Shown here piece by piece: positions 1-64,000 of a stretch of DNA of 64,000 nt. A model generated the notes under the pieces. It ran no database searches. It was not told the origin of the DNA and saw only the letters and a list, made by a program, of their open reading frames with translations. Source of the stretch: Marinobacter sp. X15-166B (lineage in GTDB: Bacteria; Pseudomonadota; Gammaproteobacteria; Pseudomonadales; Oleiphilaceae). The translations under genes were made by a program, and so were the position numbers. How positions within the stretch are numbered: the first letter of the stretch is position 1; each line of letters opens with the position of its first letter. Location of the stretch: the NCBI RefSeq assembly GCF_001752365.1, contig NZ_MEIY01000001.1, positions 1,623,044-1,687,043 on the forward strand. Direction: 5' to 3'.

Positions 1-1
1 C

Positions 2-22
2 GGCGGCATGGCCTTTCTTTAA
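2..22 (+). CDS. Possible 3' end of an upstream CDS (partial)
   Basis: The first bases can be read as the last six codons of an upstream gene (GGMAFL, then TAA at 20-22). The stop is followed directly by the AAGGAG ribosome-binding site of the next gene, an arrangement typical inside an operon. Six codons are too few to identify a product, and the frame may be chance. Confidence 0.2.
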   Translation, partial: GGMAFL

Positions 23-33
23 GGAGCAGCACG

Positions 34-804
34 ATGACTCAGAGACTCGCAAACAAAGTGGCCATAGTCACCGGTGGGGGCACCGGTATTGGTGCCGCGA
101 CCGCTACCCGTATGGCTGAAGAAGGCGCTACCGTAGTGGTGTTCGGTCGCCGCGAAGCCCCGCTGAAGGATGTCGTGGCCAGTATCGTCGAAAACGGCGG
201 CAAGGCCGACTATCGGGTTGCCGATGTCAGCGACGAAGCCGCGTTTGTCAGCGCCATCGACGAGGTGGTCAGTGACTACGGCAAACTGGACATCATGGTC
301 AACAACGCGGCCGCCTTTACCTGGGGGGCGCTGACCGAGATGACCACGGAAGACTGGCATGCCAACTTCAAGACCACCGTCGACGGCACCTTCTGGGGCA
401 CTCGCCGGGCCATGCAGCTGATGCAGAAAAACGGCGGTTCCATTGTCAACCTGTCGTCCATTTGTGGCGTGTTCGGTACCGCCTGGATGTCCGGATATTC
501 CGCGGCCAAAGCCGCAGTGACCAACTTCAGCCGGGCGGCCGCCTCGGAAGGTGCCGCCGCCAACATCCGCTGTAATGTGGTGATTCCCGGGGTGATCGAG
601 ACCGATGCGACCGCCGGTATGCTCAGCGACGATACCGCACGGGCCAACACCGCCAAGCTGATTCCGCTGCAACGGGTCGGGCATGCCACAGAGCTGGCCA
701 ACGCGGTGTTGTTCCTGGCCTCCGATGAAGCCTCGTACATTACCGGCGCCACCCTGGCGGTGGACGGTGGCCGCAGTTCCGATCTGTATACCGCGATGGA
801 TTAA
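34..804 (+). CDS. SDR family NAD(P)-dependent oxidoreductase
   Basis: Classical short-chain dehydrogenase/reductase of 256 residues, the usual length. The Rossmann cofactor motif TGGGTGIG lies at residues 13-20, the NNA motif at 90-92, and the catalytic set is Ser141/142 with Tyr155 and Lys159 (YSAAK). The start is supported by AAGGAG about 9 bases upstream. It should be a cytosolic NAD(P)-dependent alcohol/ketone oxidoreductase. The substrate cannot be read from sequence. It opens a + strand run with a SnoaL-like protein, an Old Yellow Enzyme, a second SDR and a Rieske oxygenase, so oxidation of a hydroxyl on a cyclic substrate such as a steroid or terpenoid is a reasonable inference. Confidence 0.9.
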   Translation: MTQRLANKVAIVTGGGTGIGAATATRMAEEGATVVVFGRREAPLKDVVASIVENGGKADYRVADVSDEAAFVSAIDEVVSDYGKLDIMVNNAAAFTWGALTEMTTEDWHANFKTTVDGTFWGTRRAMQLMQKNGGSIVNLSSICGVFGTAWMSGYSAAKAAVTNFSRAAASEGAAANIRCNVVIPGVIETDATAGMLSDDTARANTAKLIPLQRVGHATELANAVLFLASDEASYITGATLAVDGGRSSDLYTAMD

Positions 805-865
805 CCGACCGGTTCAGACCGGGCAAGACAAAGACTTCGTTGCATTAAAACAGAGACCGGACACC

Positions 866-1495
866 ATGGAACAGAACGAACTGCTGGCGCGACTTGACCG
901 ATTGGAATCGACCGAAGCCATTCGCCAGCTGGCGGGCAAATATTCCCTGTCGCTGGACATGCGCGATCTGGACGCCCATGTGGGACTGTTCGCCCCCGAT
1001 ATCCGCGTGGGCGGCGGCAAAACCGGCCGGGCGGAACTGAAAGCCTGGGTTGACGACACCCTGCGGCACCAGTTTACCGGCACCTCCCATCATATTGGCC
1101 AGCACATTATCGAATTCACCGATCCGGATCATGCCATCGGCGTGGTCTATTCCAAAAACGAGCATGAAACCGGCGCCGAGTGGGTGATCATGCAGATGCT
1201 GTATTGGGATGATTACGAGCGGATTGATGGCGAGTGGTATTTTCGTCGGCGCCTGCCGTGTTACTGGTACGCCACGGATCTCAACAAGCCGCCGATCGGT
1301 GACATGAAAATGCGCTGGCCCGGCCGGGAACCCTACCAGGGTACCTTTCACGACCTGTTTCCGTCGTGGCAGGAATTCTGGCGCCAGGCGCCAGACCACG
1401 ACACGCTGCCCGAAGTTGCCGAGCCCCAGCCACTGGATGGCTTCTTGAAAGGTATGCGGCGTGGCGCGCCGACGCCCAAAATCCGGGTACGTTAA
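866..1495 (+). CDS. SnoaL/NTF2-like domain protein
   Basis: 209-residue protein starting at the ATG of MEQNELLARLDR. The N-terminal half (an amphipathic helix with RLESTEAIRQLAGKYS, then LDMRDLDAHVGLFAPDI) fits the cone-shaped SnoaL-like/NTF2 fold found in ketosteroid-isomerase-like and dehydratase/hydroxylase-like proteins. No signal peptide or membrane segment is visible, so it is probably cytosolic. It lies 61 bases after the SDR and 9 bases before the Old Yellow Enzyme, so it is probably cotranscribed. Isomerase, dehydratase or non-catalytic roles are all possible; the fold is a family-level call. Confidence 0.75.
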   Translation: MEQNELLARLDRLESTEAIRQLAGKYSLSLDMRDLDAHVGLFAPDIRVGGGKTGRAELKAWVDDTLRHQFTGTSHHIGQHIIEFTDPDHAIGVVYSKNEHETGAEWVIMQMLYWDDYERIDGEWYFRRRLPCYWYATDLNKPPIGDMKMRWPGREPYQGTFHDLFPSWQEFWRQAPDHDTLPEVAEPQPLDGFLKGMRRGAPTPKIRVR

Positions 1496-1504
1496 GGAGG
1501 TCCT

Positions 1505-2560
1505 ATGAGTAAGTTGTTTGAGCCGGCCCGGTTTGGCGAGCTGGCGCTGAAAAACCGGGTGGTGATGGCGCCGATGACCCGCAGCCGGTCTACCGACCAG
1601 GCGGTGCCCACCCCGGAAATGGTGGACTATTACGCCCAGCGCGCGGGTGCCGGGCTGATCATAGCCGAGGGCACCGCGCCGTCCGCCGATGGTCTCGGCT
1701 ACTGTCGCACCCCCGGTATTTACAACGCCGGGCAGATCGCCGCCTGGCGCAAGGTCACCGATGCGGTGCACGCCGCCGGTGGCTGCATCGTACTGCAACT
1801 GATGCACTGTGGCCGGGTGGCTACCCACTACAATAAGCCCGCGGGCACGGACACGGTGGCACCCTCCGCCCTCAAAGCCGAGGTTGAACTGTTTACCGAT
1901 GCCGTGGGCATGGCCCCGACCGATACGCCCCGGGAGCTGAGCACCAGTGAAGTGTACGGGGTGATTGAGGAATACCGGCAAGCGGCCATCAACGCTCGCG
2001 CAGCCGGGTTTGATGGCGTCGAGCTGCACGGTACCAGCGGTTATCTGCCCATGCAGTTCATGTCGGAGAACGCCAATCAGCGCACCGATGAGTTTGGTGG
2101 CTCGGTGGAAAACCGGGTCCGCTTCCCGTTATTGGTGCTCAAAGCCATGGCCGAGGCGATCGGCCCCGGGCGCGTCGGCTTCCGCTTTTGCCCCGGCAAC
2201 AAGTTTAACGATGTCAGCGACAGCCAGCCGGGGGCAACCTTGCAGGCCTTGCTGGACGGTATGGCCGATCTGGATCTGGCGTACCTGCACATCATGAAGG
2301 CCCACACCCGCAAGGTCGACGCGTTTGCTGTGGCCCGCGCGCACTTCAAGGGGCCGCTGATCATCAACGATGGCTTCGACCGTGACAGCGCCGCAGCCAT
2401 GGTCGACTCCGATGCGGCCGATGCGGTGTCGTTCGCGCGCCACTATATCGCCAACCCGAATCTGGTGGAGCGTTTTGCGAGCCGGCGTGAACTGGCCGAA
2501 TTCGATCGGAAGACCCTGTATTCCGGTGGCCCCGAGGGCTACAGCGATTACCCGGCCTGA
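1505..2560 (+). CDS. Old Yellow Enzyme family alkene reductase (FMN)
   Basis: 351-residue TIM-barrel flavoprotein of the NemA/OYE family, which uses FMN and NAD(P)H to reduce activated C=C bonds of enones. The N-terminal LKNRVVMAPMTRSRS block, the HGTSGYL substrate-site motif (residues 175-181) and the NQRTDEFGGSVENR block are characteristic. The active-site pair is normally His-x2-Asn or His-x2-His. Here His175 is followed by Ser178, while the proton-donor Tyr is kept at Tyr180. A near-perfect AAGGAGGT ribosome-binding site lies just upstream. In this operon it could reduce a ring enone in steroid or terpenoid breakdown (inference). Confidence 0.92.
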   Translation: MSKLFEPARFGELALKNRVVMAPMTRSRSTDQAVPTPEMVDYYAQRAGAGLIIAEGTAPSADGLGYCRTPGIYNAGQIAAWRKVTDAVHAAGGCIVLQLMHCGRVATHYNKPAGTDTVAPSALKAEVELFTDAVGMAPTDTPRELSTSEVYGVIEEYRQAAINARAAGFDGVELHGTSGYLPMQFMSENANQRTDEFGGSVENRVRFPLLVLKAMAEAIGPGRVGFRFCPGNKFNDVSDSQPGATLQALLDGMADLDLAYLHIMKAHTRKVDAFAVARAHFKGPLIINDGFDRDSAAAMVDSDAADAVSFARHYIANPNLVERFASRRELAEFDRKTLYSGGPEGYSDYPA

Positions 2561-2595
2561 CCGGCACACGCAGTGATAACGAGAGGGACAGTGGG

Positions 2596-3432
2596 GTGAA
2601 CAAAATTGCAATGGTAACCGGCGCCAGCCGGGGGATCGGGCGGGCCACCGCTTTGGCGTTTGCCCGTGAAGGCTACGACCTGGTCATCAGTGCCCGGTCG
2701 GTCGCTGACGGCACCCGGCATGAGCACCAGGTGGTCGCCCCCGACGGCACGCCGCTGGCGGGCAGTCTGCAAGCAACCGCAGCCGCCGTTGAGGCGCTGG
2801 GTCGCAAAGTGTGGATGATCCCGCTGGATTTGCTCGATGAAGCGTCCGTTGGCCGGGCGGTCGAAGAGGTGACCACTGCCTGCGGGCGGGTGGACGTGCT
2901 GGTCAACAATGCCATTTATCAGGGCGCCGATCTGAACCACACATTTCTGGATCTCAGTGTCGACACTCTGGACCGGGTCTGGCGCGGTTACGTGCAGGGC
3001 CCGGTTGCGCTGACCCAGGGGATCGCCCGGCTGATGGTAGCGCAGGGCGCCGGGGTGGTGGTCAATGTGACCTCGGGGGCGGGTGAGCGCAACCCGCCGG
3101 TTGCCGCCGATAAAGGCGGCTGGGGCTACGCCTACGGTGCCGGCAAGGCGGCGGTATCGCGGCTGGCGGGCATTCTCAACGTGGAGCTGGGTCACCGTGG
3201 CTTGCGGGCCTACACCATCAACCCCGGCGTCGTGTCCACGGAAGCGTTGCAGGCGACCATTGGCGCCCGGGGCGTTGCTGCCCTGGGCGGTGTGGCCGCT
3301 CCCCCGGAAGTGCCCGCCGAAGCCATTGTGTGGCTGGCCCGGGCGGATCACGCCGGCCGCTACACCAAAGACACGGTGCAGGCCCAGACGCTTGCGCTGG
3401 ATCATTACCTGGTGAGTGACTGGCGAAAGTAA
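2596..3432 (+). CDS. SDR family oxidoreductase
   Basis: 278-residue short-chain dehydrogenase beginning with GTG (NKIAMVTGASRGIGRA); a GAGAGGGA ribosome-binding site precedes it and no ATG fits. The cofactor motif TGASRGIG is at residues 8-15, NNA at 104-106, and the catalytic residues are Ser160, Tyr180 and Lys184 (YGAGK). Residues 36-60 contain an insertion between beta2 and alpha3, which makes it longer than the first SDR. It follows the Old Yellow Enzyme by 35 bases and is probably in the same transcript. Substrate unknown. Confidence 0.9.
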   Translation: MNKIAMVTGASRGIGRATALAFAREGYDLVISARSVADGTRHEHQVVAPDGTPLAGSLQATAAAVEALGRKVWMIPLDLLDEASVGRAVEEVTTACGRVDVLVNNAIYQGADLNHTFLDLSVDTLDRVWRGYVQGPVALTQGIARLMVAQGAGVVVNVTSGAGERNPPVAADKGGWGYAYGAGKAAVSRLAGILNVELGHRGLRAYTINPGVVSTEALQATIGARGVAALGGVAAPPEVPAEAIVWLARADHAGRYTKDTVQAQTLALDHYLVSDWRK

Positions 3433-3558
3433 CCGGACCCGCGCCAATCTAGTCCGGTTGAAGGATGAGTTTGCCTGACTGCTTGGCGATGATGAGCACT
3501 GAGAGATGGCCAATGGTGCCATGGGACAGGCTAAATCCGTACCTTTGAGGACTGGGAA

Positions 3559-4605
3559 ATGACAAAAATGATCGACATCCAACCCTCTGCTACCACGGCA
3601 GAATACCGTTATGCGAGAGGCTGGCACTGCGTCGGCGAGGCCGACAGCTTCCGCGATGGCAAACCCCATGCGCTGAACGTATTCGGCACCCGTCTGGTGG
3701 CGTTTGCCGATAACAATGGTGACATCAGCGTGTTGAACGGCCATTGCCCCCATATGGGTGCTGATCTGTCCACCGGTGAAATCGTCGACGGGCGTGTGGT
3801 GTGCCCGTTCCATCACTGGGAATTTCAAGCCAATGGCCGCTGTGCCAAGATCCCTTACTGCGACCGTATCCCGCCAAAAGCAAAAACCAAGGCCTGGTTG
3901 ACCTGCGAAGTGAACAAACTGTTGTTTGTCTGGCACAACCCGGAAGGCAACCCGCCGGGGGAAGGGGTCGAGATTCCCTATTTTCCCGAGATCGACAGCG
4001 ACGAGTGGAACAACGACTGGCATCTGGACTTGATGATCATTGAAACCAACCCGCGGGAGTTGGTGGACAATCTGTCCGACATCCAGCATTTTGGTCCGGT
4101 ACACGGCGCTCCTTGCACCTATTTTGCCAACATTTTTGACGGCCACATCGGGACCCAGGAATTCCACGGTGATTCCGGTCGCCTGGGCGGTGGTCTGGTG
4201 GCGAAATCGGCCTACTACGGTCCGGCAACCCACTTCACCCGCATGAGTGCCGAATACGACGGCCGCACCATCGAAACCATACTGCTGAACTGCCACGTGC
4301 CGATCACCCCGGACAGTTTCGAATTGCGCTTTGGGGTGCTGGTGAAGAAAAACCCGGAGTGGACGGACGAGCAGAACAACGAAGTGGCCAAGGAGTACGT
4401 GCAGGCCAACCGGGTTTCGTTTTACCAGGACGTGGACATCTGGAAAACCAAAGCCCGCGTCGACAACCCGGTGCTGGCCGAGGGTGATGGCCCGATCTAC
4501 CAGTTACGGGAGTGGTACTCGCAGTTCTTTATGGATGAAAGCGACATTCCGGCCAAGCTGAAAGAGCGCCAGGAAATCGTCACCATGGAAAAAACGCAGC
4601 AGTAA
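3559..4605 (+). CDS. Rieske non-heme iron oxygenase, KshA-like
   Basis: 348-residue oxygenase component. The Rieske [2Fe-2S] ligands are Cys63-x-His65 and Cys82-x2-His85. The mononuclear iron site follows the pattern N-x2-D-x2-H-x4-H (Asn171, Asp174, His177, His182), the arrangement described for 3-ketosteroid 9-alpha-hydroxylase oxygenase KshA. A later QDVDIW segment resembles the region carrying the third ligand. Such enzymes hydroxylate C-H bonds and need a separate reductase, which is not encoded next to it. A steroid-type substrate is inferred from the KshA-like motif and the adjacent SDR and Old Yellow Enzyme genes; other alicyclic substrates remain possible. Confidence 0.88.
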   Translation: MTKMIDIQPSATTAEYRYARGWHCVGEADSFRDGKPHALNVFGTRLVAFADNNGDISVLNGHCPHMGADLSTGEIVDGRVVCPFHHWEFQANGRCAKIPYCDRIPPKAKTKAWLTCEVNKLLFVWHNPEGNPPGEGVEIPYFPEIDSDEWNNDWHLDLMIIETNPRELVDNLSDIQHFGPVHGAPCTYFANIFDGHIGTQEFHGDSGRLGGGLVAKSAYYGPATHFTRMSAEYDGRTIETILLNCHVPITPDSFELRFGVLVKKNPEWTDEQNNEVAKEYVQANRVSFYQDVDIWKTKARVDNPVLAEGDGPIYQLREWYSQFFMDESDIPAKLKERQEIVTMEKTQQ

Positions 4606-4612
4606 CCACTAG

Positions 4613-4642
4613 GCGGGGAGCAGGGGCAGCCCCCGCTCCCGC
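4613..4642. terminator. GC-rich hairpin between convergent genes
   Basis: GGGAGC (4616-4621) pairs with GCTCCC (4635-4640), with an inner GGGG/CCCC stem. It sits between the stop codons of the Rieske oxygenase and paaX. There is no T-tract, so termination is only suggested by position. Confidence 0.4.
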
Positions 4643-4694
4643 TCACCATCGGGCGCCGGGGCGTATCCGGCTGGTCGGCAAGGCGGGATCCTGA

Positions 4695-5666
4695 TCAGGC
4701 ACTCGTCTCGGCAACCGTGGGTACACCGGCGACCCCGCTATCGTCACGGAGCCCGCCGAACCGGCGGTAGAAGCCGGTTGTGGGACCGGGGAGCGGGCCG
4801 GAAGAACCCTCCAGAATGCTGGCCAGATAGTCATCCGCACGGCTGTATATGGCCCGATAGAGATTGCGACACAGGTGCTTGGCGCTGCGGCCTTCCCAGT
4901 CGCCGGGCAAGAGTTCGTCGGGCAGCAACGGATCCCGTAGCAGAATTTTCCGATATTCGTGCACCAGCAGCAGCCGGGCGATCGCGCAGTCTGCCGGGCT
5001 CAGATTGTCGTTGTTGTCGAGTTCGCGCCACAGCGGCCGGAATTTTTCCAGAAAGCGCTTGTAGCGCAAGCCGAGTTCATCCAGATTCCAGCTGTCCTTG
5101 ACCTGGCGGCGCAGCGCCCGCGGGCTGCGTTGCTCCATGGGCTGGGTCTTCATGACGATGGTGTCGTCCAGGGCGCCCCATTCCTGCAACAGGGGGATCA
5201 GCTCCTGACGGCTGAAGCGCGGATGTTCCATCACCCCCGGGGCCATGCTGCCGAAACTCAGCCATCTCAGCTCTTCCCGGACCTTGGCGCGCACCTCGGG
5301 GTCAAGCTGGTTCAGAAACACCAGGCACCAGCTGCCATCCCAGTCTTCGTTACCGAGGCTGTAGACATGCTCGAACGCTTGTTGGAAGCGCCGCAGGCCG
5401 GCGCCGGTCACACTGTAGTAACTGCAGCGGCCGACCTTGCGGGTCTGCAGCCAGCCGTCCTGCACCAGCCGGTAGGCCGAGGTCCGGACCAGCCGTTCAC
5501 TGACGCCCATGGGGGCCAGCAACTTCATCAGGCTGCCCAGCCAGACACTGCCGCCCCGCGGGTGGATGATGTCGCCATAGGCGGTGATGATCAGCGAACC
5601 GGCCCGTAACGGTCGCCGTTCCTGAAAATCGTTGATCAGATTGCTGAGCTGGTGTTTTGCAGACAT
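4695..5666 (-). CDS. paaX: PaaX family phenylacetate-responsive repressor
   Basis: Transcriptional repressor of aerobic phenylacetate catabolism, relieved in known systems by phenylacetyl-CoA. The start used here (MSAKHQLSNLIND, 323 residues) has AGGAATG about 8 bases upstream; an ATG seven codons earlier lacks spacing for one. The N-terminal RRPLRAGSLIITAYGDII...WLGSLMKLLAPMG...RTSAYRLVQDGWL block is the winged-helix domain typical of PaaX. The central and C-terminal parts match the length of the family (about 300-320). It is divergent from the liv transporter and faces a region with paired GATAC/GTATC elements that recur at the paa promoters, so it is the natural candidate to bind them. Confidence 0.9.
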   Translation of the reverse strand: MSAKHQLSNLINDFQERRPLRAGSLIITAYGDIIHPRGGSVWLGSLMKLLAPMGVSERLVRTSAYRLVQDGWLQTRKVGRCSYYSVTGAGLRRFQQAFEHVYSLGNEDWDGSWCLVFLNQLDPEVRAKVREELRWLSFGSMAPGVMEHPRFSRQELIPLLQEWGALDDTIVMKTQPMEQRSPRALRRQVKDSWNLDELGLRYKRFLEKFRPLWRELDNNDNLSPADCAIARLLLVHEYRKILLRDPLLPDELLPGDWEGRSAKHLCRNLYRAIYSRADDYLASILEGSSGPLPGPTTGFYRRFGGLRDDSGVAGVPTVAETSA

Positions 5667-5846
5667 GATTTCATTCCTGTACGGCATTCCTGCATCGTGA
5701 GAGTAAGGGCACGCTGACCGCCGGTGGGCACATTATCCCCGTTCTGGTCGAGGGGTAAAGTTGCGGTTTACCGGGGTGGGTTCGGTCGGCGCCTGGGTTC
5801 CGGACCGGATTGCGCCGCAAAGTACGCAAGTTAATGCGAGTCTTGG

Positions 5847-5875
5847 TTGACACGGGCATAGCGATACAATATTTT
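5847..5875 (+). promoter_or_regulatory. Candidate sigma70 promoter for livKHMGF
   Basis: TTGACA (5847-5852), a 17-base spacer and TATTTT (5870-5875). The -35 matches the consensus and the -10 is moderate. The left arm of the CGATAC/GTATCG pair falls in the spacer, so a bound protein would overlap the polymerase. Confidence 0.5.
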
Positions 5876-5900
5876 TTGTTGGTGTCAGTTAACGGTATCG
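5862..5900. promoter_or_regulatory. Candidate PaaX operator (spaced inverted pair)
   Basis: CGATAC (5862-5867) and GTATCG (5895-5900) are exact reverse complements separated by 27 bases. The same geometry recurs upstream of paaA (27) and paaF (28). Assignment to PaaX is inference from the shared context. Confidence 0.5.
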
Positions 5901-5980
5901 TATTATCCCGTCAACGGATAGTATTTGATGGCGGTGACGGGTGTTTTTCTGTCATGCTAAGCCGATAGCGAAATGAAAAG

Positions 5981-6007
5981 AACGTTTTTCATGATACGAA
6001 AAACGTT
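5981..6007. repeat. Perfect 10-base inverted repeat upstream of livK
   Basis: AACGTTTTTC (5981-5990), then ATGATAC, then GAAAAACGTT (5998-6007). The right half contains TGATACGAAAAACG, almost identical to TGATACGAAATACG found upstream of paaA. It may be an additional operator or, since it lies downstream of the candidate promoter, a leader hairpin. Confidence 0.6.
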
Positions 6008-6097
6008 AAGAGCACAATAAAAACCATTAGGTTTCTTGGTTTTCAGGGGTGCCAGATCAACACCCCCTCCCGGCAACTCCTCAGGAGAATAACAACA

Positions 6098-7255
6098 ATG
6101 TTGAAAACTATGATGCGTCGCGCCAGCAAGGTTGCGACTGTTGCAGCTGCTGGTCTGCTGGCCATGAGTGTCCAGGCGGCGGATCCCATCCGTATCGGCT
6201 CGTTTCTGTCCGTTACCGGCCCGGCATCCTTTCTCGGCGACCCCGAGCTCAAAACCCTGGAAATGTATGTGGACAAGATCAACGAGGACGGCGGGGTTAT
6301 CGGCCGTCCGTTGGAGCTGGTGCACTACGACGACGCGGGGAACGCCTCCAATGCCCGCAACTTCGCCAGTCGCCTGATCCGCTCCGATCGGGTGGATATT
6401 ATTGTCGGTGGCAGCACCACCGGCGCGACCATGGCGGCGGTGCCCATGGTGGAACAGGCCAAAATCCCGTTCATTTCGCTGGCGGGCGCGGTGGTGATCA
6501 CCACGCCGGTGAAAAAATGGGTGTTCAAAACCCCGCAATCGGACCGGATGGCGGCAGAGCGGGTGCTGGCCGACATGAAATCCCGGGGGCTCACCAAGAT
6601 CGGTCTGATCTCCGGGACCGGCGGCTTTGGCAGCTCCGGACGCGAGCAGACGCTGGCCGTCGCCAAGGAAATGGGCATTGAAATTCTGGCGGACGAGACT
6701 TACAGCGGCTCCGACACCGATATGACGGCCCAGCTCACCAGCATCCGCTCGAACAAAGATGTGCAGGCCATTCTCAACTTCGGTTTTGGACAGGGCCCGG
6801 CCATTGTGACCCGCAACTACGCTCAGTTGGGCATCAAGCGACCGTTCTACCAGTCCCACGGTGTGGCCTCGGATGGCTTCCTTGAGCTGGCGGGCAGCAG
6901 TGCGGAAGGTCTGCGACTGCCGGCTTCGCCGCTGCTGGTGCCCGACTCGCTGCCGGACTCGGATCCGCAAAAAGCCGTGGTGCAGGCGTATAAAAGCGAC
7001 TACGAAGCCCGCTGGAACGCCAAGGTATCCACCTTCGGTGCCTACGCATACGACGGCCTGATGCTGGCGGTTGCCGCCATCGAGAAAGCCGGTTCCACGG
7101 ACAAAGCCGCGGTGCGCGATGCCCTCGAAAGCATTCAGGGTCATGTGGGCGTCACCGGCACGTTCAACATGTCGCCCGATGACCACAACGGCCTGACGGC
7201 GGACTCGTTCCGCATTCTGGAAGTCCACAACGGCGGCTGGAAGCTGGTCAACTAA
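6098..7255 (+). CDS. livK: Branched-chain-type ABC transporter, substrate-binding protein
   Basis: 385-residue periplasmic binding protein of the LivK/type I fold, with a signal peptide (MLKTMMRRASKVATVAAAGL, cleavage near AQA/AD at about residue 28). The PIRIGSFLSVTGPASFLGDP start of the mature protein is typical. It is the first gene of livKHMGF and divergent from paaX. In several proteobacteria LivKHMGF-type systems sit in paa clusters, so the ligand is probably phenylacetate or a related aromatic acid and not a branched-chain amino acid; this is inference from context. An AGGAG ribosome-binding site supports the start. Confidence 0.9.
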   Translation: MLKTMMRRASKVATVAAAGLLAMSVQAADPIRIGSFLSVTGPASFLGDPELKTLEMYVDKINEDGGVIGRPLELVHYDDAGNASNARNFASRLIRSDRVDIIVGGSTTGATMAAVPMVEQAKIPFISLAGAVVITTPVKKWVFKTPQSDRMAAERVLADMKSRGLTKIGLISGTGGFGSSGREQTLAVAKEMGIEILADETYSGSDTDMTAQLTSIRSNKDVQAILNFGFGQGPAIVTRNYAQLGIKRPFYQSHGVASDGFLELAGSSAEGLRLPASPLLVPDSLPDSDPQKAVVQAYKSDYEARWNAKVSTFGAYAYDGLMLAVAAIEKAGSTDKAAVRDALESIQGHVGVTGTFNMSPDDHNGLTADSFRILEVHNGGWKLVN

Positions 7256-7280
7256 CCCTTGCCCTATCTGTACCACAGGC

Positions 7281-7309
7281 AGGTTGTCACCTCCGTGAGG
7301 TGACAACCT
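7281..7309. promoter_or_regulatory. Perfect 12-base intercistronic hairpin (livK-livH)
   Basis: AGGTTGTCACCT (7281-7292), loop CCGTG, AGGTGACAACCT (7298-7309). It follows livK by 25 bases and lies before the livH start, with no T-tract. Such hairpins commonly stabilise the upstream binding-protein message or partly attenuate the downstream permease genes. Confidence 0.7.
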
Positions 7310-7335
7310 CTGCCGCTTCGCGAGCGGACACGATT

Positions 7336-8211
7336 ATGTTCTCAGAATTCCTGCAGTACCTGTTTACCGGGATCACCATTGGTGCCACCTACGCCTTGAT
7401 TGCGCTGGGTTTCACCCTGATCTATAACGCCAGCCATGTGATCAATTTTGCCCAGGGCGAGTTCCTGATGATTGGTGGCATGGCGACCGTCTCCCTCACG
7501 GCCATGGGGGTGCCCATGCTGCTCGCGATTATCCTCGCGGTTGTACTGGCGGGGGTGCTCGGCATCGCCCTGCAGCGCCTGGCGATCGCGCCGGCCAAAA
7601 ACGCCGACGTAGTGACGCTGATCATCATCACCATCGGGGCGTCGATCTTCATCCGCGGTCTGGCCCAGCTGGTGTGGGGCAAGGAATACCACGTGATGGC
7701 CAATTTCAGCAGCGATGAGCCTATCCAGATCTTCGGTGCGGTACTCAACAGTCAGAGCCTGTGGGTGCTGGGCGTGGGGGCGGTGCTGGTGGCGATCCTG
7801 GTGTATTTTTTCACCCGCACCCTGACCGGCAAGGCGATCCTGGCCACGTCGATGAACAAGGACGCGGCCCGGCTGGTGGGGATCCGTACGCAAATGGTGT
7901 TGATGCTGGCGTTCATGGTGTCGGCCCTGCTGGGCTCGATTGCCGGTGTGGTGGTGGCCCCCATCACCTTCACCTCCTATGACATCGGCATCATTCTGGG
8001 GCTGAAGGGGTTTGTGGCGGCAGCCATCGGCGGTCTGGGTAACGGCATGGGTGCGGTGGTCGGAGGACTGGCACTGGGCGTGGTGGAAGCCATGTCGGCG
8101 GGCTATCTGTCGTCGGATTACAAGGATGCAGTGGCCTTCTCGATGATCCTGGTGGTGCTGTTTTTCATGCCCCGCGGCCTGTTTGGCGCCAAAGTTGTGG
8201 AGCGGGTGTAA
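7336..8211 (+). CDS. livH: ABC transporter permease LivH
   Basis: 291-residue inner-membrane permease beginning MFSEFLQYLFTGITIGATYALIALG. An upstream in-frame GTG at 7300 is rejected because it lies inside the intercistronic hairpin and would add a hydrophilic tail. Hydrophobic segments run through the protein, and NASHVINFAQGEFLMIGGM is the typical LivH motif. It ends 2 bases before livM. With LivM it forms the membrane channel of the importer. Confidence 0.92.
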   Translation: MFSEFLQYLFTGITIGATYALIALGFTLIYNASHVINFAQGEFLMIGGMATVSLTAMGVPMLLAIILAVVLAGVLGIALQRLAIAPAKNADVVTLIIITIGASIFIRGLAQLVWGKEYHVMANFSSDEPIQIFGAVLNSQSLWVLGVGAVLVAILVYFFTRTLTGKAILATSMNKDAARLVGIRTQMVLMLAFMVSALLGSIAGVVVAPITFTSYDIGIILGLKGFVAAAIGGLGNGMGAVVGGLALGVVEAMSAGYLSSDYKDAVAFSMILVVLFFMPRGLFGAKVVERV

Positions 8212-8213
8212 TC

Positions 8214-9218
8214 ATGGCACAACTGGCGAATTTCCGTCTCAAAGGGCTGCTGTTGCTGGCCATCGTGGTCTTTGCGCTGCCGCTGTTCATATCCAACCCG
8301 TTTCATTACGGTCTGGCCACCCAGATCGCGCTGATTGCCGGCGCGGTGGTGGGCCTCAATCTGCTGGTGGGATTTGCCGGGCAGATCAGTCTGGGGCATG
8401 CGGGATTTTTTGGTCTGGGGGCCTATTTCAGTGGCATCATGACCAGCAATTACGGTTGGTCTGCGGTGCCGGCGCTGCTGGTCGGTGCGGTGGGCGTGGG
8501 GTTGATCGCCTGGGTGGTAGGTCGTCCCATCTTGCGTCTGAAAGGCCATTATCTGTCCATGGCCACCCTGGCGGTAGGTTTCATTATTGCCATCATCCTC
8601 AATAACGAACGCGCGCTCACCGGTGGCCCGGATGGCATGCCGGTGCCCTCGTTCGACGTGTTCGGCTGGGAACTCAGTCCCTTTAACCAGTACTCCCTGC
8701 TGGGTGTGGAGATCAGCGGGGATCTGGCCTGGTATCTGTTCGCCGGAGTGGTGCTGTTGGTGGCGGTGTGGCTGGCCCAGAACCTGATCGATTCGCCCAT
8801 CGGCCGGGCCTTGCGCTCGGTGCACGGCTCTGAGGTGGCCGCCAGTGTGGTGGGGGTCGATACCGCCAAATACAAAAGCCTGGTGTTTGTCATCTCTGCC
8901 ATCTATGCCAGTGTGATGGGCGCGCTCTACGGCCATTTTCAGGGGTTTATCACCCCCTCCGTGGCCAGTTTCGATTTTTCCATTCTGCTGATCACCATGG
9001 TGGTGCTGGGCGGGATGGGTTCCACCATTGGTGTGATCATTGGTGCGGTGGTGCTGGAGTTGCTGCCCCAGGTGCTGGCGGATTTCCAGGAAATGGAAAT
9101 GGTGCTGTTTGGGCTGATCCTGATGCTGACCATGATTTTCATGCCCAAAGGCCTGTTGCCCACGGCAGCCGGTTTTTGGGCCAAGCGACGCGCGCAAACG
9201 GCCGGGGGTAAGGCATGA
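8214..9218 (+). CDS. livM: ABC transporter permease LivM
   Basis: 334-residue multi-spanning permease, the partner of LivH. The GLNLLVGFAGQISLGHAGFF segment is the LivM family signature. About ten hydrophobic segments are visible, and the C-terminus ends in a polar tail (AKRRAQTAGGKA). Its last codons overlap the ATG of livG by 4 bases (ATGA), consistent with translational coupling inside one operon. Confidence 0.92.
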   Translation: MAQLANFRLKGLLLLAIVVFALPLFISNPFHYGLATQIALIAGAVVGLNLLVGFAGQISLGHAGFFGLGAYFSGIMTSNYGWSAVPALLVGAVGVGLIAWVVGRPILRLKGHYLSMATLAVGFIIAIILNNERALTGGPDGMPVPSFDVFGWELSPFNQYSLLGVEISGDLAWYLFAGVVLLVAVWLAQNLIDSPIGRALRSVHGSEVAASVVGVDTAKYKSLVFVISAIYASVMGALYGHFQGFITPSVASFDFSILLITMVVLGGMGSTIGVIIGAVVLELLPQVLADFQEMEMVLFGLILMLTMIFMPKGLLPTAAGFWAKRRAQTAGGKA

Positions 9219-9973
9219 CGGCTCTGGTGGAAGTGAGCAACCTGTCCAAAGATTTCGGCGGGGTACACGCCGTCGAGGATGTCAGCTTTGCGGTGGAAGC
9301 CGGGCAGGTGTACTCGGTGATCGGTCCCAACGGCGCCGGGAAGACCACCCTGTTCAACCTGATTACCGGTCTGTATACGCCCACCGGGGGCGAGGTCAAA
9401 CTCAACGGTGAACCCACGGGCAAGCTGCAGCCCAACCAGCTGGCGGAACGGGGCATGTGCCGTACCTTCCAGCAGATGCAGATCTGTATGAACATGACGG
9501 CGATCGAAAACGTCATGCTGGGCCGCCACCTGACCCTGAAAAGCAACCTGCTGACCACCCTGTTCCGCTTGCCGGCGCTCACCCGTGGGGAGACCGCCGC
9601 GCGCAACAAGGCCGCCGAGCTGATGGAGTTTGTCGGTTGTGGCAATTATCTGGATCGGGACGCGGCGGCCATGTCCTACGGCGCGCTCAAACGGCTGGAA
9701 ATTGCCCGGGCGCTGGCGGCCGAACCGAAGGTTATTCTGCTGGATGAACCGGCGGCGGGTCTGAACGCGGTGGAAACCGAAGCGCTGGAAGCGCTGATCC
9801 GCAAGATCGCCGAGCAGGGCATTACGGTGATGCTGGTGGAGCACGATATGAAGCTGGTGATGGGCATCTCCGACCGTTTGCTGGTGCTGAACTATGGGCG
9901 GGTGCTGGCGGAAGGTACGCCGGCGCAAATTCGCGTCAACCCCGATGTGATCGCGGCCTATCTGGGCGGCTGA
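9215..9973 (+). CDS. livG: ABC transporter ATP-binding protein LivG
   Basis: 252-residue cytoplasmic ATPase. Walker A GPNGAGKTT is near residue 37, the signature region reads MSYGALKRLEIARAL (Y in place of the common SG), and Walker B is VILLDEPAAGL with the switch His in VEHDMKLVMG. The TFQQMQICMNMTAIENVMLG stretch is typical of LivG. Overlaps livM by 4 bases and precedes the fused LivF by 19 bases, so the importer is complete. Confidence 0.92.
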   Translation: MTALVEVSNLSKDFGGVHAVEDVSFAVEAGQVYSVIGPNGAGKTTLFNLITGLYTPTGGEVKLNGEPTGKLQPNQLAERGMCRTFQQMQICMNMTAIENVMLGRHLTLKSNLLTTLFRLPALTRGETAARNKAAELMEFVGCGNYLDRDAAAMSYGALKRLEIARALAAEPKVILLDEPAAGLNAVETEALEALIRKIAEQGITVMLVEHDMKLVMGISDRLLVLNYGRVLAEGTPAQIRVNPDVIAAYLGG

Positions 9974-9992
9974 CGGAGAAGGAATCAAGACT

Positions 9993-11357
9993 ATGACCGA
10001 ACAACCGACGACCGCTGCGCCTGAAACCAGTTACAGACAGCGGGTTATCAGCACCATTGTCCGGGAGCACCAGTCGCTGTGGCGCATACTGGATCTGCTG
10101 GATCAGCTCCAGCACGATATGAACATCAACGAACAGCAGCCGGATGGTGCCCTGTTCAGTAAGGTATTTGACTACATTCAGCACTTTGCCCGCCGGGTGC
10201 GTGGATCTGCCGAGGAAATCGTGCTGTATCGCCTGCTGGGAGAGAAATCTCCGGAGACCCGGCCCCTGCTGGATAAGCTTGCCCACGGTTACGTGATTGG
10301 CGACGGAAAAATCAACGAGCTGCGTGATCTGCTGGCGCGCTGCATGCAGCACTGGCCCGAGGGTCGGGAAGACTTCAGTCACGCCCTGGCCCGGTTTACC
10401 GAAGCCCTGCGCAAGCACATCAAAAAAGAAGAAGGCGTGGTTATCCCCCGGGCGCGCCAACTGCTGACCGAGGACGACTGGCGGCTGATTGTTGAAACCC
10501 GCGACCAGGCCAACGATCCGCTGTTTGGCGAGCGGGTGCGCGAGGAATTCCGTGAACTGCGCCACCATATCGTCAGCTACACGCCGGAGCGTCTGGGCGG
10601 ACTCGGGTTGCAACCGGCCCCCCAGGCGGCGGCTGCGGCGGCCGGCGGGGAATTGCTGGCGATTCAAGGTCTGAAAACTTCCTATGGTCAGATCGAAGCC
10701 TTGCACGGCGTCGATATCCGCATCAACAGTGGTGAGATCGTGTCTCTGGTCGGGGCCAACGGTGCCGGCAAATCCACATTGTTGATGACCATCTCCGGTC
10801 TGCAACCCACGGACAGCGGCAGCATTACCTTCGAAGGTAAGGATCTGGCGAAAGTCGGGGCCGACCAACGGGTCGCCCAGGGCATTGTGCAGGTACCGGA
10901 AGGGCGGCAGGTGTTCAAGGACCTGAGTGTGGAGGACAACCTGGTGCTGGGCGCCTACACCCGGGGACGCAGTGCCGAGGTGAATGACGATCTGGAACGC
11001 ATGTACAGCAAGTTTCCCATCCTGCGGCAGAAGCGCCGCAATCTGGCGGGGGAATTGTCCGGTGGTCAGCAGCAGATGCTGGCGATGGGGCGGGCACTGA
11101 TGGCCAAGCCGCGCTTGCTGTTGCTGGATGAGCCCAGTATGGGACTGGCGCCGCTGATCATTGAAGAGATCTTCAACATCGTTAAAGAACTCAAAGAGGA
11201 AGGCATTACCATCTTTCTGGTGGAGCAGAACGCCTCCCAGGCGCTGGCGCTGGCTGACCGGGGCTATGTGCTGGAAACCGGCCGGGTGGTGGTGGAAGGC
11301 ACCGGCCGTGAACTGCTCAGCAACGAGAAAGTGCGTGAGGCCTATCTGGGTATGTGA
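9993..11357 (+). CDS. livF: Hemerythrin-like domain fused to LivF ATPase
   Basis: 454 residues, about 215 longer than a normal LivF. Residues 220-454 are a complete LivF ATPase: Walker A GANGAGKST (254-262), signature LSGGQ (355-359), Walker B LLLLDE (375-380). Residues 15-200 are predominantly helical and resemble the hemerythrin HHE family, with candidate metal ligands His26, Glu74, His98, His142 and Glu146 (H-x3-E in HIKKEE). The expected helix-2 His four residues before Glu74 is Arg70, one base from a His codon. A PAPQAAAAAAGG linker (208-219) joins the two parts. A GGAGAAGG ribosome-binding site precedes the ATG, and the reading frame is continuous, so the fusion is genuine. An oxygen, redox or iron-sensing input to transport is inference. 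Confidence 0.85.
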   Translation: MTEQPTTAAPETSYRQRVISTIVREHQSLWRILDLLDQLQHDMNINEQQPDGALFSKVFDYIQHFARRVRGSAEEIVLYRLLGEKSPETRPLLDKLAHGYVIGDGKINELRDLLARCMQHWPEGREDFSHALARFTEALRKHIKKEEGVVIPRARQLLTEDDWRLIVETRDQANDPLFGERVREEFRELRHHIVSYTPERLGGLGLQPAPQAAAAAAGGELLAIQGLKTSYGQIEALHGVDIRINSGEIVSLVGANGAGKSTLLMTISGLQPTDSGSITFEGKDLAKVGADQRVAQGIVQVPEGRQVFKDLSVEDNLVLGAYTRGRSAEVNDDLERMYSKFPILRQKRRNLAGELSGGQQQMLAMGRALMAKPRLLLLDEPSMGLAPLIIEEIFNIVKELKEEGITIFLVEQNASQALALADRGYVLETGRVVVEGTGRELLSNEKVREAYLGM

Positions 11358-11370
11358 TGCCAGCCAGGGG

Positions 11371-11413
11371 CAAAAAAAAACCGCCAGAGCGTGAAGCTGC
11401 TGGCGGTTTTTTT
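11371..11413. terminator. Bidirectional terminator between livF and paaZ
   Basis: A9, then CCGCCAG (11381-11387) pairing with CTGGCGG (11400-11406), with a further AGC/GCT pairing, then T7. An A-tract on one side and a T-tract on the other make it a good intrinsic terminator for both converging operons. Confidence 0.85.
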
Positions 11414-11426
11414 ATGGCGGTGAAGC

Positions 11427-13472
11427 TTACTGCGGCTTTTTGGCCACCAGGGTCAAAATGTCGTAACTGGCCACCAGCTCGTCGTGCTGGTTGGTGACCT
11501 GCACGTCCCACGCCACGACACCTTGCGGATGACCATCCGGAGAAGTGCGGCCCTGGTCGATCTTGCGCTTACAGGTCAGGCGGGCCTGGATGGTGTCACC
11601 CGGGGCGACCGGTTCGATAAAGCGCAGCGTATCCAGCCCGTAGTTGGCCAGTACCGGGCCTTCCGCCGGGTGGATGAACATCCCCGCAGCCGCCGACAGC
11701 ACAAAGTAGCCGTGGGCGATGCGCTTGCCGAACTGACTGTTTTTGGCCGCAATTTCGTCAAAGTGCATGTAGAAGTGATCGCCCGACAGGCAGCCGAAGT
11801 TCACCAGATCCGCCTCGGTGACGGTGCGCCGGTGGGTCAGCAGGGACTGGTTGATCTGCAGGTCTTCGAAGTGGTAACGGAACGGGTGCAGATCGTTTTC
11901 GATCACCTGGGCCCCGCGCACGTACTCGCCGGTGACCGCCGCCAGCATGGTGGGCGAGCCCTGAATGGCGGTGCGTTGCAGGTAATGGAATACCGCCCGC
12001 ATGCCACCCAGCTCCTCGCCGCCGCCGGCGCGTCCGGGACCGCCGTGCTTGAGCATGGGCAGGGGCGAACCGTGACCGGTGGACTCTTTGGCCGCTTCCG
12101 CATCCAGCAGGTGCAGGCGCCCGTGGTAGGCGGCCAGCGCCGGTGCCAACGTGCCCGCAATGGCCGGATCCCGGGTGGTCACCGTGGTGACCAGAGAACC
12201 CCGTCCCTGCGCTACCAGCGGCACAATTTGGTCGATACTGGCATAGGGGATGACGGTGGCCACCGGCCCGAAGGCTTCAATGTCGTGAGCACCGCAGCCA
12301 TTGTCCGGGTTGCGACACAGCAACAGGTGTGGCTCGATAAAGGCGCCTTGGTCGGTGCCGTCGCCGGTGGGGGTGAAGCTGCCGTCACCACCGAACACCA
12401 GTTCACTGGTTTTCAGCAGTTCCTGAATGTTGGCTTGCACGTCTTCCAGTTGGTCCCGGGAGGCCAGCGCACCCATGCGCACGCCCTCGACCGACGGGTC
12501 ACCCACGGTCACTTTGGACAGTCGCGCTTTCAGCTTGTCGCACAGCGCCTCGACGCGATCCTCGGGTACCAGGATGCGGCGGATGGCGGTGCATTTTTGA
12601 CCCGCTTTGGCGGTCATCTCGCGGCCGATCTCCCGCACAAACAGATCAAACTCTTCGTGATCCGGGGTAACATCCGGGGCCAGCACCGCGCTGTTCAGGG
12701 AATCGGCTTCGGCATTGAACGGAATGGACCGGTTGATGATGTTTGGATGGTTGCGCAGCATGCGCGCCGTGTTGGCCGAGCCGGTGAAGGTCACCACATC
12801 CTGCTCCAGCAGGTGCTCGAACAAATCACCGGTGCTGCCGATGATCAGTTGCAGGCTGCCTTCCGGCAGGGCGCCGGATTCCTGCATCAGGCGCACCGCC
12901 AATTGGGTTACGTAACAGGTTGCGGTGGCCGGTTTGACGATGGAGGGCATCCCCGCCAGGAACGTCGGCGCAAACTTCTCCAGCATGCCCCATACCGGGA
13001 AGTTGTAAGCGTTGATGTGCACCGCCACGCCGCCCCGGGGCACCATGATGTGGGTGCCGGCGAAGTGGTTGTTTTTACCCAGCTGGGTAACGGGGCCTTC
13101 GTGCACCACGTTGCCGGAGGGCAGCTCGCGACGGGCCATGCTGGCGTAGGAGAACAGCGTGCCGAAGCCGCCGTCGATGTCGATGCCGTTGTCCGCTTTG
13201 CTGGAACCGGTGTGCATCGACAGATCGTAGAGTTGCTGTTTGTGCTCCTGCAGGTACAGGGCCATCTCCCTGAGGGCCAGGGCACGCTGTTGAAAATCCA
13301 TCGCCAGCAGGTTTTTGCCGCCGACCTGGCGGCCGTAGCTCACGGCTTGGCTGAAATCCAGGGTCTCGCCGTGGGTGTGGGCGACAATCTCGCCATTGAT
13401 CGCGCTGGGCAGGGCTTTGGCTTGCTGTTCGCCAACCCACTCACCGGCAATAAAACTTTGGGTAACTGACAT
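11427..13472 (-). CDS. paaZ: PaaZ: oxepin-CoA hydrolase / semialdehyde dehydrogenase
   Basis: 681 residues from MSVTQSFIAGEWV, the same length as characterised PaaZ. The N-terminal aldehyde dehydrogenase domain carries the catalytic Cys294 (GQKCTA) and general base Glu255 (FNAEAD). The C-terminal MaoC-like hydratase domain (about 540-681) has SGDHFYMHFDE and the RIAHGYFVLS motif. The hydratase opens oxepin-CoA and the dehydrogenase oxidises the resulting semialdehyde to 3-oxo-5,6-dehydrosuberyl-CoA. It is the last gene of paaABCDEZ. An upstream extension of the frame lies within paaE and is not used. Confidence 0.95.
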   Translation of the reverse strand: MSVTQSFIAGEWVGEQQAKALPSAINGEIVAHTHGETLDFSQAVSYGRQVGGKNLLAMDFQQRALALREMALYLQEHKQQLYDLSMHTGSSKADNGIDIDGGFGTLFSYASMARRELPSGNVVHEGPVTQLGKNNHFAGTHIMVPRGGVAVHINAYNFPVWGMLEKFAPTFLAGMPSIVKPATATCYVTQLAVRLMQESGALPEGSLQLIIGSTGDLFEHLLEQDVVTFTGSANTARMLRNHPNIINRSIPFNAEADSLNSAVLAPDVTPDHEEFDLFVREIGREMTAKAGQKCTAIRRILVPEDRVEALCDKLKARLSKVTVGDPSVEGVRMGALASRDQLEDVQANIQELLKTSELVFGGDGSFTPTGDGTDQGAFIEPHLLLCRNPDNGCGAHDIEAFGPVATVIPYASIDQIVPLVAQGRGSLVTTVTTRDPAIAGTLAPALAAYHGRLHLLDAEAAKESTGHGSPLPMLKHGGPGRAGGGEELGGMRAVFHYLQRTAIQGSPTMLAAVTGEYVRGAQVIENDLHPFRYHFEDLQINQSLLTHRRTVTEADLVNFGCLSGDHFYMHFDEIAAKNSQFGKRIAHGYFVLSAAAGMFIHPAEGPVLANYGLDTLRFIEPVAPGDTIQARLTCKRKIDQGRTSPDGHPQGVVAWDVQVTNQHDELVASYDILTLVAKKPQ

Positions 13473-13489
13473 GTGAAAAAACTCCAGAA

Positions 13490-14569
13490 TTACAGTTCGT
13501 CGTAGTCGAGCACAACCTTGTCGCTGATCGGATAGCACTGGCAGGACAACACGTAACCGGCGTCGATTTCGTAGTCTTCCAGAGCGAAGTTCTGATCCAT
13601 TTCCACTTCTCCTTCTACTACCTTGGCCCGGCAGGTGGAGCACACCCCGGCTTTGCAGGAGTAGGGCAGATCGGCACCTTCATCGTTGCCGGCGTCAAGG
13701 ATGCTTTTGGTGTCTCGCACCAGGTCGAAAGTCAGTGAGCGGCCATCGGCCTTGACGGTGACCACGCTGACCGCTTGCGGGTCGATGTGGGCGTCCGCGC
13801 GGTCTTTGCGGGCCTTGGGTTTGCCACCGGCGGGGGTAAACAGTTCAAAATGCACTTTGGTTTTGTCCAGGCCGTGACGTACCAGTGAATCACGCACGGT
13901 TTCGGTCATCGCCTGGGGGCCGCACAGGAACGCGGCGGTCAGATCTTTGGCGTCGATCCAGTGATCGAACAGCTGATCGCACTTGGCGGCGTCGATCCGG
14001 CCGTTGTACAGGTCTATGTCCTGTTCTTCCCGGGTGAAGATGTACACCAGGTTGAAACGGGTCATGTATTCGTTCTTCAGATCCTGAAGCTCGTCCCGGA
14101 ACATGGTACTGCTGGTGCCCTTGTTGCCGTAGAACAGGGTGAACTGGCTCTTGGGTTCGGTCTCCAGGGTGGTTTTCACGATGGACAGAATCGGCGTAAT
14201 GCCGCTGCCGGCGGCGACCGCCAGATAATCACCTTCCCGCTGCGGATCCAGCGCAGTGCCGAAGGTGCCTTGTGGGGGCATCACTTCGAGGGTGGAACCG
14301 GGCTTCAACTGTTCATTGGCGAAATGGGAAAATACCCCACCGGGGACGCGTTTGACGGCAATGCGCAGCTCCTGATCCTGCTCACTGGCGCAGATGGAAT
14401 AGGTGCGGCGCACTTCTTCGCCGTCCAGATGGGTGCGCACCACCAGATGCTGGCCGTGCTTGTAGGTGAATTTCTCTGCCACATCGTCCGGCAGGTCAAA
14501 GCTCAGGGATACGGCGTTTCTTGTTTCCGGTCTGACCTCTTTGATGGCCAGAGAGTAGAATTTGTTCAT
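13490..14569 (-). CDS. paaE: PaaE: reductase of phenylacetyl-CoA epoxidase
   Basis: 359 residues from MNKFYSLAIKEVRPETRN. The N-terminal FAD domain includes RRTYSICAS, the NAD(P)H domain AVAAGSGITPILSI, and a C-terminal plant-type [2Fe-2S] ferredoxin carries Cys305, Cys310, Cys313 and Cys343. It passes electrons from NADPH to the PaaABC oxygenase. The start lies 14 bases after the paaD stop. Longer forms of the frame overlap paaD and are rejected. Confidence 0.95.
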   Translation of the reverse strand: MNKFYSLAIKEVRPETRNAVSLSFDLPDDVAEKFTYKHGQHLVVRTHLDGEEVRRTYSICASEQDQELRIAVKRVPGGVFSHFANEQLKPGSTLEVMPPQGTFGTALDPQREGDYLAVAAGSGITPILSIVKTTLETEPKSQFTLFYGNKGTSSTMFRDELQDLKNEYMTRFNLVYIFTREEQDIDLYNGRIDAAKCDQLFDHWIDAKDLTAAFLCGPQAMTETVRDSLVRHGLDKTKVHFELFTPAGGKPKARKDRADAHIDPQAVSVVTVKADGRSLTFDLVRDTKSILDAGNDEGADLPYSCKAGVCSTCRAKVVEGEVEMDQNFALEDYEIDAGYVLSCQCYPISDKVVLDYDEL

Positions 14570-14582
14570 GATCGTATCGGCT

Positions 14583-15140
14583 CTATATGCATTTGAAGTA
14601 GTCGAAGGGTTCCAGGCAATCCCGGCAGCGGTACAGCGCCTTGCAAGCGGTTGACCCGAATTCGCTGAGGCGTTCGGTGTGCTCGCTGTTGCAGCGGGGG
14701 CAGGCCACGATCTCGTCGGCACCCAGCAGGCTCATCTTGCTGGCACTGCCCTGGGGCGGCGCTATGCCAAAGGCGCGCAGCTTGTCCCGCCCTTCCGGGG
14801 TGATCCAGTCGGTGGTCCACGCCGGGGTCAGCACCCGGTTGATCTGCGGATCGCGGATGCCGGCGGCGCGCATGGCTTCGGCGATCAGTTCTTCGATCAG
14901 CTCGGTGGCCGGGCAGCCGGAGTAGGTCGGGGTGACATCCACCTGCAGGTGTTTGCCATCCCAGCTCAGGCCACGCACTATGCCCAGCTCGACCACACTG
15001 ACCACCGGCACTTCGGGATCTTTGACCCGGTCCAGCAAGTCCCAGATGGCCGCTTCGGTCAATCGCTCCGGGTGGGCATTGGCCGGCACCCGGTCACTGG
15101 CAATCAATACGTCGACAGACGATGGTTGATGGTCATGCAT
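14583..15140 (-). CDS. paaD: PaaD: Fe-S assembly factor for PaaE
   Basis: 185 residues from MHDHQPSSVDV. A DUF59/MIP18-like domain covers about residues 25-110 (LDRVKDPEVPVVSVVELGIV, DVTPTYSGCPATELI). A C-terminal zinc-ribbon-like part has ACPRCNSEHTE, then RCRDC. PaaD is required for maturation of the epoxidase system, probably of the PaaE cluster. GGGAG lies about 9 bases before the ATG. It sits between paaC and paaE in the canonical paa order; the paaC reading frame ends 31 bases beyond the ATG. Confidence 0.93.
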   Translation of the reverse strand: MHDHQPSSVDVLIASDRVPANAHPERLTEAAIWDLLDRVKDPEVPVVSVVELGIVRGLSWDGKHLQVDVTPTYSGCPATELIEELIAEAMRAAGIRDPQINRVLTPAWTTDWITPEGRDKLRAFGIAPPQGSASKMSLLGADEIVACPRCNSEHTERLSEFGSTACKALYRCRDCLEPFDYFKCI

Positions 15141-15171
15141 CCCACAGGCTCCCTCTATCAATCCGCCGGAC

Positions 15172-15936
15172 TCACCAGGTGGTGGCATCCGGGTAGGCGC
15201 GCGGCAAAAACTGCATCACCGCCAGAATGTGCCCCAGATGCTCGGTATGCTCGCCGCGTTTGCCGCCCAGATACATCCAGGCGTCTTCCGCCCCGGTGGT
15301 GAGGGTGGCCTGAGTCGCGACTTCGCGCACGGTGTTGTGCCAGTCCTGCTTCAACTGCTCGGGGTCGGGGCCAATACCCGCCTTGAACATGGCCTGGTCG
15401 ATGTCATCGGCGGTGACCAGTTCGCCGGTGAATCGCCACAGCACATCAAACGCGTCCTGGATGCGGCGATGGCTCTCGTCGGTGCCGTCCCCCATGCGCC
15501 GCACCCACTCGGATGAACGGCGCAGATGGTAAGTCGCCTCTTTCACCGCCTTGGCGGCAATGCCGGCAATGCGGTCGTCACTGGCGTCCACCAGCCGGGT
15601 CAGGGTGTGGTAGTGCCACACGTCGTAAAAGAACTGCCGGGCGATGGTGAACGCATAGTCTTCGTTGGGCTGCTCCACCAGCAGCAGATTGCGATACTCG
15701 TGTGCATCCCGCAGAAACACCAGTTGGTCGGCGTCGCGGCCGTCATCCAGCAGCTCGGCGGCGTACTCGTACCAGTTGCGGGCCTGACCGATCAGGTCGA
15801 GCGCCACGTTGGTGGACGCCAGCTCTTCTTCCAGGGCGGGGGCCTTACCAACCAGTTCGCTCAGGCGCTGGCCCAGAATCATGGCGGAATCCGCCAGGCG
15901 GAGCAGGTATTCCTGCAGGGCGTGTTGATCGCTCAT
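15172..15936 (-). CDS. paaC: PaaC: structural subunit of phenylacetyl-CoA epoxidase
   Basis: 254 residues from MSDQHALQEYLLRLADSAMILGQRL, all-helical ferritin-like. PaaC pairs with PaaA and stabilises it but is thought not to hold the active diiron site. It lies 10 bases after paaB and precedes paaD. The call rests on family similarity (AYPDATTW C-terminus, RNWYEYAAELLD) and on position in paaABCDE. Cytosolic. Confidence 0.94.
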   Translation of the reverse strand: MSDQHALQEYLLRLADSAMILGQRLSELVGKAPALEEELASTNVALDLIGQARNWYEYAAELLDDGRDADQLVFLRDAHEYRNLLLVEQPNEDYAFTIARQFFYDVWHYHTLTRLVDASDDRIAGIAAKAVKEATYHLRRSSEWVRRMGDGTDESHRRIQDAFDVLWRFTGELVTADDIDQAMFKAGIGPDPEQLKQDWHNTVREVATQATLTTGAEDAWMYLGGKRGEHTEHLGHILAVMQFLPRAYPDATTW

Positions 15937-15946
15937 TCCAGACTCC

Positions 15947-16228
15947 TCACATGTGGCCGACTTCGTCAGGCAGCTCGTAAAATGAGGCATGCCGGTACAC
16001 CTTGTCGTCGGACGGATCGAACAGCACTTCTTTCTCGTCCGCGGCGGAGGCGGTAATGGTTTCCGAAGGAACCACCCAGATGCTGACCCCTTCGCTGCGA
16101 CGGGTGTACAGCTCGCGGGCATTTTCCATGGCCATTTCGTTATCGGCGGCGTGCACACTGCCCACGTGCTTGTGGTTCAGACCGTGCTTGCTGCGCACAA
16201 AGACTTCATAAAGGCGCCATTCAGACAT
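15947..16228 (-). CDS. paaB: PaaB: small subunit of phenylacetyl-CoA epoxidase
   Basis: 93 residues (MSEWRLYEVFVRSKHGLNHKH...), matching the usual 90-95. PaaB bridges PaaAC heterodimers in the epoxidase. Two consecutive ATGs occur (16231 and 16228); the second has better spacing from AGGAG. Lies 14 bases after paaA. Confidence 0.95.
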   Translation of the reverse strand: MSEWRLYEVFVRSKHGLNHKHVGSVHAADNEMAMENARELYTRRSEGVSIWVVPSETITASAADEKEVLFDPSDDKVYRHASFYELPDEVGHM

Positions 16229-16242
16229 CATCGTTCTCCTGT

Positions 16243-17232
16243 TTACGCGACAGCGCGCTGTTGTTGTTTTTTGGCGTAGGCCACGGCGGCTTCCCGGACC
16301 CAGGCGCCCTCATCGATGGCTTTTTTGCGGGTGGCCAGACGTTCCCGGTTGCAGGGGCCATTGCCCTTGAGCACATCGTAGAATTCTTTCCAGTCGATCT
16401 CGCCGAAATCGTAGTGTCCCCGTTCTTCGTTCCATTTGAGATCCGGATCGGGCGCGGTGCAGCCGAGAAACTCGAGTTGAGGAACGGTCTGGTCGATAAA
16501 CATCTGGCGCAGTTCGTCGTTACTCTTGCGCTTGATCTTCCAGGCCATGGACTGCTGGGAGTTGGGGGATTCGTCATCGTGGGGGCCGAACATCATCAGT
16601 GCGGGCCACCACAGCCGGTTGATGGCGTCCTGCACCATGTCTTTCTGTGCCTGGGTGCCTTCCCGCATCATGTCGAGCAGAATCTGGTAGCCCTGACGCT
16701 GGTGGAAGCTCTCTTCCTTACAGATCCGCACCATGGCGCGGGAGTAGGGGCCGTAGGAGGTGCGCTGCAGCACCACCTGGTTGACAATGGCGGCGCCATC
16801 CACCAGCCAGCCCACCGCTCCCATGTCTGCCCAGTTGAGGGTCGGATAGTTGAAGATGCTGGAGTATTTGGCTTTGCCGTCATGCAGTTTCTGCACTTCT
16901 TCGTCCCGGTCGGCCCCCAGCGTCTCCATGGCGCTGTACAGGTACAGACCATGGCCGGCCTCATCCTGGATCTTGGCCATCAGTTGCAGCTTGCGCTTCA
17001 GGGTGGGCGCGCGGGTCACCCAGTTGCCCTCCGGCAACATGCCCACTATTTCCGAATGGGCGTGCTGGGAGATTTGCCGGATCAGCGTCTTGCGATAGCC
17101 GTCCGGCATCCAGTTCTTGGCTTCAATCTTGGTTTCGGCGTCAATTTTTTGCTGGAACTCACGCTCTTCCGGCGACATCTCTTCCAGGGTCTTGAGACGC
17201 TTGCTGCCGGTCTCAACGAGTTGTGCGTACAT
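16243..17232 (-). CDS. paaA: PaaA: catalytic subunit of phenylacetyl-CoA epoxidase
   Basis: 329 residues, the size of characterised PaaA. A ferritin-like diiron protein: Glu61 (AHSEIVG) and the DEAGHG motif with Glu91 and His94 fit the carboxylate/His ligand spacing. It forms 1,2-epoxyphenylacetyl-CoA from phenylacetyl-CoA with O2. It is the first gene of paaABCDEZ, with GGAGAG before the ATG and a 270-base upstream region that carries a candidate PaaX operator. Confidence 0.96.
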
Positions 17233-17320
17233 AACTCTCTCTCCGAATCAGGCTTGTAGGTCTGCTGGCGGTCAACAGCAGGGCGCCGCGACAGGTCACG
17301 GGCTATGGCTCCATAGTATA

Positions 17321-17359
17321 TGATACTGAATAAATATCAATAGATCGTATTTCGTATCA
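17321..17359. promoter_or_regulatory. Candidate PaaX operator upstream of paaA
   Basis: TGATAC (17321-17326) and GTATCA (17354-17359) are perfect reverse complements 27 bases apart in an A/T-rich stretch. On the minus strand the distal arm reads TGATACGAAATACG, close to a sequence upstream of livK (5992-6005). The rest of the 270-base gap is A/T-rich with no gene. Confidence 0.55.
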
Positions 17360-17458
17360 CGTTGTCGGGTGTGGTCTGTTGGTTCTTATTTAACTTGTTG
17401 ATTTTTAAGGGTTAAGTGTTGCTGTTTAATGATTTGTTTTGGGTTGAGTGTGGCTCGT

Positions 17459-17497
17459 TGAAAAATAAATGACCGGGGCGGCTCAGCCGTTCCCCGG
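17459..17497 (-). terminator. Intrinsic terminator downstream of paaK
   Basis: On the minus strand CCGGGG, inner CGGC/GCCG pairing and CCCCGG form a stem (17473-17497), followed by a T-rich run (ATTTATTTTT). It separates the paaFGHIJK transcript from paaABCDEZ. Confidence 0.7.
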
Positions 17498-17506
17498 CCT
17501 CGGACC

Positions 17507-18814
17507 TCAGTCCTGGCGACGGTCAAACACCCGTTTGGCCTTGCCTTCGGAGCGACTCAGGGTGCCGCTGTCCTGCACGTGGACGGTGGTGCTGATGCCA
17601 ATGAACGATTTGATGTGGTGCGCCAGTTCGTTGGCCGCCTCGGTTTTGAGCTGCTCGCCTTCGGCGCCCCGCTTCAGTTCGACGCGGATATCCACGCAGT
17701 CCAGATTGCCTTTCTTGTACACCTCGATTTCGTAATGGGGCGCCAAAGCGTTGCACTTGAGCACCTGTTCCTCGATCTGGCTGGGGAACACATTAACGCC
17801 GCGGATGATCAGCATGTCGTCGCTGCGGCCGGTGATCTTGTCAATCCGGCGCATGGGGCGTGCACTGCCGGGCAGCAGCCGGGTCAGATCGCGGGTGCGG
17901 TAGCGCAGCACCGGCATGGCCACTTTGGTGAGCGAGGTGAACACCAGTTCGCCGTATTCGCCATCGGGCAGTACTTCACCGGTATCGGGATTGATGATCT
18001 CTGGATAGAAGTGGTCTTCCCAGATGGTCGGGCCGTCTTTGGTTTCCAGACACTCCATGCCCACCCCGGGGCCCATCACTTCCGACAAGCCGTAGATGTC
18101 GAGGGCCTGAATCCCCAGCCGGTCTTCCAGTTCGGCGCGCATTTCATTGGTCCAGGGTTCGGCCCCGAAAATGCCCAGGCGCAGAGGCAGGGCCTTCGGG
18201 TCAATGCCCTGGCGATCCATTTCGTCGGCAATGTTGAGCATGTAGGACGGGGTGACCATGATGATGTCCGGCGCAAAGTCCCGGATCAGTTGCACCTGCT
18301 TTTCGGTCTGGCCACCGGACATGGGGATGACGGTGCAGCCCAGGCGTTCGGCACCGTAATGGGCGCCCAGTCCGCCGGTGAACAGGCCGTAACCGTAGGC
18401 CACGTGGATCTTGTCACCGGCGCTGCCGCCGCCGGCGCGGATGGAGCGGGCCACTATGTCGGCCCAGGTATCGATGTCGCCCTGGGTGTAACCCACCACG
18501 GTGGGTTTGCCGGTCGTGCCGCTGGAGGCGTGCACACGCACCACCTGTTCCATGGGCACGGCGAACATGCCGAACGGGTAGTTGTCCCTGAGGTCCGCCT
18601 TAACGGTGAATGGCACTTTGGCGAGGTCTTCCAGGGAGTTGATGTCCATCGGCTTCAGATCAATGGCATCAAAGGCCTGGCGATAAAACGGCACGTTGGT
18701 GTAGGCGTGCCAGACACTCCAGCGCAGACGCTGGAGTTGCTCGTGGCGCAGTTCGTCCACACTGGCGGTTTCCATCCGGTCCAGTTTTCCGAGGTGTTGC
18801 ATGGGCAGATTCAT
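17507..18814 (-). CDS. paaK: Phenylacetate-CoA ligase PaaK
   Basis: 435 residues from MNLPMQHLGKLDRME, with AGGAA before the ATG; family members are 430-440. AMP-forming adenylating enzyme: the P-loop-like VHASSGTTGKPTVVGYT lies near residues 95-110, IYGLSEVMGPG is the aromatic-ligase motif, and the C-terminal domain has ITGRSDDMLIIRGVNVFPSQIE. It makes phenylacetyl-CoA from phenylacetate, ATP and CoA in the cytosol. The gene lies downstream of paaJ and is the last gene of the operon. Confidence 0.96.
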   Translation of the reverse strand: MNLPMQHLGKLDRMETASVDELRHEQLQRLRWSVWHAYTNVPFYRQAFDAIDLKPMDINSLEDLAKVPFTVKADLRDNYPFGMFAVPMEQVVRVHASSGTTGKPTVVGYTQGDIDTWADIVARSIRAGGGSAGDKIHVAYGYGLFTGGLGAHYGAERLGCTVIPMSGGQTEKQVQLIRDFAPDIIMVTPSYMLNIADEMDRQGIDPKALPLRLGIFGAEPWTNEMRAELEDRLGIQALDIYGLSEVMGPGVGMECLETKDGPTIWEDHFYPEIINPDTGEVLPDGEYGELVFTSLTKVAMPVLRYRTRDLTRLLPGSARPMRRIDKITGRSDDMLIIRGVNVFPSQIEEQVLKCNALAPHYEIEVYKKGNLDCVDIRVELKRGAEGEQLKTEAANELAHHIKSFIGISTTVHVQDSGTLSRSEGKAKRVFDRRQD

Positions 18815-18901
18815 GGTTGTTCCTGTGTTGTTCTTGTTGACCCGGCGTGTCACCGTGCCAGTTTCGGTTGTTACTCGGGCCCGGGGCTGGCCGGGCCGGG
18901 T

Positions 18902-20152
18902 TCATCGGTCGGCGCGGTCGACCCGTTCGATAATGAGCGCAATGCCCTGACCCACTCCGATGCACATGGTGCACAGCGCGTAGCGCGCACGCTGCCCCTG
19001 CTGGTGGCGGCGTTCCAGTTCGTGCAGGGCGGTGGTCACCAGGCGGGCGCCGCTCATCCCCAGAGGGTGCCCCAAAGCAATGGCGCCGCCGTTAGGGTTA
19101 ACGTGTTCGGCATCGTCGGGCAGGCCCAGATCGCGGAGCACAGCCAGCGCCTGGGCGGCGAAGGCTTCGTTCAGTTCGATGACGTCCATGTCCGCCAGCT
19201 CCAGCCCGGCCGTTTTCAGTACCTTGCGGGTGGCAGGTGCCGGCCCCATGCCCATGATGCGCGGTTCAACCCCGGCGGTGGCCATGGCGACGACCCGGGC
19301 ACGGGGGGTGAGCTGGTGCCGTTGCAGGGCTTCGCCACTGGCCAGCAACAGCGCGCAGGCGCCGTCGTTGACCCCGGAGGCATTACCGGCAGTGACGCTG
19401 CCGTGTTCACGGAAGGGCGTTCCCAGACTGGCCAGCTTTTCCAGGCTGGTTTCCCGGGGGTGCTCGTCGGTGTCCACGATGAGCGGATCCTGCTTGCGGC
19501 GGGGGACGCTGACCGGCACGATTTCTTGGTTAAAAAAGCCGGCTTGTTGCGCGGCGGCGGTGCGTTGCTGACTGCGCAGGGCGAAGGCGTCCTGATCTTG
19601 CCGGGAAATATTGAAATCGGCGGCCACGTTCTCGGCGGTTTCCGGCATGGAGTCAATGCCATACTGTTTTTTCAGCAGCGGATTGACGAACCGCCAGCCG
19701 ATGGTGGTGTCGAACAGTTCGGCGCTGCGGCTGAAAGCGGTGTCGGCCTTGGCCATCACAAACGGCGCCCGCGACATGGATTCCACGCCGCCGGCCAGCA
19801 TCAGCGCCGCTTCGCCGGTGCGCAACGCCCGGGCGGCACTGCCAATGGCGTCCATCCCGGAACCACACAGCCGGTTGATGGTGCTGCCCGGCACGTCAAT
19901 CGGCAGGCCGGCCAGCAACAGCGACATGCGGGCCACGTCGCGGTTGTCTTCACCAGCCTGGTTGGCGCAGCCGTAGAGCACATCGTCTATGGCGGTCCAG
20001 TCCAGATCGGGGTAACGGTCTGTCAGGGCTTTCATGGGAATGGCACCCAGATCGTCGGCTCGCACGGACGCCAGCGCGCCCCCGTAACGGCCAATGGGGG
20101 TGCGTACCGCGTCGATTATGTAGGCCTCTTGCAGAGGTTTGGGGTTGCTCAT
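18902..20152 (-). CDS. paaJ: PaaJ: 3-oxoadipyl-CoA thiolase
   Basis: 416-residue thiolase. Nucleophile Cys96 lies in NRLCGSGM, the [11 protein letters not shown] motif holds the catalytic His, and Cys397 is in [10 protein letters not shown]. It cleaves 3-oxoadipyl-CoA to acetyl-CoA and succinyl-CoA, and 3-oxo-5,6-dehydrosuberyl-CoA in the paa pathway. The family is shared with PcaF of the beta-ketoadipate pathway; the paa context supports PaaJ. Its ATG overlaps the paaI stop (ATGA). Confidence 0.95.
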
Positions 20153-20595
20153 TGTGGGTCCTCCGACTGGATGACTGGGCCGCGCACCTGATAGGACTTG
20201 CCGCGAAACAGGGCGACGGTTTCGTTGTGCTGATTGCTGATGGTGATGTCGTACACCCCGGTGCGGTTGCCCCGGGATCGTTCCACTGCCCTGGCGGTCA
20301 GCAGATCGCCTTCCCGGGCACCAATCAGGTACTCGATGGAGCAGCCGGAGGCGACCGTGGCTTTGTTGTAGCTGTTGCAGGCAAAGGCAAAGGCCGAGTC
20401 AGCCAGCGTAAACAGGTAGCCGCCATGGCAGGAGCCGTGACCCTGAATCATGATGCCGGTGACCGGCATGGTAACCGTCGCCTCGCCGGGGGCGACCTGA
20501 ACAATTTCCATGCCCAGGTGGCGACTGGCTTCATCCCGGGCATAGATGGACTCGGCGCACTCCTGGGCCAGTTGTTGGGCTTGTGCGTCGCTCAT
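20149..20595 (-). CDS. paaI: PaaI: hotdog-fold acyl-CoA thioesterase
   Basis: 148 residues from [16 protein letters not shown]. Hotdog-fold thioesterase with the [19 protein letters not shown] segment that carries the active-site Asp. PaaI hydrolyses stalled ring-hydroxylated phenylacetyl-CoA to free CoA. Overlaps the paaH stop (ATGA) and the paaJ start, so coupling is likely. Confidence 0.93.
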
Positions 20596-22112
20596 GAATA
20601 GAACCCTCGTTCGGCAAAGTGGTTGTTGCGTAACAGCAGTGCGGGCCGGTAGCGATCCTCGCCATAACTCTGCTGCAGGTGGGTCAGCACCTGGTGCACC
20701 CGACTGGTGCCGAGCTGGTCGCACCAGCGCAGCGGACCTTGCGGGTAGTTCAGGCCGGCTTTCATGGCCAGATCAATGTCACTGACCGAAGCCACGCCGT
20801 GCAGGACCGCGTCGGCGGCTTCGTTGGCGAGAGTGGCGACGGTGCGCATGACCACCAGCCCGGGGCGGTCGGCGACCTGACTCACCGCCAGACCGGCCGT
20901 TTGCAGCAGCGCACAGGCGTCATTGACCGCCTGGGCCGACGCTTGCGCGGCGGCCGCTACCGCGAGGCGGCTGGCGCTGGCGTAGTCAAACGCCAGGTCC
21001 AGCAATATCAGATTGGCGCAGGCTTCGGCCGCGGCGCGTTCCGTAGCCATCCGGCCGTCGGTCAGGGCCAGCACCGCATCGCCAAAGCGCAGGCGGCCGG
21101 GGCCGTCCCGTTCGATCACGGTGAGGCCGCAGTCACGCAAGCGGTTCACCAGAGGCGCCAGCGGCCCCGGGTCGCCTTCCACAATCAGGGTGTCGGCGGT
21201 GGCGCTCACCGTTGCCACGGTTGCGGGCTCTGGCTGGTGCGCACCGTCTGCGTAATCGTAAAACCCCCGGCCACTCTTGCGCCCCAGGCGACCGGCTTCC
21301 ACCAGTTCTTGCTGGACCAGTGAGGGCAAAAAGCGGGGATCCTGGTAGTAGGCGTTAAACACAGAGGAAGTCACCGCGTAATTCACATCGTGGCCGATGA
21401 GATCGGTCAACTCGAACGGCCCCATACGAAACCCGCCGGCCTCGCGTACGATGGCGTCCAGGGTGGCGCAATCGGCGGTCTGTTCCTGCAGCAGGCGCAG
21501 ACTCTCCGCATAAAACGGCCGGGCCACCCGGTTCACGATGAAGCCGGGGGTGGAGGTGGCCGTGACCGGCTTTTTGCCCCACTGGGCCGCCGTGGCGTAG
21601 ATGCAATCGGCCACCTGGTCGCTGGTGGCCAGACCTTTGATGACTTCCACCAGCGCCATCAGTGGCGCCGGATTGAAAAAGTGCATGCCCACCAGGCGTT
21701 CGGGGTGTGCCAGGTGGGCGCCCAGAGCCGTGACCGACAGGGACGAGGTGTTGGTGGCGAGAATGGTGTCTGCCGTGCACACCCCTTCCAGCTCGGTCAG
21801 CAAACTGCGCTTGATGTCCAGATTTTCGACAATGGCTTCGATGACCAGCCCGGCCTCGGCCAGTTCGTCAAGCGTATTCACCGGTTGGATCCGATCGAGC
21901 AGCGCATCCAGCGCCGCCTGGGGCATTTTTCCCTTATCCACCCGGCGTTGCAGTTGTCTGGCGATACCCTCACGGCCTGCGCGGGCGGCGCCCTCGCGCT
22001 GGTCCAGCAGTAGCACCCGGTGGCCGGCCTGAGCGGCCACCTGAGCAATACCGGAACCCATGGCGCCGGCGCCGATCACGGCAACGGCAATCTCAGTGGC
22101 AAGTGGTTGCAT
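20592..22112 (-). CDS. paaH: PaaH: 3-hydroxyadipyl-CoA dehydrogenase
   Basis: 506 residues, matching PaaH (about 475-510) and longer than single-domain HBDH. NAD-binding GAGAMGSGIAQVAA lies near the N-terminus; the C-terminal 3HCDH domain has the FIVNRVARPFYAESLRLL motif and a second, partial repeat after residue 320. It oxidises 3-hydroxyadipyl-CoA to 3-oxoadipyl-CoA with NAD+. Three bases separate it from paaG. Confidence 0.94.
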   Translation of the reverse strand: MQPLATEIAVAVIGAGAMGSGIAQVAAQAGHRVLLLDQREGAARAGREGIARQLQRRVDKGKMPQAALDALLDRIQPVNTLDELAEAGLVIEAIVENLDIKRSLLTELEGVCTADTILATNTSSLSVTALGAHLAHPERLVGMHFFNPAPLMALVEVIKGLATSDQVADCIYATAAQWGKKPVTATSTPGFIVNRVARPFYAESLRLLQEQTADCATLDAIVREAGGFRMGPFELTDLIGHDVNYAVTSSVFNAYYQDPRFLPSLVQQELVEAGRLGRKSGRGFYDYADGAHQPEPATVATVSATADTLIVEGDPGPLAPLVNRLRDCGLTVIERDGPGRLRFGDAVLALTDGRMATERAAAEACANLILLDLAFDYASASRLAVAAAAQASAQAVNDACALLQTAGLAVSQVADRPGLVVMRTVATLANEAADAVLHGVASVSDIDLAMKAGLNYPQGPLRWCDQLGTSRVHQVLTHLQQSYGEDRYRPALLLRNNHFAERGFYS

Positions 22113-22115
22113 GGT

Positions 22116-22907
22116 TCAGTTCCCCTTGAATTCGGGGGCGCGCTTTTCCATAAAGGCGGCTACGCCTTCGCGGTAGTCGTTGGTGCGCCCGGCCAGGCGC
22201 TGCAGGTCGCGCTCGACCAGCGCCTGTTCCTCGAAACTGTTGGTGGCGCTGGCGTGCAGCGCGCGCTTGATCAGCGCCAGGCCTTTGGTGGGCTGGCTGG
22301 CAAAATGGCGGGCCAGCTTCATGGCCTCGGCCTGCAGGTCGTCGTCGTCCACGCACTGCCAGATCATGCCCCACTGTTCCGCTTGTTCGGCGCTCAGTTT
22401 GTCGCCCAGCATCGCCAGACCTTTGGCGCGGGCCATGCCGACCAGCCGTGGCAAGGTCCAGGTGCCGCCGGAATCAGGAATCAGGCCGATTTTGCAAAAC
22501 GCCTGAATAAAGCTGGCGGAGCGGGCCGCCAGGGTGATGTCGCAGGCCAGCGCAATGTTGGCACCAGCCCCGGCGGCGACGCCGTTGACCGCACAGACAA
22601 CCGGCATGGGCAAATCCCGCAGGGATTGCAGCAGCGGGTTGTAGTATTTTTCAATGGACAACCCCAAATCGGGTGCAGCTTCACCGGGTTTGACGCTGCG
22701 ATCCGACAAGTCCTGACCGGCACAGAATCCACGTCCGTTACCGGTCAATAACAGAACCCGCACACTGGCGTCGTTGCGAATGGTTTTCAGCGCCGCCCGC
22801 ATCTGTTCATGCATGTCAACATTAAAACTGTTGAGGCTCTGGGGGCGGTTCAGGGTCACTTTGGCAATGCCCTGATCGATATCGAGAAGCACGCTCTGCT
22901 CGGTCAT
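22116..22907 (-). CDS. paaG: PaaG: 1,2-epoxyphenylacetyl-CoA isomerase
   Basis: 263 residues from MTEQSVLLDIDQGIAKVTLN. Crotonase fold with NGVAAGAGANIALACDITL (oxyanion-hole region) and ICKIG-like CKIGLIPDSGGTWTLPRLV. PaaG converts the ring epoxide to oxepin-CoA. It lacks one of the Glu residues typical of hydratases, as PaaG does. It follows paaF by 69 bases. Confidence 0.94.
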   Translation of the reverse strand: MTEQSVLLDIDQGIAKVTLNRPQSLNSFNVDMHEQMRAALKTIRNDASVRVLLLTGNGRGFCAGQDLSDRSVKPGEAAPDLGLSIEKYYNPLLQSLRDLPMPVVCAVNGVAAGAGANIALACDITLAARSASFIQAFCKIGLIPDSGGTWTLPRLVGMARAKGLAMLGDKLSAEQAEQWGMIWQCVDDDDLQAEAMKLARHFASQPTKGLALIKRALHASATNSFEEQALVERDLQRLAGRTNDYREGVAAFMEKRAPEFKGN

Positions 22908-22976
22908 GAAAAATCCTTGTGGTAGCCATGGCACCCGCCGCCATGCGGCGGATGGAAGTGGTGAATGAACCCGGGG

Positions 22977-23750
22977 TCAACGCCCGGAGAACGCTGGCTT
23001 GCGCTTGTTCTGAAAAGCCTCGAGGCCTTCGCGGCGATCGTCGGTCGCGGCCAGAATGGTAAAGGCGTGGCGCTCGAACCGCAGGCCGGCCGCCAGATCC
23101 ATATCCTCCGCACGCTGGACCGCCTCGCGAGCCAGTTGCACCGCAATGGGTCCCTTGGAGGCGATGGTGCGGCCGATCGCGACGGCGCGTTCAACGGTCA
23201 GTTCCGGCTGGCACACCTCACTCACCAGCCCCGCCTCCAGGGCCCGCTGGGCACTGATGGGTTCGCCGGTCAGCACCATCTGCATGGCCAGAGACTGGCC
23301 GACGGCGCGCACCAGCCGCTGGGTGCCGCCGGCCCCGGGCATGATGCCCAGGTTGATTTCCGGCTGGCCAAAGCGGGCGTTGTGGCCCGCAATCCGGATG
23401 TCGCCGTGCATGGCCAGTTCGCAGCCACCGCCCAGACAGAAGCCGTTCACCGCAGTGATCAGGGGTTTGGTAAAACGTGCGATACGGGCCCAGTGCTGGA
23501 CACGGGGGTCGGTCAGCATGCCGACCGTGTCGCGGGCGGCCATCTCATTGATGTCGGCACCGGCAGCAAACGCCCGCTCGCTGCCGGTAATAACCACCGC
23601 ACGGGTGTCAGGGTCCGCTTCCGCGGCGTCCAGCGCCTCACTGAGGGTTTCAAGCAGGGCGGTGTTGAGGGCGTTCAAGGCTTCGGGGCGATTCAGTGTT
23701 AACAGGCGAACGCCCTGATCCGGCCCGTGAGAGAGCAGTATCTGTGGCAT
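22977..23750 (-). CDS. paaF: PaaF: 2,3-dehydroadipyl-CoA hydratase
   Basis: 257-residue crotonase family enoyl-CoA hydratase starting MPQILLSHGPDQG. NGFCLGGGCELAMHGDI and the QPEINLGIMPGAGGTQRL motif contain the oxyanion Gly and the two catalytic Glu residues of a hydratase. It hydrates 2,3-dehydroadipyl-CoA to 3-hydroxyadipyl-CoA. It opens the paaFGHIJK operon, facing paaY across a 327-base control region. Confidence 0.93.
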   Translation of the reverse strand: MPQILLSHGPDQGVRLLTLNRPEALNALNTALLETLSEALDAAEADPDTRAVVITGSERAFAAGADINEMAARDTVGMLTDPRVQHWARIARFTKPLITAVNGFCLGGGCELAMHGDIRIAGHNARFGQPEINLGIMPGAGGTQRLVRAVGQSLAMQMVLTGEPISAQRALEAGLVSEVCQPELTVERAVAIGRTIASKGPIAVQLAREAVQRAEDMDLAAGLRFERHAFTILAATDDRREGLEAFQNKRKPAFSGR

Positions 23751-23830
23751 AGTGTTTCCGGTCTGACCTTGTTGTTGGTTGTCGGTATGGATGCCTACCC
23801 GTTGAGTTCTAGAAGAGTATAGGTTTGAAT

Positions 23831-23870
23831 TGATACCGGTCAATAGCTCTAGGGGTGATTTTTTGTATCA
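23831..23870. promoter_or_regulatory. Candidate PaaX operator upstream of paaF
   Basis: TGATAC (23831-23836) and GTATCA (23865-23870), perfect reverse complements 28 bases apart, matching the spacing upstream of paaA and livK. Confidence 0.5.
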
Positions 23871-24016
23871 CGTTGCAGGTGGGTGGTCGGGTACTGGTGA
23901 GCTTTACCCCCAAGATGTTGATTGTGAGGGGCGTTTATTTCGGGTGAGCGTACCTCGGCGTCCCGGATGCACAGCGCAGAGGCGCCGGCGACTGTTTCAG
24001 CGCGACAGGGTCGGGG

Positions 24017-24029
24017 TTTTGATACAAAA
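24017..24029. promoter_or_regulatory. TTTTG-ATA-CAAAA palindrome upstream of paaY
   Basis: Short palindrome containing TGATACAAAA, the same core as the distal arm of the paaF box on the opposite strand (23857-23870), about 50 bases before the paaY start. Possible single operator half or independent site. Confidence 0.4.
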
Positions 24030-24077
24030 TTGTCTGTTGCCCATGTAAAACTACAAACACGTTAAAAGGAGAGGTTT

Positions 24078-24668
24078 ATGCCCTGTTACCAGATTGACGG
24101 TGTCACGCCCGTGGTGCACCCGTCTGCTTATGTACACCCGAGTGCCGTGCTGATTGGCGATGTGCATATCGGACCGGATTGTTATGTCGGCCCTTGTGCG
24201 TCGCTGCGCGGCGACTTTGGTCGCATCGTGATGGAGCAGGGCGCCAACCTGCAAGACACCTGCGTGGTGCATGCGTTTCCCGGCCGGGATGCGGTAATCC
24301 ACCGCAATGGCCACATAGGGCATGGCGCGGTCTTGCACGGCTGCGTGATCGAAGAAGATGCCATGGTGGGCATGAACGCCGTGGTGATGGACGAAGCCGT
24401 GATTGCGGCACGCTCCATTGTGGGAGCCGCGGCCTTTGTGAAAGCCGGCTTCAGTTGTGAACCGGCTTCACTGATCGTGGGCTCGCCCGCCAAGGTGGTG
24501 CGTCAACTGAGTGAGAAAGAGGTGGGCTGGAAGCTGCGCGGCACCCAGGAATACCAGGCACTGACCCGGCGGTCGCTTGCAACCATGCAGGAATGCACAC
24601 CGCTGACCGAAATCGATGCGGAGCGGCCGCAATTGCAGGTGGGTGAGCACGATCTGAAAGACCAGTGA
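24078..24668 (+). CDS. paaY: PaaY: hexapeptide-repeat thioesterase
   Basis: 196-residue left-handed beta-helix protein with hexapeptide repeats (HPSAVLIGDVHIGPDCYVGP, GHIGHGAVLHGCVIEEDAMV). Histidines typical of gamma-carbonic-anhydrase-like zinc sites are present. PaaY is a thioesterase that hydrolyses ring-hydroxylated phenylacetyl-CoA dead-end products. AGGAGAGG precedes the ATG. It is divergent from paaF and probably under the same regulator. Confidence 0.92.
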   Translation: MPCYQIDGVTPVVHPSAYVHPSAVLIGDVHIGPDCYVGPCASLRGDFGRIVMEQGANLQDTCVVHAFPGRDAVIHRNGHIGHGAVLHGCVIEEDAMVGMNAVVMDEAVIAARSIVGAAAFVKAGFSCEPASLIVGSPAKVVRQLSEKEVGWKLRGTQEYQALTRRSLATMQECTPLTEIDAERPQLQVGEHDLKDQ

Positions 24669-24742
24669 GCGGAGTTCCGGGGTCTGAGCTTATAGCAAAA
24701 CATTATAGTTAGGTTCGTATTCATTCCTCCGAGGCGGATTTA

Positions 24743-24748
24743 TAATGG
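24743..24748 (+). promoter_or_regulatory. Candidate -10 box upstream of the rhodanese
   Basis: TATAAT, 36 bases before the rhodanese start. No convincing -35 at 16-18 bases. It marks where a promoter for the sulfur operon could be. Confidence 0.3.
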
Positions 24749-24783
24749 CCGTTCAAGTGGTTAGTGCAGCGGAGGAAACTTTC

Positions 24784-25740
24784 ATGTTACGGGTAATGGT
24801 CTTTATCGTCGGCCTGGTCGCCACATCCGCGTTCGCGGCCGCAGGCAAGGCGCCGCCGCTGGTGGATGCCGGCTGGCTCCATGCGCACCTCCAGGATGAA
24901 ACTCTGGTGGTGCTGGATATTCGCTCGGCGATCGACAATGGCGGAGATCGCAGCGGGTTTAATCAAGCGCACATACCCGGGGCGGTCTACAGCAATTACG
25001 CCACCGACGGTTGGCGTGAAACCCGCGAGGGAGTGCAGGGATTGTTACCGCCGGTTCGCAATGTGGAGCGTCTGATCGGCGGCCTGGGCATTGGCAATTC
25101 CCATACCGTGGTCATTGTCCCGGCCGGGACCGGGCCAACGGACTTCGGCAGCGCGGCCCGGGTCTACTGGACCTTCCGGGTGTTGGGCCACGATCAGGTG
25201 AGCATTCTCAACGGTGGCTTTGCCGGCTGGCAGGCGGCCGGTTATGACGTAGCTTCCGGTGACGGTGGCCAGCGGCCGGTCGCCAGCTTCCAGGGCGAAC
25301 TGCAGGAACACCTCATCGCCACCCTGGCCGAGGTTGAGCAGGCCCGTACCGAACAAGCCCAGTTGGTGGATGCGCGGCCCGAGGATTATTTCGGCGGGGA
25401 AACCCGGTCACCGGCGGCCAAGGCGCCTGGCACCCTCCCGGGAGCCCTCAATCTGCCCCATCACACCCTGCTCAGTGAGCAAAATCAGGCCTGGTATCTG
25501 GATGTGGCCCATCTGACCGAGCGGATCAATGAAGCGGAGCTCAATCGCGACGCGGAGACCATCGCTTTCTGCAACACCGGTCACTGGGCCGCGACCGACT
25601 GGTTTGTGCTCAGTGAAGTGGCCGGATTTGATCGCGTCGCCTTGTATGACGGCTCCATGGCCGAATGGTCTCAGGACAGCAGTCGGCCCATGCAGGTGGC
25701 CAAGCGCGGTCTGGGCAAGTTGCTAGACATTTTTAACTGA
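24784..25740 (+). CDS. Periplasmic rhodanese (thiosulfate sulfurtransferase)
   Basis: 318 residues from MLRVMVFIVGLVATSAFAAAG, a signal peptide. GGAGGAAA lies before this ATG; an ATG 13 codons upstream would bury the signal peptide and is rejected. Two rhodanese domains: the N-terminal one lacks a catalytic Cys (VPAGTGPTDFGSA at that loop), and the C-terminal one has Cys263 in FCNTGHWAA. Similar exported proteins sit next to YeeE/YedE transporters. It probably transfers sulfane sulfur from thiosulfate in the periplasm and hands sulfur or sulfite on; the exact role is inference. Confidence 0.85.
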   Translation: MLRVMVFIVGLVATSAFAAAGKAPPLVDAGWLHAHLQDETLVVLDIRSAIDNGGDRSGFNQAHIPGAVYSNYATDGWRETREGVQGLLPPVRNVERLIGGLGIGNSHTVVIVPAGTGPTDFGSAARVYWTFRVLGHDQVSILNGGFAGWQAAGYDVASGDGGQRPVASFQGELQEHLIATLAEVEQARTEQAQLVDARPEDYFGGETRSPAAKAPGTLPGALNLPHHTLLSEQNQAWYLDVAHLTERINEAELNRDAETIAFCNTGHWAATDWFVLSEVAGFDRVALYDGSMAEWSQDSSRPMQVAKRGLGKLLDIFN

Positions 25741-25751
25741 GCGGGGGTGAC

Positions 25752-26966
25752 ATGAATCAGGCGACCAACGCGCCCGCCGAAACGGCCCTGGCGCTCTGGC
25801 ATATTGACCGGTTTGTGGTGCTCACCGCGCTGGCCGGACTGGCGGTGCTGGGGGGATTGATCTGGCTGGAAACGGCGCCCTTCATGGTGGCGTTGTTTGC
25901 GCTGGGGGCACTGCTGGGGGTGGCACTCTACCACGGCGCTTTCGGCTTTACCGCTGGCTGGCGCAATCTGGTGGTGCACAAGCGTGGCGCGGGCATGCGC
26001 GCGCAACTGCTGCTGTTCGGTGTCACCTCCATCATCATGGTGCCCCTGCTGGCGCTGGGGAAAGATGGCATGGTGGGCGCCCTGGCCCCGGTGGGCACCT
26101 CGCTGGTGGTCGGTTCGTTCATTTTCGGAGTGGGCATGCAACTGGGGGGCGGCTGCGGTTCGGGCACCTTGTTCAGTGTCGGCGCCGGCAACCTGCGCAT
26201 GGTGGTCACGCTGGTGTTTTTTATTACCGGTGCGGTGCTCGGCTCCATCCACCTGCCCTGGTGGCTGGATCAGCCGGGGTATGACCCGATCCCCCTGGTG
26301 CGGAGTTTCGGGGTCAGCGGGGCGGTGCTGTTGCAACTGGCGGCGCTGGGGTTACTGACGCTGTGGGTTAACCGGGTGGAGCGCCGGGCCCACGGTCAGG
26401 TGCAACGGGAGGAATGGTTGTGGCGTAACCGCCAGCACGGCTTTTTCCGTACCCTGATCAGTGGCCGCTGGCCGTTTGTCTGGGCGATTGTGATCCTTGC
26501 CCTGGGCAATGTTCTCACCTTGCTGATCAGCGGGGCACCCTGGAGCATCGTGTTCGCGTTCAACGTCTGGGGTGCCAAAGCGGCTCAGGCCATCGGCGTT
26601 AACATGAGCCAGTTTGAATTCTGGCAGTGGTCTTATCCGGCGATGGCTCTGCACGACTCGGTGCTGGCCAATACCACCTCGGTGATGAATTTTGGTCTGT
26701 TGTTGGGGGCCATGCTGGCGGCCGGCCTGGCCAACCGGTTCAATGCCGCCAGTCGCCAAGCCATGGGCAAGCGTCCACTGCTGGCCGCGGTGATCGGCGG
26801 TCTGTTACTGGGTTACGGGGCCCGCCTGGGGTTCGGTTGTAACATCGGGGCCTTGTTCTCCGGTATTGCCTCCGCCAGCCTGCACGCGTGGGTCTGGTTT
26901 GCCTGTGCGTTTACCGGATCGCTGATCGGTATCCGCCTGCGGCCCTGGTTTCGCTTGCCAAATTGA
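25752..26966 (+). CDS. YeeE/YedE family (TsuA-like) sulfur transporter
   Basis: 404-residue membrane protein with about 11 hydrophobic segments in two repeats. Conserved cysteine motifs are GGGCGSGTLF (Cys135) and GFGCNIGALF (Cys363), the hallmark of the YeeE/YedE family, some members of which take up thiosulfate through a Cys relay. It follows the rhodanese by 11 bases, so the two are probably cotranscribed. Transport of thiosulfate or a related sulfur compound is inferred. Confidence 0.9.
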   Translation: MNQATNAPAETALALWHIDRFVVLTALAGLAVLGGLIWLETAPFMVALFALGALLGVALYHGAFGFTAGWRNLVVHKRGAGMRAQLLLFGVTSIIMVPLLALGKDGMVGALAPVGTSLVVGSFIFGVGMQLGGGCGSGTLFSVGAGNLRMVVTLVFFITGAVLGSIHLPWWLDQPGYDPIPLVRSFGVSGAVLLQLAALGLLTLWVNRVERRAHGQVQREEWLWRNRQHGFFRTLISGRWPFVWAIVILALGNVLTLLISGAPWSIVFAFNVWGAKAAQAIGVNMSQFEFWQWSYPAMALHDSVLANTTSVMNFGLLLGAMLAAGLANRFNAASRQAMGKRPLLAAVIGGLLLGYGARLGFGCNIGALFSGIASASLHAWVWFACAFTGSLIGIRLRPWFRLPN

Positions 26967-26985
26967 TTAGGGAGAGAAAGAAACT

Positions 26986-27180
26986 ATGGCCAAGGCGTAC
27001 CACCCCCTGCGCATAATCCTTGCGTTGATGGTCATTCTGGTGCTGATTTTAATGGACCACCTCCACAGCCCCACGTTCCGCTTCAACAGCGGCCAGGGCA
27101 ATGTGCAGACCACCCTGTCGCAGCGCGACCAGAGCGCCTGCGCCCCCTGCGGTGCTCCCTGTCCGTCGGCACGGGAATAA
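26986..27180 (+). CDS. Small single-span membrane protein with Cys-rich tail
   Basis: 64 residues. One hydrophobic helix (about residues 8-23, IILALMVILVLILM), then a short soluble tail ending in CAPCGAPC (Cys52, Cys55, Cys59). Start supported by AGGGAGAG just upstream; it lies 19 bases after the YeeE/YedE gene. No named family recognised. It may bind a metal or form a redox/thiol partner for the sulfur transporter and rhodanese (inference). Confidence 0.6.
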   Translation: MAKAYHPLRIILALMVILVLILMDHLHSPTFRFNSGQGNVQTTLSQRDQSACAPCGAPCPSARE

Positions 27181-27197
27181 CACCGTTTTTCAACCGG

Positions 27198-27244
27198 TTA
27201 TTGAAGGCATATAGGTGCAGAATGCAATCTTATGCCTTCAATAA
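27198..27244. repeat. Perfect 14-base inverted repeat upstream of proV
   Basis: TTATTGAAGGCATA (27198-27211) and TATGCCTTCAATAA (27231-27244), spacer 19 bases. No T-tract and no transposase nearby. It could be an operator for the betaine transporter or a hairpin ending the sulfur operon. Confidence 0.65.
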
Positions 27245-27272
27245 TTATGGACTCTTAAGGTAATCAATGTTT

Positions 27273-27310
27273 TCATTTGTGTCGTTAAGGGCAACGGAAC
27301 ACACAAATGA
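27273..27310 (+). promoter_or_regulatory. Hairpin that would pair over the proV start codon
   Basis: TCATTTGTGT (27273-27282) is the reverse complement of ACACAAATGA (27301-27310), which contains the proV ATG. CGTT/AACG extends the stem and AAGGG lies in the loop. In mRNA it would hide the start codon; a regulatory role is inference. Confidence 0.5.
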
Positions 27311-28497
27311 CCGATAAGGTAGTGGTAAAAAACCTCTTTAAAGTGTTCGGGGAGAATCCTGAACAGGCGATCGATATGGTTCGCCAAGGCATTTCAAAAG
27401 CAGACATTTTCGAACAAACCGGGCAGACCGTGGGCGTGATGGACGCCTCCTTCAGTATCAAAGAAGGTGAGATCTTTGTGGTCATGGGATTGTCCGGTTC
27501 CGGTAAATCCACCCTGGTACGCCTGCTCAACCGTCTGATCGAACCCAGTGCCGGGGAGGTCCTGATCGATGGCCAGAATATTGCCGCCATGTCGGATCAG
27601 GAATTGCGCGAGTTGCGGCGCCGCAAAATGAGCATGGTGTTTCAGTCCTTTGCGCTTATGCCCCACCTGACGGTGCTGCAGAACGCCGCCTTCGGCCTGG
27701 AACTGGCGGGGATGGACCGCCAGGAACGCAACCAGCGCGCCCTGGAGGCGCTGGCCCAGGTCGGCCTGGACACGGTGCATATGAGTTACCCGGATCAGCT
27801 TTCCGGTGGGATGCAGCAGCGGGTGGGTCTGGCCCGGGCGCTGGCGAACAACCCCGATGTGATGCTGATGGACGAGGCCTTCTCGGCCCTGGATCCGCTG
27901 ATCCGCACCGAGATGCAGGATGAGTTGGTCAAACTGCAGAGCAAATCCCGTCGTACCGTCATCTTTATCTCCCACGATCTGGACGAAGCCATGCGCATTG
28001 GTGACCGCATCGCCATTATGGAAGGCGGGCGGGTGGTGCAGGTGGGCACGCCGGACGAAATATTGAAAAATCCGGCCGACGACTACGTACGGTCGTTTTT
28101 CCGCAATGTGGACGTCACCAGCATTTTGTCCGCTAAAGACATTGCCTCCAAGCAACAGGCCACGGTGATCAAACGGGAAGGCTTCGGGCCGACTTCGGCG
28201 ATCGAGCGTCTGCGCCAGCACGAGCGTGACTATGGGTATGTGGTGTCGCCTGACGGTACCTTCCACGGCGTGGTGTCGATCGCGTCGCTGTTGGCCGCGG
28301 AGAAAAACAACGGTCGTCTGACGGACGCCTTTCTGAACGAAGTCGAACCGATCCATGTCAACACTTCGCTGAGCGACGTGATCGGTCAGGTGGCCAGGCA
28401 CGCCTATGGTCTGCCCGTCATTGACGACAACCGGGAGTATCAAGGCGTTATCACCCGGGTCGCCATGCTGCGCGCCCTGGATCGTGAGGAGGAATGA
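27307..28497 (+). CDS. proV: Glycine betaine/proline ABC transporter ATPase ProV
   Basis: 396 residues. Walker [10 protein letters not shown] (61-69), [15 protein letters not shown] signature, Walker [14 protein letters not shown], and a C-terminal CBS pair (about residues 275-396). The N-terminal [21 protein letters not shown] segment is typical of ProV-type osmotic transporters. Overlaps proW by 4 bases (ATGA). Imports betaine or proline betaine, possibly as carbon source as well as osmoprotectant. Confidence 0.92.
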
Positions 28498-29690
28498 ACA
28501 TGGCCACTGAAACCACAACCAACCCCTGGGCCACCGGCACGGCAACGGAACCGGCGCAAGACACTGCGAGTAATCCCTGGGCCACGGCAGAGGAATCGGG
28601 CAGCAGCGCGCCCGCCGAGGCGGCCAACAACCCCTGGTCCGGCACCCCGGACGAGGGCACCGAAACGACCGGCAACGCCGAGCCGGCGCTGGACTGGCTG
28701 GCGGCCGACAACGCGCAAGGCGAGGCGGGGTTCAGCATCCTCGATCCGTTTGTGCACTATGAAATTCCCTTGCAGGACTGGGTCGAAACGGGTCTGAGCT
28801 GGCTGGTGGACAACTTCCGCGGCGTGTTCCAGAGCATCCGGATGCCGGTGGATGCGGTGCTGACCGGGGTTGAAAGTACCCTGACTGCGGCCCCGGCGGT
28901 GTTGATCATTACCATTATGGCGTTGCTGGCCTGGCAATTGTCCAGCAAGCGTCTGGCGGTGGGGACCATTCTCTCGCTGGTGGCGGTGGGCCTGATCGGG
29001 GCCTGGCATGAAGCCATGATCACCCTGGCGCTGGTGCTGACGTCGCTGATTTTCTGCATCGGCATCGGCCTGCCCACCGGCATCTGGCTGGCCCGTAACG
29101 ACCGCGTCGCCGCCATCATGCGACCGGTGCTGGACGCCATGCAGACCACCCCGCCGTTCGTATATCTGGTGCCCATTGTGATGCTGTTCGGTATTGGCAA
29201 CGTACCGGGAGTGGTGGTCACCATCGTATTTGCCCTGCCACCGCTGATCCGGTTGACCAATCTGGGCATCCGCCAGGTCCCGGCGGATCTGGTAGAGGCG
29301 TCCCGGTCCTTCGGGGCCAGTCCGCGGCAATTGCTGTTCAAGGTACAGCTGCCGCTGGCCATGCCCACCATCATGGCCGGGATTAACCAGACTCTGATGC
29401 TGGCCCTGTCCATGGTGGTGATCGCGTCGATGATCGCCGTGGGTGGGCTCGGGCAGATGGTGCTGCGTGGTATCGGCCGTCTGGACATGGGCTTGGCGAC
29501 GGTAGGTGGCCTGGGCATTGTCCTGCTGGCCATCCTGCTGGACCGCATGACCCAGGCACTGGGCCGCGACCAGCGGGTATCCGGTGTGCGCCACTGGCAC
29601 CAGCGGGGCCCCGCCGGGCTGATCACCCGGCTTGTGGGTCACCGTCGGTCAACCGATGCCGGGGTGCCAACAGGCACCGCCCAGCAGTAA
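28494..29690 (+). CDS. proW: Glycine betaine/proline ABC permease ProW
   Basis: 398 residues. A hydrophilic N-terminus of about 75 residues contains three NPW repeats ([23 protein letters not shown]), then the permease with about six to seven membrane segments and the [27 protein letters not shown] coupling loop. E. coli ProW also has a long N-terminal tail, but this one is repetitive and rich in Ala, Thr and Glu. Two ATGs two codons apart are possible starts; the first overlaps the proV stop. Confidence 0.9.
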
Positions 29691-29705
29691 GCCCCGCCAC
29701 GGGGC
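29691..29705. other. Short hairpin between proW and proX
   Basis: GCCCC-GCCAC-GGGGC directly after the proW stop codon. It may be a weak processing or attenuation site; 50 bases separate it from proX. Confidence 0.3.
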
Positions 29706-29755
29706 ACGTGTACTAAATTAATAACACTGACGTAAACGTCGAACAGGAGAGACAG

Positions 29756-30766
29756 ATGTCAACTTCATGGATTAAAAAAACCGGCCAGGGATTGCTGGCA
29801 GCCGCCCTGGCCACGAGCCTGAGTGTACAGGCCGACAGCCGGCCGGGTGAGGGGGTCACCGTGACCCCGCTGAAAAGCTCGATTGCCGAAGAAACCTTCC
29901 AGACCCTTCTGGTCAGCCGGGCGCTGGAAGAGCTGGGTTTTACGGTAGAAGACATTCGCGAGCTGGAATACCCGGCTGCCCATATCGCCATTGCCAATGG
30001 CGACGGCACTTTTCTCGCGGATCACTGGTACCCGATGCACATCGATTTCTATGAAAAAGCCGGCGGCGACGACAAGCTGTTCCGTTCCAACGTCTTCTCC
30101 GGTGGAGCCTTGAGCGGTTATCTGATCGACAAGAAGACCGCCGATGAACACAACATCACCCACATCGACCAGCTCAAGGACCCGGAGATTGCCAAGGTTT
30201 TCGATGCCGATGGCAATGGCAAAGCGGATCTGACCGGTTGCCCGCCGGGCTGGGGGTGTGAGCAGATCATCGAGCACCACATGGATGCCTATGGACTGCG
30301 GGACACGGTGGACCACAACCAGGGGTCCTACTCCGCGCTTATGGCCGGCACCATCGCCCAGTTCAACAAAGGCGAGCCGGTGCTCTACTACACCTGGGTA
30401 CCCTACTGGGTGAGTGCGGTGATGAAACCCGGCGAAGACGTGGTGTGGTTGCAGGTGCCCTTCTCCGCGCTACCCGGGGAGCGGGGCGAGGTGGACACCT
30501 CCTTGCCGGACGGTTCCAACTTCGGCTTCCAGGCTAACACCCAGCGCATCGTCGCCAACCGGGACTTTGTCGAAAAATACCCGTCGGTAAAAGCTCTGTT
30601 CAACGCCATGGAAGTGTCCAGCGGTCATATTTCCGCCCAGAACCTGGCCATGCGTAACGGTCAGGACAGCGACCGGGACATCGAGCGGCATACGGATCAG
30701 TGGATCAAGGCCAACCGGGAAACCTTCGACCGCTGGTTGGCAGCGGCGCGGGCCGCTGCCCGGTAA
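29756..30766 (+). CDS. proX: Glycine betaine/proline betaine binding protein ProX
   Basis: 336 residues with a signal peptide (MSTSWIKKTGQGLLAAALAT, cleavage near VQA at about residue 24). OpuAC-type periplasmic binding protein; the Trp-rich segments ADHWYPMH and YYTWVPYW fit ligand cages for quaternary amines. The AGGAGAGA ribosome-binding site supports the start. Last gene of proVWX, followed by a terminator. Confidence 0.9.
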   Translation: MSTSWIKKTGQGLLAAALATSLSVQADSRPGEGVTVTPLKSSIAEETFQTLLVSRALEELGFTVEDIRELEYPAAHIAIANGDGTFLADHWYPMHIDFYEKAGGDDKLFRSNVFSGGALSGYLIDKKTADEHNITHIDQLKDPEIAKVFDADGNGKADLTGCPPGWGCEQIIEHHMDAYGLRDTVDHNQGSYSALMAGTIAQFNKGEPVLYYTWVPYWVSAVMKPGEDVVWLQVPFSALPGERGEVDTSLPDGSNFGFQANTQRIVANRDFVEKYPSVKALFNAMEVSSGHISAQNLAMRNGQDSDRDIERHTDQWIKANRETFDRWLAAARAAAR

Positions 30767-30792
30767 TCCCCGGACACATTGCAGACCGACCG

Positions 30793-30821
30793 AAAACCCC
30801 CGGCTCCGACCGGGGGTTTTT
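30793..30821. terminator. Terminator after proX
   Basis: AAAACCCCCGG (30793-30803), loop CTCCGA, CCGGGGGTTTT (30810-30820) and more T. A-tract and T-tract on the two sides make it bidirectional, serving proX and the convergent Lrp gene. Confidence 0.85.
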
Positions 30822-30834
30822 ATATTTTGCTCAG

Positions 30835-31311
30835 TCAGCGAACACCCACCGGGATGGTGTGGGTGTTCTTGATCTCCCGCAGGGCGAAGTTGGAATTTAC
30901 CTGGGCGATGCCCTGCAAAGTGAAGATTTTCTCATTCAGAAAACGGTCGTAGCTGGCCATATCCGGGACGATCACCCGCATCACAAAATCCGCATCACCG
31001 GTCACCGCAAAACATTGCAGCACCTCCGGGTAGCTGCTGACTTGCTGCTCGATTTCGGCGGTGCTGTCGATGGTGTGTCGTTGCAATGACAAATTGACGA
31101 GCACGCACAACCCCTGACCGATGCGTTCAGGGGCCACCTGTGCGCTGTAACCGGTGATGACACCGGCTTCCTCGAGTGTCCTCACCCGGCGCCAGCACGC
31201 GGCCGGGGACAACCCCACCTGTTCCGCCAGATGCTGGTTGCTGATCCGCCCGTCCTGTTGCAGCAAGTCCAGAATGCGCTGGTCGAGTTTGTCCAGTTCC
31301 ACCTGTTTCAT
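30835..31311 (-). CDS. Lrp/AsnC family transcriptional regulator
   Basis: 158 residues from MKQVELDKLDQRILDLLQQD. The N-terminal helix-turn-helix (NQHLAEQVGLSPAACWRRVR) and C-terminal RAM ligand-binding domain (about 70-150) give the normal family length. Upstream ATGs would add about 16 to 32 unusual residues with no better ribosome-binding site, so the start is a length-based choice. It is divergent from the indolepyruvate oxidoreductase/aminotransferase/symporter operon and probably senses an aromatic amino acid. Confidence 0.88.
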   Translation of the reverse strand: MKQVELDKLDQRILDLLQQDGRISNQHLAEQVGLSPAACWRRVRTLEEAGVITGYSAQVAPERIGQGLCVLVNLSLQRHTIDSTAEIEQQVSSYPEVLQCFAVTGDADFVMRVIVPDMASYDRFLNEKIFTLQGIAQVNSNFALREIKNTHTIPVGVR

Positions 31312-31470
31312 TTGGTAACACTCGCAGTTTTTCGAAGGATCTTTCGTTTGCATGATCATTATAGGGATATCTTGTGTGAAAGCTAAAGGTGTTGGGTCAA
31401 TAAGCAAGCACCTTTTGCGAACTTCCCTCTAGACTTCAAGTCATAAAATCGACAATAAGAGGAGGGCGTT

Positions 31471-34400
31471 ATGTCCACCGACATCTCTCAAACCGCTGCC
31501 GGCGAAGGCAGCACCGCCGGGGAAGAACTGTCTCCGGGCAGCACTCCGCAGCTCGATGAGTACCAGCTTGAAGACCGCTATCTGCGTAAATCCGGGCGGG
31601 TCTTTCTCACCGGTACGCAGGCGTTGGTGCGTATTCCCCTGATGCAGGCCGAGCTGGACCGCCAGGCAGGGCTGAATACCGCCGGCCTGGTCAGCGGCTA
31701 CCGGGGATCCCCTCTGGGTGCCTACGATCTGGCCCTGTGGCAGGCAAAGCCTCTGTTGAATGAGGCCCGGGTCGATTTTGTCCCGGCCATCAACGAGGAT
31801 CTGGCCGCGACCATCATTCTGGGTACCCAGCAAGTGGAAACCGATGCCGACCGCGAGGTGGACGGAGTCTTCGGACTCTGGTACGGCAAAGGCCCCGGGG
31901 TGGATCGCGCCGGCGACGCCCTGAAACACGGCACCACCTACGGCAGTTCGCCCCACGGAGGGGTGCTGGTGGTGGCCGGGGATGACCACGGGTGCGTGTC
32001 CTCCTCCATGCCCCACCAGTCCGACGTGGCGTTCATGAGCTTCTTCATGCCCACCATCAATCCGGCTAATGTGGCCGAATACCTGGAGTTTGGACTCTGG
32101 GGGTATGCCCTGTCCCGTTACAGCGGCTGCTGGGTGGGTTTCAAGGCGGTGTCCGAAACCGTGGAAAGCGCAGCGTCAGTGGAGCTGCCGCCCTTGCCGG
32201 AATTTGTCACCCCGGATGATTTCACCCCGCCGGAGGACGGCCTGCACTACCGCTGGCCCGATCTGCCGGGACCGCAGCTGGAAACCCGCATCGAACACAA
32301 GCTGGCAGCGGTGCAGGCCTTTGCCCGCGCCAACCCAATCGACCGGTGTCTGTTCAATAACGCCGAGGCGCGGTTTGGCATTGTGACCACCGGGAAAGGC
32401 CATCTGGATCTGCTGGAAGCACTTGATCTGCTGGGCATTGATGAAGCCCGCATGCACCAGCTGGGACTGGACATTTACAAGGTGGGGCTGGTCTGGCCCC
32501 TGGAGCGGCGCGGCATTCTCGACTTTGTGCACCACAAGGAAGAGGTGCTGGTGGTGGAAGAAAAGCGCGGCATTATCGAGAGCCAGATCAAGGAGGCCAT
32601 GTCCGAGCCGGATCATCCCGGGGAGGTGTTGATCACCGGGAAACAGGATGAACTGGGGCGCCCGCTGATTCCCTACGTGGGCGAGCTGAGTCCCAAACTG
32701 GTTGCCGGCTTTCTGGCCGACCGGCTGGGCCGCTTTTTCGGGATTGATTTCAGTGACCAGCTGGCGGTCATGAACTGCATGAGCAACGCGGAGGATCCAG
32801 GCGGGGTCCGGCGCCTGCCGTACTTCTGCTCCGGCTGCCCCCATAATATTTCCACCAAGGTCCCGGAAGGCAGTAAGGCGCTGGCCGGGATCGGTTGCCA
32901 CTTTATGGCCTCGTGGATGGGCCGTAATACGGAATCGCTGATCCAGATGGGCGGCGAGGGGGTCAACTGGATCGGCAAGAGCCGTTACCTCGGTAACCCC
33001 CATGTGTTCCAGAATCTGGGCGAGGGCACCTATTTTCATTCCGGCTCCATGGCCATACGCCAGGCGGTCGCCGCGGGCATCAACATCACCTACAAAATCC
33101 TGTTCAATGATGCGGTGGCCATGACCGGTGGGCAGCCCGTAGACGGCCAGATTACCGTGCCAATGATTGCCCGCCAGGTCGCCGCCGAAGGCGCACGACG
33201 GGTGGTGGTGCTCAGTGATGAGCCGGACAAGTACCACGGCCATCTGCACCAGTTCCCCGACGACGTCAGCTTCCATGACCGCAGCGAGCTGGATCAGGTG
33301 CAGCGGGAGTTGCGCGACATTCCCGGGTGTACCGTGCTGATCTACGACCAGACCTGTGCCGCTGAAAAGCGCCGCCGCCGCAAGCGCAACCAGTACCCGG
33401 ATCCCGCCAGACGGGCGTTTATCAATCATCACGTGTGCGAAGGTTGCGGCGACTGTTCGGTGCAGTCGAACTGCCTGAGTGTGGTGCCGCGGCACACCGA
33501 ACTGGGACGCAAACGCAAGATCGACCAGTCGTCCTGTAACAAGGATTTCTCCTGCGTGAATGGCTTTTGCCCCAGTTTTGTCACTATCGAGGGTGGCCAG
33601 CTGCGCAAATCCCGCGGTCTGGACACCGGCTCGGTGCTGACCAGCAAACTGGCCGATCTGCCGGAGCCGGTGTTGCCGAAGCTGAGCGGCTCCTACGATT
33701 TGCTGGTGGGCGGTGTCGGTGGTACCGGGGTCGTCACCGTGGGCCAGCTGATTACCATGGCCGCCCACCTGGAAGGCAAGGGCACCTCGGTGCTGGATTT
33801 CACCGGATTCGCCCAGAAAGGCGGTACGGTGCTCAGTTATGTGCGCATGGCGCCGACGCCGGACAAATTGCATCAGGTGCGCATCAGCGCCGGTGAAGCC
33901 GATGCGGTGATTGCCTGCGATCTGGTGGTGGCCTCGTCCCAGAAAGCGCTGAGCGTGTTGCGGCCCGACCGCACCCGCGTGGTGGCCAACGAAGCCGAGT
34001 TACCCACCGCCGATTATGTGCTCTACCGGGATGCGGACATGCAGGCCGACAAACGTCTGGAGCTGATCCGTAACGCCGTCGGCGAGGACAACTTCGCGCA
34101 ACTGGATGCCAACGGCATCGCCGAACAGCTGATGGGCGACACGGTGTTTTCCAACGTGATGATGCTCGGCTTTGCCTGGCAGCGGGGGCTGTTGCCGCTG
34201 TCCCATGCGGCGTTGATGAAGGCCATTGAACTCAACGGCGTGGCGGTCGAGCGCAACAAGGAAGTGTTCGGCTGGGGCCGGCTGGCGGCGGTCGATGTGA
34301 GCGTGATTACCGAGCTGTTGCGTCCCGCTGAAAACGCCAGTCAGGAGACGCAAACGGAGCCGGATCTGGACGAGTTGATCCAGAGCCGTTACCGGAATCT

Positions 34401-35052
34401 GGTGAACTATCAGAACCGCCGCTGGGCCGATCGTTACACCACGCTGGTGCAGCAGGTGCGTGAGGCGGAAGAAAAGCTGGGCGAGACCAACCACTTGCTG
34501 ACCCGCGCGGTGGCCTGGCAGTTGTACCGGTTTATGGCCTTCAAGGATGAATACGAGGTGGCCCGGTTGTTCACGGAGACCGATTTCCTGCAGGAGGTGA
34601 ACCAGACCTTTGAGGGCGACTTCAAGATTCACTTCCACCTGGCACCGCCGATCATGAACCGGGGTACCGACGCCCAAGGCCGGCCCCGCAAGCGTGAGTT
34701 TGGTCCCTGGATGTTCCGCGCGTTCAAACTGCTGGCCAGATTGCGGGTGCTGCGGGGCACGGTGCTGGATCCGTTCCGGTACACCGCCGACCGCAAGATG
34801 GATCGGGCGCAATTGCACGATTACCAGCAATTGGTGGCGCGGATCGTCCGCGAGCTGGATGCGCGCAACTACGACACTTTCTTGCAGCTGGCGGAACTGC
34901 CAGCGGAAATACGCGGCTATGGCCCGGTGCGGGAGCAGTCCGCCCAGGCGATCGAGGCCAAGCAGCAGCAGCTGATCAAAGCTCTGGATACCGGTCGCCC
35001 CACGTTGATTCGCACGGCTCAGGCCGATACCAAGGAGACAGATCATGTTTGA
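31471..35052 (+). CDS. Fused indolepyruvate:ferredoxin oxidoreductase
   Basis: 1193 residues. It combines the alpha (TPP-dependent; pyrimidine and PP-binding parts, including GIGCHFMASWMGRN and EGTYFHSGSMAIRQA) and gamma (C-terminal, LVGGVGGTGVVTVGQLI) subunits of 2-oxoacid oxidoreductases, as in aerobic proteobacteria. A cysteine cluster at Cys656, Cys659, Cys662 and Cys668, with nearby Cys453/Cys456, fits Fe-S ligands. It decarboxylates indolepyruvate, phenylpyruvate or hydroxyphenylpyruvate to the aryl-acetyl-CoA. Cotranscribed with an aminotransferase whose ATG overlaps its last codons, it should feed phenylacetyl-CoA into the paa pathway without PaaK. AGAGGAGG precedes the ATG. Confidence 0.92.
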   Translation: MSTDISQTAAGEGSTAGEELSPGSTPQLDEYQLEDRYLRKSGRVFLTGTQALVRIPLMQAELDRQAGLNTAGLVSGYRGSPLGAYDLALWQAKPLLNEARVDFVPAINEDLAATIILGTQQVETDADREVDGVFGLWYGKGPGVDRAGDALKHGTTYGSSPHGGVLVVAGDDHGCVSSSMPHQSDVAFMSFFMPTINPANVAEYLEFGLWGYALSRYSGCWVGFKAVSETVESAASVELPPLPEFVTPDDFTPPEDGLHYRWPDLPGPQLETRIEHKLAAVQAFARANPIDRCLFNNAEARFGIVTTGKGHLDLLEALDLLGIDEARMHQLGLDIYKVGLVWPLERRGILDFVHHKEEVLVVEEKRGIIESQIKEAMSEPDHPGEVLITGKQDELGRPLIPYVGELSPKLVAGFLADRLGRFFGIDFSDQLAVMNCMSNAEDPGGVRRLPYFCSGCPHNISTKVPEGSKALAGIGCHFMASWMGRNTESLIQMGGEGVNWIGKSRYLGNPHVFQNLGEGTYFHSGSMAIRQAVAAGINITYKILFNDAVAMTGGQPVDGQITVPMIARQVAAEGARRVVVLSDEPDKYHGHLHQFPDDVSFHDRSELDQVQRELRDIPGCTVLIYDQTCAAEKRRRRKRNQYPDPARRAFINHHVCEGCGDCSVQSNCLSVVPRHTELGRKRKIDQSSCNKDFSCVNGFCPSFVTIEGGQLRKSRGLDTGSVLTSKLADLPEPVLPKLSGSYDLLVGGVGGTGVVTVGQLITMAAHLEGKGTSVLDFTGFAQKGGTVLSYVRMAPTPDKLHQVRISAGEADAVIACDLVVASSQKALSVLRPDRTRVVANEAELPTADYVLYRDADMQADKRLELIRNAVGEDNFAQLDANGIAEQLMGDTVFSNVMMLGFAWQRGLLPLSHAALMKAIELNGVAVERNKEVFGWGRLAAVDVSVITELLRPAENASQETQTEPDLDELIQSRYRNLVNYQNRRWADRYTTLVQQVREAEEKLGETNHLLTRAVAWQLYRFMAFKDEYEVARLFTETDFLQEVNQTFEGDFKIHFHLAPPIMNRGTDAQGRPRKREFGPWMFRAFKLLARLRVLRGTVLDPFRYTADRKMDRAQLHDYQQLVARIVRELDARNYDTFLQLAELPAEIRGYGPVREQSAQAIEAKQQQLIKALDTGRPTLIRTAQADTKETDHV

Positions 35053-36229
35053 GTCGCTCAAGCCCTTACCCCATGACCCGATCCTGCATTTGATGCAGGC
35101 CTACCGGGACGACCCGCGACCCGAAAAGGTGGATCTGGGTGTGGGCGTCTATAAGGACGATGCCGGCAACACACCCATCATGGCGGCGGTGCATGAAGCC
35201 GAGCGGCGTCTGCTGGCGGCAGAAACCACCAAGAGCTATGTGGGACCGGCGGGATCGGCGGCGTTTAACGAGGCGATGGCGCGCCTGATTCTCGGGGAAC
35301 GCAACCCGTTGCTGGCAGAAGGCCGCACCTCGGTGATCCAGACCCCGGGTGGTTGCGGGGCGCTGCGCATGGCGGCGGAGTTCTTCCGGTTGTGCCGGGC
35401 GGACACCCGGGTGTGGGTCAGTACGCCAACCTGGGCCAACCATATACCCTTGCTGAGCGGAGCGGGACTGCAATTGCAGGAGTACCCCTATCTCGACCGC
35501 GACACCATGACCGTGGATTTCGACGCCATGCTCGGGGCACTGGAGGGCGCTCGGCAGGGCGACGTGGTGTTGCTTCACGGCTGTTGCCACAACCCCTCCG
35601 GGGCCGATCTGACGTTTGCCCAGTGGCAGGCCCTGACCGGGCTGATTCAGCGCAAGGGTTTGCTGCCTTTTGTGGATATCGCCTATCAGGGGCTGGGGGA
35701 CGGTCTGGAAGAGGATGCGGCCGGACTGCGTTACCTGGCCGGTCAGGTGCCGGAGATGGTCATCGCCGCCTCTTGTTCCAAAAATTTTGGCCTGTACCGG
35801 GAGCGAACCGGCGCACTGATGCTGATCTCGGCCAGCGGAACCATTAACACCGCGGCCACCAGCCAGCTGCTGGGGGTGGTCCGTGGCCATTATTCCATGC
35901 CTCCGGCCCATGGAGGCGCCATTGTCGAAACCATCCTGACGGACGACGCCTTGCGCGCCAGCTGGCAAAGCGAACTGAGCGGCATGTGCGCGCGAATTCT
36001 CGGGCTGCGGCACGCCTTTGCCGATGCTCTGGCGCCGGTGGGTGATTTCGGTTTTATTGCCCGCCAGCGGGGCATGTTCTCGTTTCTGGGGATAACCCCC
36101 GAGCAGGTTCGGCGGCTGCGGGAAGAACATGGCATCTATATGCTCGACAGCAGCCGGGTCAACGTGGCCGGCCTGAACGAGCGGGTGTTACCCCAAGTCG
36201 CCAATGCGATAGGCGGTGTAATGAAGTAG
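35045..36229 (+). CDS. Aromatic/aspartate-family aminotransferase
   Basis: 394-residue class I PLP aminotransferase of the AspC/TyrB subgroup. Schiff-base Lys246 is in SCSKNFGLYRERTG, and the C-terminal substrate-binding Arg region is SRVNVAGL. It overlaps the oxidoreductase by 8 bases. It probably transaminates phenylalanine, tyrosine or tryptophan to the 2-oxoacid used by the oxidoreductase. An aspartate preference is possible from sequence alone; the operon favours aromatic substrates. Confidence 0.9.
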   Translation: MFESLKPLPHDPILHLMQAYRDDPRPEKVDLGVGVYKDDAGNTPIMAAVHEAERRLLAAETTKSYVGPAGSAAFNEAMARLILGERNPLLAEGRTSVIQTPGGCGALRMAAEFFRLCRADTRVWVSTPTWANHIPLLSGAGLQLQEYPYLDRDTMTVDFDAMLGALEGARQGDVVLLHGCCHNPSGADLTFAQWQALTGLIQRKGLLPFVDIAYQGLGDGLEEDAAGLRYLAGQVPEMVIAASCSKNFGLYRERTGALMLISASGTINTAATSQLLGVVRGHYSMPPAHGGAIVETILTDDALRASWQSELSGMCARILGLRHAFADALAPVGDFGFIARQRGMFSFLGITPEQVRRLREEHGIYMLDSSRVNVAGLNERVLPQVANAIGGVMK

Positions 36230-36288
36230 GGCCTCGACGGGCTTCCTGACGAAGACGATCCAACAAAAACAATGATTCGGAGTACACA

Positions 36289-37671
36289 ATGAGTGAGGTT
36301 GTTTATCCCCACCAGCAGGCGAACAGTCTGTGGAGTTCCAGAATGGCGTTTATTCTGGCGGCGGCCGGCTCGGCCGTCGGGCTGGGTAATATCTGGAAGT
36401 TTCCCTACATCACCGGGGAAAATGGCGGCGGAGCCTTTGTGCTGATCTATCTCGCCTTTATCTTTCTTATCGGCGTGCCGGTACTGATTGCGGAAATCAT
36501 GATCGGACGGCGCGGCGGGCAGAGCCCGGTGGCCACCATGCGCACCCTCACTGAGACCGAAAACACCGCCAGGGGTTGGCGCATCATCGGCTGGAACGGG
36601 GTGGTGGCGTCCTTCCTGGTGCTGTCCTTCTATGCAGTGATTGGCGGCTGGGCGCTGGTGTACATCGGCAAAACGGCCATTGGTTTGTTTGCCGGTGCGG
36701 ATGCGGAAGCTGTCGGTGGTCAGTTCAACGACCTGTTGGCCAGCCCCTGGGAACTGCTGCTGTGGCACTCGGTGTTCATGGCGATCGTGGTGTTCATCGT
36801 TGCCCGGGGGGTGCGATCCGGCCTGGAAAAAGCAGTCAATATGCTGATGCCCTTGCTGTTTGTGCTGTTGGTGGTGATGGTGATCTATGCCATGAACAGC
36901 GGCAGCTTCGGCCGTGCGGTGCACTTCATGTTCTCGCCGGATTTCAGCAAGCTGACCACCGAAGGCGTGTTGATTGCGCTTGGCCATGCCGCCTTTACCC
37001 TGAGCATCGGTATCGGGGTGCTGATGGCCTACGGCTCCTATCTGCCCAAGAGCATCAACATTGCCCGAACCGCCATGACCATTGCGGTGGTGGATACCAG
37101 CGTGGCCCTGCTGGCCGGGCTGGCGATTTTTCCGCTGGTGTTCGCTAACGGTCTGGAAGCGGGTGCCGGTCCCGGGCTGATCTTCGTTACCTTGCCGCTG
37201 GCCTTCGGGCAGATGGGCGCGGGTACCCTGTTCGGCACGGTCTTCTTTGCCCTGTTGCTGGTGGCCGCCATCACCTCGGCCATCTCCATGCTGGAGCCGG
37301 TGGTGGAATGGCTGGAAGAACGCAAAGGTGCCAGCCGCGTCAGAAGTGCCATCGGGGGCGGGTTGGCGGTGTGGTTCGTCGGCATTGGTACGGTGCTGTC
37401 GTTCAACCTGTGGAGCGATGTGCATCCGTTGGGGCTCATCGGCTTCTTCGAGGGCAGAACGGTGTTCGGCCTGCTCGACTTCCTGGTCACTAACCTCATG
37501 ATGCCACTGGGCGGGTTGGCAATTGCGCTGTTTGCCGGCTGGGCCATCAGGCGGGAAGGGCTGGCGCAGGACATCGGTCTCTCCGGCGCCGCCTACCAGG
37601 CGTTCATGGTGGTGCTGAAGTACGTGACCCCGGCGGGAATCGCCATCGTGTTCCTTTACAACCTGGTGTAA
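36289..37671 (+). CDS. Neurotransmitter:sodium symporter family amino-acid transporter
   Basis: 460 residues, the size of bacterial NSS proteins such as MhsT/TnaT. The first helix carries the family motif AAAGSAVGLGNIWKFPY (Na+ and substrate site), and about 11 to 12 hydrophobic segments follow. It is the third gene of the aromatic-acid operon, so Na+-coupled uptake of an aromatic or branched-chain amino acid is likely. CGGAGTACAC lies before the ATG. Confidence 0.9.
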   Translation: MSEVVYPHQQANSLWSSRMAFILAAAGSAVGLGNIWKFPYITGENGGGAFVLIYLAFIFLIGVPVLIAEIMIGRRGGQSPVATMRTLTETENTARGWRIIGWNGVVASFLVLSFYAVIGGWALVYIGKTAIGLFAGADAEAVGGQFNDLLASPWELLLWHSVFMAIVVFIVARGVRSGLEKAVNMLMPLLFVLLVVMVIYAMNSGSFGRAVHFMFSPDFSKLTTEGVLIALGHAAFTLSIGIGVLMAYGSYLPKSINIARTAMTIAVVDTSVALLAGLAIFPLVFANGLEAGAGPGLIFVTLPLAFGQMGAGTLFGTVFFALLLVAAITSAISMLEPVVEWLEERKGASRVRSAIGGGLAVWFVGIGTVLSFNLWSDVHPLGLIGFFEGRTVFGLLDFLVTNLMMPLGGLAIALFAGWAIRREGLAQDIGLSGAAYQAFMVVLKYVTPAGIAIVFLYNLV

Positions 37672-37681
37672 ACACCGTCAA

Positions 37682-37728
37682 CCGGCGGCGCCACCCTGGC
37701 GGCATCGGGCCACAGGTGGCGCCGCCGG
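37682..37728. terminator. Strong hairpin between convergent genes
   Basis: CCGGCGGCGCCACC (37682-37695) and GGTGGCGCCGCCGG (37715-37728) are perfect 14-base complements with a 19-base loop. It separates the symporter gene from the TPR/beta-barrel gene. No T-tract. Confidence 0.65.
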
Positions 37729-37735
37729 TATCTGC

Positions 37736-39085
37736 TTAGAGGCGGGCGCTGATGCCCAGGGTGGTGGTCTGGCGATGGTACCGGTAGCGAGCGAGATTGC
37801 TGTCATTGTCGGTGTGTGTCACCTTGGCGGTCATTGCAAAGGTCCGGTTGAATCGGTATTCCGCATCTAATCCCAGGGCGAGCCGCTGGTCTGTGCGCAC
37901 CAGGGTGAGTCTGGCTTCCGGCGTCTGCAGCCGGTGCGGGTCCCGATAGCGGCTGTGTCGGAAACTGGCGTTGGCGCTGATCCGGAGTGCCGTCGTTACC
38001 TGGTAGCCAAGCTTCGCACTCAAGGTGTGCGCCTGTGGCGACACGCTGAAGAATTCGGTAGCGGTGCGCCAGTCCTTGCGCGCGTCGTAACCAAAGCGAT
38101 ATCGCAGGTCGCCTGACCAGTCCCCCCATTGTGCCCGGTAGCGGGTTTCCAGACGGTAATGCTGGCCCTGATACGCCCGGTACCGGGAGGCCGCCGCAAC
38201 TATCTGCTCGGCCTGCACCAGGAGCTGGCAGCGCGCGGACACCGGGTCGCTGGTGCAGGCGGGGGTGGACAACCCGGCGGTCAGACGGGCCCGCTGTTCC
38301 CGTGAATCCCCGCCTTGCCACAGTTGGTCTCCCCCCAGCCCCAAGTGGACCCGCTCTTGCCCGAGGGTGTGAACCCAGGCCGATTCGACCCGCAACAGAT
38401 GCACGTTGAAGTCGGCCTCCGTGAAATACTCGCGCACATAAAACCGGGCGTCGAATTTGAGCCCCTGCTGGTCCCGGCGGAAGGCATAGCCAGAGACGGC
38501 ACCGACCGATTCCAGAAAGGCACCGTCGAGCGCAGTGGCCGCCCTGTCCGGGAACAAAGCAATGTTCTCCTCATAGCCGACGGCCACGGCTAACAAACCG
38601 TGCCAGTGGCCCGGTTCATGGGTGCCACGGAGCCGGGCAAGCTGAGCCCGGGCCAGGTGTGCTATTTTGCCCTCACTGTCTGCGGCCATCAGGAAAAGCT
38701 CACCGGCGCGTGCGGGATCGTCCTGCGCCAGCGCGATCAACCCGAGGTTGTACACCGCCAGGGTGTGGTTGCTGGTGTGCTCCAACTGCCGAAACATGCG
38801 GCGGGCGTTGTCGTAGTCGGCCAGCCGGTAATAGACCACCCCGAGGTTGTAGGTCAGCGCCCGCGAGGTCATGCCCTGTGCCCGGGCCGCCTCAAGGTGC
38901 CGGCGGGCCTGTTGCAGGTCGCCGGCCTGAAACGCCTTGATGCCAGCGGCGAAGACCGGCCGGGTGTCGGCGCCGGTCGCCGCGGCCTCTGCGGCGCTCA
39001 GGGTGATGCCCAACGAGAACAGTAATAACCTGAGGAGCTGGAAGGACAATGCAGATCCCTTAATGCTGGCAAAGTGCTTGCGCAT
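37736..39085 (-). CDS. TPR-containing outer-membrane beta-barrel protein
   Basis: 449 residues. A cleavable N-terminal segment (about 1-35), then two to three tetratricopeptide-like repeats (GDLQQARRHLEAARAQG, LADYDNARRMFRQLEH), then about 280 residues of alternating beta-strand pattern. The arrangement resembles Slam (DUF560) surface-lipoprotein assembly modifiers: N-terminal TPR plus C-terminal barrel. The C-terminus ends in RL and not aromatic, which is unusual for a barrel. It is the last gene of the ECF sigma operon. Function uncertain. Confidence 0.65.
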   Translation of the reverse strand: MRKHFASIKGSALSFQLLRLLLFSLGITLSAAEAAATGADTRPVFAAGIKAFQAGDLQQARRHLEAARAQGMTSRALTYNLGVVYYRLADYDNARRMFRQLEHTSNHTLAVYNLGLIALAQDDPARAGELFLMAADSEGKIAHLARAQLARLRGTHEPGHWHGLLAVAVGYEENIALFPDRAATALDGAFLESVGAVSGYAFRRDQQGLKFDARFYVREYFTEADFNVHLLRVESAWVHTLGQERVHLGLGGDQLWQGGDSREQRARLTAGLSTPACTSDPVSARCQLLVQAEQIVAAASRYRAYQGQHYRLETRYRAQWGDWSGDLRYRFGYDARKDWRTATEFFSVSPQAHTLSAKLGYQVTTALRISANASFRHSRYRDPHRLQTPEARLTLVRTDQRLALGLDAEYRFNRTFAMTAKVTHTDNDSNLARYRYHRQTTTLGISARL

Positions 39086-39169
39086 TATGGGACACCTTCA
39101 CTCGAAATGTACAATAAAACGACAGGCTCGAGCCCGGCCCTCCTGGCTGAGGTGGCCAGCAATCGGCGC

Positions 39170-39574
39170 CTACTGAGGCACGGGCAGCTCCGGCAAGGTC
39201 GGCGGGTCGGTTATGGGCAGACTGCCATCCGGGTCTGGCAGTTCCGGGAGCTCCAACCCGGGCTGCTCGCCGATTGGCTCACCCGGTAACTCCAGCTCCA
39301 GCGCGTCCCGGGTTTCGCGCGCTTGGAACGACAGCGACTCTTCCAGGGTCCGGGCCTCGTCGGCGAGTTCGCTTGCATCCAAAGTGTCCAACTTGTCGCC
39401 GAAGGGCAGTTCGTTGAGCGAGTCGGGGATTTCCATTTCCTGAACGAAGGAGGTATCCAGGGCTTCCTCGTCCATGACCATGCGCATGGTCACGTCCAGG
39501 TCCGGCGCAGCCAGGACCCACCCGGGCACCAGCAGCAGCCCGAGGGTGAGGGTGCAAATATTGAGTCTGGTCAT
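39170..39574 (-). CDS. Small exported acidic, proline-rich protein
   Basis: 134 residues from MTRLNICTLTLGLLLVPGWVLA, a signal peptide ending in LA/AP; no lipobox. The mature part is acidic and ends in a proline-rich tail (PEPIGEQPGLELPELPDP, ending LPVPQ). GGAG lies before this ATG; an earlier ATG (39592) overlaps the stop of the anti-sigma gene. No family recognised. Being encoded between an anti-sigma factor and a barrel protein, it may be cargo or a partner of the barrel. Confidence 0.7.
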   Translation of the reverse strand: MTRLNICTLTLGLLLVPGWVLAAPDLDVTMRMVMDEEALDTSFVQEMEIPDSLNELPFGDKLDTLDASELADEARTLEESLSFQARETRDALELELPGEPIGEQPGLELPELPDPDGSLPITDPPTLPELPVPQ

Positions 39575-39588
39575 TGGTGCTCCTGCAA

Positions 39589-40257
39589 TCATGACGGTGG
39601 CTCCGTATCCTTGCCAATGTCTGCGCGGAAAGTCTTCCTGTTGGTGCCGTCATCAAGGTGGGCGACCAGGGTGCCGGCGCCCGGAAACAACACCTTCAGC
39701 GGCAGTGCCAGCAAATTGTCACCGGGCTTCAGGCTGACCTTCCAGCTGATCCTCTGGCGACCGGGGAACGGCGCCAGCTCCATATTGGGCGGCAACTCGA
39801 GGGTGAGCGTGACGTTGTCGACCGCCTGTTGTGAATTGAACGCCAGCCGGACAGTCTGCGATTGCTCCTGAACGCCGCTGAATTCGTTGGTGGGTGGCGA
39901 TGCTGTGGTGGCCAGCGGGGTGTCGGGGGTACCCGGAGCAAAGAGTTGGCCACCAATAAACATGCCAAGCACCAGAGCCGCAGCAATGGCAGCTCCCCAG
40001 CCGGGCCTCAGCCAGCGCCGCTCTCCGCCGGGGCGGTCGCTGCTGGTGGCTGCCCGCAACACACGCGCTTCAAAATCGGCGGCCGGTTCCGGCACCCTCA
40101 TGGCTTGCAGCCCCTGGTGCACCGACCGTGCCGCCGACCACGCCGGTGCGCAATTGCCGCACACCCGGGCGTGCTGGCGCAGCGCCAGGATAACCTCGTC
40201 GGGCCAGCCGCCCGGAGGCATGGCATCAAGTTTGGTTGTAAATTGGTCGCAGTTCAT
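39589..40257 (-). CDS. Anti-sigma factor, ZAS type
   Basis: 222 residues from MNCDQFTTKLDAMPPGG. The zinc-binding anti-sigma signature H-x3-C-x2-C (QHARVCGNC) is near residues 28-35. One transmembrane segment follows (AAIAAALVLGMFIGGQLF, about residue 90), then a periplasmic part of about 110 residues rich in beta-strand. It should hold the adjacent ECF sigma factor at the membrane until a signal is received. It starts 10 bases after the sigma gene. Confidence 0.82.
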   Translation of the reverse strand: MNCDQFTTKLDAMPPGGWPDEVILALRQHARVCGNCAPAWSAARSVHQGLQAMRVPEPAADFEARVLRAATSSDRPGGERRWLRPGWGAAIAAALVLGMFIGGQLFAPGTPDTPLATTASPPTNEFSGVQEQSQTVRLAFNSQQAVDNVTLTLELPPNMELAPFPGRQRISWKVSLKPGDNLLALPLKVLFPGAGTLVAHLDDGTNRKTFRADIGKDTEPPS

Positions 40258-40267
40258 TCCGTCCACC

Positions 40268-40855
40268 TTACTGAACCTCACGTTGCTGGTCCGCAAAAGG
40301 TTCCAGTTCTTCCTGCAATTTTATACGTAACGCAGCGCGTGTGCGGTGCAGGCGTGATTTTACCGTACCGAGGGCGACGTCCAGAACCGCCGCAATGTCT
40401 TCCTGACGCCAGTCGTCCACGTCGTGCAGCAGCAGCAAGGCGCGTTGGTCGGGGGCCAGTTGCGCCAGTGCCTGCTGCAGCGACCGGTCGCGGAACTCCT
40501 GATGGAGCCCCTCCAGGGGATCTTCATCCGCACCGCTGAGGGAGTCCAGGAACGGGCTGGAGCTGTTTGTATCGTCCAGGGCGCTCGCTACCACTTCTCT
40601 GCCGGTGGGGCGCTTGCGCAGCGAATCCACGAACTGCCGGTACAACACCCGGTTAAGCCAGGGGCGCAACTGCGCGACCGTCTCCAGTTCGTCGAGCTTC
40701 GGATAGAGCTTGACCACCACGTCCTGTACAAGGTCCTCAGCATCGTGCTGGCGCCCGGTTAAGCGGAACGCAAGCCCGTACATGGTCTTCAGGTGCGGTT
40801 GGATAAGACGCTCAAAACGCTTTGATTTGGACTGGCGGAATGGAAACAGGGCCAA
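40268..40855 (-). CDS. ECF-type RNA polymerase sigma factor
   Basis: 195-residue sigma factor with region 2 (AFRLTGRQHDAEDLVQDVVV, about 28-48; core RpoE-like) and region 4 (WRQEDIAAVLDVALGTVKSR, DNA-binding helix-turn-helix). There is no region 1.1 or 3. It is the promoter-proximal gene of an operon with an anti-sigma factor, a small exported protein and a TPR/barrel protein. Target promoters are not known; a GGAACC...CGT sequence upstream of the divergent lipase-type gene is one candidate. Confidence 0.9.
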   Translation of the reverse strand: MALFPFRQSKSKRFERLIQPHLKTMYGLAFRLTGRQHDAEDLVQDVVVKLYPKLDELETVAQLRPWLNRVLYRQFVDSLRKRPTGREVVASALDDTNSSSPFLDSLSGADEDPLEGLHQEFRDRSLQQALAQLAPDQRALLLLHDVDDWRQEDIAAVLDVALGTVKSRLHRTRAALRIKLQEELEPFADQQREVQ

Positions 40856-41049
40856 TCGGATACCTCTGTGCTGCGCCCGCTGCTGAACCCAGCGCAGGTG
40901 TTGTGATTATTGTTGCCTGAAACCCATGGTACCAGCACCGGGCCTTTCGGGGTATGCCCGGGGGCAATAAGTAACTTCAGTGTTCAACTATGAAAATCAA
41001 CAGGTTTTGGGGCTTATTGCGGGGAATTGAAAAAAATCGGAACAGGTTG

Positions 41050-41074
41050 GGAACCTTTTCCATTAGACATACGT
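41050..41074 (+). promoter_or_regulatory. Candidate ECF-sigma promoter
   Basis: GGAACC (41050-41055), 16-base spacer, CGT (41072-41074), 62 bases before the lipase-type gene. This spacing is typical of many ECF promoters, and the ECF sigma gene lies just across the 280-base gap. Match is short and unproven. Confidence 0.4.
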
Positions 41075-41135
41075 GGAAGGGTACTAACGGTACAGCAGAT
41101 GCCGAATTACAAAAAAACCCTTGAGGTAAACGAGT

Positions 41136-44123
41136 ATGTTGATCCGTAATGCCTTGCTTGCCGCCCTTTCGGCTGCTTCATTCGGGCTCACTGGCTGTCT
41201 GGACAGCGGTGGCCAGACCAATCACAACGCCGACCCTGACTACATCATCAAGGGCGGCCCAAGGATCGACCGGGGAACCCACCCGTTGTTTGATCCCCTG
41301 GCCACTGAATTCACCATTCCCAGCGATGCCCTGTTTTACTTGAGCGACCTGAACGACGGCACCATGTTAAACGGCACCGACCCCGACAACCCGGTCACCG
41401 ACGGCATTGGTTACCTGGACGGGGCGTCGGTACTGGCCCCCATTGACGTCAAAATCAGCGCCAGTCTCCATAGTGAACAGATTCTGGATGCACGTGAATT
41501 TGTCCTCGCCGAAGACGAGAGCACCACCATTCCCAACCCGAATCAGAACGTGTTTCTGGTGCCGGTTGATTATGCCGGCGGTGATCCGTTGAATGCGCTG
41601 GATGCGGAAGCACCGGGGTTGATGACCGCGGCCCGTTACCGGGAGGCGCTGCGACTGCAAGCGGATGGCGATGACGCCGGAGCAGAGGCAATCTTTGCAG
41701 AGTTGCGCGCCGATAAGGTCCGGGTGGAGCTGCTGGATATCGACGGCGGCCAGAACAATCTGGTCCGGATTCTTCCGCTGACACCTCTCGCGGCCAAAAC
41801 CCAGTACATGCTGGTACTGACCAACGACATCAAGGACGCCGACGGCCATCCGCTGGTGGGGTCGCCCACCTTCCAGAGTGTCGCCAACCCCGACCGGGTG
41901 CTGTCGAACGCGGGGTTTCAGCCGTTCCGGGATGCCATGTTGCCGGCCCGCAAACTCGCGGCAGACTACTTTGAGTTCAAACGGGATTACCCGGAATCGG
42001 ACACTTTCGCGGCGACCTTTGCCGACATCACCTACGCCACCATGATCACCACCACGGCAGTGGATGATGTGCTCCTGGCAAACGCGGCACCCATTGTCTA
42101 TTACCGGGACACGCTGACCCTTGCTCAGCGGCAGGAATCCCTCCGCAAGCTGGTGGCCGGGTTCTACAATTTGAGCGGCCAGACGCTGGCCGAGGGGACC
42201 GGCGAAGAGCAAGCCCTGAACGCGGCGCTCTATGCCACCCTGACCGACCCCACATTTCGTCTGTACGATGCCGAGCTGGCGGCCATTCTGGAGGCCGCTA
42301 ACGATGACGGCATCACAGTGGCTTACGGAGATGTGATTACAGACGCCGAAAGCGATCGCCGTCTGGCGCACGGCATTCAGGTCGCGGCCGCAGAGGCCAG
42401 CGACGCCGCCATGGAGATCGAAACAGCGGCGCAGAAACTGGCGACAGCGGCTGAAACCTTGGTGGATACGCCCAAAGCGCGCACTGTCAGCATTTTCAGT
42501 CAGCGTCCCGGCGGCGAAGTGAACCCGGCTCTTGAGCAGAACCCTACAGGGGTGCCAGGGGCGGAAATCAACATCCGCGTTTACGAAGGGGAGATTACCC
42601 TGCCGTACTTCCAGGCGGTAGCGGCGGCCGGTGACGGTTCGCAATTGAAAACCACCAGCTGGCAGCCTGCGGATTTTTCCGCCGACCCGGAACTGACCCC
42701 GGCGCCGTCTGACCGAATCAGCTATCGCTTTCCGTTCGCCGGCAAAACAGCGGATACCGTTGTGCCCATCGTGGTTGCGGCCCCGCCAGCAACAGAGGCA
42801 CCCCCCCCAGGGGGCTACCCGGTCATCATCTACCAGCACGCGGTGACCCAGGACCGGTCGGCGATTCTGCCCATGGCCACGGCGGCGGGACTCACCTGTA
42901 TTGCCACCCGAGCCTCTGCGTCACCGGATGACTGTTTCGTTACCGTAGGCATCGACCAGCCGTTGCACGGTATTTTTGAAGAAGATGGCGGTGCCGTGGG
43001 TCTGAGTCCGATCTCAACCCAGGCGGGCGCGTCTGCGGAAGCCACCGAACGTCACTTCGGCTTCGCCGCTGACGCCGAGCTGAATGCGGTGGCCGCCGCC
43101 GGCTTGACAGATCCGGAATCCGGCAGTTTGTTCCTGAACTTCGCCAACTACGCCAACACCCGCGACAACATGCGGCAGAGTGCGCTGGATCTGCTCAACG
43201 TGAACGCCTCGTTGCGGGCAATCCAAACCGCGATAGGCGAGTGCTCAAGCTGCGCCAACACGGTATTGAGTCTCAATCTGGGCAAGGTGTACTTCATGAC
43301 GCACTCGCTCAGCGGGATGGGCGGCGTTGCGGTGCCGCACGTCACCAACGCGGCCATTGCGGCCGGCAACTCCGAACTCAACACCATCAACGCGTCGACT
43401 TTCTTCAACACGGGCGGCAATTTTTCCCGCTTGGTGGAGAACTCCCAGTCGGTGGCACCGCGACTACTGCCGGTTCTGGATGAGGCGTCCGACGGTCTCC
43501 TGGCGCAGGGGCGCACCGAATTGAACATCTACTTCAATGTGCTTCAGGCACAGCTGGATTCGGTAGACCCCACCGCCTATGCCCCCTTCTACAAGGGGCA
43601 GCCCGTGCTGCTGACCGAGATTGCCGGTGATCCGGAGGATGCCGACAAACCTACGGACAATACCGTTCCCAATGCGGCCGATGAGGCGGGTGCTCTAGGC
43701 CCGCTTGCGACCACCATTGCGGAAACCGGGTTTGTGATACGGGGTGAAAACATGCCCCTGGCCGGCACCGATCCGCTCGCTGCGGTCATGGGGGCGGCCG
43801 CCATACAGGCAGCTGCCGCTGACAATACCTTGCCGGTGATTACCCGCTACACCGAAGGGGCCCACGGCAACCCCATTTCCGCAGGCACCAAAAGCGCGGA
43901 AGCCTACTCTTCCAGTGCCGTATTCACCGAAATGACGGCGCAGATGCTGGAACTGTTCACCCAAGGGACAGTGTCGGTCGATAACGGCTGTGTGGTGCAG
44001 GGGGTTACCGGTACGGATTGTGACAATCCGGACAACAGCGACCCCGGCAGTGATCCTGATCCCGATGATGGCAATGGCGACGGCGACGGTGGCATTGCCA
44101 TACCCCCGATCCCGGGTCTGTAA
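41136..44123 (+). CDS. Large lipoprotein, VolA/Pla-1-like lipase family
   Basis: 995 residues. The lipobox LTGC gives Cys21 as the lipidated residue, so it should be membrane-anchored and possibly surface-exposed. The sequence resembles the bacterial virulence-factor lipase family (VolA/Pla-1/cef; N-terminal PF12262-like part). The candidate nucleophile is Ser724 in THSLSG, where Gly positions of the usual GxSxG are Thr and Ser; the following GMGG may compensate. A Gly/Asp/Pro-rich tail (DPDPDDGNGDGDGG) could bind Ca2+. A lysophospholipase or lipase role is likely but substrate is unknown. Confidence 0.75.
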   Translation: MLIRNALLAALSAASFGLTGCLDSGGQTNHNADPDYIIKGGPRIDRGTHPLFDPLATEFTIPSDALFYLSDLNDGTMLNGTDPDNPVTDGIGYLDGASVLAPIDVKISASLHSEQILDAREFVLAEDESTTIPNPNQNVFLVPVDYAGGDPLNALDAEAPGLMTAARYREALRLQADGDDAGAEAIFAELRADKVRVELLDIDGGQNNLVRILPLTPLAAKTQYMLVLTNDIKDADGHPLVGSPTFQSVANPDRVLSNAGFQPFRDAMLPARKLAADYFEFKRDYPESDTFAATFADITYATMITTTAVDDVLLANAAPIVYYRDTLTLAQRQESLRKLVAGFYNLSGQTLAEGTGEEQALNAALYATLTDPTFRLYDAELAAILEAANDDGITVAYGDVITDAESDRRLAHGIQVAAAEASDAAMEIETAAQKLATAAETLVDTPKARTVSIFSQRPGGEVNPALEQNPTGVPGAEINIRVYEGEITLPYFQAVAAAGDGSQLKTTSWQPADFSADPELTPAPSDRISYRFPFAGKTADTVVPIVVAAPPATEAPPPGGYPVIIYQHAVTQDRSAILPMATAAGLTCIATRASASPDDCFVTVGIDQPLHGIFEEDGGAVGLSPISTQAGASAEATERHFGFAADAELNAVAAAGLTDPESGSLFLNFANYANTRDNMRQSALDLLNVNASLRAIQTAIGECSSCANTVLSLNLGKVYFMTHSLSGMGGVAVPHVTNAAIAAGNSELNTINASTFFNTGGNFSRLVENSQSVAPRLLPVLDEASDGLLAQGRTELNIYFNVLQAQLDSVDPTAYAPFYKGQPVLLTEIAGDPEDADKPTDNTVPNAADEAGALGPLATTIAETGFVIRGENMPLAGTDPLAAVMGAAAIQAAAADNTLPVITRYTEGAHGNPISAGTKSAEAYSSSAVFTEMTAQMLELFTQGTVSVDNGCVVQGVTGTDCDNPDNSDPGSDPDPDDGNGDGDGGIAIPPIPGL

Positions 44124-44161
44124 GCAGCAGGCACATCTTCACTGACAACCATAACCATGGC

Positions 44162-44187
44162 ACCTGCCCTGTTCGTGCGGGGCAGGT
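44162..44187. other. Hairpin between lipase-type and DUF1302 genes
   Basis: ACCTGCCC (44162-44169) and GGGCAGGT (44180-44187) with a 10-base loop, 38 bases after the lipase stop and 32 bases before the DUF1302 start. No T-tract; possible processing or attenuation. Confidence 0.45.
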
Positions 44188-44219
44188 CATGCCACAAAAA
44201 ATGTGCGGAGTACCACGCA

Positions 44220-46115
44220 ATGACAACAGCAACATCCATTCTGGCCAGATCGGTCCGGCTGGCACTGGCGGCCCAGCTTGTGTGCTTGGCCCCGGCAGCG
44301 GTTGCCGTCGACTTCAATGTCTACGGCATTGATGCTTCGTTCAGCACCACGCTGACGGCCGGCACCGCCATCCGCCTGGAAGACCAGGACAAGGACCTGA
44401 TATCTCAGGGTAACCTGGGGCCGCAGTTTGCGTTCAGCAACACCGGGGCCTCTTCCAACAACTTTGACGATGGCAACCTGAACTTTGAAAAAGGCAAGCC
44501 CTACTCAACCATACTCCGCGGCCGCAGCGAGCTGTTTCTCGACTATGTGCCCGACAGCGATGTGCTGACCCGGGTGGGCGCGCTGGTTCGTGGCAGCTAC
44601 TGGTACGACTACGAACTCAAGAATAAGAAGCGGGCCACGGACCCTGTGGGCCAGCGCCGCGAGCTGAACGCGAAAGCAAAGGACAACGCCGCCGGGGCGG
44701 ATTTACTCGACGCCTACGTCTTTACCGACTGGTATGCGGGGGAGATACCGATTGCGGCACGCTACGGGCGTCAGGTGGTGAATTGGGGGGAGAGTACCTT
44801 CATTCTTGGCGGTATCAACGCCATCAACCCGATTGACGTGCCGGCATTCCGCGCCCCGGGGGCGGAGCTGAAGGACGTGCTCATGCCCATTGAGATGCTC
44901 TACACGTCTGTCGGCCTGACTGCAGACGTCACATTGGAGGCGTTTGTACAGACCAACTGGGAGCCGTTCCGCATCGACGATTGTGGCACGTTTTTCTCGA
45001 CCGCGGACGTGGCCGCGGACGGTTGTGGGCCGGTGCTGCTAGCCGGCCAGGTGCCGGATTCCCAAGCGTTGGACGAAGGTTTCGTGGCACCGCGGTTGGG
45101 TGATAAAGAGCCGGGGGACAAGGACCAGTTTGGCGTGGCGCTCCGCTGGTATGTGAACCCGCTGGAAGCGGAACTGGGCTTCTACTACACCCGTTACCAC
45201 AGCCGCTTGCCCTACATCAGCGGGGTGGTGAACAATCCGGCGTCGCCGGAAGGCACGCAGATGACCGACCCGACTGCGCCGGACAGCCGATTCCCGAGCT
45301 ATTTCATCGACTATCCCAAGGGCATTGACCTGTTCGGGGTGAGTTTTAACACCACCTTGCCGACCGGTACCTCACTGGGTGCGGAATACAGTTACCGGCC
45401 AAACATGCCGATCCAGTGGAACACCTTTGAGCTGATATACGGTGGCTTGCAACAGCGGGGACCGGATGGTCAGACCATCAGTAAACTGGAACAGCGTGAG
45501 CAGGCCAAAGGCGTCAACTACGCCGGCCAGGCGGTCGATGGCTACGATCGCTACGGGGTATCACAGGCCCAGGCGACGGTGATCCACTTTATAGAGCGCA
45601 CCATGGGCGCCGCCCGCTTCATTATCGTCGGTGAAATAGGGGCCACCTACGTCCACGATCTGCCCGGCTTGTCCGAGGCCCGTTACGGTCGCTCCGGCGC
45701 CTTCGGGGTGGGCCCGGTGCCTCTGGACGGTCCCAGTTTCTCCGGGGATTACTGCAGCGAGGGGGTCAGCGATGCGGACCCACGCCTGAACATCAACGCC
45801 AGCTACTGCACCAACGACGGCTTCACCACCTCGTTTTCCTGGGGTTACCGCACCCTGTTCGCCTGGGATTATCCGAATGCGGTGGCCGGTATCAACCTGA
45901 TGCCCAAAGTGTTTCTCTCTCACGATGTAAAAGGGTATGCGCCAGACCCCGGCGGTAACTTCAAGGAAGGCAACAAGTCCATAGGGCTTGGGCTGGATGC
46001 CAGCTACCAGAACGCCTATCAGGCGTCACTCAGTTACACCAATTACTTTGGTGGCGATTTCAATGAAATTAACGACCGTGACTTTATAGCCGCGTCAATT
46101 TCTTACGCTTTTTAA
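44220..46115 (+). CDS. DUF1302 family outer-membrane protein
   Basis: 631 residues from MTTATSILARSVRLALAAQL, a signal peptide ending near AVA. The mature part is beta-rich and typical of DUF1302 (SYWYDYELKN, RQVVNWGESTFILGGINAIN). The C-terminus ends in aromatic Phe (ISYAF), as in outer-membrane barrels. Partner of the downstream DUF1329 protein; such pairs occur in degraders of lipids, sterols and polymers. Substrate uptake is inferred, and no biochemical function is established by sequence alone. Confidence 0.85.
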   Translation: MTTATSILARSVRLALAAQLVCLAPAAVAVDFNVYGIDASFSTTLTAGTAIRLEDQDKDLISQGNLGPQFAFSNTGASSNNFDDGNLNFEKGKPYSTILRGRSELFLDYVPDSDVLTRVGALVRGSYWYDYELKNKKRATDPVGQRRELNAKAKDNAAGADLLDAYVFTDWYAGEIPIAARYGRQVVNWGESTFILGGINAINPIDVPAFRAPGAELKDVLMPIEMLYTSVGLTADVTLEAFVQTNWEPFRIDDCGTFFSTADVAADGCGPVLLAGQVPDSQALDEGFVAPRLGDKEPGDKDQFGVALRWYVNPLEAELGFYYTRYHSRLPYISGVVNNPASPEGTQMTDPTAPDSRFPSYFIDYPKGIDLFGVSFNTTLPTGTSLGAEYSYRPNMPIQWNTFELIYGGLQQRGPDGQTISKLEQREQAKGVNYAGQAVDGYDRYGVSQAQATVIHFIERTMGAARFIIVGEIGATYVHDLPGLSEARYGRSGAFGVGPVPLDGPSFSGDYCSEGVSDADPRLNINASYCTNDGFTTSFSWGYRTLFAWDYPNAVAGINLMPKVFLSHDVKGYAPDPGGNFKEGNKSIGLGLDASYQNAYQASLSYTNYFGGDFNEINDRDFIAASISYAF

Positions 46116-46144
46116 ACACTCGGGAACCGAAGGAGATTTGTCCC

Positions 46145-47506
46145 ATGAAAATGATGCGAACTTTGCTATGCAGTACGGTGGCCAGTGCCCTGCTGGCTGC
46201 CGGGCCGGCGGTTGCCGCGGTAGCGCCGACGGAAGCGGCCAAACTTGGCGACACCCTGACCCCGATGGGAGCGATTAAAGCGGGTAACGGGAAGGAGATC
46301 CCCGCCTGGACCGGTGGCCTGGTGACTCCGCCGGCGGGATTCAGGGGTGACGGCCGTTACGTGGATCCGTTTCCCGAAGATCAGGAGTTGTTCCGTATTG
46401 ATCAAAGCAACGTCGACCAGTACGCCGATCGCCTGACCCCGGGGCAGGTGGCGATGATCAACACCTACAGCACCTATTTTATCCCGGTGTATGAGACCCG
46501 GCGCTCGGCAACCTACCCCGAGTCGGTGCAGCAGAAGACCAGGGAAAATGCGACCGAGGTGACGCTGATCGACAGTGGCAACGGTCTGCAAAATTACCAG
46601 ACCGCCATACCGTTTCCGATTCCGCAAAATGGTCTGGAGGCAATATTCAACCACATCACCCGCTATCGGGGGGGCTCGGTCACCCGCAATGTGGCTCAGG
46701 TGACGCCCCAGCCGAACGGTGAATTCAGCCCGGTCAAGTTCACCGAGTCGTTCACCGAGCGGGTTGAATTGAGGGACTACAAGCCGTCGGAAGACGACAA
46801 CGTGATGTTCTACTTCAAGCAGGAGATCAACGCGCCCGCCCGTCTGGCGGGGAACGTCCTGCTGATTCATGAAACCATCAACCAGGTCAAGGAACCCAGG
46901 CGCGCCTGGCTGTACAACTCCGGCCAGCGCCGGGTGCGGCGCGCGCCGAACGTGGCCTACGATGGTCCGGGTACCGCCGCCGACGGCCAGCGCACGACCG
47001 ACAACCTGGATCTCTACAACGGTGCGCCGGACAAGTACAACTGGGAGCTGAAGGGCCGCAAGGAACTGTATATTCCCTACAACTCCTACCGGTTGGCCAG
47101 CGGCGACCTGCGTTACAGCGACATCATCAAACCTGGTCACATCGATCAAAGCCTGGCGCGTTATGAGCTGCACCGGGTCTGGCATGTGACCGCAACGCTG
47201 AAGGATGAGGAGCGGCATGTCTATCAGGTGCGCGACTTTTACATCGATGAGGACAGCTGGCAGATTGCCGTGGTTGATCATTACGACGGCCGCGGCAACC
47301 TGTGGCGGGTAGCCGAAGCCCACGCCATGCAGATTTACGACGCGAAGCTGCCGGCCTACGCGTTTGAAACCCTCTACGATCTGCTGTCCGGTCGCTACCT
47401 GGTGATGGGTATGACCAACGAAGAAAGCTCCCCGTACGTCTACGGGACCGAGCGTAATTCACGGGAATACACCCCCGCCGCGCTGCGGCGTGCCGGTGTC
47501 CGTTAA
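46145..47506 (+). CDS. DUF1329 family periplasmic/outer-membrane protein
   Basis: 453 residues with a signal peptide (MKMMRTLLCSTVASALLAAG). DUF1329 proteins resemble LolB/LolA-like lipid-binding folds and are almost always next to a DUF1302 gene, as here, 29 bases downstream. GAAGGAGA precedes the ATG. Probably carries a hydrophobic molecule between the lipoprotein/lipase and the porin-like protein (inference). Confidence 0.87.
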   Translation: MKMMRTLLCSTVASALLAAGPAVAAVAPTEAAKLGDTLTPMGAIKAGNGKEIPAWTGGLVTPPAGFRGDGRYVDPFPEDQELFRIDQSNVDQYADRLTPGQVAMINTYSTYFIPVYETRRSATYPESVQQKTRENATEVTLIDSGNGLQNYQTAIPFPIPQNGLEAIFNHITRYRGGSVTRNVAQVTPQPNGEFSPVKFTESFTERVELRDYKPSEDDNVMFYFKQEINAPARLAGNVLLIHETINQVKEPRRAWLYNSGQRRVRRAPNVAYDGPGTAADGQRTTDNLDLYNGAPDKYNWELKGRKELYIPYNSYRLASGDLRYSDIIKPGHIDQSLARYELHRVWHVTATLKDEERHVYQVRDFYIDEDSWQIAVVDHYDGRGNLWRVAEAHAMQIYDAKLPAYAFETLYDLLSGRYLVMGMTNEESSPYVYGTERNSREYTPAALRRAGVR

Positions 47507-47527
47507 CCGCACAAGGGGGTAAGGAGA

Positions 47528-47557
47528 CCCCTGGCCGGGGTAGTTGCCGGCCAGGGG
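47528..47557. terminator. Hairpin after DUF1329
   Basis: CCCCTGGCCGG (47528-47538) and CCGGCCAGGGG (47547-47557), 8-base loop, between converging DUF1329 and carbonic anhydrase genes. Lacks a T-tract. Confidence 0.6.
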
Positions 47558-47564
47558 CCGCCGG

Positions 47565-48221
47565 TCAGCCGCCGCCAGGCCGGCTCAGAGAGGCGGTCAC
47601 CTCGGTGTTCTCCGCCAAGGACACGAACTGATTGGTGGTGCCATCGAGGGCGTCGATGCGCCCGGATTCGATATCGTAGACCCAGCCGTGCAGGGTCAGG
47701 CGACCTTCCCGGAGGGCCAGGTGCACCGAGGGGTGGGTCTTGATGTTGGACAGTTGGGCGAGGATGTTCTCCCGCACCATGGAAGCCACGCAGGCGCGCT
47801 GGTTTTCATGGGTCCGGGCTTCGTTGACGATTTTGGCGGAATCGGCGTAGCGCAACCAGTGCCCCACCGCTGGCATTTGATCCATATTCTGGCCGGTGGC
47901 TATAGCGGTCATGGCGCCACAGTCGGAATGACCGCAAATGACAATGTCGGTCACCTTCAACGCTGATACGGCGTATTCCACCGACGCGGAGACCCCTCCC
48001 GGTTCCGGGCCATAGGAGGGCACAATATTACCCGCATTGCGGATCACAAACAGACCGCCGGGATCGTGCTGGGTAACAAGTTCCGGTACCAGGCGACTGT
48101 CGGAGCAGGAGATAAACAGCGTGCGGGGGTTCTGTTGGTTCGCCAGATTCTTGAACAGATCGGCGCGTTCCGGGTACACCTCATTCTGAAATTTCAAAAA
48201 ACCTTCAATAATGTCTTTCAT
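47565..48221 (-). CDS. can: Beta-class carbonic anhydrase
   Basis: 218 residues from [17 protein letters not shown]. Zinc ligands Cys39, His98 and Cys101 with the Asp41-Arg43 dyad ([14 protein letters not shown]). Cytosolic; interconverts CO2 and bicarbonate. TTGGAGCC lies before the ATG; an upstream TTG is rejected. Length is typical. It is convergent to the DUF1329 gene and separated from the AcuI-type gene by 202 bases, so it is probably its own unit. Confidence 0.92.
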
Positions 48222-48423
48222 CACGAAAGGCTCCAAGCCACTACCTGATTGATATCATTCATCTTACGTTCAGCACTTTGCAAGGTAAAAGAATGGTTGG
48301 TTATAAGTGAACCGGCCTTGTTGCGTGCCAATTTGGACAAATCGAACCGGCGGTGGATTATGCGCCTCGGCGCGGCCCGTTGGTATTACCCATAAGCACA
48401 ACAAACGGGCACGGCCTCGACCT

Positions 48424-49407
48424 TCAGTTCCGCACCGGCACCACCACCCGGCCACGCACCTGGCCGTCCAGCAGCTGGCGGGCCGCGTCGATGGCGTCCG
48501 CCAAAGCGATGTCGGTGGTCAGACTGTCCAGCAGGGCGGTGTCCATGGTATCGGCCAGCCGCTGCCAGGCGTCCAGGCGCTCACTGCGGGGGGCCATCAC
48601 GCTGTCGATGCCGTACAGGGTGATGCCCCGTAAAATGAACGGTGCCACGGTGGCCGGCAAGTCCATCCCCGCCGCCAGACCGCAAGCGGCCACTGCCCCC
48701 CGGTACTGGATGCCGGCACACACGTTGGCCAGCACCTGACTGCCGGCCACATCCACCGCGCCCGCCCAGGTTTCTGCCGCCAGCGGCTTGCCCGGGCCGC
48801 TGAGTTCGGCGCGGTCGAGAATGTTGTTGGCCCCCAGTGACCGGAGGAAGTCCGACTCTTCCATGCGCCCGGTGACTGCGGTCACACTGAAACCCAGCCT
48901 GGCCAGCAAGGCGACCGCAATGCTGCCAACCCCGCCGGCCGCACCGGTGACCAGTATGTCGCCCGAGGCGGGGGTCAGGCCGTGTTTCTCCAGTGCCATC
49001 ACGCACAGCATGGCGGTGTAGCCGGCGGTACCCAGGGCCATGGCGTGCCGGCTGCTCATGGTCGCCGGTAGCGGAATCAACCAGTCGCCGGACACCTGGG
49101 CTTTTTCCGCCAGCCCGCCCCAGTGCTTTTCACCCACCCCCCAGCCATTGAGGATTACCTGGTCTCCGGGTTTAAAATCGGGGTGCTCGGAGTGCGCGAC
49201 CCGGCCGGCAAAATCAATCCCCGGAATCATCGGATACTGTTTGGCAATCGGTGCCCGACCGGTGATGGCCAGGGCGTCTTTGTAGTTGAGGGTGGAGTAC
49301 TCCACATCCACCTGGACATCGCCGGCGGGTAACCGGGCTTCGTCCACCTCGCGCAACGCGACCTGCTGCTCATCCCGGGTGCCTTCAATCACAATTGCTG
49401 TAAACAT
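48424..49407 (-). CDS. AcuI/YhdH-type NADPH acrylyl-CoA reductase family protein
   Basis: 327 residues from [21 protein letters not shown]. Zinc-free medium-chain dehydrogenase/reductase: GroES-like N-terminus ([13 protein letters not shown]) and Rossmann [18 protein letters not shown]. The YhdH/AcuI subgroup reduces acrylyl-CoA or quinones with NADPH. The start has GGAG upstream; earlier ATGs lack support. Detoxification of acrylyl-CoA or general enone reduction cannot be separated from sequence. Confidence 0.87.
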
Positions 49408-49438
49408 GACCATCTCCATTTTTGTTGGTTGTTTGTTC

Positions 49439-50440
49439 TCAGGTTTCGGCAAGGCCGTAGTCGGTTGGCGTGCTGAGATTGCCCAGGGCGGTGTTGTCGA
49501 ACAGCGGTCGCCCTTCCCACAGGCCGTCTGCAACCTGAAGAGTAACCTGATTCATGATGGTTTGGGCAAGTTTCAGGGTGGCGAGCGCGGGAGGCATGTC
49601 TCTGGGGGTTACCATGGCCAGCGACCGGTGAAGCTCCGGGGTGTCGATGGGCACCGCGACCAGTTCATTGCGCATGACCATCTCGTGCACGGAGGCCAGG
49701 GACAGTACGGTATACCCCAGCCCCCGCTGCACCAGGTCGGTCAGCAGGGGCCAGGCATTGACCTCAATGGCGACCTGCAGTTGCTGCTGATGCTTCATGG
49801 CTTCCTTTTCCAGCAGTTCGCGCAGACCGTGCTTCTCTTCGGGCATCACCAGCGGCAGGTTGAGCACCGCTTGCAGGGAAATGCTCGGGCATTGGGCCAG
49901 CTCACTGTGAGGGGGGCAAATCAGGTAAAAGCGTTCTTCAATCAGTGGCGTGCGTTGCACATTCTTCTGTTTGCCGTGGTGGTAAGTAATCGCCAGATCC
50001 ACCCGATGCTGCGACACCATCTGCTGTAAGGTGCCGCTCATGGCCGATTTGACCGACAGAGTGACGCGGGGATAATTGCGCCGATACTCCTCAATGACCC
50101 CTGCGGCGAAGGTGCGCGCTGCGGTCGGCAGCATGCCGAGTACGATGTTCCCGGTCACTTCGCCGGCGATGGCGGCCACTGCCGCCTGGGTGCGCTCCAG
50201 TTCCTGGAAAATAGCCTGGGCTTTTTCATACAGCAGTTCACCGGCGGCGGTGAGCGCCACGCCGCGGCCGTGACGCACAAACACCTCGACAGCCAGCGCT
50301 TCTTCCATCAAGCGGATCTGACGGCTGAGGGCCGGCTGGGCGACGAACAGTTTTTCGGCAGCACGGCTGAAACTGCCGACCCTGGCGATGGTCAGGAAGG
50401 TGTTGAGCTGGCGAAGGTCAATGTTCAGCTGGAACGACAT
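49439..50440 (-). CDS. LysR family transcriptional regulator
   Basis: 333 residues. N-terminal helix-turn-helix ([36 protein letters not shown]) and C-terminal substrate-binding domain from about residue 95. Divergent from the thioesterase/transporter/acyl-CoA operon across 175 bases with three GTATATA copies, so it probably regulates that operon. Ligand unknown. The stop is 31 bases from the AcuI start on the same strand. Confidence 0.9.
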
Positions 50441-50522
50441 ATACGGCTCCTGCCCGGAAAGGCCGTTAAAAGGTGAGCGGGCACGCCGAGATCAGCGTGG
50501 AAAACTGCTAGCCATACAAAAA

Positions 50523-50549
50523 GTATATAGGCTGTATATAAAGTATATA
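50523..50549. repeat. Three GTATATA repeats in the LysR intergenic region
   Basis: GTATATA at 50523-50529, 50534-50540 and 50543-50549, 11 and 9 bases apart, about one DNA turn each. Could be regulator contacts or an A/T-rich promoter element. The rest of this 175-base gap shows no clear gene. Confidence 0.45.
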
Positions 50550-50615
50550 ATAGAGGTATTTTGAGCCTGGTGGTATTCTGATCACCGTCTATCAACATCG
50601 CAACGAGACGACCGT

Positions 50616-51056
50616 ATGACCAACACCAACTTACATGCCGAAAATGAGGGATTGAGTGGGTTTCGGGAACTCCTCGGTTTCACCGTGACGGAGTGGAGCC
50701 CCGGACGTGTGGTCATCGATGCGCCGGTGCTTGCGCACCATCTCAACCGCAACGGTTTCGTGCACGGCGGGGTTCTGACTTCCCTGCTGGATAGCGCGTC
50801 CGGGCTGTGCGGGACCTTTTGCCCGGTACCCGGCAACATTCGCCGCTGCGGCACTGTCTCGCTGGCTACGCAATTCATGAGTCCGGTTCAGGACGGGGTG
50901 TTGCGCGTGGTGGCCCGGCAATTGAGCCGGGGGCGCAAAATCTTTTTTACCGACGCTCAGGTCCATTGTGGCGACACGCTCGTGGCGACCGCGCAGGGTT
51001 CCTTTCGTTACATCCTGGGGGGCGACAACGAAGAGGGCGTGCCGGCGTCGCAGTGA
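50616..51056 (+). CDS. PaaI-like hotdog thioesterase
   Basis: 146 residues. The NGFVHGGVLTSLLDSASG segment is the hotdog-fold active-site region. Paralogue of PaaI at the family level only; it is outside the paa island. Its stop overlaps the transporter start (TGATG). It probably releases CoA from an acyl-CoA handled by this operon. Confidence 0.87.
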   Translation: MTNTNLHAENEGLSGFRELLGFTVTEWSPGRVVIDAPVLAHHLNRNGFVHGGVLTSLLDSASGLCGTFCPVPGNIRRCGTVSLATQFMSPVQDGVLRVVARQLSRGRKIFFTDAQVHCGDTLVATAQGSFRYILGGDNEEGVPASQ

Positions 51057-52390
51057 TGGCAACAGCGACGGCAATGTTCCGCTTCCGGTCGAGTCTGGCC
51101 TATCTGGCCCTGGGTGCGAGCCTGGCGACCTTTTTACCGGGGAGCGCGTCTGCGGTGGTGGTGATCGCGGGCGTGGCGATTTTGCTGGGGTGGCGGCAAC
51201 TGCGTCCCGTCGCCCGGGGAATCGCCGTGCTGGTCTTCGCCGTCAGCCTGTTTTCCCTGTTGGCAGACCCCGGTGTGCTTGCCAGCGCCAGCCAGAGTAT
51301 GGCCGGTATTGTCGGCTTGGTACTGGCGGTGATGCTGCTGTCGGCGGTGCTCAGCACCTCCGAGGATTTAGGTGTGATTTCGCGGAGTTTGTTCAATGGG
51401 CGCTCTGCCAGTCGTTATCTGGGCTTGAGTCTGGGCACCTGGATGCTGTCCTTTCCACTGAATTTCGGGGCCGTGGGGCTGACCGCGCCGATGATTGGTC
51501 AGCAGGTGCAGAGTGCCGGTGATGGCGCCTCCACGCGCAACGCGGCCCGGGCCGTGCTCCGCGGGTTTGGTGGTTCGCCCATGGCGTCGCCCTTGTCGAT
51601 CGCGGTGGTCATGACGATCACCCTGTTGCCAGGGCTGGCCAGTTGGACACTGCTGGTCTGGAGCGTGCCATTTGCATTGACCTACCTGTTGGTCGGGGCT
51701 TTGTTCCGGGAGCAGGAAATGGCTGTGCCGGCACAGGCGCAGGTCACCGCCAGCAGTGATGAACGGGCCCTGTGGCCCTGGCTGAGATTTATTGGCCTGG
51801 CGCTGTTGATTGCGCTGCAGGCCTTTGCCCTCAATACTTGGGTAAACCTCAAGTATTCGCAGGCGGTGACGCTGAGCTGCCTTACCGCAGTCACCCTGCT
51901 GCTCGCGGTGAGGCGCTTGGTGACCGGGGTCGCCAATCTGCCGTCCATGGCGAATGTGGCGAATGAACTTGCCATCATGGGGGGCGCGTCCTTTCTGGGT
52001 GGTGCCCTGGCGGTCATGGCACTGAGTTCGCTGGGCAGTCATTTCGCCTTGCCGGACTGGGCGTACCCGGTGACCGTGTTCTGTATTCCCTGGCTGTTCT
52101 TTGCCGCCGGGGCGATGGGCGCCAACCCCATCGTTTCGGCATCCGTGATCGGCGGTGTTTTGGGGCCGCTCTGGCCGGAACCGGCGCTATTGGGACTGGG
52201 TGTCGCCATGGTAACCGGTTGGGGGGTGAGTACCGCGGGTACACCCTATACCGCCAACGTTATGCTGTTGGAACGGTTTACCGGCTATAAAACCCGGATG
52301 GCTACCTATGGCTGGAACCTGTCCTTTTCACTGTTTTTTCTGGGGCTCAGCGGCTGTTTCAGCGCAACCATCGTGCTTGTCTCGTCCTGA
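51056..52390 (+). CDS. Polytopic membrane transporter of unknown substrate
   Basis: 444 residues starting at the ATG that overlaps the thioesterase stop (MATATAMFRFRSSLAY). About 11 to 12 hydrophobic segments. Segments such as FGGSPMASPLSIAVVMTI and GANPIVSASVIGGVLGP recall ion-transporter-superfamily carriers (dicarboxylate/citrate type), with NxxS-like helix ends. I do not recognise a named family with confidence. It probably carries the organic acid degraded by the following enzymes. Confidence 0.7.
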   Translation: MATATAMFRFRSSLAYLALGASLATFLPGSASAVVVIAGVAILLGWRQLRPVARGIAVLVFAVSLFSLLADPGVLASASQSMAGIVGLVLAVMLLSAVLSTSEDLGVISRSLFNGRSASRYLGLSLGTWMLSFPLNFGAVGLTAPMIGQQVQSAGDGASTRNAARAVLRGFGGSPMASPLSIAVVMTITLLPGLASWTLLVWSVPFALTYLLVGALFREQEMAVPAQAQVTASSDERALWPWLRFIGLALLIALQAFALNTWVNLKYSQAVTLSCLTAVTLLLAVRRLVTGVANLPSMANVANELAIMGGASFLGGALAVMALSSLGSHFALPDWAYPVTVFCIPWLFFAAGAMGANPIVSASVIGGVLGPLWPEPALLGLGVAMVTGWGVSTAGTPYTANVMLLERFTGYKTRMATYGWNLSFSLFFLGLSGCFSATIVLVSS

Positions 52391-52484
52391 ACTTTAGACC
52401 TCGCTTCTGAAATCCAGAGGCTCACTAGTTTGCTGTCCTGCTGATTGGGCAGAATTCGTCAACTTGCAATGTATGGAGGCCGTG

Positions 52485-53644
52485 ATGGCGCTTGATCAAG
52501 AAACCCTGAACCAGTTTGTCGACAGTGTTCGCCGCTATGTGCGCGAACGCCTCATTCCGTTGGAAATGCAGGTTGCGGAAGACGATCTGATCCCGGAAGA
52601 AGTGATTGACGAAATGAAGGAGATGGGGCTGTTCGGACTGTCCATCCCGGAGGAGTTTGGTGGTCTGGGTCTGAGCATGGCCGAAGAAGTGGCCATCATC
52701 CAGGAGATGGGTTACACCTCGCCGGCGTTTCGTTCCATGTTCGGTACCAACGTTGGCATCGGCTCCCAGGGCATCGTGATTGACGGTACCCCCGAGCAGA
52801 AAGCCCATTATTTGCCCAAGCTGGCCAGCGGCGAACTGGTGGGGTCGTTTGCGCTCACCGAAGCTGACGCCGGCTCGGATGCGGGTTCGGTGATGACCAG
52901 CGCCCGACGGGATGGCGATGGGTACATCCTGAATGGCACCAAGCGCTTTATCACCAACGCACCCCGCGCCGGCGTGTTCACCGTGATGGCCAGAACCGGC
53001 ACCCGCGAAGAAGGCGGACGGGGGTGTCGGCGTTCCTGGTGGACGCGGATCTGCCGGGTATTTCCTTGGGACAGCCGGACAAGAAGATGGGGCAGAAGGG
53101 GGCGCACACCTGTGACGTTATCTTCGACAACGTCCGGGTGCCGGCGGATGCCCTGATTGGCGGCAAAGAGGGTCAGGGATTCAAAACCGCGATGAAGGTA
53201 CTGGATCGCGGGCGTTTGCACATCAGTGCCCTGAGTGTGGGCACGGCCAAACGCCTGATTGATGAAAGCCTTGGTTACGCCACCCAGCGCAAGCAGTTTG
53301 GCACTGAAATCGCCAACTTCCAGCTGGTGCAGGCCATGCTGGCCGACAGCCAGACCGAGTATTACGCCGGTAAGTGCATGGTGGAAGAAACCGCCCGCTC
53401 TTACGACGCGGGCACCGCCGTGGCCATGAACGCGGCCAGCTGCAAACTGTACTGTACCGAAATGGTGGGCCGGGTGGCCGACCGCGCGGTACAGATTCAC
53501 GGCGGCGCCGGCTACATCAGTGAATACTGTGTGGAGCGTTTCTACCGGGATGTGCGCTTGTTCCGGCTGTACGAGGGCACCTCGCAGATTCAGCAACTGG
53601 TGATCGCCAAACAGATGATTCGTAACAGTCAGGACGCAGTCTAA
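52485..53644 (+). pseudogene. Acyl-CoA dehydrogenase, interrupted by a frameshift
   Basis: Starts MALDQETLNQFVDSVRRYVRER (GGAGG upstream) and would give about 385 residues. Translation of frame 1 is normal to residue about 177 (TGTREEGGRG) and then becomes unrelated. The homologous sequence VSAFLVDADLPGISLGQ continues in the next frame to the stop at 53642. One G missing from the G5 run at 53020-53024 explains it. Downstream motifs are intact (GEGF-like EGQGFKTAMKVLD, IHGGAGY, YEGTSQIQQ). It may be a real mutation or a sequencing/assembly error. Confidence 0.8.
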
Positions 53645-53658
53645 GCCGGGAGTTAGCT

Positions 53659-54882
53659 ATGTCAGGCCCTTTATCAGGTATTCGTGTGCTTGATCTGTCC
53701 CGCGTTATGGCGGGGCCCTGGTGCACCCAGATTCTCGCGGATTTGGGCGCCGAGGTTATCAAAATTGAACGTCCGGGTGTGGGGGATGACACCCGTCATT
53801 GGGGGCCACCCTGGCTGAAGGATGCGCAGGGCAAGGCCACCAAACAGTCTGCGTATTATCTGTCCGCCAACCGGGGCAAACACTCGGTGACCGTGGACCT
53901 TGGCAGCCCGGATGGACAGGCACTGATCAAGGAGCTGGCGGCCGAGTGCGACGTGCTGGTGGAAAACTTCAAAACCGGGGGGTTAGCAAAAAAAGGACTG
54001 GGCTATGCGGATCTGGCCAGTATCAACCCGGGGCTGGTGTATTGCTCCATCACCGGATTCGGACAAACCGGCCCCATGGCCAATGACGCCGGCTACGACT
54101 ATCTGATTCAGGCGCAGTCCGGGTTGATGAGCATTACCGGGGTCGCCGACGGGCAGCCCGGTGCAGGCCCGCAACGGGTCGGCATGGCGGTAGCGGACCT
54201 GACCACCGGCATGAACGCCGTAGTGGCCATTCTTGCGGCCATTCACCATCGCTCCAAAACAGGGGAGGGCCAGCACATCGACATGGCCCTGCTGGACGTG
54301 CAGGTCAGCTGGCTGGCGAATCAGGCACTGAACTATTTCTGCAGTGGCGAGGTGCCGGGGCGCACCGGGGAGTACCACCCGAACCTGGCCCCCTATCAGC
54401 CGTTCCCGACCCAGGATGGCCAGGTCATCATCGCGGTGGGCAACGACGGTCAGTTCCAACGCCTGTGCGACGCGCTGGGGTGCCCTGAACTGGCGGAAGA
54501 TGCTCGCTTTGCCACCAATCCACAACGGGTTCAGCACCGGCCGGAGCTGGTGGGCAAACTGTGTGAGATCACGCGCACCCGCACCAGCCGGGAATGGATG
54601 GATCGCCTGATCGGGGTGCATGTGCCCTGCGGCCCTATTCAGAACATTGCGGAGGTGTTTGAGGATCCGCAGGTGCAAGCCCGTCACATGAAGGTCGAAC
54701 TGGAGCACCCGCAAGTGGGCAAGGTGCCGGGCATCGCCAATCCGATCAAATTCTCCAAGACCCGGCAGGTCTATCGCAAGGCTCCGCCTCTGCTGGGCGA
54801 AGATACGGACGCTGTGCTGCAGCGCTTGCTGGCCAAATCCCCGGAAGAGATCGCCGCCCTGCGCGCCCGTGGCGTGCTGTAA
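53659..54882 (+). CDS. CaiB/BaiF family (class III) CoA-transferase
   Basis: 407 residues. N-terminal LSGIRVLDLSRVMAGPWCTQILADLGAEVIKIERP is the family signature, and the conserved Asp region is ALLDVQVSWLANQA. Moves CoA between an acyl-CoA and a free acid. Follows the acyl-CoA dehydrogenase by 14 bases. The acid is unknown; a dicarboxylic or branched acid is possible in view of the TctCBA importer downstream. Confidence 0.92.
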   Translation: MSGPLSGIRVLDLSRVMAGPWCTQILADLGAEVIKIERPGVGDDTRHWGPPWLKDAQGKATKQSAYYLSANRGKHSVTVDLGSPDGQALIKELAAECDVLVENFKTGGLAKKGLGYADLASINPGLVYCSITGFGQTGPMANDAGYDYLIQAQSGLMSITGVADGQPGAGPQRVGMAVADLTTGMNAVVAILAAIHHRSKTGEGQHIDMALLDVQVSWLANQALNYFCSGEVPGRTGEYHPNLAPYQPFPTQDGQVIIAVGNDGQFQRLCDALGCPELAEDARFATNPQRVQHRPELVGKLCEITRTRTSREWMDRLIGVHVPCGPIQNIAEVFEDPQVQARHMKVELEHPQVGKVPGIANPIKFSKTRQVYRKAPPLLGEDTDAVLQRLLAKSPEEIAALRARGVL

Positions 54883-54903
54883 TCGGTTCGCACATTTCTC
54901 TAG

Positions 54904-54938
54904 GCCCCCGGCCCGCCAGCCATGAGGCGGCCCGGGGC
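54904..54938. other. Hairpin between CaiB and FadB genes
   Basis: GCCCC (54904-54908) pairs with GGGGC (54934-54938), with further GC pairing and a bulge. No T-tract; possible attenuator inside the operon. Confidence 0.4.
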
Positions 54939-54965
54939 GTTTCATCTGACAGGAGAGTCACCTTT

Positions 54966-57080
54966 ATGTTGGTTTCTTATCATCGAGTCGACGAGCTGGG
55001 TGTGATCACGATTAACAACCCGCCGGTTAACGCTCTGTCCCACGGCGTGCGCCAGGGCGTGCAGCAAGCGATCACTGCCGCTCAGGCCGACGACTCCAAA
55101 GCCATTGTTATCCTGTGTGAGGGCCGTACCTTTATCGCGGGTGCGGATATCACCGAATTCGGCAAGCCCATGCAGGCGCCTTCCTTGCCCGAGGTCAATG
55201 CGGCGCTGGAAGCGTCTGCCAAACCGGTGATTGCCGCGCTCCATGGCACGGCTCTGGGCGGTGGTTTGGAACTGGCGTTGAGCTGCCATTACCGGTGTGC
55301 CACAGCCAGCGCCAAAGTCGGGTTGCCGGAAGTGACTCTGGGGCTGATCCCCGGGGCGGGCGGCACCCAGCGGGTACCCCGGTTAATCGGCGTGCCGGCC
55401 GCTTTGGACATGATCACCGGCGGCCACAGGATTGGGGCGGAACAAGCGTTGGCACTGGGGCTGATCGATCGTCTGCTGGACGACACCCTTGAGGCCGGCG
55501 CGCTGGCCTACGCCCGGGAGCTGGTGGCCGCGGGCGCCGGACCAAGGCGGATCCGCGACATGAGCATCGCGGCCGACAGCTGTGACCCGGACACCATTGC
55601 GGCGTATCGCGACCGCTTGCACAAACGGCGCCGGGGCCAGGAGGCGCCGCAGATCATCGTCGATTGTGTCGAGGTGGCGATGACCACGCCGTTCGATGAA
55701 GGTCTGGCGTATGAGCGCGCCCGGTTCGTCGAGCGCACCCAGTCTGAACAGTCCGCAGCGTTGCGGCACATGTTCTTTGCCGAGCGTCAGGCGCCGAAAG
55801 TGCCGGGGTTGGACCAAGCGGTCGCGCCGCGCAACATTGAGCGGGTGGCGGTGGTGGGTGCCGGCACCATGGGCGGCGGCATCGCCATGGCGTTCGCCAA
55901 CGCGGGCATACCGGTCACCCTGCTGGAGCGTGACCAGGAAGGCCTGGACGCTGGTCTGGCGCTGATTGACAAGAATTACGGGATCACCGTCAGCAAGGGC
56001 AAACTGACCCCGGACGAGGCGAGCGAACGGCAGGCGCTGATTGCCGGCACCACGGATTACCAGGCGCTGGCCAAGGTCGAGCTGGTGATCGAGGCGGTGT
56101 TTGAAAACATGGACGTCAAGAAGCAGGTGTTTGCGCGTCTTGATGAGGTCTGTAAACCCGGCGCGATTCTGGCGACCAACACCTCCTATCTGGACATAAA
56201 CGAAATTGCCGCAGCCACCACCCGGCCCGAGGACGTGGTGGGTCTGCACTTCTTCAGTCCGGCCAACGTCATGCGTTTGCTGGAGGTGGTGCGTGCCGCG
56301 CACACGGCCGATGCGGTCATCGCCACGGCCATGGCACTGGGTCGCCGGATTGGTAAGGTGCCGGTGCTGGCCGGGGTGTGCTTTGGCTTCATTGGTAACA
56401 GGATGTTGCGACAGTACGTGCGCGAAGCCCAGTTGTGCCTGATTGAAGGCGCCGAGCCGGCGCAGATCGACGGGGTGCTGACCCGCTTTGGTATGGCCAT
56501 GGGGCCGTTGGCGGTGGGCGACCTGTCCGGGCTGGATATCAGCTACAAGGCCCGCCAGGCATTGACCCGGGAGCAAAAGGGCGACCCGCGCAGCTATGCA
56601 ATCGCCGATGCGCTGGTGGAAATGGGCCGGCTGGGGCAAAAAACCGGAGCCGGCTATTACCGTTATGATCCGCAAACCCGGGCCCGCACTGCCGACCCGG
56701 AGGTTCTGGCAGTGATTGAGGCACAAGCGGAGAAACACGGGGTAACCCGCCGTGAGCTGAGCGATGAGGAAATTCTGGATCGCCATTTGATGGCCCTGAT
56801 CAATGAGGGTTTCCGTATCCTTGAAGAAGGCATCGCCCAGCGTCCGAGTGATATCGACGCCGTGTATGTGCACGGTTACGGGTTCCCGGCGTACCGGGGC
56901 GGCCCCATGTTCTACGCCGGCCGGCGCGGCCTGCGGGCGGTGCGGGAGCGCATCGAGGGTCTTCACGCCAGCACCGGGGAAGCCCATTGGCAGCCTGCAC
57001 CGCTGTTGGTGGAACTGGTCGAGGCTGACCAGACGCTGGATGACTGGCTGGCCAGCCGCACGCGGGCCGCCGGGCAGTAA
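54966..57080 (+). CDS. Bifunctional enoyl-CoA hydratase / 3-hydroxyacyl-CoA dehydrogenase
   Basis: 704 residues of the FadB/FadJ alpha-subunit type. The N-terminal crotonase domain (about 1-190) has HGTALGGGLELALSCHYRC and LPEVTLGLIPGAGGTQRVP. The NAD domain has GAGTMG (298-303), and the two 3HCDH C-terminal domains follow (GFIGNRMLRQYVREAQ). It carries out two beta-oxidation steps. A separate thiolase is not encoded nearby; the second half ends with the family's usual tail. Confidence 0.93.
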   Translation: MLVSYHRVDELGVITINNPPVNALSHGVRQGVQQAITAAQADDSKAIVILCEGRTFIAGADITEFGKPMQAPSLPEVNAALEASAKPVIAALHGTALGGGLELALSCHYRCATASAKVGLPEVTLGLIPGAGGTQRVPRLIGVPAALDMITGGHRIGAEQALALGLIDRLLDDTLEAGALAYARELVAAGAGPRRIRDMSIAADSCDPDTIAAYRDRLHKRRRGQEAPQIIVDCVEVAMTTPFDEGLAYERARFVERTQSEQSAALRHMFFAERQAPKVPGLDQAVAPRNIERVAVVGAGTMGGGIAMAFANAGIPVTLLERDQEGLDAGLALIDKNYGITVSKGKLTPDEASERQALIAGTTDYQALAKVELVIEAVFENMDVKKQVFARLDEVCKPGAILATNTSYLDINEIAAATTRPEDVVGLHFFSPANVMRLLEVVRAAHTADAVIATAMALGRRIGKVPVLAGVCFGFIGNRMLRQYVREAQLCLIEGAEPAQIDGVLTRFGMAMGPLAVGDLSGLDISYKARQALTREQKGDPRSYAIADALVEMGRLGQKTGAGYYRYDPQTRARTADPEVLAVIEAQAEKHGVTRRELSDEEILDRHLMALINEGFRILEEGIAQRPSDIDAVYVHGYGFPAYRGGPMFYAGRRGLRAVRERIEGLHASTGEAHWQPAPLLVELVEADQTLDDWLASRTRAAGQ

Positions 57081-57361
57081 TCCGGAGGCTGTTGTAGCCC
57101 TCGAATTCCGGTTCCGGGTGCTTGCCCGGGGCCGGACACCCTGCTTGCCTCTCTTGCTTCTCTGAACCCGGCTCCGTTTCCGGGACTGCTGCTGATCCTC
57201 AATACCATCCTTTGCAATCAGTCGGTCACCGCTGTGGTCCCGTGGCTGAACAAAAACACCTTGCACCTGTTCATTGAATATGTGAAATTACGCACAGAGT
57301 AATGAGCGAACACAAGTTCGATACGCGAACATGATTGTCACTGAGTAGGACACGCACAAAA
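57081..57361. promoter_or_regulatory. Region between fadB-type gene and tctC
   Basis: 281 bases. A hairpin, CCGG/CCGGG with CCCGG/CCGG (57108-57135), may end the upstream operon. The part near tctC holds a GTTCG-N5-CGAAC dyad. No gene seen. Confidence 0.5.
57307..57330. promoter_or_regulatory. LysR-type dyad upstream of first tctC
   Basis: CGAAC-N4-GTTCG-ATACG-CGAAC. The TTCG-N5-CGAA core (T-N11-A) is the LysR box form. The same arrangement, GAAC-N4-GTTCG-N5-CGAAC, precedes the second tctC at 62829-62850. Confidence 0.55.
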
Positions 57362-58354
57362 ATGATCAAGTTAATGAAAAGCCGTGTAAAAAGTAAGATT
57401 ATGTGGACCCTGGCTGCTGCCTCGCTGACCTGTGGAGGGCTGGCTCAGGCGGATGAGTGGCCAACCGACAACATTCGTTTGGTGGTGCCCTACTCAGCCG
57501 GTGGCACAACGGATCTGTTAACCCGCAAGGTTGCGGACCTGTTGCAAAAAGAGCTCACCACTGTGGTGGTAGAGAACCGCCCGGGCGCCGGTTCTACCGT
57601 GGCCACCGGCCAACTGGCTCGTGGTGGACGCGGCTCTGACCACATGCTGTTGATGGCTTCGCCCGGCCACACCATTGGTGCCTCTATTTATCCGAATTTG
57701 CGGTACGACCCGGTGGAGGACTTTACTTTCGTACGCAACGTGATCAACATCCCCAATGTGATGGTGGTTCCGGTGGTCAGCCCTTACAACACCGTGGCTG
57801 AATTCATCGAAGGCGCCCGCGAAAAGGAACTGTCCTTCAGTTCGTCGGGTATTGGCAGTTCCATCCACATGTCGGGTGAGCTGTTCAAAAGCATGACCAA
57901 AACCAACATGGTGCACGTACCTTTCCGGGGGTCCGGTGAGGCGCTGCCGGCCTTGTTATCGGGTGACGTGGATGTGTCGTTCGAGAATATGCCCACGGTC
58001 TACCCACACATCAAGTCGGGCAAGCTGAAAGCACTGGCGGTCACCACGGCGGAAGCCTCCGAGTTTTTGCCGGGCGTACCGACCATCCGGGAGGCGGGTA
58101 AGGGCTACGGTCTGGAAGACTTCGAAACCTCGGCCTGGTTTGGCCTGATTGCGCACAAGTCTTTCCCGGAAGAGGGCATCGACAAGCTGCAGGCGGCCCT
58201 GGATAAAGTGATGGCCAGTGAAGAATTCAAAAACTTCCTGCCACAGTTTGGTGCCGAGGCTGGCCGGGTGAGCGGCGACGAATTCCGCCAGTTCATTGAA
58301 AGTGAATTGCAAAAATGGTCTGCGGTAGCGGAAGATGCCAATCTGAAGCGGTAA
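57362..58354 (+). CDS. tctC: TctC-type substrate-binding protein
   Basis: 330 residues from MIKLMKSRVKSKIMWTLAAA, a Sec signal peptide with cleavage near AQA (about residue 31). Tripartite tricarboxylate transporter solute-binding family (Bug-type): IRLVVPYSAGGTTDLLTRKV and GAGSTVATGQLARGG. An upstream TTG is in frame but ATG fits better. A TctB and TctA follow; the substrate is unknown. Confidence 0.9.
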   Translation: MIKLMKSRVKSKIMWTLAAASLTCGGLAQADEWPTDNIRLVVPYSAGGTTDLLTRKVADLLQKELTTVVVENRPGAGSTVATGQLARGGRGSDHMLLMASPGHTIGASIYPNLRYDPVEDFTFVRNVINIPNVMVVPVVSPYNTVAEFIEGAREKELSFSSSGIGSSIHMSGELFKSMTKTNMVHVPFRGSGEALPALLSGDVDVSFENMPTVYPHIKSGKLKALAVTTAEASEFLPGVPTIREAGKGYGLEDFETSAWFGLIAHKSFPEEGIDKLQAALDKVMASEEFKNFLPQFGAEAGRVSGDEFRQFIESELQKWSAVAEDANLKR

Positions 58355-58370
58355 CAGACGCAGCATTCGG

Positions 58371-58406
58371 GGCGGGGCTTATCCATCAAGGTGCCCCGCC
58401 TTTTTT
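58371..58406 (+). terminator. Terminator-like attenuator between tctC and tctB
   Basis: GGCGGGGC (58371-58378), 14-base loop, GCCCCGCC (58393-58400) and T6. It lies inside the tct operon and would favour the binding protein over the membrane subunits. Confidence 0.75.
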
Positions 58407-58438
58407 CTTTGAGAACGATCGGCAAACAGGGCCTAATC

Positions 58439-58975
58439 ATGGAAAATTCCGAGCAAATATTCGTTGAGAGCAGTGAATCCCAGTGCGGCAGATGGAACCC
58501 GAACTCGATTCTGGGGGGCGTTTTTTCCATTCTGGCGCTGTGTTTCCTGTATTACGTAGTGCCCACCCACATCGAGCTGCCTTACCACATGCAGCACCCC
58601 TTGCTGTCGCCGCAATTTCTGCCGCAGCTGGCGGGCTGGATGGTGTTGGTGTTGTCGCTGCTGCTGATGATTGATGGTCTGCTCAAGCCACCCAAGCGGG
58701 AAGCCGCTGATGAATACCGGCGCGGGGTTCCGGTGTTACGCCAGGTACTGATGCTGGTCGCCGGTATTCTCTATGCGGTGTTTTTTGAACAGCTGGGTGC
58801 CATAGGCAGCGGTGTGCTGGCGACGGCCCTGCTGTTCCTGGCCAGCGGGTTACGCAGTGTCTGGGTGTATGCGTTGGTGATTGTCTTCCCCGTGGTTGTG
58901 ACCCTGTTGTTTATACACGTGCTCAATGTGCCGCTGCCGGCGGGTACGCTGTGGGAGTCGCTGTCGTTGATCTGA
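58439..58975 (+). CDS. tctB: TctB-type small membrane subunit
   Basis: 178 residues from MENSEQIFVESSESQ. Four hydrophobic segments, the usual TctB number. Follows the attenuator and precedes TctA. Called from size, membrane pattern and position. Confidence 0.85.
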   Translation: MENSEQIFVESSESQCGRWNPNSILGGVFSILALCFLYYVVPTHIELPYHMQHPLLSPQFLPQLAGWMVLVLSLLLMIDGLLKPPKREAADEYRRGVPVLRQVLMLVAGILYAVFFEQLGAIGSGVLATALLFLASGLRSVWVYALVIVFPVVVTLLFIHVLNVPLPAGTLWESLSLI

Positions 58976-59051
58976 ACCCCTGCTGGATAGGGCGTGAGCA
59001 GATGCAAGGTGTCCGTCCGATGTCAGACTATACGTTTTAGGGATACTCAAA

Positions 59052-60536
59052 ATGGAAAACTTTTCAGAGGTTATGGCACTTTTCCTGAGTGTCGATAATT
59101 TCCTTGCCATCGCGGCGGGAGTGTTGGTCGGCGTCGTAGTGGGCGCCATCCCGGGGCTGACGGCCACCATGGCGGTAGCGCTGGCGTTGCCCTTTACCTT
59201 TTCCATGGAACCGGTGACCGCCATTCTGTTACTGGTGGGCATCTACAAGGGGGGTATGTACGGCGGCTCGATCACCGCCATTCTGATCCGCACCCCGGGG
59301 TCGCCGGCATCCGCCTGCACCTTGCTGGACGGTTATCCCATGGCGCAGCAGGGCAATGCCAAGAAAGCGTTGAAGACCGCCCTCTACTCCTCCGTGGTGG
59401 CGGACATGATTTCCAACCTTGCGCTGATCTTTTTTGCCTCCTATCTGGCCAAAATTGCCCTCAATTTTGGCCCTCCCGAATACTTCTGGCTCATCTGTTT
59501 CTCGTTGACCATCATCGTCTCGGTGTCGGGAAGCTCTGTGATCAAGGGGCTGATTGCGGCGAGTCTGGGGATCATTCTGTCCACCGTCGGCCTGGACGCA
59601 GTCTACGGGACCCAGCGCCTGACTTTCGACAACTACAACCTGATGGACCGCATCTCTTTCATACCGCTGCTGATCGGGCTGTTTGCCATTCCCGAGATCA
59701 TTGATTTTTATATGACCCGAGTGGCGCCCCATGTGCGCACTGCGGTGGCGGGCGCCTCACTGAGCTGGAAAGAGTTCAAAGGCATGCTGAAAACGGTGGT
59801 CCGTGGCAGTTTCATCGGTGTAATCATCGGGGCGATTCCCGGCACCGGCGCAACGACTGCAGCGTTCATTTCCTACAGCGAGGCCAAGCGGACCTCACCC
59901 CGGAAAGACAACTTCGGCAAGGGTGAGCCTGAAGGGGTAGCTGCAGCCGAAGCGGGCAATAACGGGGTGGCGGGCGCCACGCTGATTCCACTGTTGTCCC
60001 TGGGTATCCCCGGTGACGTGATCACCGCCATTATTCTGGGGGCGTTCATGATCCACGGTCTGACACCGGGTCCGGTGTTGTTCCAGGAAAACCTGACCCT
60101 GGTGTACGCACTGTTTTGCGGCATCATGATCAGCTCGTTCGTGCTGGTGTTCGTGGGCAACGCGGCCATTCGGTACTTTTCCATCATTGCGGACATTCCC
60201 AAAACCATCCTGCTGCCCATCGTGCTCATGTTCTGTATCTACGGGGCTTATGCGGTCAACAACAGCACCTTTGATATCGGCCTGATGCTGGCGTTCGGTG
60301 TGCTCGGGTTCGTGTTCAACCGCACGGGAATGGCCGCAGCACCCTTCCTGATCGGCTTTATTCTCGGGCCCATGTTTGAAGACAATCTGAGACGGACCAT
60401 GCTGATCAGTAAGGGCGACCTGTCGATCTTCTTCCGCGGACCGATCACCTGGGTGTTTGTGTTGCTCACCGTGGCGTCGCTGGCGTTTGCGATTCGACGC
60501 TATTGGGTCACCCGCAAAGAGGAGGCCCTGGCCTGA
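59052..60536 (+). CDS. tctA: TctA-type large membrane subunit
   Basis: 494 residues with about 11 to 12 hydrophobic segments. The family motif GAIPGLTATMAVALALPFT near the N-terminus and its repeat GAIPGTGATTAAFISYSEAK are both present. Completes the TctCBA importer. A terminator follows. Confidence 0.92.
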   Translation: MENFSEVMALFLSVDNFLAIAAGVLVGVVVGAIPGLTATMAVALALPFTFSMEPVTAILLLVGIYKGGMYGGSITAILIRTPGSPASACTLLDGYPMAQQGNAKKALKTALYSSVVADMISNLALIFFASYLAKIALNFGPPEYFWLICFSLTIIVSVSGSSVIKGLIAASLGIILSTVGLDAVYGTQRLTFDNYNLMDRISFIPLLIGLFAIPEIIDFYMTRVAPHVRTAVAGASLSWKEFKGMLKTVVRGSFIGVIIGAIPGTGATTAAFISYSEAKRTSPRKDNFGKGEPEGVAAAEAGNNGVAGATLIPLLSLGIPGDVITAIILGAFMIHGLTPGPVLFQENLTLVYALFCGIMISSFVLVFVGNAAIRYFSIIADIPKTILLPIVLMFCIYGAYAVNNSTFDIGLMLAFGVLGFVFNRTGMAAAPFLIGFILGPMFEDNLRRTMLISKGDLSIFFRGPITWVFVLLTVASLAFAIRRYWVTRKEEALA

Positions 60537-60571
60537 CGGATCTGATGTGAGTCCGTATCCCGGTCACAAAC

Positions 60572-60601
60572 AAAAACCCCCAGCTGTGCTGGGGGTTTTT
60601 T
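60572..60601. terminator. Bidirectional terminator after tctA
   Basis: A5, CCCCCAGC (60577-60584), TGT loop, GCTGGGGG (60588-60595) and T6. Serves tctA and the convergent hydroxy-acid dehydrogenase gene. Confidence 0.85.
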
Positions 60602-60615
60602 GCGTTGCGGCAGTG

Positions 60616-61800
60616 TCAATCAGCCGCCAGTGGCCGACCGTCTTTCATGCACATGCGTTCCCGGTTCATTTGTGTCACCCGGGTGATCCCCAGCAAGGCC
60701 ATGTTCCGCTCAATTTCTGCAGACAGCAGGTCCGCCGCATGGCGGACTCCCGCCTCGCCGGCATAAGCGGCGGCGTAATTGAAGGGCCGGCCCACAAACA
60801 CAAATTTGGCGCCCAAGCCAAGTGCCTTGAGCACATCACTGCCCCGGCGGAACCCGCTGTCAATCATGACCGGCAGGTTCACCGCGCTCACGATGGCCGG
60901 CAGAACATTTAGCGGAGCGATGGCACCGTCGAGCTGGCGACCGCCATGGTTGGAGACGATGATGCCATCCGCCCCGTAGGTCTCTGCCTTGACCGCATCC
61001 TCCGGGTGCAGAATGCCCTTGACGATCAGATTGCCGGGCCAGAGCCGGCGAACCAGAGCGAGAGACTCCCAGTTCAGATGGCTTCGGCCCGAGAAATCCC
61101 GATTCACGTGTTTCGAAATAATCGGGATGCCCCGTGTTGCGTAGTTGTTTTCAAAATGTGGCACACCGGAGTGGACCAGGGTTCTGAGGAAGGTGCCGAA
61201 CAGCCATCGGGGCCGCAGCAGTCCATCCAGAAACAGGCGCGGACTGGGCCGCAAGGGTGAGGTGAACCCGGCGCGTACATTGTTTTCACTGTTGGGTGGA
61301 ACCGGGAAATCAACGGTGATGACCAGATTTTTGAAGCCCGCGTTTGCCACCCGGGCGAGCAAGGCTTCGATGCCCGCGTCATCGCCGGGCAGGTAAGCCT
61401 GGAACCAGTCCGTGCCCTCCGGGCCGCGCAGTTCCTCCAGCGGAATCAGCGAGGAGCCACTCATGATCATCGGAATCCCGGCTTTGGCCGCCGCCCGGGC
61501 CAGCACCTGATCCCCGCGGTAGGCGGACAGGGCACTGATTCCCATCGGTGCGATACCAAAGGGTGCGTCGTAGCGCGTGCCGAACAGCTCGGTTTGCAGT
61601 GACACTCGGGAGACATCGACGAGCGCCCTGGGGAAAAAACAATAATCATCGAAGGCGTGCCGGTTGGCGTGCAGGGTCTTGCCATCTTCGGCGGCATTGG
61701 CGACATAACCGAACAGCGGCCGTGGCAGCGTCTTTTGGGCGGCCTTTTCGAAATCATGCAAATTCAGAATTGAGGCCAAACGCCTGTGCTGATAGTTCAT
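60616..61800 (-). CDS. FMN-dependent alpha-hydroxy-acid dehydrogenase (LldD/MDH type)
   Basis: 394 residues. Catalytic His285 and Arg288 in NHGGRQLDG, FMN-contact Lys261, and the FGIAPMGISALSAYRGD block. Oxidises a 2-hydroxy acid (lactate, mandelate or similar) to the 2-oxo acid, passing electrons to the respiratory chain or O2. The FMN domain lacks the loop used for membrane binding only by comparison, so localisation is uncertain. With mandelate-like substrates the product could feed aromatic pathways (inference). Confidence 0.9.
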   Translation of the reverse strand: MNYQHRRLASILNLHDFEKAAQKTLPRPLFGYVANAAEDGKTLHANRHAFDDYCFFPRALVDVSRVSLQTELFGTRYDAPFGIAPMGISALSAYRGDQVLARAAAKAGIPMIMSGSSLIPLEELRGPEGTDWFQAYLPGDDAGIEALLARVANAGFKNLVITVDFPVPPNSENNVRAGFTSPLRPSPRLFLDGLLRPRWLFGTFLRTLVHSGVPHFENNYATRGIPIISKHVNRDFSGRSHLNWESLALVRRLWPGNLIVKGILHPEDAVKAETYGADGIIVSNHGGRQLDGAIAPLNVLPAIVSAVNLPVMIDSGFRRGSDVLKALGLGAKFVFVGRPFNYAAAYAGEAGVRHAADLLSAEIERNMALLGITRVTQMNRERMCMKDGRPLAAD

Positions 61801-61840
61801 CTATTTATCCTTATGGTCCCTGTGGATCCTGGGTGTCGGG

Positions 61841-62584
61841 TCAGCCGACCGTGACCCCGCCACAGACAAACAGGGTCTGGCCGGTGACGAAGCCGCTGCG
61901 GTCGTCACAATAGAAGCTGACGGCTTGCGCCACATCGTCTGGCTGTCCCATACGCCGGACCGGAATGTTGTCAATGATGCGCCGGGCACGCTCGGAATCA
62001 CGGGGGTTGTTCTGCCAGAATGCGCTGGTAGCTATAGGGCCGGGCGCCACACAGTTGACGGTAATGCCATGCTCCGCAAGCTCTAACGCCCAGGTTCTGG
62101 CCATGGATTGCAGGGCGCCTTTGGTGGCACTGTAAATGGTGCGCTCCTCTTTGCCCAATACCACGCGGCTTGTATTCAGTACGATGCGGCCCATGCCCAG
62201 AGCCTTCATACCCGGCAACAAAGCCTGGGTGCAGACCAGGGCTGAACGCACGTTCAGATGCATGAGGTGATCGAAATCCGCCAGCCTGGTCTCTTCCAGG
62301 GAAGCCGGCGCAACAACCCCCACATTATTGACCAGACGGGACACCGGATAACGGCCGGCGATGTCGACCATAAGCTCATGGGTGGCCTCGGCGTCGCTCA
62401 GGTCGATTTGGTGCGCGTCCGCTTTCAGGGCGTCCGCCTCCGGCGCCACGATGTCTGCCACGATCACGCGGTAGCCATCCTGCCGGAGCCGCAGGGCGAT
62501 GGCCTGACCGATATTTCTGGCGCCACCGGTGACGACCGCACAGGGTTGATGTACAGGTGTGTTCTGAGCTGAATCTGGGCTCAT
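61841..62584 (-). CDS. SDR family NAD(P)-dependent oxidoreductase
   Basis: 247 residues. Rossmann TGGARNIG (19-26), catalytic Tyr/Lys in IYSATKGAL and NNVG, so active. AAGGATATC lies before the ATG. Lies 40 bases upstream of the hydroxy-acid dehydrogenase on the same strand, so they are probably cotranscribed, and may act on successive oxidation states of one substrate. Confidence 0.9.
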   Translation of the reverse strand: MSPDSAQNTPVHQPCAVVTGGARNIGQAIALRLRQDGYRVIVADIVAPEADALKADAHQIDLSDAEATHELMVDIAGRYPVSRLVNNVGVVAPASLEETRLADFDHLMHLNVRSALVCTQALLPGMKALGMGRIVLNTSRVVLGKEERTIYSATKGALQSMARTWALELAEHGITVNCVAPGPIATSAFWQNNPRDSERARRIIDNIPVRRMGQPDDVAQAVSFYCDDRSGFVTGQTLFVCGGVTVG

Positions 62585-62873
62585 CGAGATATCCTTTGAG
62601 TACGTGGGTCGACTGGTCCATTGCCAGTGTGAGCGTTGTCACCAGAGGAGCCCGGCGACGCAGCATTTGCGGCCGTATGGTCGCGCACCGGCAAGGTTCC
62701 AGCATGGCATTATTGGTTGTCAGAGCAAGTGATGCCCCGGTTCGCAGCGGGAGCGCGGGGCCGGGCAGAACTGGGGTTCTTGCGCCTCAGGGGTTTATAT
62801 GTAAGATTGCATTGACAGTCAATATGTGAACATGAGTTCGCTAAACGAACAAGACAATGGAAACACTATAACA
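62585..62873. promoter_or_regulatory. Control region upstream of second tctC
   Basis: 289 bases. It includes ATTGACAGTCAAT (62811-62823, a palindrome that also contains TTGACA) and the LysR-type dyad. No gene seen. Confidence 0.5.
62829..62850. promoter_or_regulatory. LysR-type dyad upstream of second tctC
   Basis: GAAC-N4-GTTCG-CTAAA-CGAAC, the same layout as at 57307-57330. AATATGTGAA also precedes both copies, showing that promoter and gene were duplicated together. Confidence 0.55.
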
Positions 62874-62876
62874 ATG

Positions 62877-63857
62877 ATGAAATCAGTGAAGACCTGAATT
62901 CTGTCCACCCTGGCCGCCGCAACGCTGTGCTTTGCCGGGTTAACGCAGGCCAGTGAGTGGCCCACGGATAACATCCGCCTGATCGTTCCTTATTCTGCGG
63001 GAGGGACCACGGATTTGCTGTCGCGCAAGGTGGCCGATCTGTTGCAGCGGGAACTGGACACCTCCATAGTCGTGGAGAACCGCCCCGGCGCGGGGTCTAC
63101 CGTCGCCACCGGTCAACTGGCGCGCGGTGGTCGTGGTGCCGACCACACGCTGTTGATGGCCTCGCCCGGCCACACCATTGGCGCATCCCTCTACCCGAAC
63201 TTGCGTTACGATCCGGTGGCGGATTTTGCCTTCGTACGCAATGTAATCAATATCCCCAACGTGATGGTGGTGCCTGCGAGCAGCCCCTATAGCAGCGTGG
63301 CTGAGTTTATCGAAGGTGCGCAAACAGAGGACTTGACGTTCAGTTCGTCGGGAATCGGCACCTCGATCCACATGTCTGGCGAATTGTTCAAGTACATCGC
63401 CAAACTCGATCTGGCCCATGTGCCGTTTCGCGGTTCCGGTGAAATGTTGCCGGCACTGCTGTCCGGTGACGTAGATGTGTCGTTCGACAACATGCCGTCG
63501 GTTTACCCCCACATCCAGGCGGGCAAACTCAAAGCCCTGGCGGTGACGACGCCGGAAGCCTCCGAGTTTCTGCCGGATGTTCCGTCCATCCAGCAAGCGG
63601 GCAAAGACTACGGTCTGGAAAACTTCGAAACCTACGCCTGGTTCGGTCTGATTGCGCACAAATCTTTCCCGGAAGCGGGTATGGCCAAACTCCAGGCAGC
63701 GCTGGATAACGTCATGTCGAGTGAGGAGTTCAAGACATTTTTACCTCAGTTTGGTGCCCAGGCGGGTCAGGTTGTAGGCGATGACTTCCGTCAGTTTATT
63801 CAGAACGAAGTGGCGAAGTGGGCAGAGGTTTCCGAAGAAGCCAACCTGAAACGCTAA
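62877..63857 (+). pseudogene. Second TctC-type binding protein gene, nonsense codon in signal peptide
   Basis: Reads MKSVKT, stop (TGA, 62895-62897), then ILSTLAAATLCFAGLTQASEW in the same frame through to the stop at 63855-63857. The rest of the protein (about 306 residues of mature sequence) is intact and close to the first TctC (IRLIVPYSAGGTTDLLSRK). CGA to TGA would restore an Arg suited to the n-region of a signal peptide. It may be inactive, or translated weakly from a non-ATG start (ATT, CTG or a TTG at 63015, which would lack a signal peptide). Confidence 0.75.
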
Positions 63858-63873
63858 CGATTGCGGTCAGCGG

Positions 63874-63910
63874 GGCGGGGCGTGTCCATACAGACGGTCC
63901 CGCCTTTTTT
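63874..63910 (+). terminator. Terminator after second tctC
   Basis: GGCGGG (63874-63879), CCCGCC (63899-63904) and T6. Matches the structure after the first tctC (58371-58406), so the copy includes its 3' flank. No tctB follows. Confidence 0.65.
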
Positions 63911-63942
63911 GTTTGCGGGTCCGATGCGCCGGCTCGCCGGTA

Positions 63943-64000
63943 TCACCGCCGGGATGCTGTAATGTGCTCGACAAAACAGCGTACCTTGGCCAGTTCCCCC
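63943..64000 (-). CDS. 3' end of a probable LysR-family gene (partial)
   Basis: Minus-strand reading GELAKVRCFVEHITASRR, then stop (63943-63945). The pattern resembles the C-terminal end of LysR proteins (KVRxFVExI). The window ends inside the gene. It is the nearest candidate regulator for the two dyads in the tctC promoters. Confidence 0.35.
   Translation of the reverse strand, partial: GELAKVRCFVEHITASRR

Follow-up and report, generated by a model that had tools for sequence, protein, structure and literature searches.

The window analysed here, a 64,000-nucleotide stretch of a Marinobacter genome, raises the question of whether carbon from phenylalanine can enter the paa pathway as phenylacetyl-CoA in a single oxidative step that bypasses PaaK. 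The original prediction had placed an Lrp regulator, a fused indolepyruvate:ferredoxin oxidoreductase (IOR), an aromatic aminotransferase and a Na+ symporter at positions 30835-37671, and all four genes were found there. The Lrp/AsnC-family regulator (30835..31407, minus strand; Pfam PF01037, 78 bits, and PF13404, 68.2 bits) is followed by the fused IOR (31471..35052, plus strand), which belongs to a clade that we call type A and is a predicted phenylpyruvate:acceptor oxidoreductase yielding phenylacetyl-CoA. Downstream on the plus strand lie the aromatic aminotransferase (35045..36229), predicted to convert phenylalanine to phenylpyruvate, and an NSS-family Na+ symporter (36289..37671; PF00209, 165.4 bits), a predicted importer of aromatic/hydrophobic amino acids. 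The description of these genes as one unit holds for the three plus-strand genes, which form a contiguous run, whereas the regulator is divergent and the term is therefore loose for it. A chance origin of the unit was ruled out by its long genes, which are full-length members of their families.

On the sequence evidence set out below, we consider it probable (roughly 85 %) that the unit serves phenylalanine catabolism, as a module covering import, transamination and IOR-dependent formation of phenylacetyl-CoA, and that it feeds the nearby paa set. The Na+ symporter would import phenylalanine and the aminotransferase, judged by its family, would convert it to phenylpyruvate, from which the fused IOR would form phenylacetyl-CoA with CoA, releasing CO2 and passing two electrons to a ferredoxin-like acceptor. 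Phenylacetyl-CoA would then be degraded by PaaABCDE and the remaining paa enzymes, so that phenylalanine-derived carbon would need neither PaaK nor its ATP, and PaaK would be retained for free phenylacetate.

The fused IOR is a protein of 1193 amino acids that matches PRK13030 (NF009589) over residues 24-1174 with 1717.6 bits (cut-off 816), the only PRK13030 match in the 3.49-Mb genome. Both parts lie in order on the single chain, IOR_alpha at 131-700 and IOR_beta at 742-920, each scoring under its own equivalog cut-off. Across 32 aligned IOR rows 11 cysteines are invariant, including C656, C659, C662 and C668, as are G494-G497 (GGEG) and N546; we take the cysteines to be Fe-S cluster sites and GGEG/N546 to be a TPP-type motif. 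Searches of solved structures by sequence gave no match to the IOR at E 0.001, and in a profile search the sole match was a POR gamma chain (E 2.4e-4). The structure model (pLDDT 80.3, pTM 0.76; residues 459-495 poorly modelled) aligned with 6n2n_A over 326 residues (Z 29.8, rmsd 3.2) and with the PFOR 6cio_E over 517 residues (Z 28.0, rmsd 3.9), and by this model the protein has a 2-oxoacid:ferredoxin oxidoreductase fold.

The start of the aminotransferase ORF overlaps the end of the IOR gene by 8 bases. Its product scores 551.9 bits against PRK09257 (cut-off 377), and its top PDB sequence match is 1ay4, titled 'aromatic amino acid aminotransferase' (428.8 bits), presumably the enzyme from Paracoccus. 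The top PDB sequence match of the symporter is 4us3, which we take to be MhsT (333.1 bits, E 2.6e-98; runner-up 2e-39). Both genes adjoin the IOR in 15/18 same-genus loci and are missing from the other 3/18. Neither the aminotransferase family nor the symporter family is phenylalanine-specific, which leaves room for a general arylpyruvate oxidoreductase serving chiefly tryptophan or tyrosine breakdown, with indoleacetyl-CoA or 4-hydroxyphenylacetyl-CoA as product and an incidental paa neighbourhood; the parts of the literature available to us also report known IORs as active with phenyl-, hydroxyphenyl- and indolepyruvate. Such a role is nevertheless unlikely in view of the presence of PaaA, whose substrate is phenylacetyl-CoA, in 29/29 type A genomes of the phylum sample and the repeated nearness to paa genes described below.

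A complete paa set had been predicted about 7 kb away, and the measured distance is 7.6 kb (23843 to 31471). The set (11427..23843, minus strand) comprises paaF, G, H, I, a J-type thiolase, K, A, B, C, D, E and Z, identified mostly with NCBIfam models: PaaZ, E, D, C, A, K, the 3-oxoadipyl-CoA thiolase, I, H and G score above the cut-offs, PaaB was identified by reading its sequence, and the place of PaaF is taken by an enoyl-CoA hydratase (PF00378, ECH_1), assigned by Pfam and position. PaaY (24078..24668, plus strand; TIGR02287, 318.5 bits) falls just under its cut-off of 319.6, and lies between the paa set and the IOR together with rhodanese-like, YedE-like and ProVWX genes. Adjoining paaZ is a Liv-type ABC transporter (6098..11357, plus strand), which is conserved beside paa/ior in relatives. 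No match to PF00351, the search model for phenylalanine hydroxylase, was found in the genome.

Trees of fused IORs, built from 52 of 114 rows in one case and from 52 chosen rows in the other, place the window IOR in the separate type A clade, which also takes in one IOR each of Leisingera and Ruegeria and is marked by 19 nearly fixed positions. The PRK13030 score was dropped as a type A marker: the family extends beyond type A, and a non-A protein of genome G110, with 50 % identity to the window IOR, scores 1743.6 bits. A profile built from 28 type A rows separates the clade better. With rows of up to 1000 residues excluded from this scoring (and from one further row comparison) and the 28 training rows among those scored, type A rows reached at least 1914 bits, with two lower exceptions, L113 at 1776 and L121, a truncated row, at 1629; all non-A rows stayed at or below 1601. 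Among the rows L003 has the only checked internal in-frame stop, and the stop in L158 falls at the end of the gene.

Every type A genome in the phylum sample carries PaaA. Among its 397 genomes PaaA was present in 29/29 with type A, 42/119 with only other fused IORs and 12/249 with no fused IOR (raw counts uncorrected for kinship, with seven weak-match genomes entered as lacking a full fused IOR). The class sample, which overlaps the phylum sample and was counted by hand after matches below 1000 bits had been dropped, including one in pieces in G205, gave 5/5, 10/35 and 6/330, respectively. In both samples type A was called by score alone (at least 1750 bits) and not by tree; in the phylum sample the lowest type A protein scored 1849 and the next protein 1661, proteins at 1646-1661 bits being counted below the threshold without tree placement. 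The converse fails, as 54/83 PaaA genomes of the phylum sample lack type A. Genomes behind the named loci have PaaA with type A in 49/50 cases, the exception being a metagenome assembly (G040) with no PaaA over the cut-off, and among Leisingera relatives PaaA occurs in 20/21 type A genomes versus 4/20 others. Within the genus, the 18/25 genomes that carry type A are also the ones with PaaA, which is present in 0/7 of the others.

The enrichment of PaaA with other fused IORs as well (42/119 versus 12/249) means that part of the association may reflect general metabolic breadth. Were this all, type A and paa would be no more than shared markers of genomes with a wide catabolic range in certain lineages, with no pathway link, and the tallies, uncorrected for shared ancestry, would be open to that reading; the exact match within one genus (18/18 versus 0/7) and the nearness to paa at differing positions in several families make it highly improbable. 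The gap between IOR and PaaA is at most 21 kb in 8/29 type A genomes of the phylum sample and at most 15 kb in 9/18 same-genus genomes, the other 9/18 not being near on the assembled contig. Within Marinobacter the unit occurs in three placements around liv-paa, in G643 and G645 the Lrp-IOR pair sits between paaK and paaZ, and in other lineages the unit lies within or close to paa clusters. In the tree of the 52 chosen rows there are 8 label changes between paa-linked and 'other' loci, which are not a count of gains because loci without visible paa in the fetched flank were labelled 'other'. Taken with the tie of the clade to PaaA and the genome's lack of a PF00351 match, this nearness in several lineages supports the predicted route from phenylalanine through phenylpyruvate and phenylacetyl-CoA to the Paa enzymes without PaaK, as far as sequence comparison can bear on it.

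PaaK is itself encoded in the window, as would suit a main route by phenylpyruvate decarboxylase through phenylacetaldehyde and phenylacetate to PaaK, with the IOR minor or serving other 2-oxoacids such as branched-chain ones. Other substrates for fused IORs are hinted at by locus L053, where a type B IOR adjoins an AzlC gene and a Glu/Leu/Phe/Val-dehydrogenase-like gene, whose top-scoring model, under its cut-off, is tryptophan dehydrogenase. However, types A and B are distinct clades with differing neighbour genes, and within the genus PaaA goes with type A only, and on this comparison of clades we regard the whole alternative, decarboxylase route or other 2-oxoacids, as very unlikely. Returning to the phenylalanine module, we lean somewhat towards a wider reading of the comparisons, by which type A proteins would be specialised for forming phenylacetyl-CoA when aerobic proteobacteria break down phenylalanine, a single clade repeatedly re-linked to paa, and the other fused-IOR clades would act on other amino acids. 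The Marinobacter module would have gained its own transaminase and importer, bringing uptake to ring opening into one region.

A divergent Lrp homologue stands at the IOR in 18/18 same-genus type A loci, the window counted. From the sequence, the true start of the window regulator is probably codon 33, at position 31311, which leaves an intergenic region (31312..31470, no strand assigned) in which an alignment of Marinobacter orthologues reveals conserved blocks at 31328-31347 and 31404-31418. These are candidate operator/promoter blocks, through which the Lrp-type regulator probably controls the unit. The idea of a common regulon, with the same sites serving both the unit and paa, was rejected: when up to 3 mismatches were allowed, each block matched a single place in the window, the first block at 3 mismatches and the second exactly, both adjoining the IOR and none near paa.

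The Ior1 described by Berger et al. 2012 is reportedly a fused iorA-iorB protein with its regulator, IorR, adjacent. The window unit resembles Phaeobacter Ior1/IorR as a predicted phenylpyruvate-to-phenylacetyl-CoA IOR feeding paa, a likeness drawn from the reported reaction. IorAB of Aromatoleum and the archaeal IORs are two-subunit enzymes. The window IOR is predicted to share their conversion of arylpyruvates to arylacetyl-CoA, as given in the passages available to us, but unlike those anaerobic systems it is one chain in a genome with an aerobic paa epoxidase. According to the parts of two reviews at hand (PMC5577590, PMC7497051), Phaeobacter Ior1 converts phenylpyruvate to phenylacetyl-CoA and feeds paa without PaaK; on that account the one-step, PaaK-free idea is right and not new, and our data suggest that the Phaeobacter result extends to gammaproteobacteria. 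Our literature searches found no paper on an IOR-aminotransferase-symporter unit in Marinobacter; in the available passages 'indolepyruvate' was absent from PMC9007349, 'ior1' from PMC4062626 and 'ferredoxin' from PMC13186573. A taxonomy paper scores L-phenylalanine use as negative in 8/10 columns, with most Marinobacter strains negative, which casts doubt on growth on phenylalanine in several strains.

The name 'indolepyruvate ferredoxin oxidoreductase family protein' is attached to many proteins whose substrate is left unspecified, and the clade together with its tie to paa would allow one subset of these to be labelled as the step that takes phenylpyruvate to phenylacetyl-CoA. Entry through the IOR would save the ATP spent by PaaK, could account for PaaK-free use of phenylalanine and bears on precursor supply for tropone antibiotics. 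In contrast to the window, nine Rhodobacterales loci (L062, L063, L065-L067, L069, L070, L072 and L084) gave no tblastn match to its aminotransferase or symporter next to their type A IOR. Leisingera relatives with type A also have another fused IOR, which belongs to a different clade and adjoins a regulator read as LysR-type.

Sequence comparisons give good support to a predicted pathway from phenylalanine to phenylacetyl-CoA in this Marinobacter strain, of a kind already known, here in a new host and with two added parts. We could confirm all four genes of the original prediction as real and correctly placed at 30835-37671, encoding an Lrp-family regulator, a fused single-chain indolepyruvate:ferredoxin oxidoreductase (IOR), an aromatic aminotransferase and an NSS-family Na+ symporter. 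The regulator (30835-31407, minus strand) is divergent from the IOR, which is followed consecutively on the plus strand by the aminotransferase, whose ORF overlaps that of the IOR by 8 bases, and, after a further 59 bases, by the symporter. Genome searches returned the window IOR as the sole match in its own genome and found no second aminotransferase match at E 1e-3. Alignment of the roughly 160-base gap between regulator and IOR among Marinobacter revealed conserved AT-rich repeats and a 15-base block (31404-31418), each with one match in the window; the match to the 15-base block is exact, with about 2 matches expected by chance at 3 mismatches. The regulator may bind these conserved blocks.

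The phenylacetyl-CoA degradation (paa) genes lie at 11427-23843 on the minus strand, with PaaY, slightly under its cut-off, on the plus strand at 24078-24668. PaaB was identified by reading the sequence and PaaF was assigned from its family and place, while rhodanese-like, YedE-like and ProVWX genes separate the paa genes from the unit. PaaK, the entry for free phenylacetate, is present in the window, so the IOR would provide a second entry and not a substitute for a missing one. A Liv-type ABC transporter (liv, 6098-11357) abuts paaZ and accompanies paa in further Marinobacter genomes; several alphaproteobacteria likewise have LivF-like genes near IORs of the clade called type A below (loci for these Liv observations: L041, L042, L044, L185-L187, L196, L097, L122, L127). 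The transporter may import phenylacetate or aromatic amino acids.

The AlphaFold model of the IOR (pLDDT 80.3, pTM 0.76) resembles 2-oxoacid:ferredoxin oxidoreductases (326 residues aligned with 6n2n_A at Z 29.8, and 517 with 6cio_E at Z 28.0) and its first 18 Foldseek matches were PFORs; the model is poor at residues 459-495, where the cofactor region probably lies. All 32 aligned IOR rows share eleven invariant cysteines, a GGEG stretch and N546, a pattern that would fit Fe-S clusters and TPP. The nearest PDB entries are 1ay4, an aromatic amino acid aminotransferase, for the aminotransferase and 4us3 (MhsT) for the symporter.

Two trees of 52 rows (FastTree and IQ-TREE quick) both grouped the window IOR with those of Marinobacterium, Halomonadaceae, Leisingera, Ruegeria, Bradyrhizobium and Microvirga, a clade termed here type A. 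Outside it fell another Marinobacter fused IOR (type B) in both trees and, in the IQ-TREE tree, a second IOR from roseobacters together with two from family f187. A profile of 28 type A rows splits type A from the rest except for one truncated row, and 19 positions show full or almost full conservation (>97%) across 100 type A rows, each shared by no more than one of 21 other rows.

Type A was found in 18 of 25 same-genus genomes, our own included, with at least 80.6% identity to the window IOR, and the epoxidase marker PaaA exceeded its cut-off in exactly the same 18 and in none of the remaining 7. The distance between IOR and PaaA is at most 15 kb in nine of these genomes and 1.14 Mb in one (G004); in the other eight the two are on different contigs. 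All 18 loci have the divergent Lrp neighbour and 15 the aminotransferase and symporter. There are three ARRANGEMENTS of the unit around a constant liv-paa block: in the window it sits past paaY and ProVWX, in G001, G002 and G012 it lies upstream of liv, and at L041, L042, L044 and L049 (from G017, G007, G003 and G006) it occupies the livF-paaZ interval. One Marinobacter type A IOR (L003, G019) carries an in-frame TAG at about codon 372 of the match, which points to a disrupted gene or a mistake in the assembly.

Type B, approximately 50% identical, occurs in five of the seven same-genus genomes lacking PaaA and as a second copy in G012, giving six loci (L052, L053, L055-L058). All six have an NSS symporter (61-62% identical) and five a 366-amino-acid gene next to the IOR according to the gene caller, three of which were read. 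The 366-amino-acid gene tested, that of L053, belongs to the Glu/Leu/Phe/Val dehydrogenase family with tryptophan dehydrogenase ScyB as its best NCBIfam model, below cut-off; an AzlC gene is also present at this locus.

Beyond the genus, in tests all uncorrected for shared ancestry and in class and phylum samples that overlap (e.g. our own genome and G442), PaaA exceeded its cut-off in 5/5 type A genomes of the class sample (n = 370), 10/35 genomes in which every full fused IOR is of another type and 6/330 without a full fused IOR (hand count), the corresponding phylum values (n = 397) being 29/29, 42/119 and 12/249. For type A against others in the phylum sample the Fisher value was 1.3e-11, likewise uncorrected for ancestry, and 25/25 type A genomes had PaaA when Marinobacter was left out. 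The converse fails, as 54 of 83 PaaA genomes in this sample do not have type A. Among 41 Leisingera relatives, typed with the 28-row profile, PaaA was present in 20/21 with type A versus 4/20 without, three of the latter having another fused IOR only (G107, G108, G120) and one none (G123). PaaA was found in 49 of 50 genomes checked out of the 80 behind named IOR loci, the exception (G040) being a metagenome assembly with only weak matches. Non-A fused IORs are also enriched with PaaA, and three f187 genomes (G678, G739, G741) have a non-A IOR at a distance of about 8 kb from PaaA; the paa link is thus strictest in type A and not exclusive to it.

In lineages other than Marinobacter, the Lrp-IOR pair sits between paaK and paaZ in G643 and G645, about 2.5 kb from paaZ in G274, near paa at four Microvirga loci and, in G758, near paa behind liv, an enoyl-CoA hydratase and a PaaH-like gene. 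At two f187 loci (L197, L198; G741, G739) the non-A fused IOR and an accompanying Lrp gene have paa about 8 kb away, which may reflect an independent recruitment to this function. At L176-L181, from Leisingera relatives and further alphaproteobacteria, fused IORs of a second clade have as neighbours a putative LysR-type regulator gene and genes of housekeeping type, purL among them. In the record of Halomonas sp. PA16-9 (L064) the IOR is split over three ORFs, owing to either frameshifts or sequencing errors.

The identity of type A with Ior1 of Phaeobacter is likely but tentative, because Leisingera relatives carry two fused IORs. In work of Berger from 2012, a paaK double mutant reportedly still degraded phenylalanine and an ior1 mutant is said not to have grown on it. 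If so, the comparison of paaK and IOR mutants put forward with the original prediction has essentially been done, in another organism. One review describes Phaeobacter paaK1 paaK2 double mutants that still make tropodithietic acid via ior1, and conversion of phenylpyruvate to phenylacetyl-CoA by ior1 supported by labelled phenylalanine (PMC5577590). Other papers describe phenylalanine conversion without free phenylacetate (PMC7497051), the same step by the anaerobic IorAB of Aromatoleum (PMC9765128) and anaerobic enzymes with arylpyruvate activity (PMC13285125, PMC13290082). Speaking against the pathway, the excerpted phenotype columns of a taxonomy paper, taken irrespective of unit carriage, give L-phenylalanine use in 13 columns as negative in eight, positive in one (M. 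algicola), mixed in one and not determined in three (PMC4157798).

Elsewhere in the window, a sigma-70-like factor gene and an adjoining anti-sigma-like gene (below cut-off) lie on the minus strand at 39589-40855, and genes for a VolA/Pla-1-like lipase (below cut-off), DUF1302 and DUF1329 proteins are consecutive at 41136-47506.
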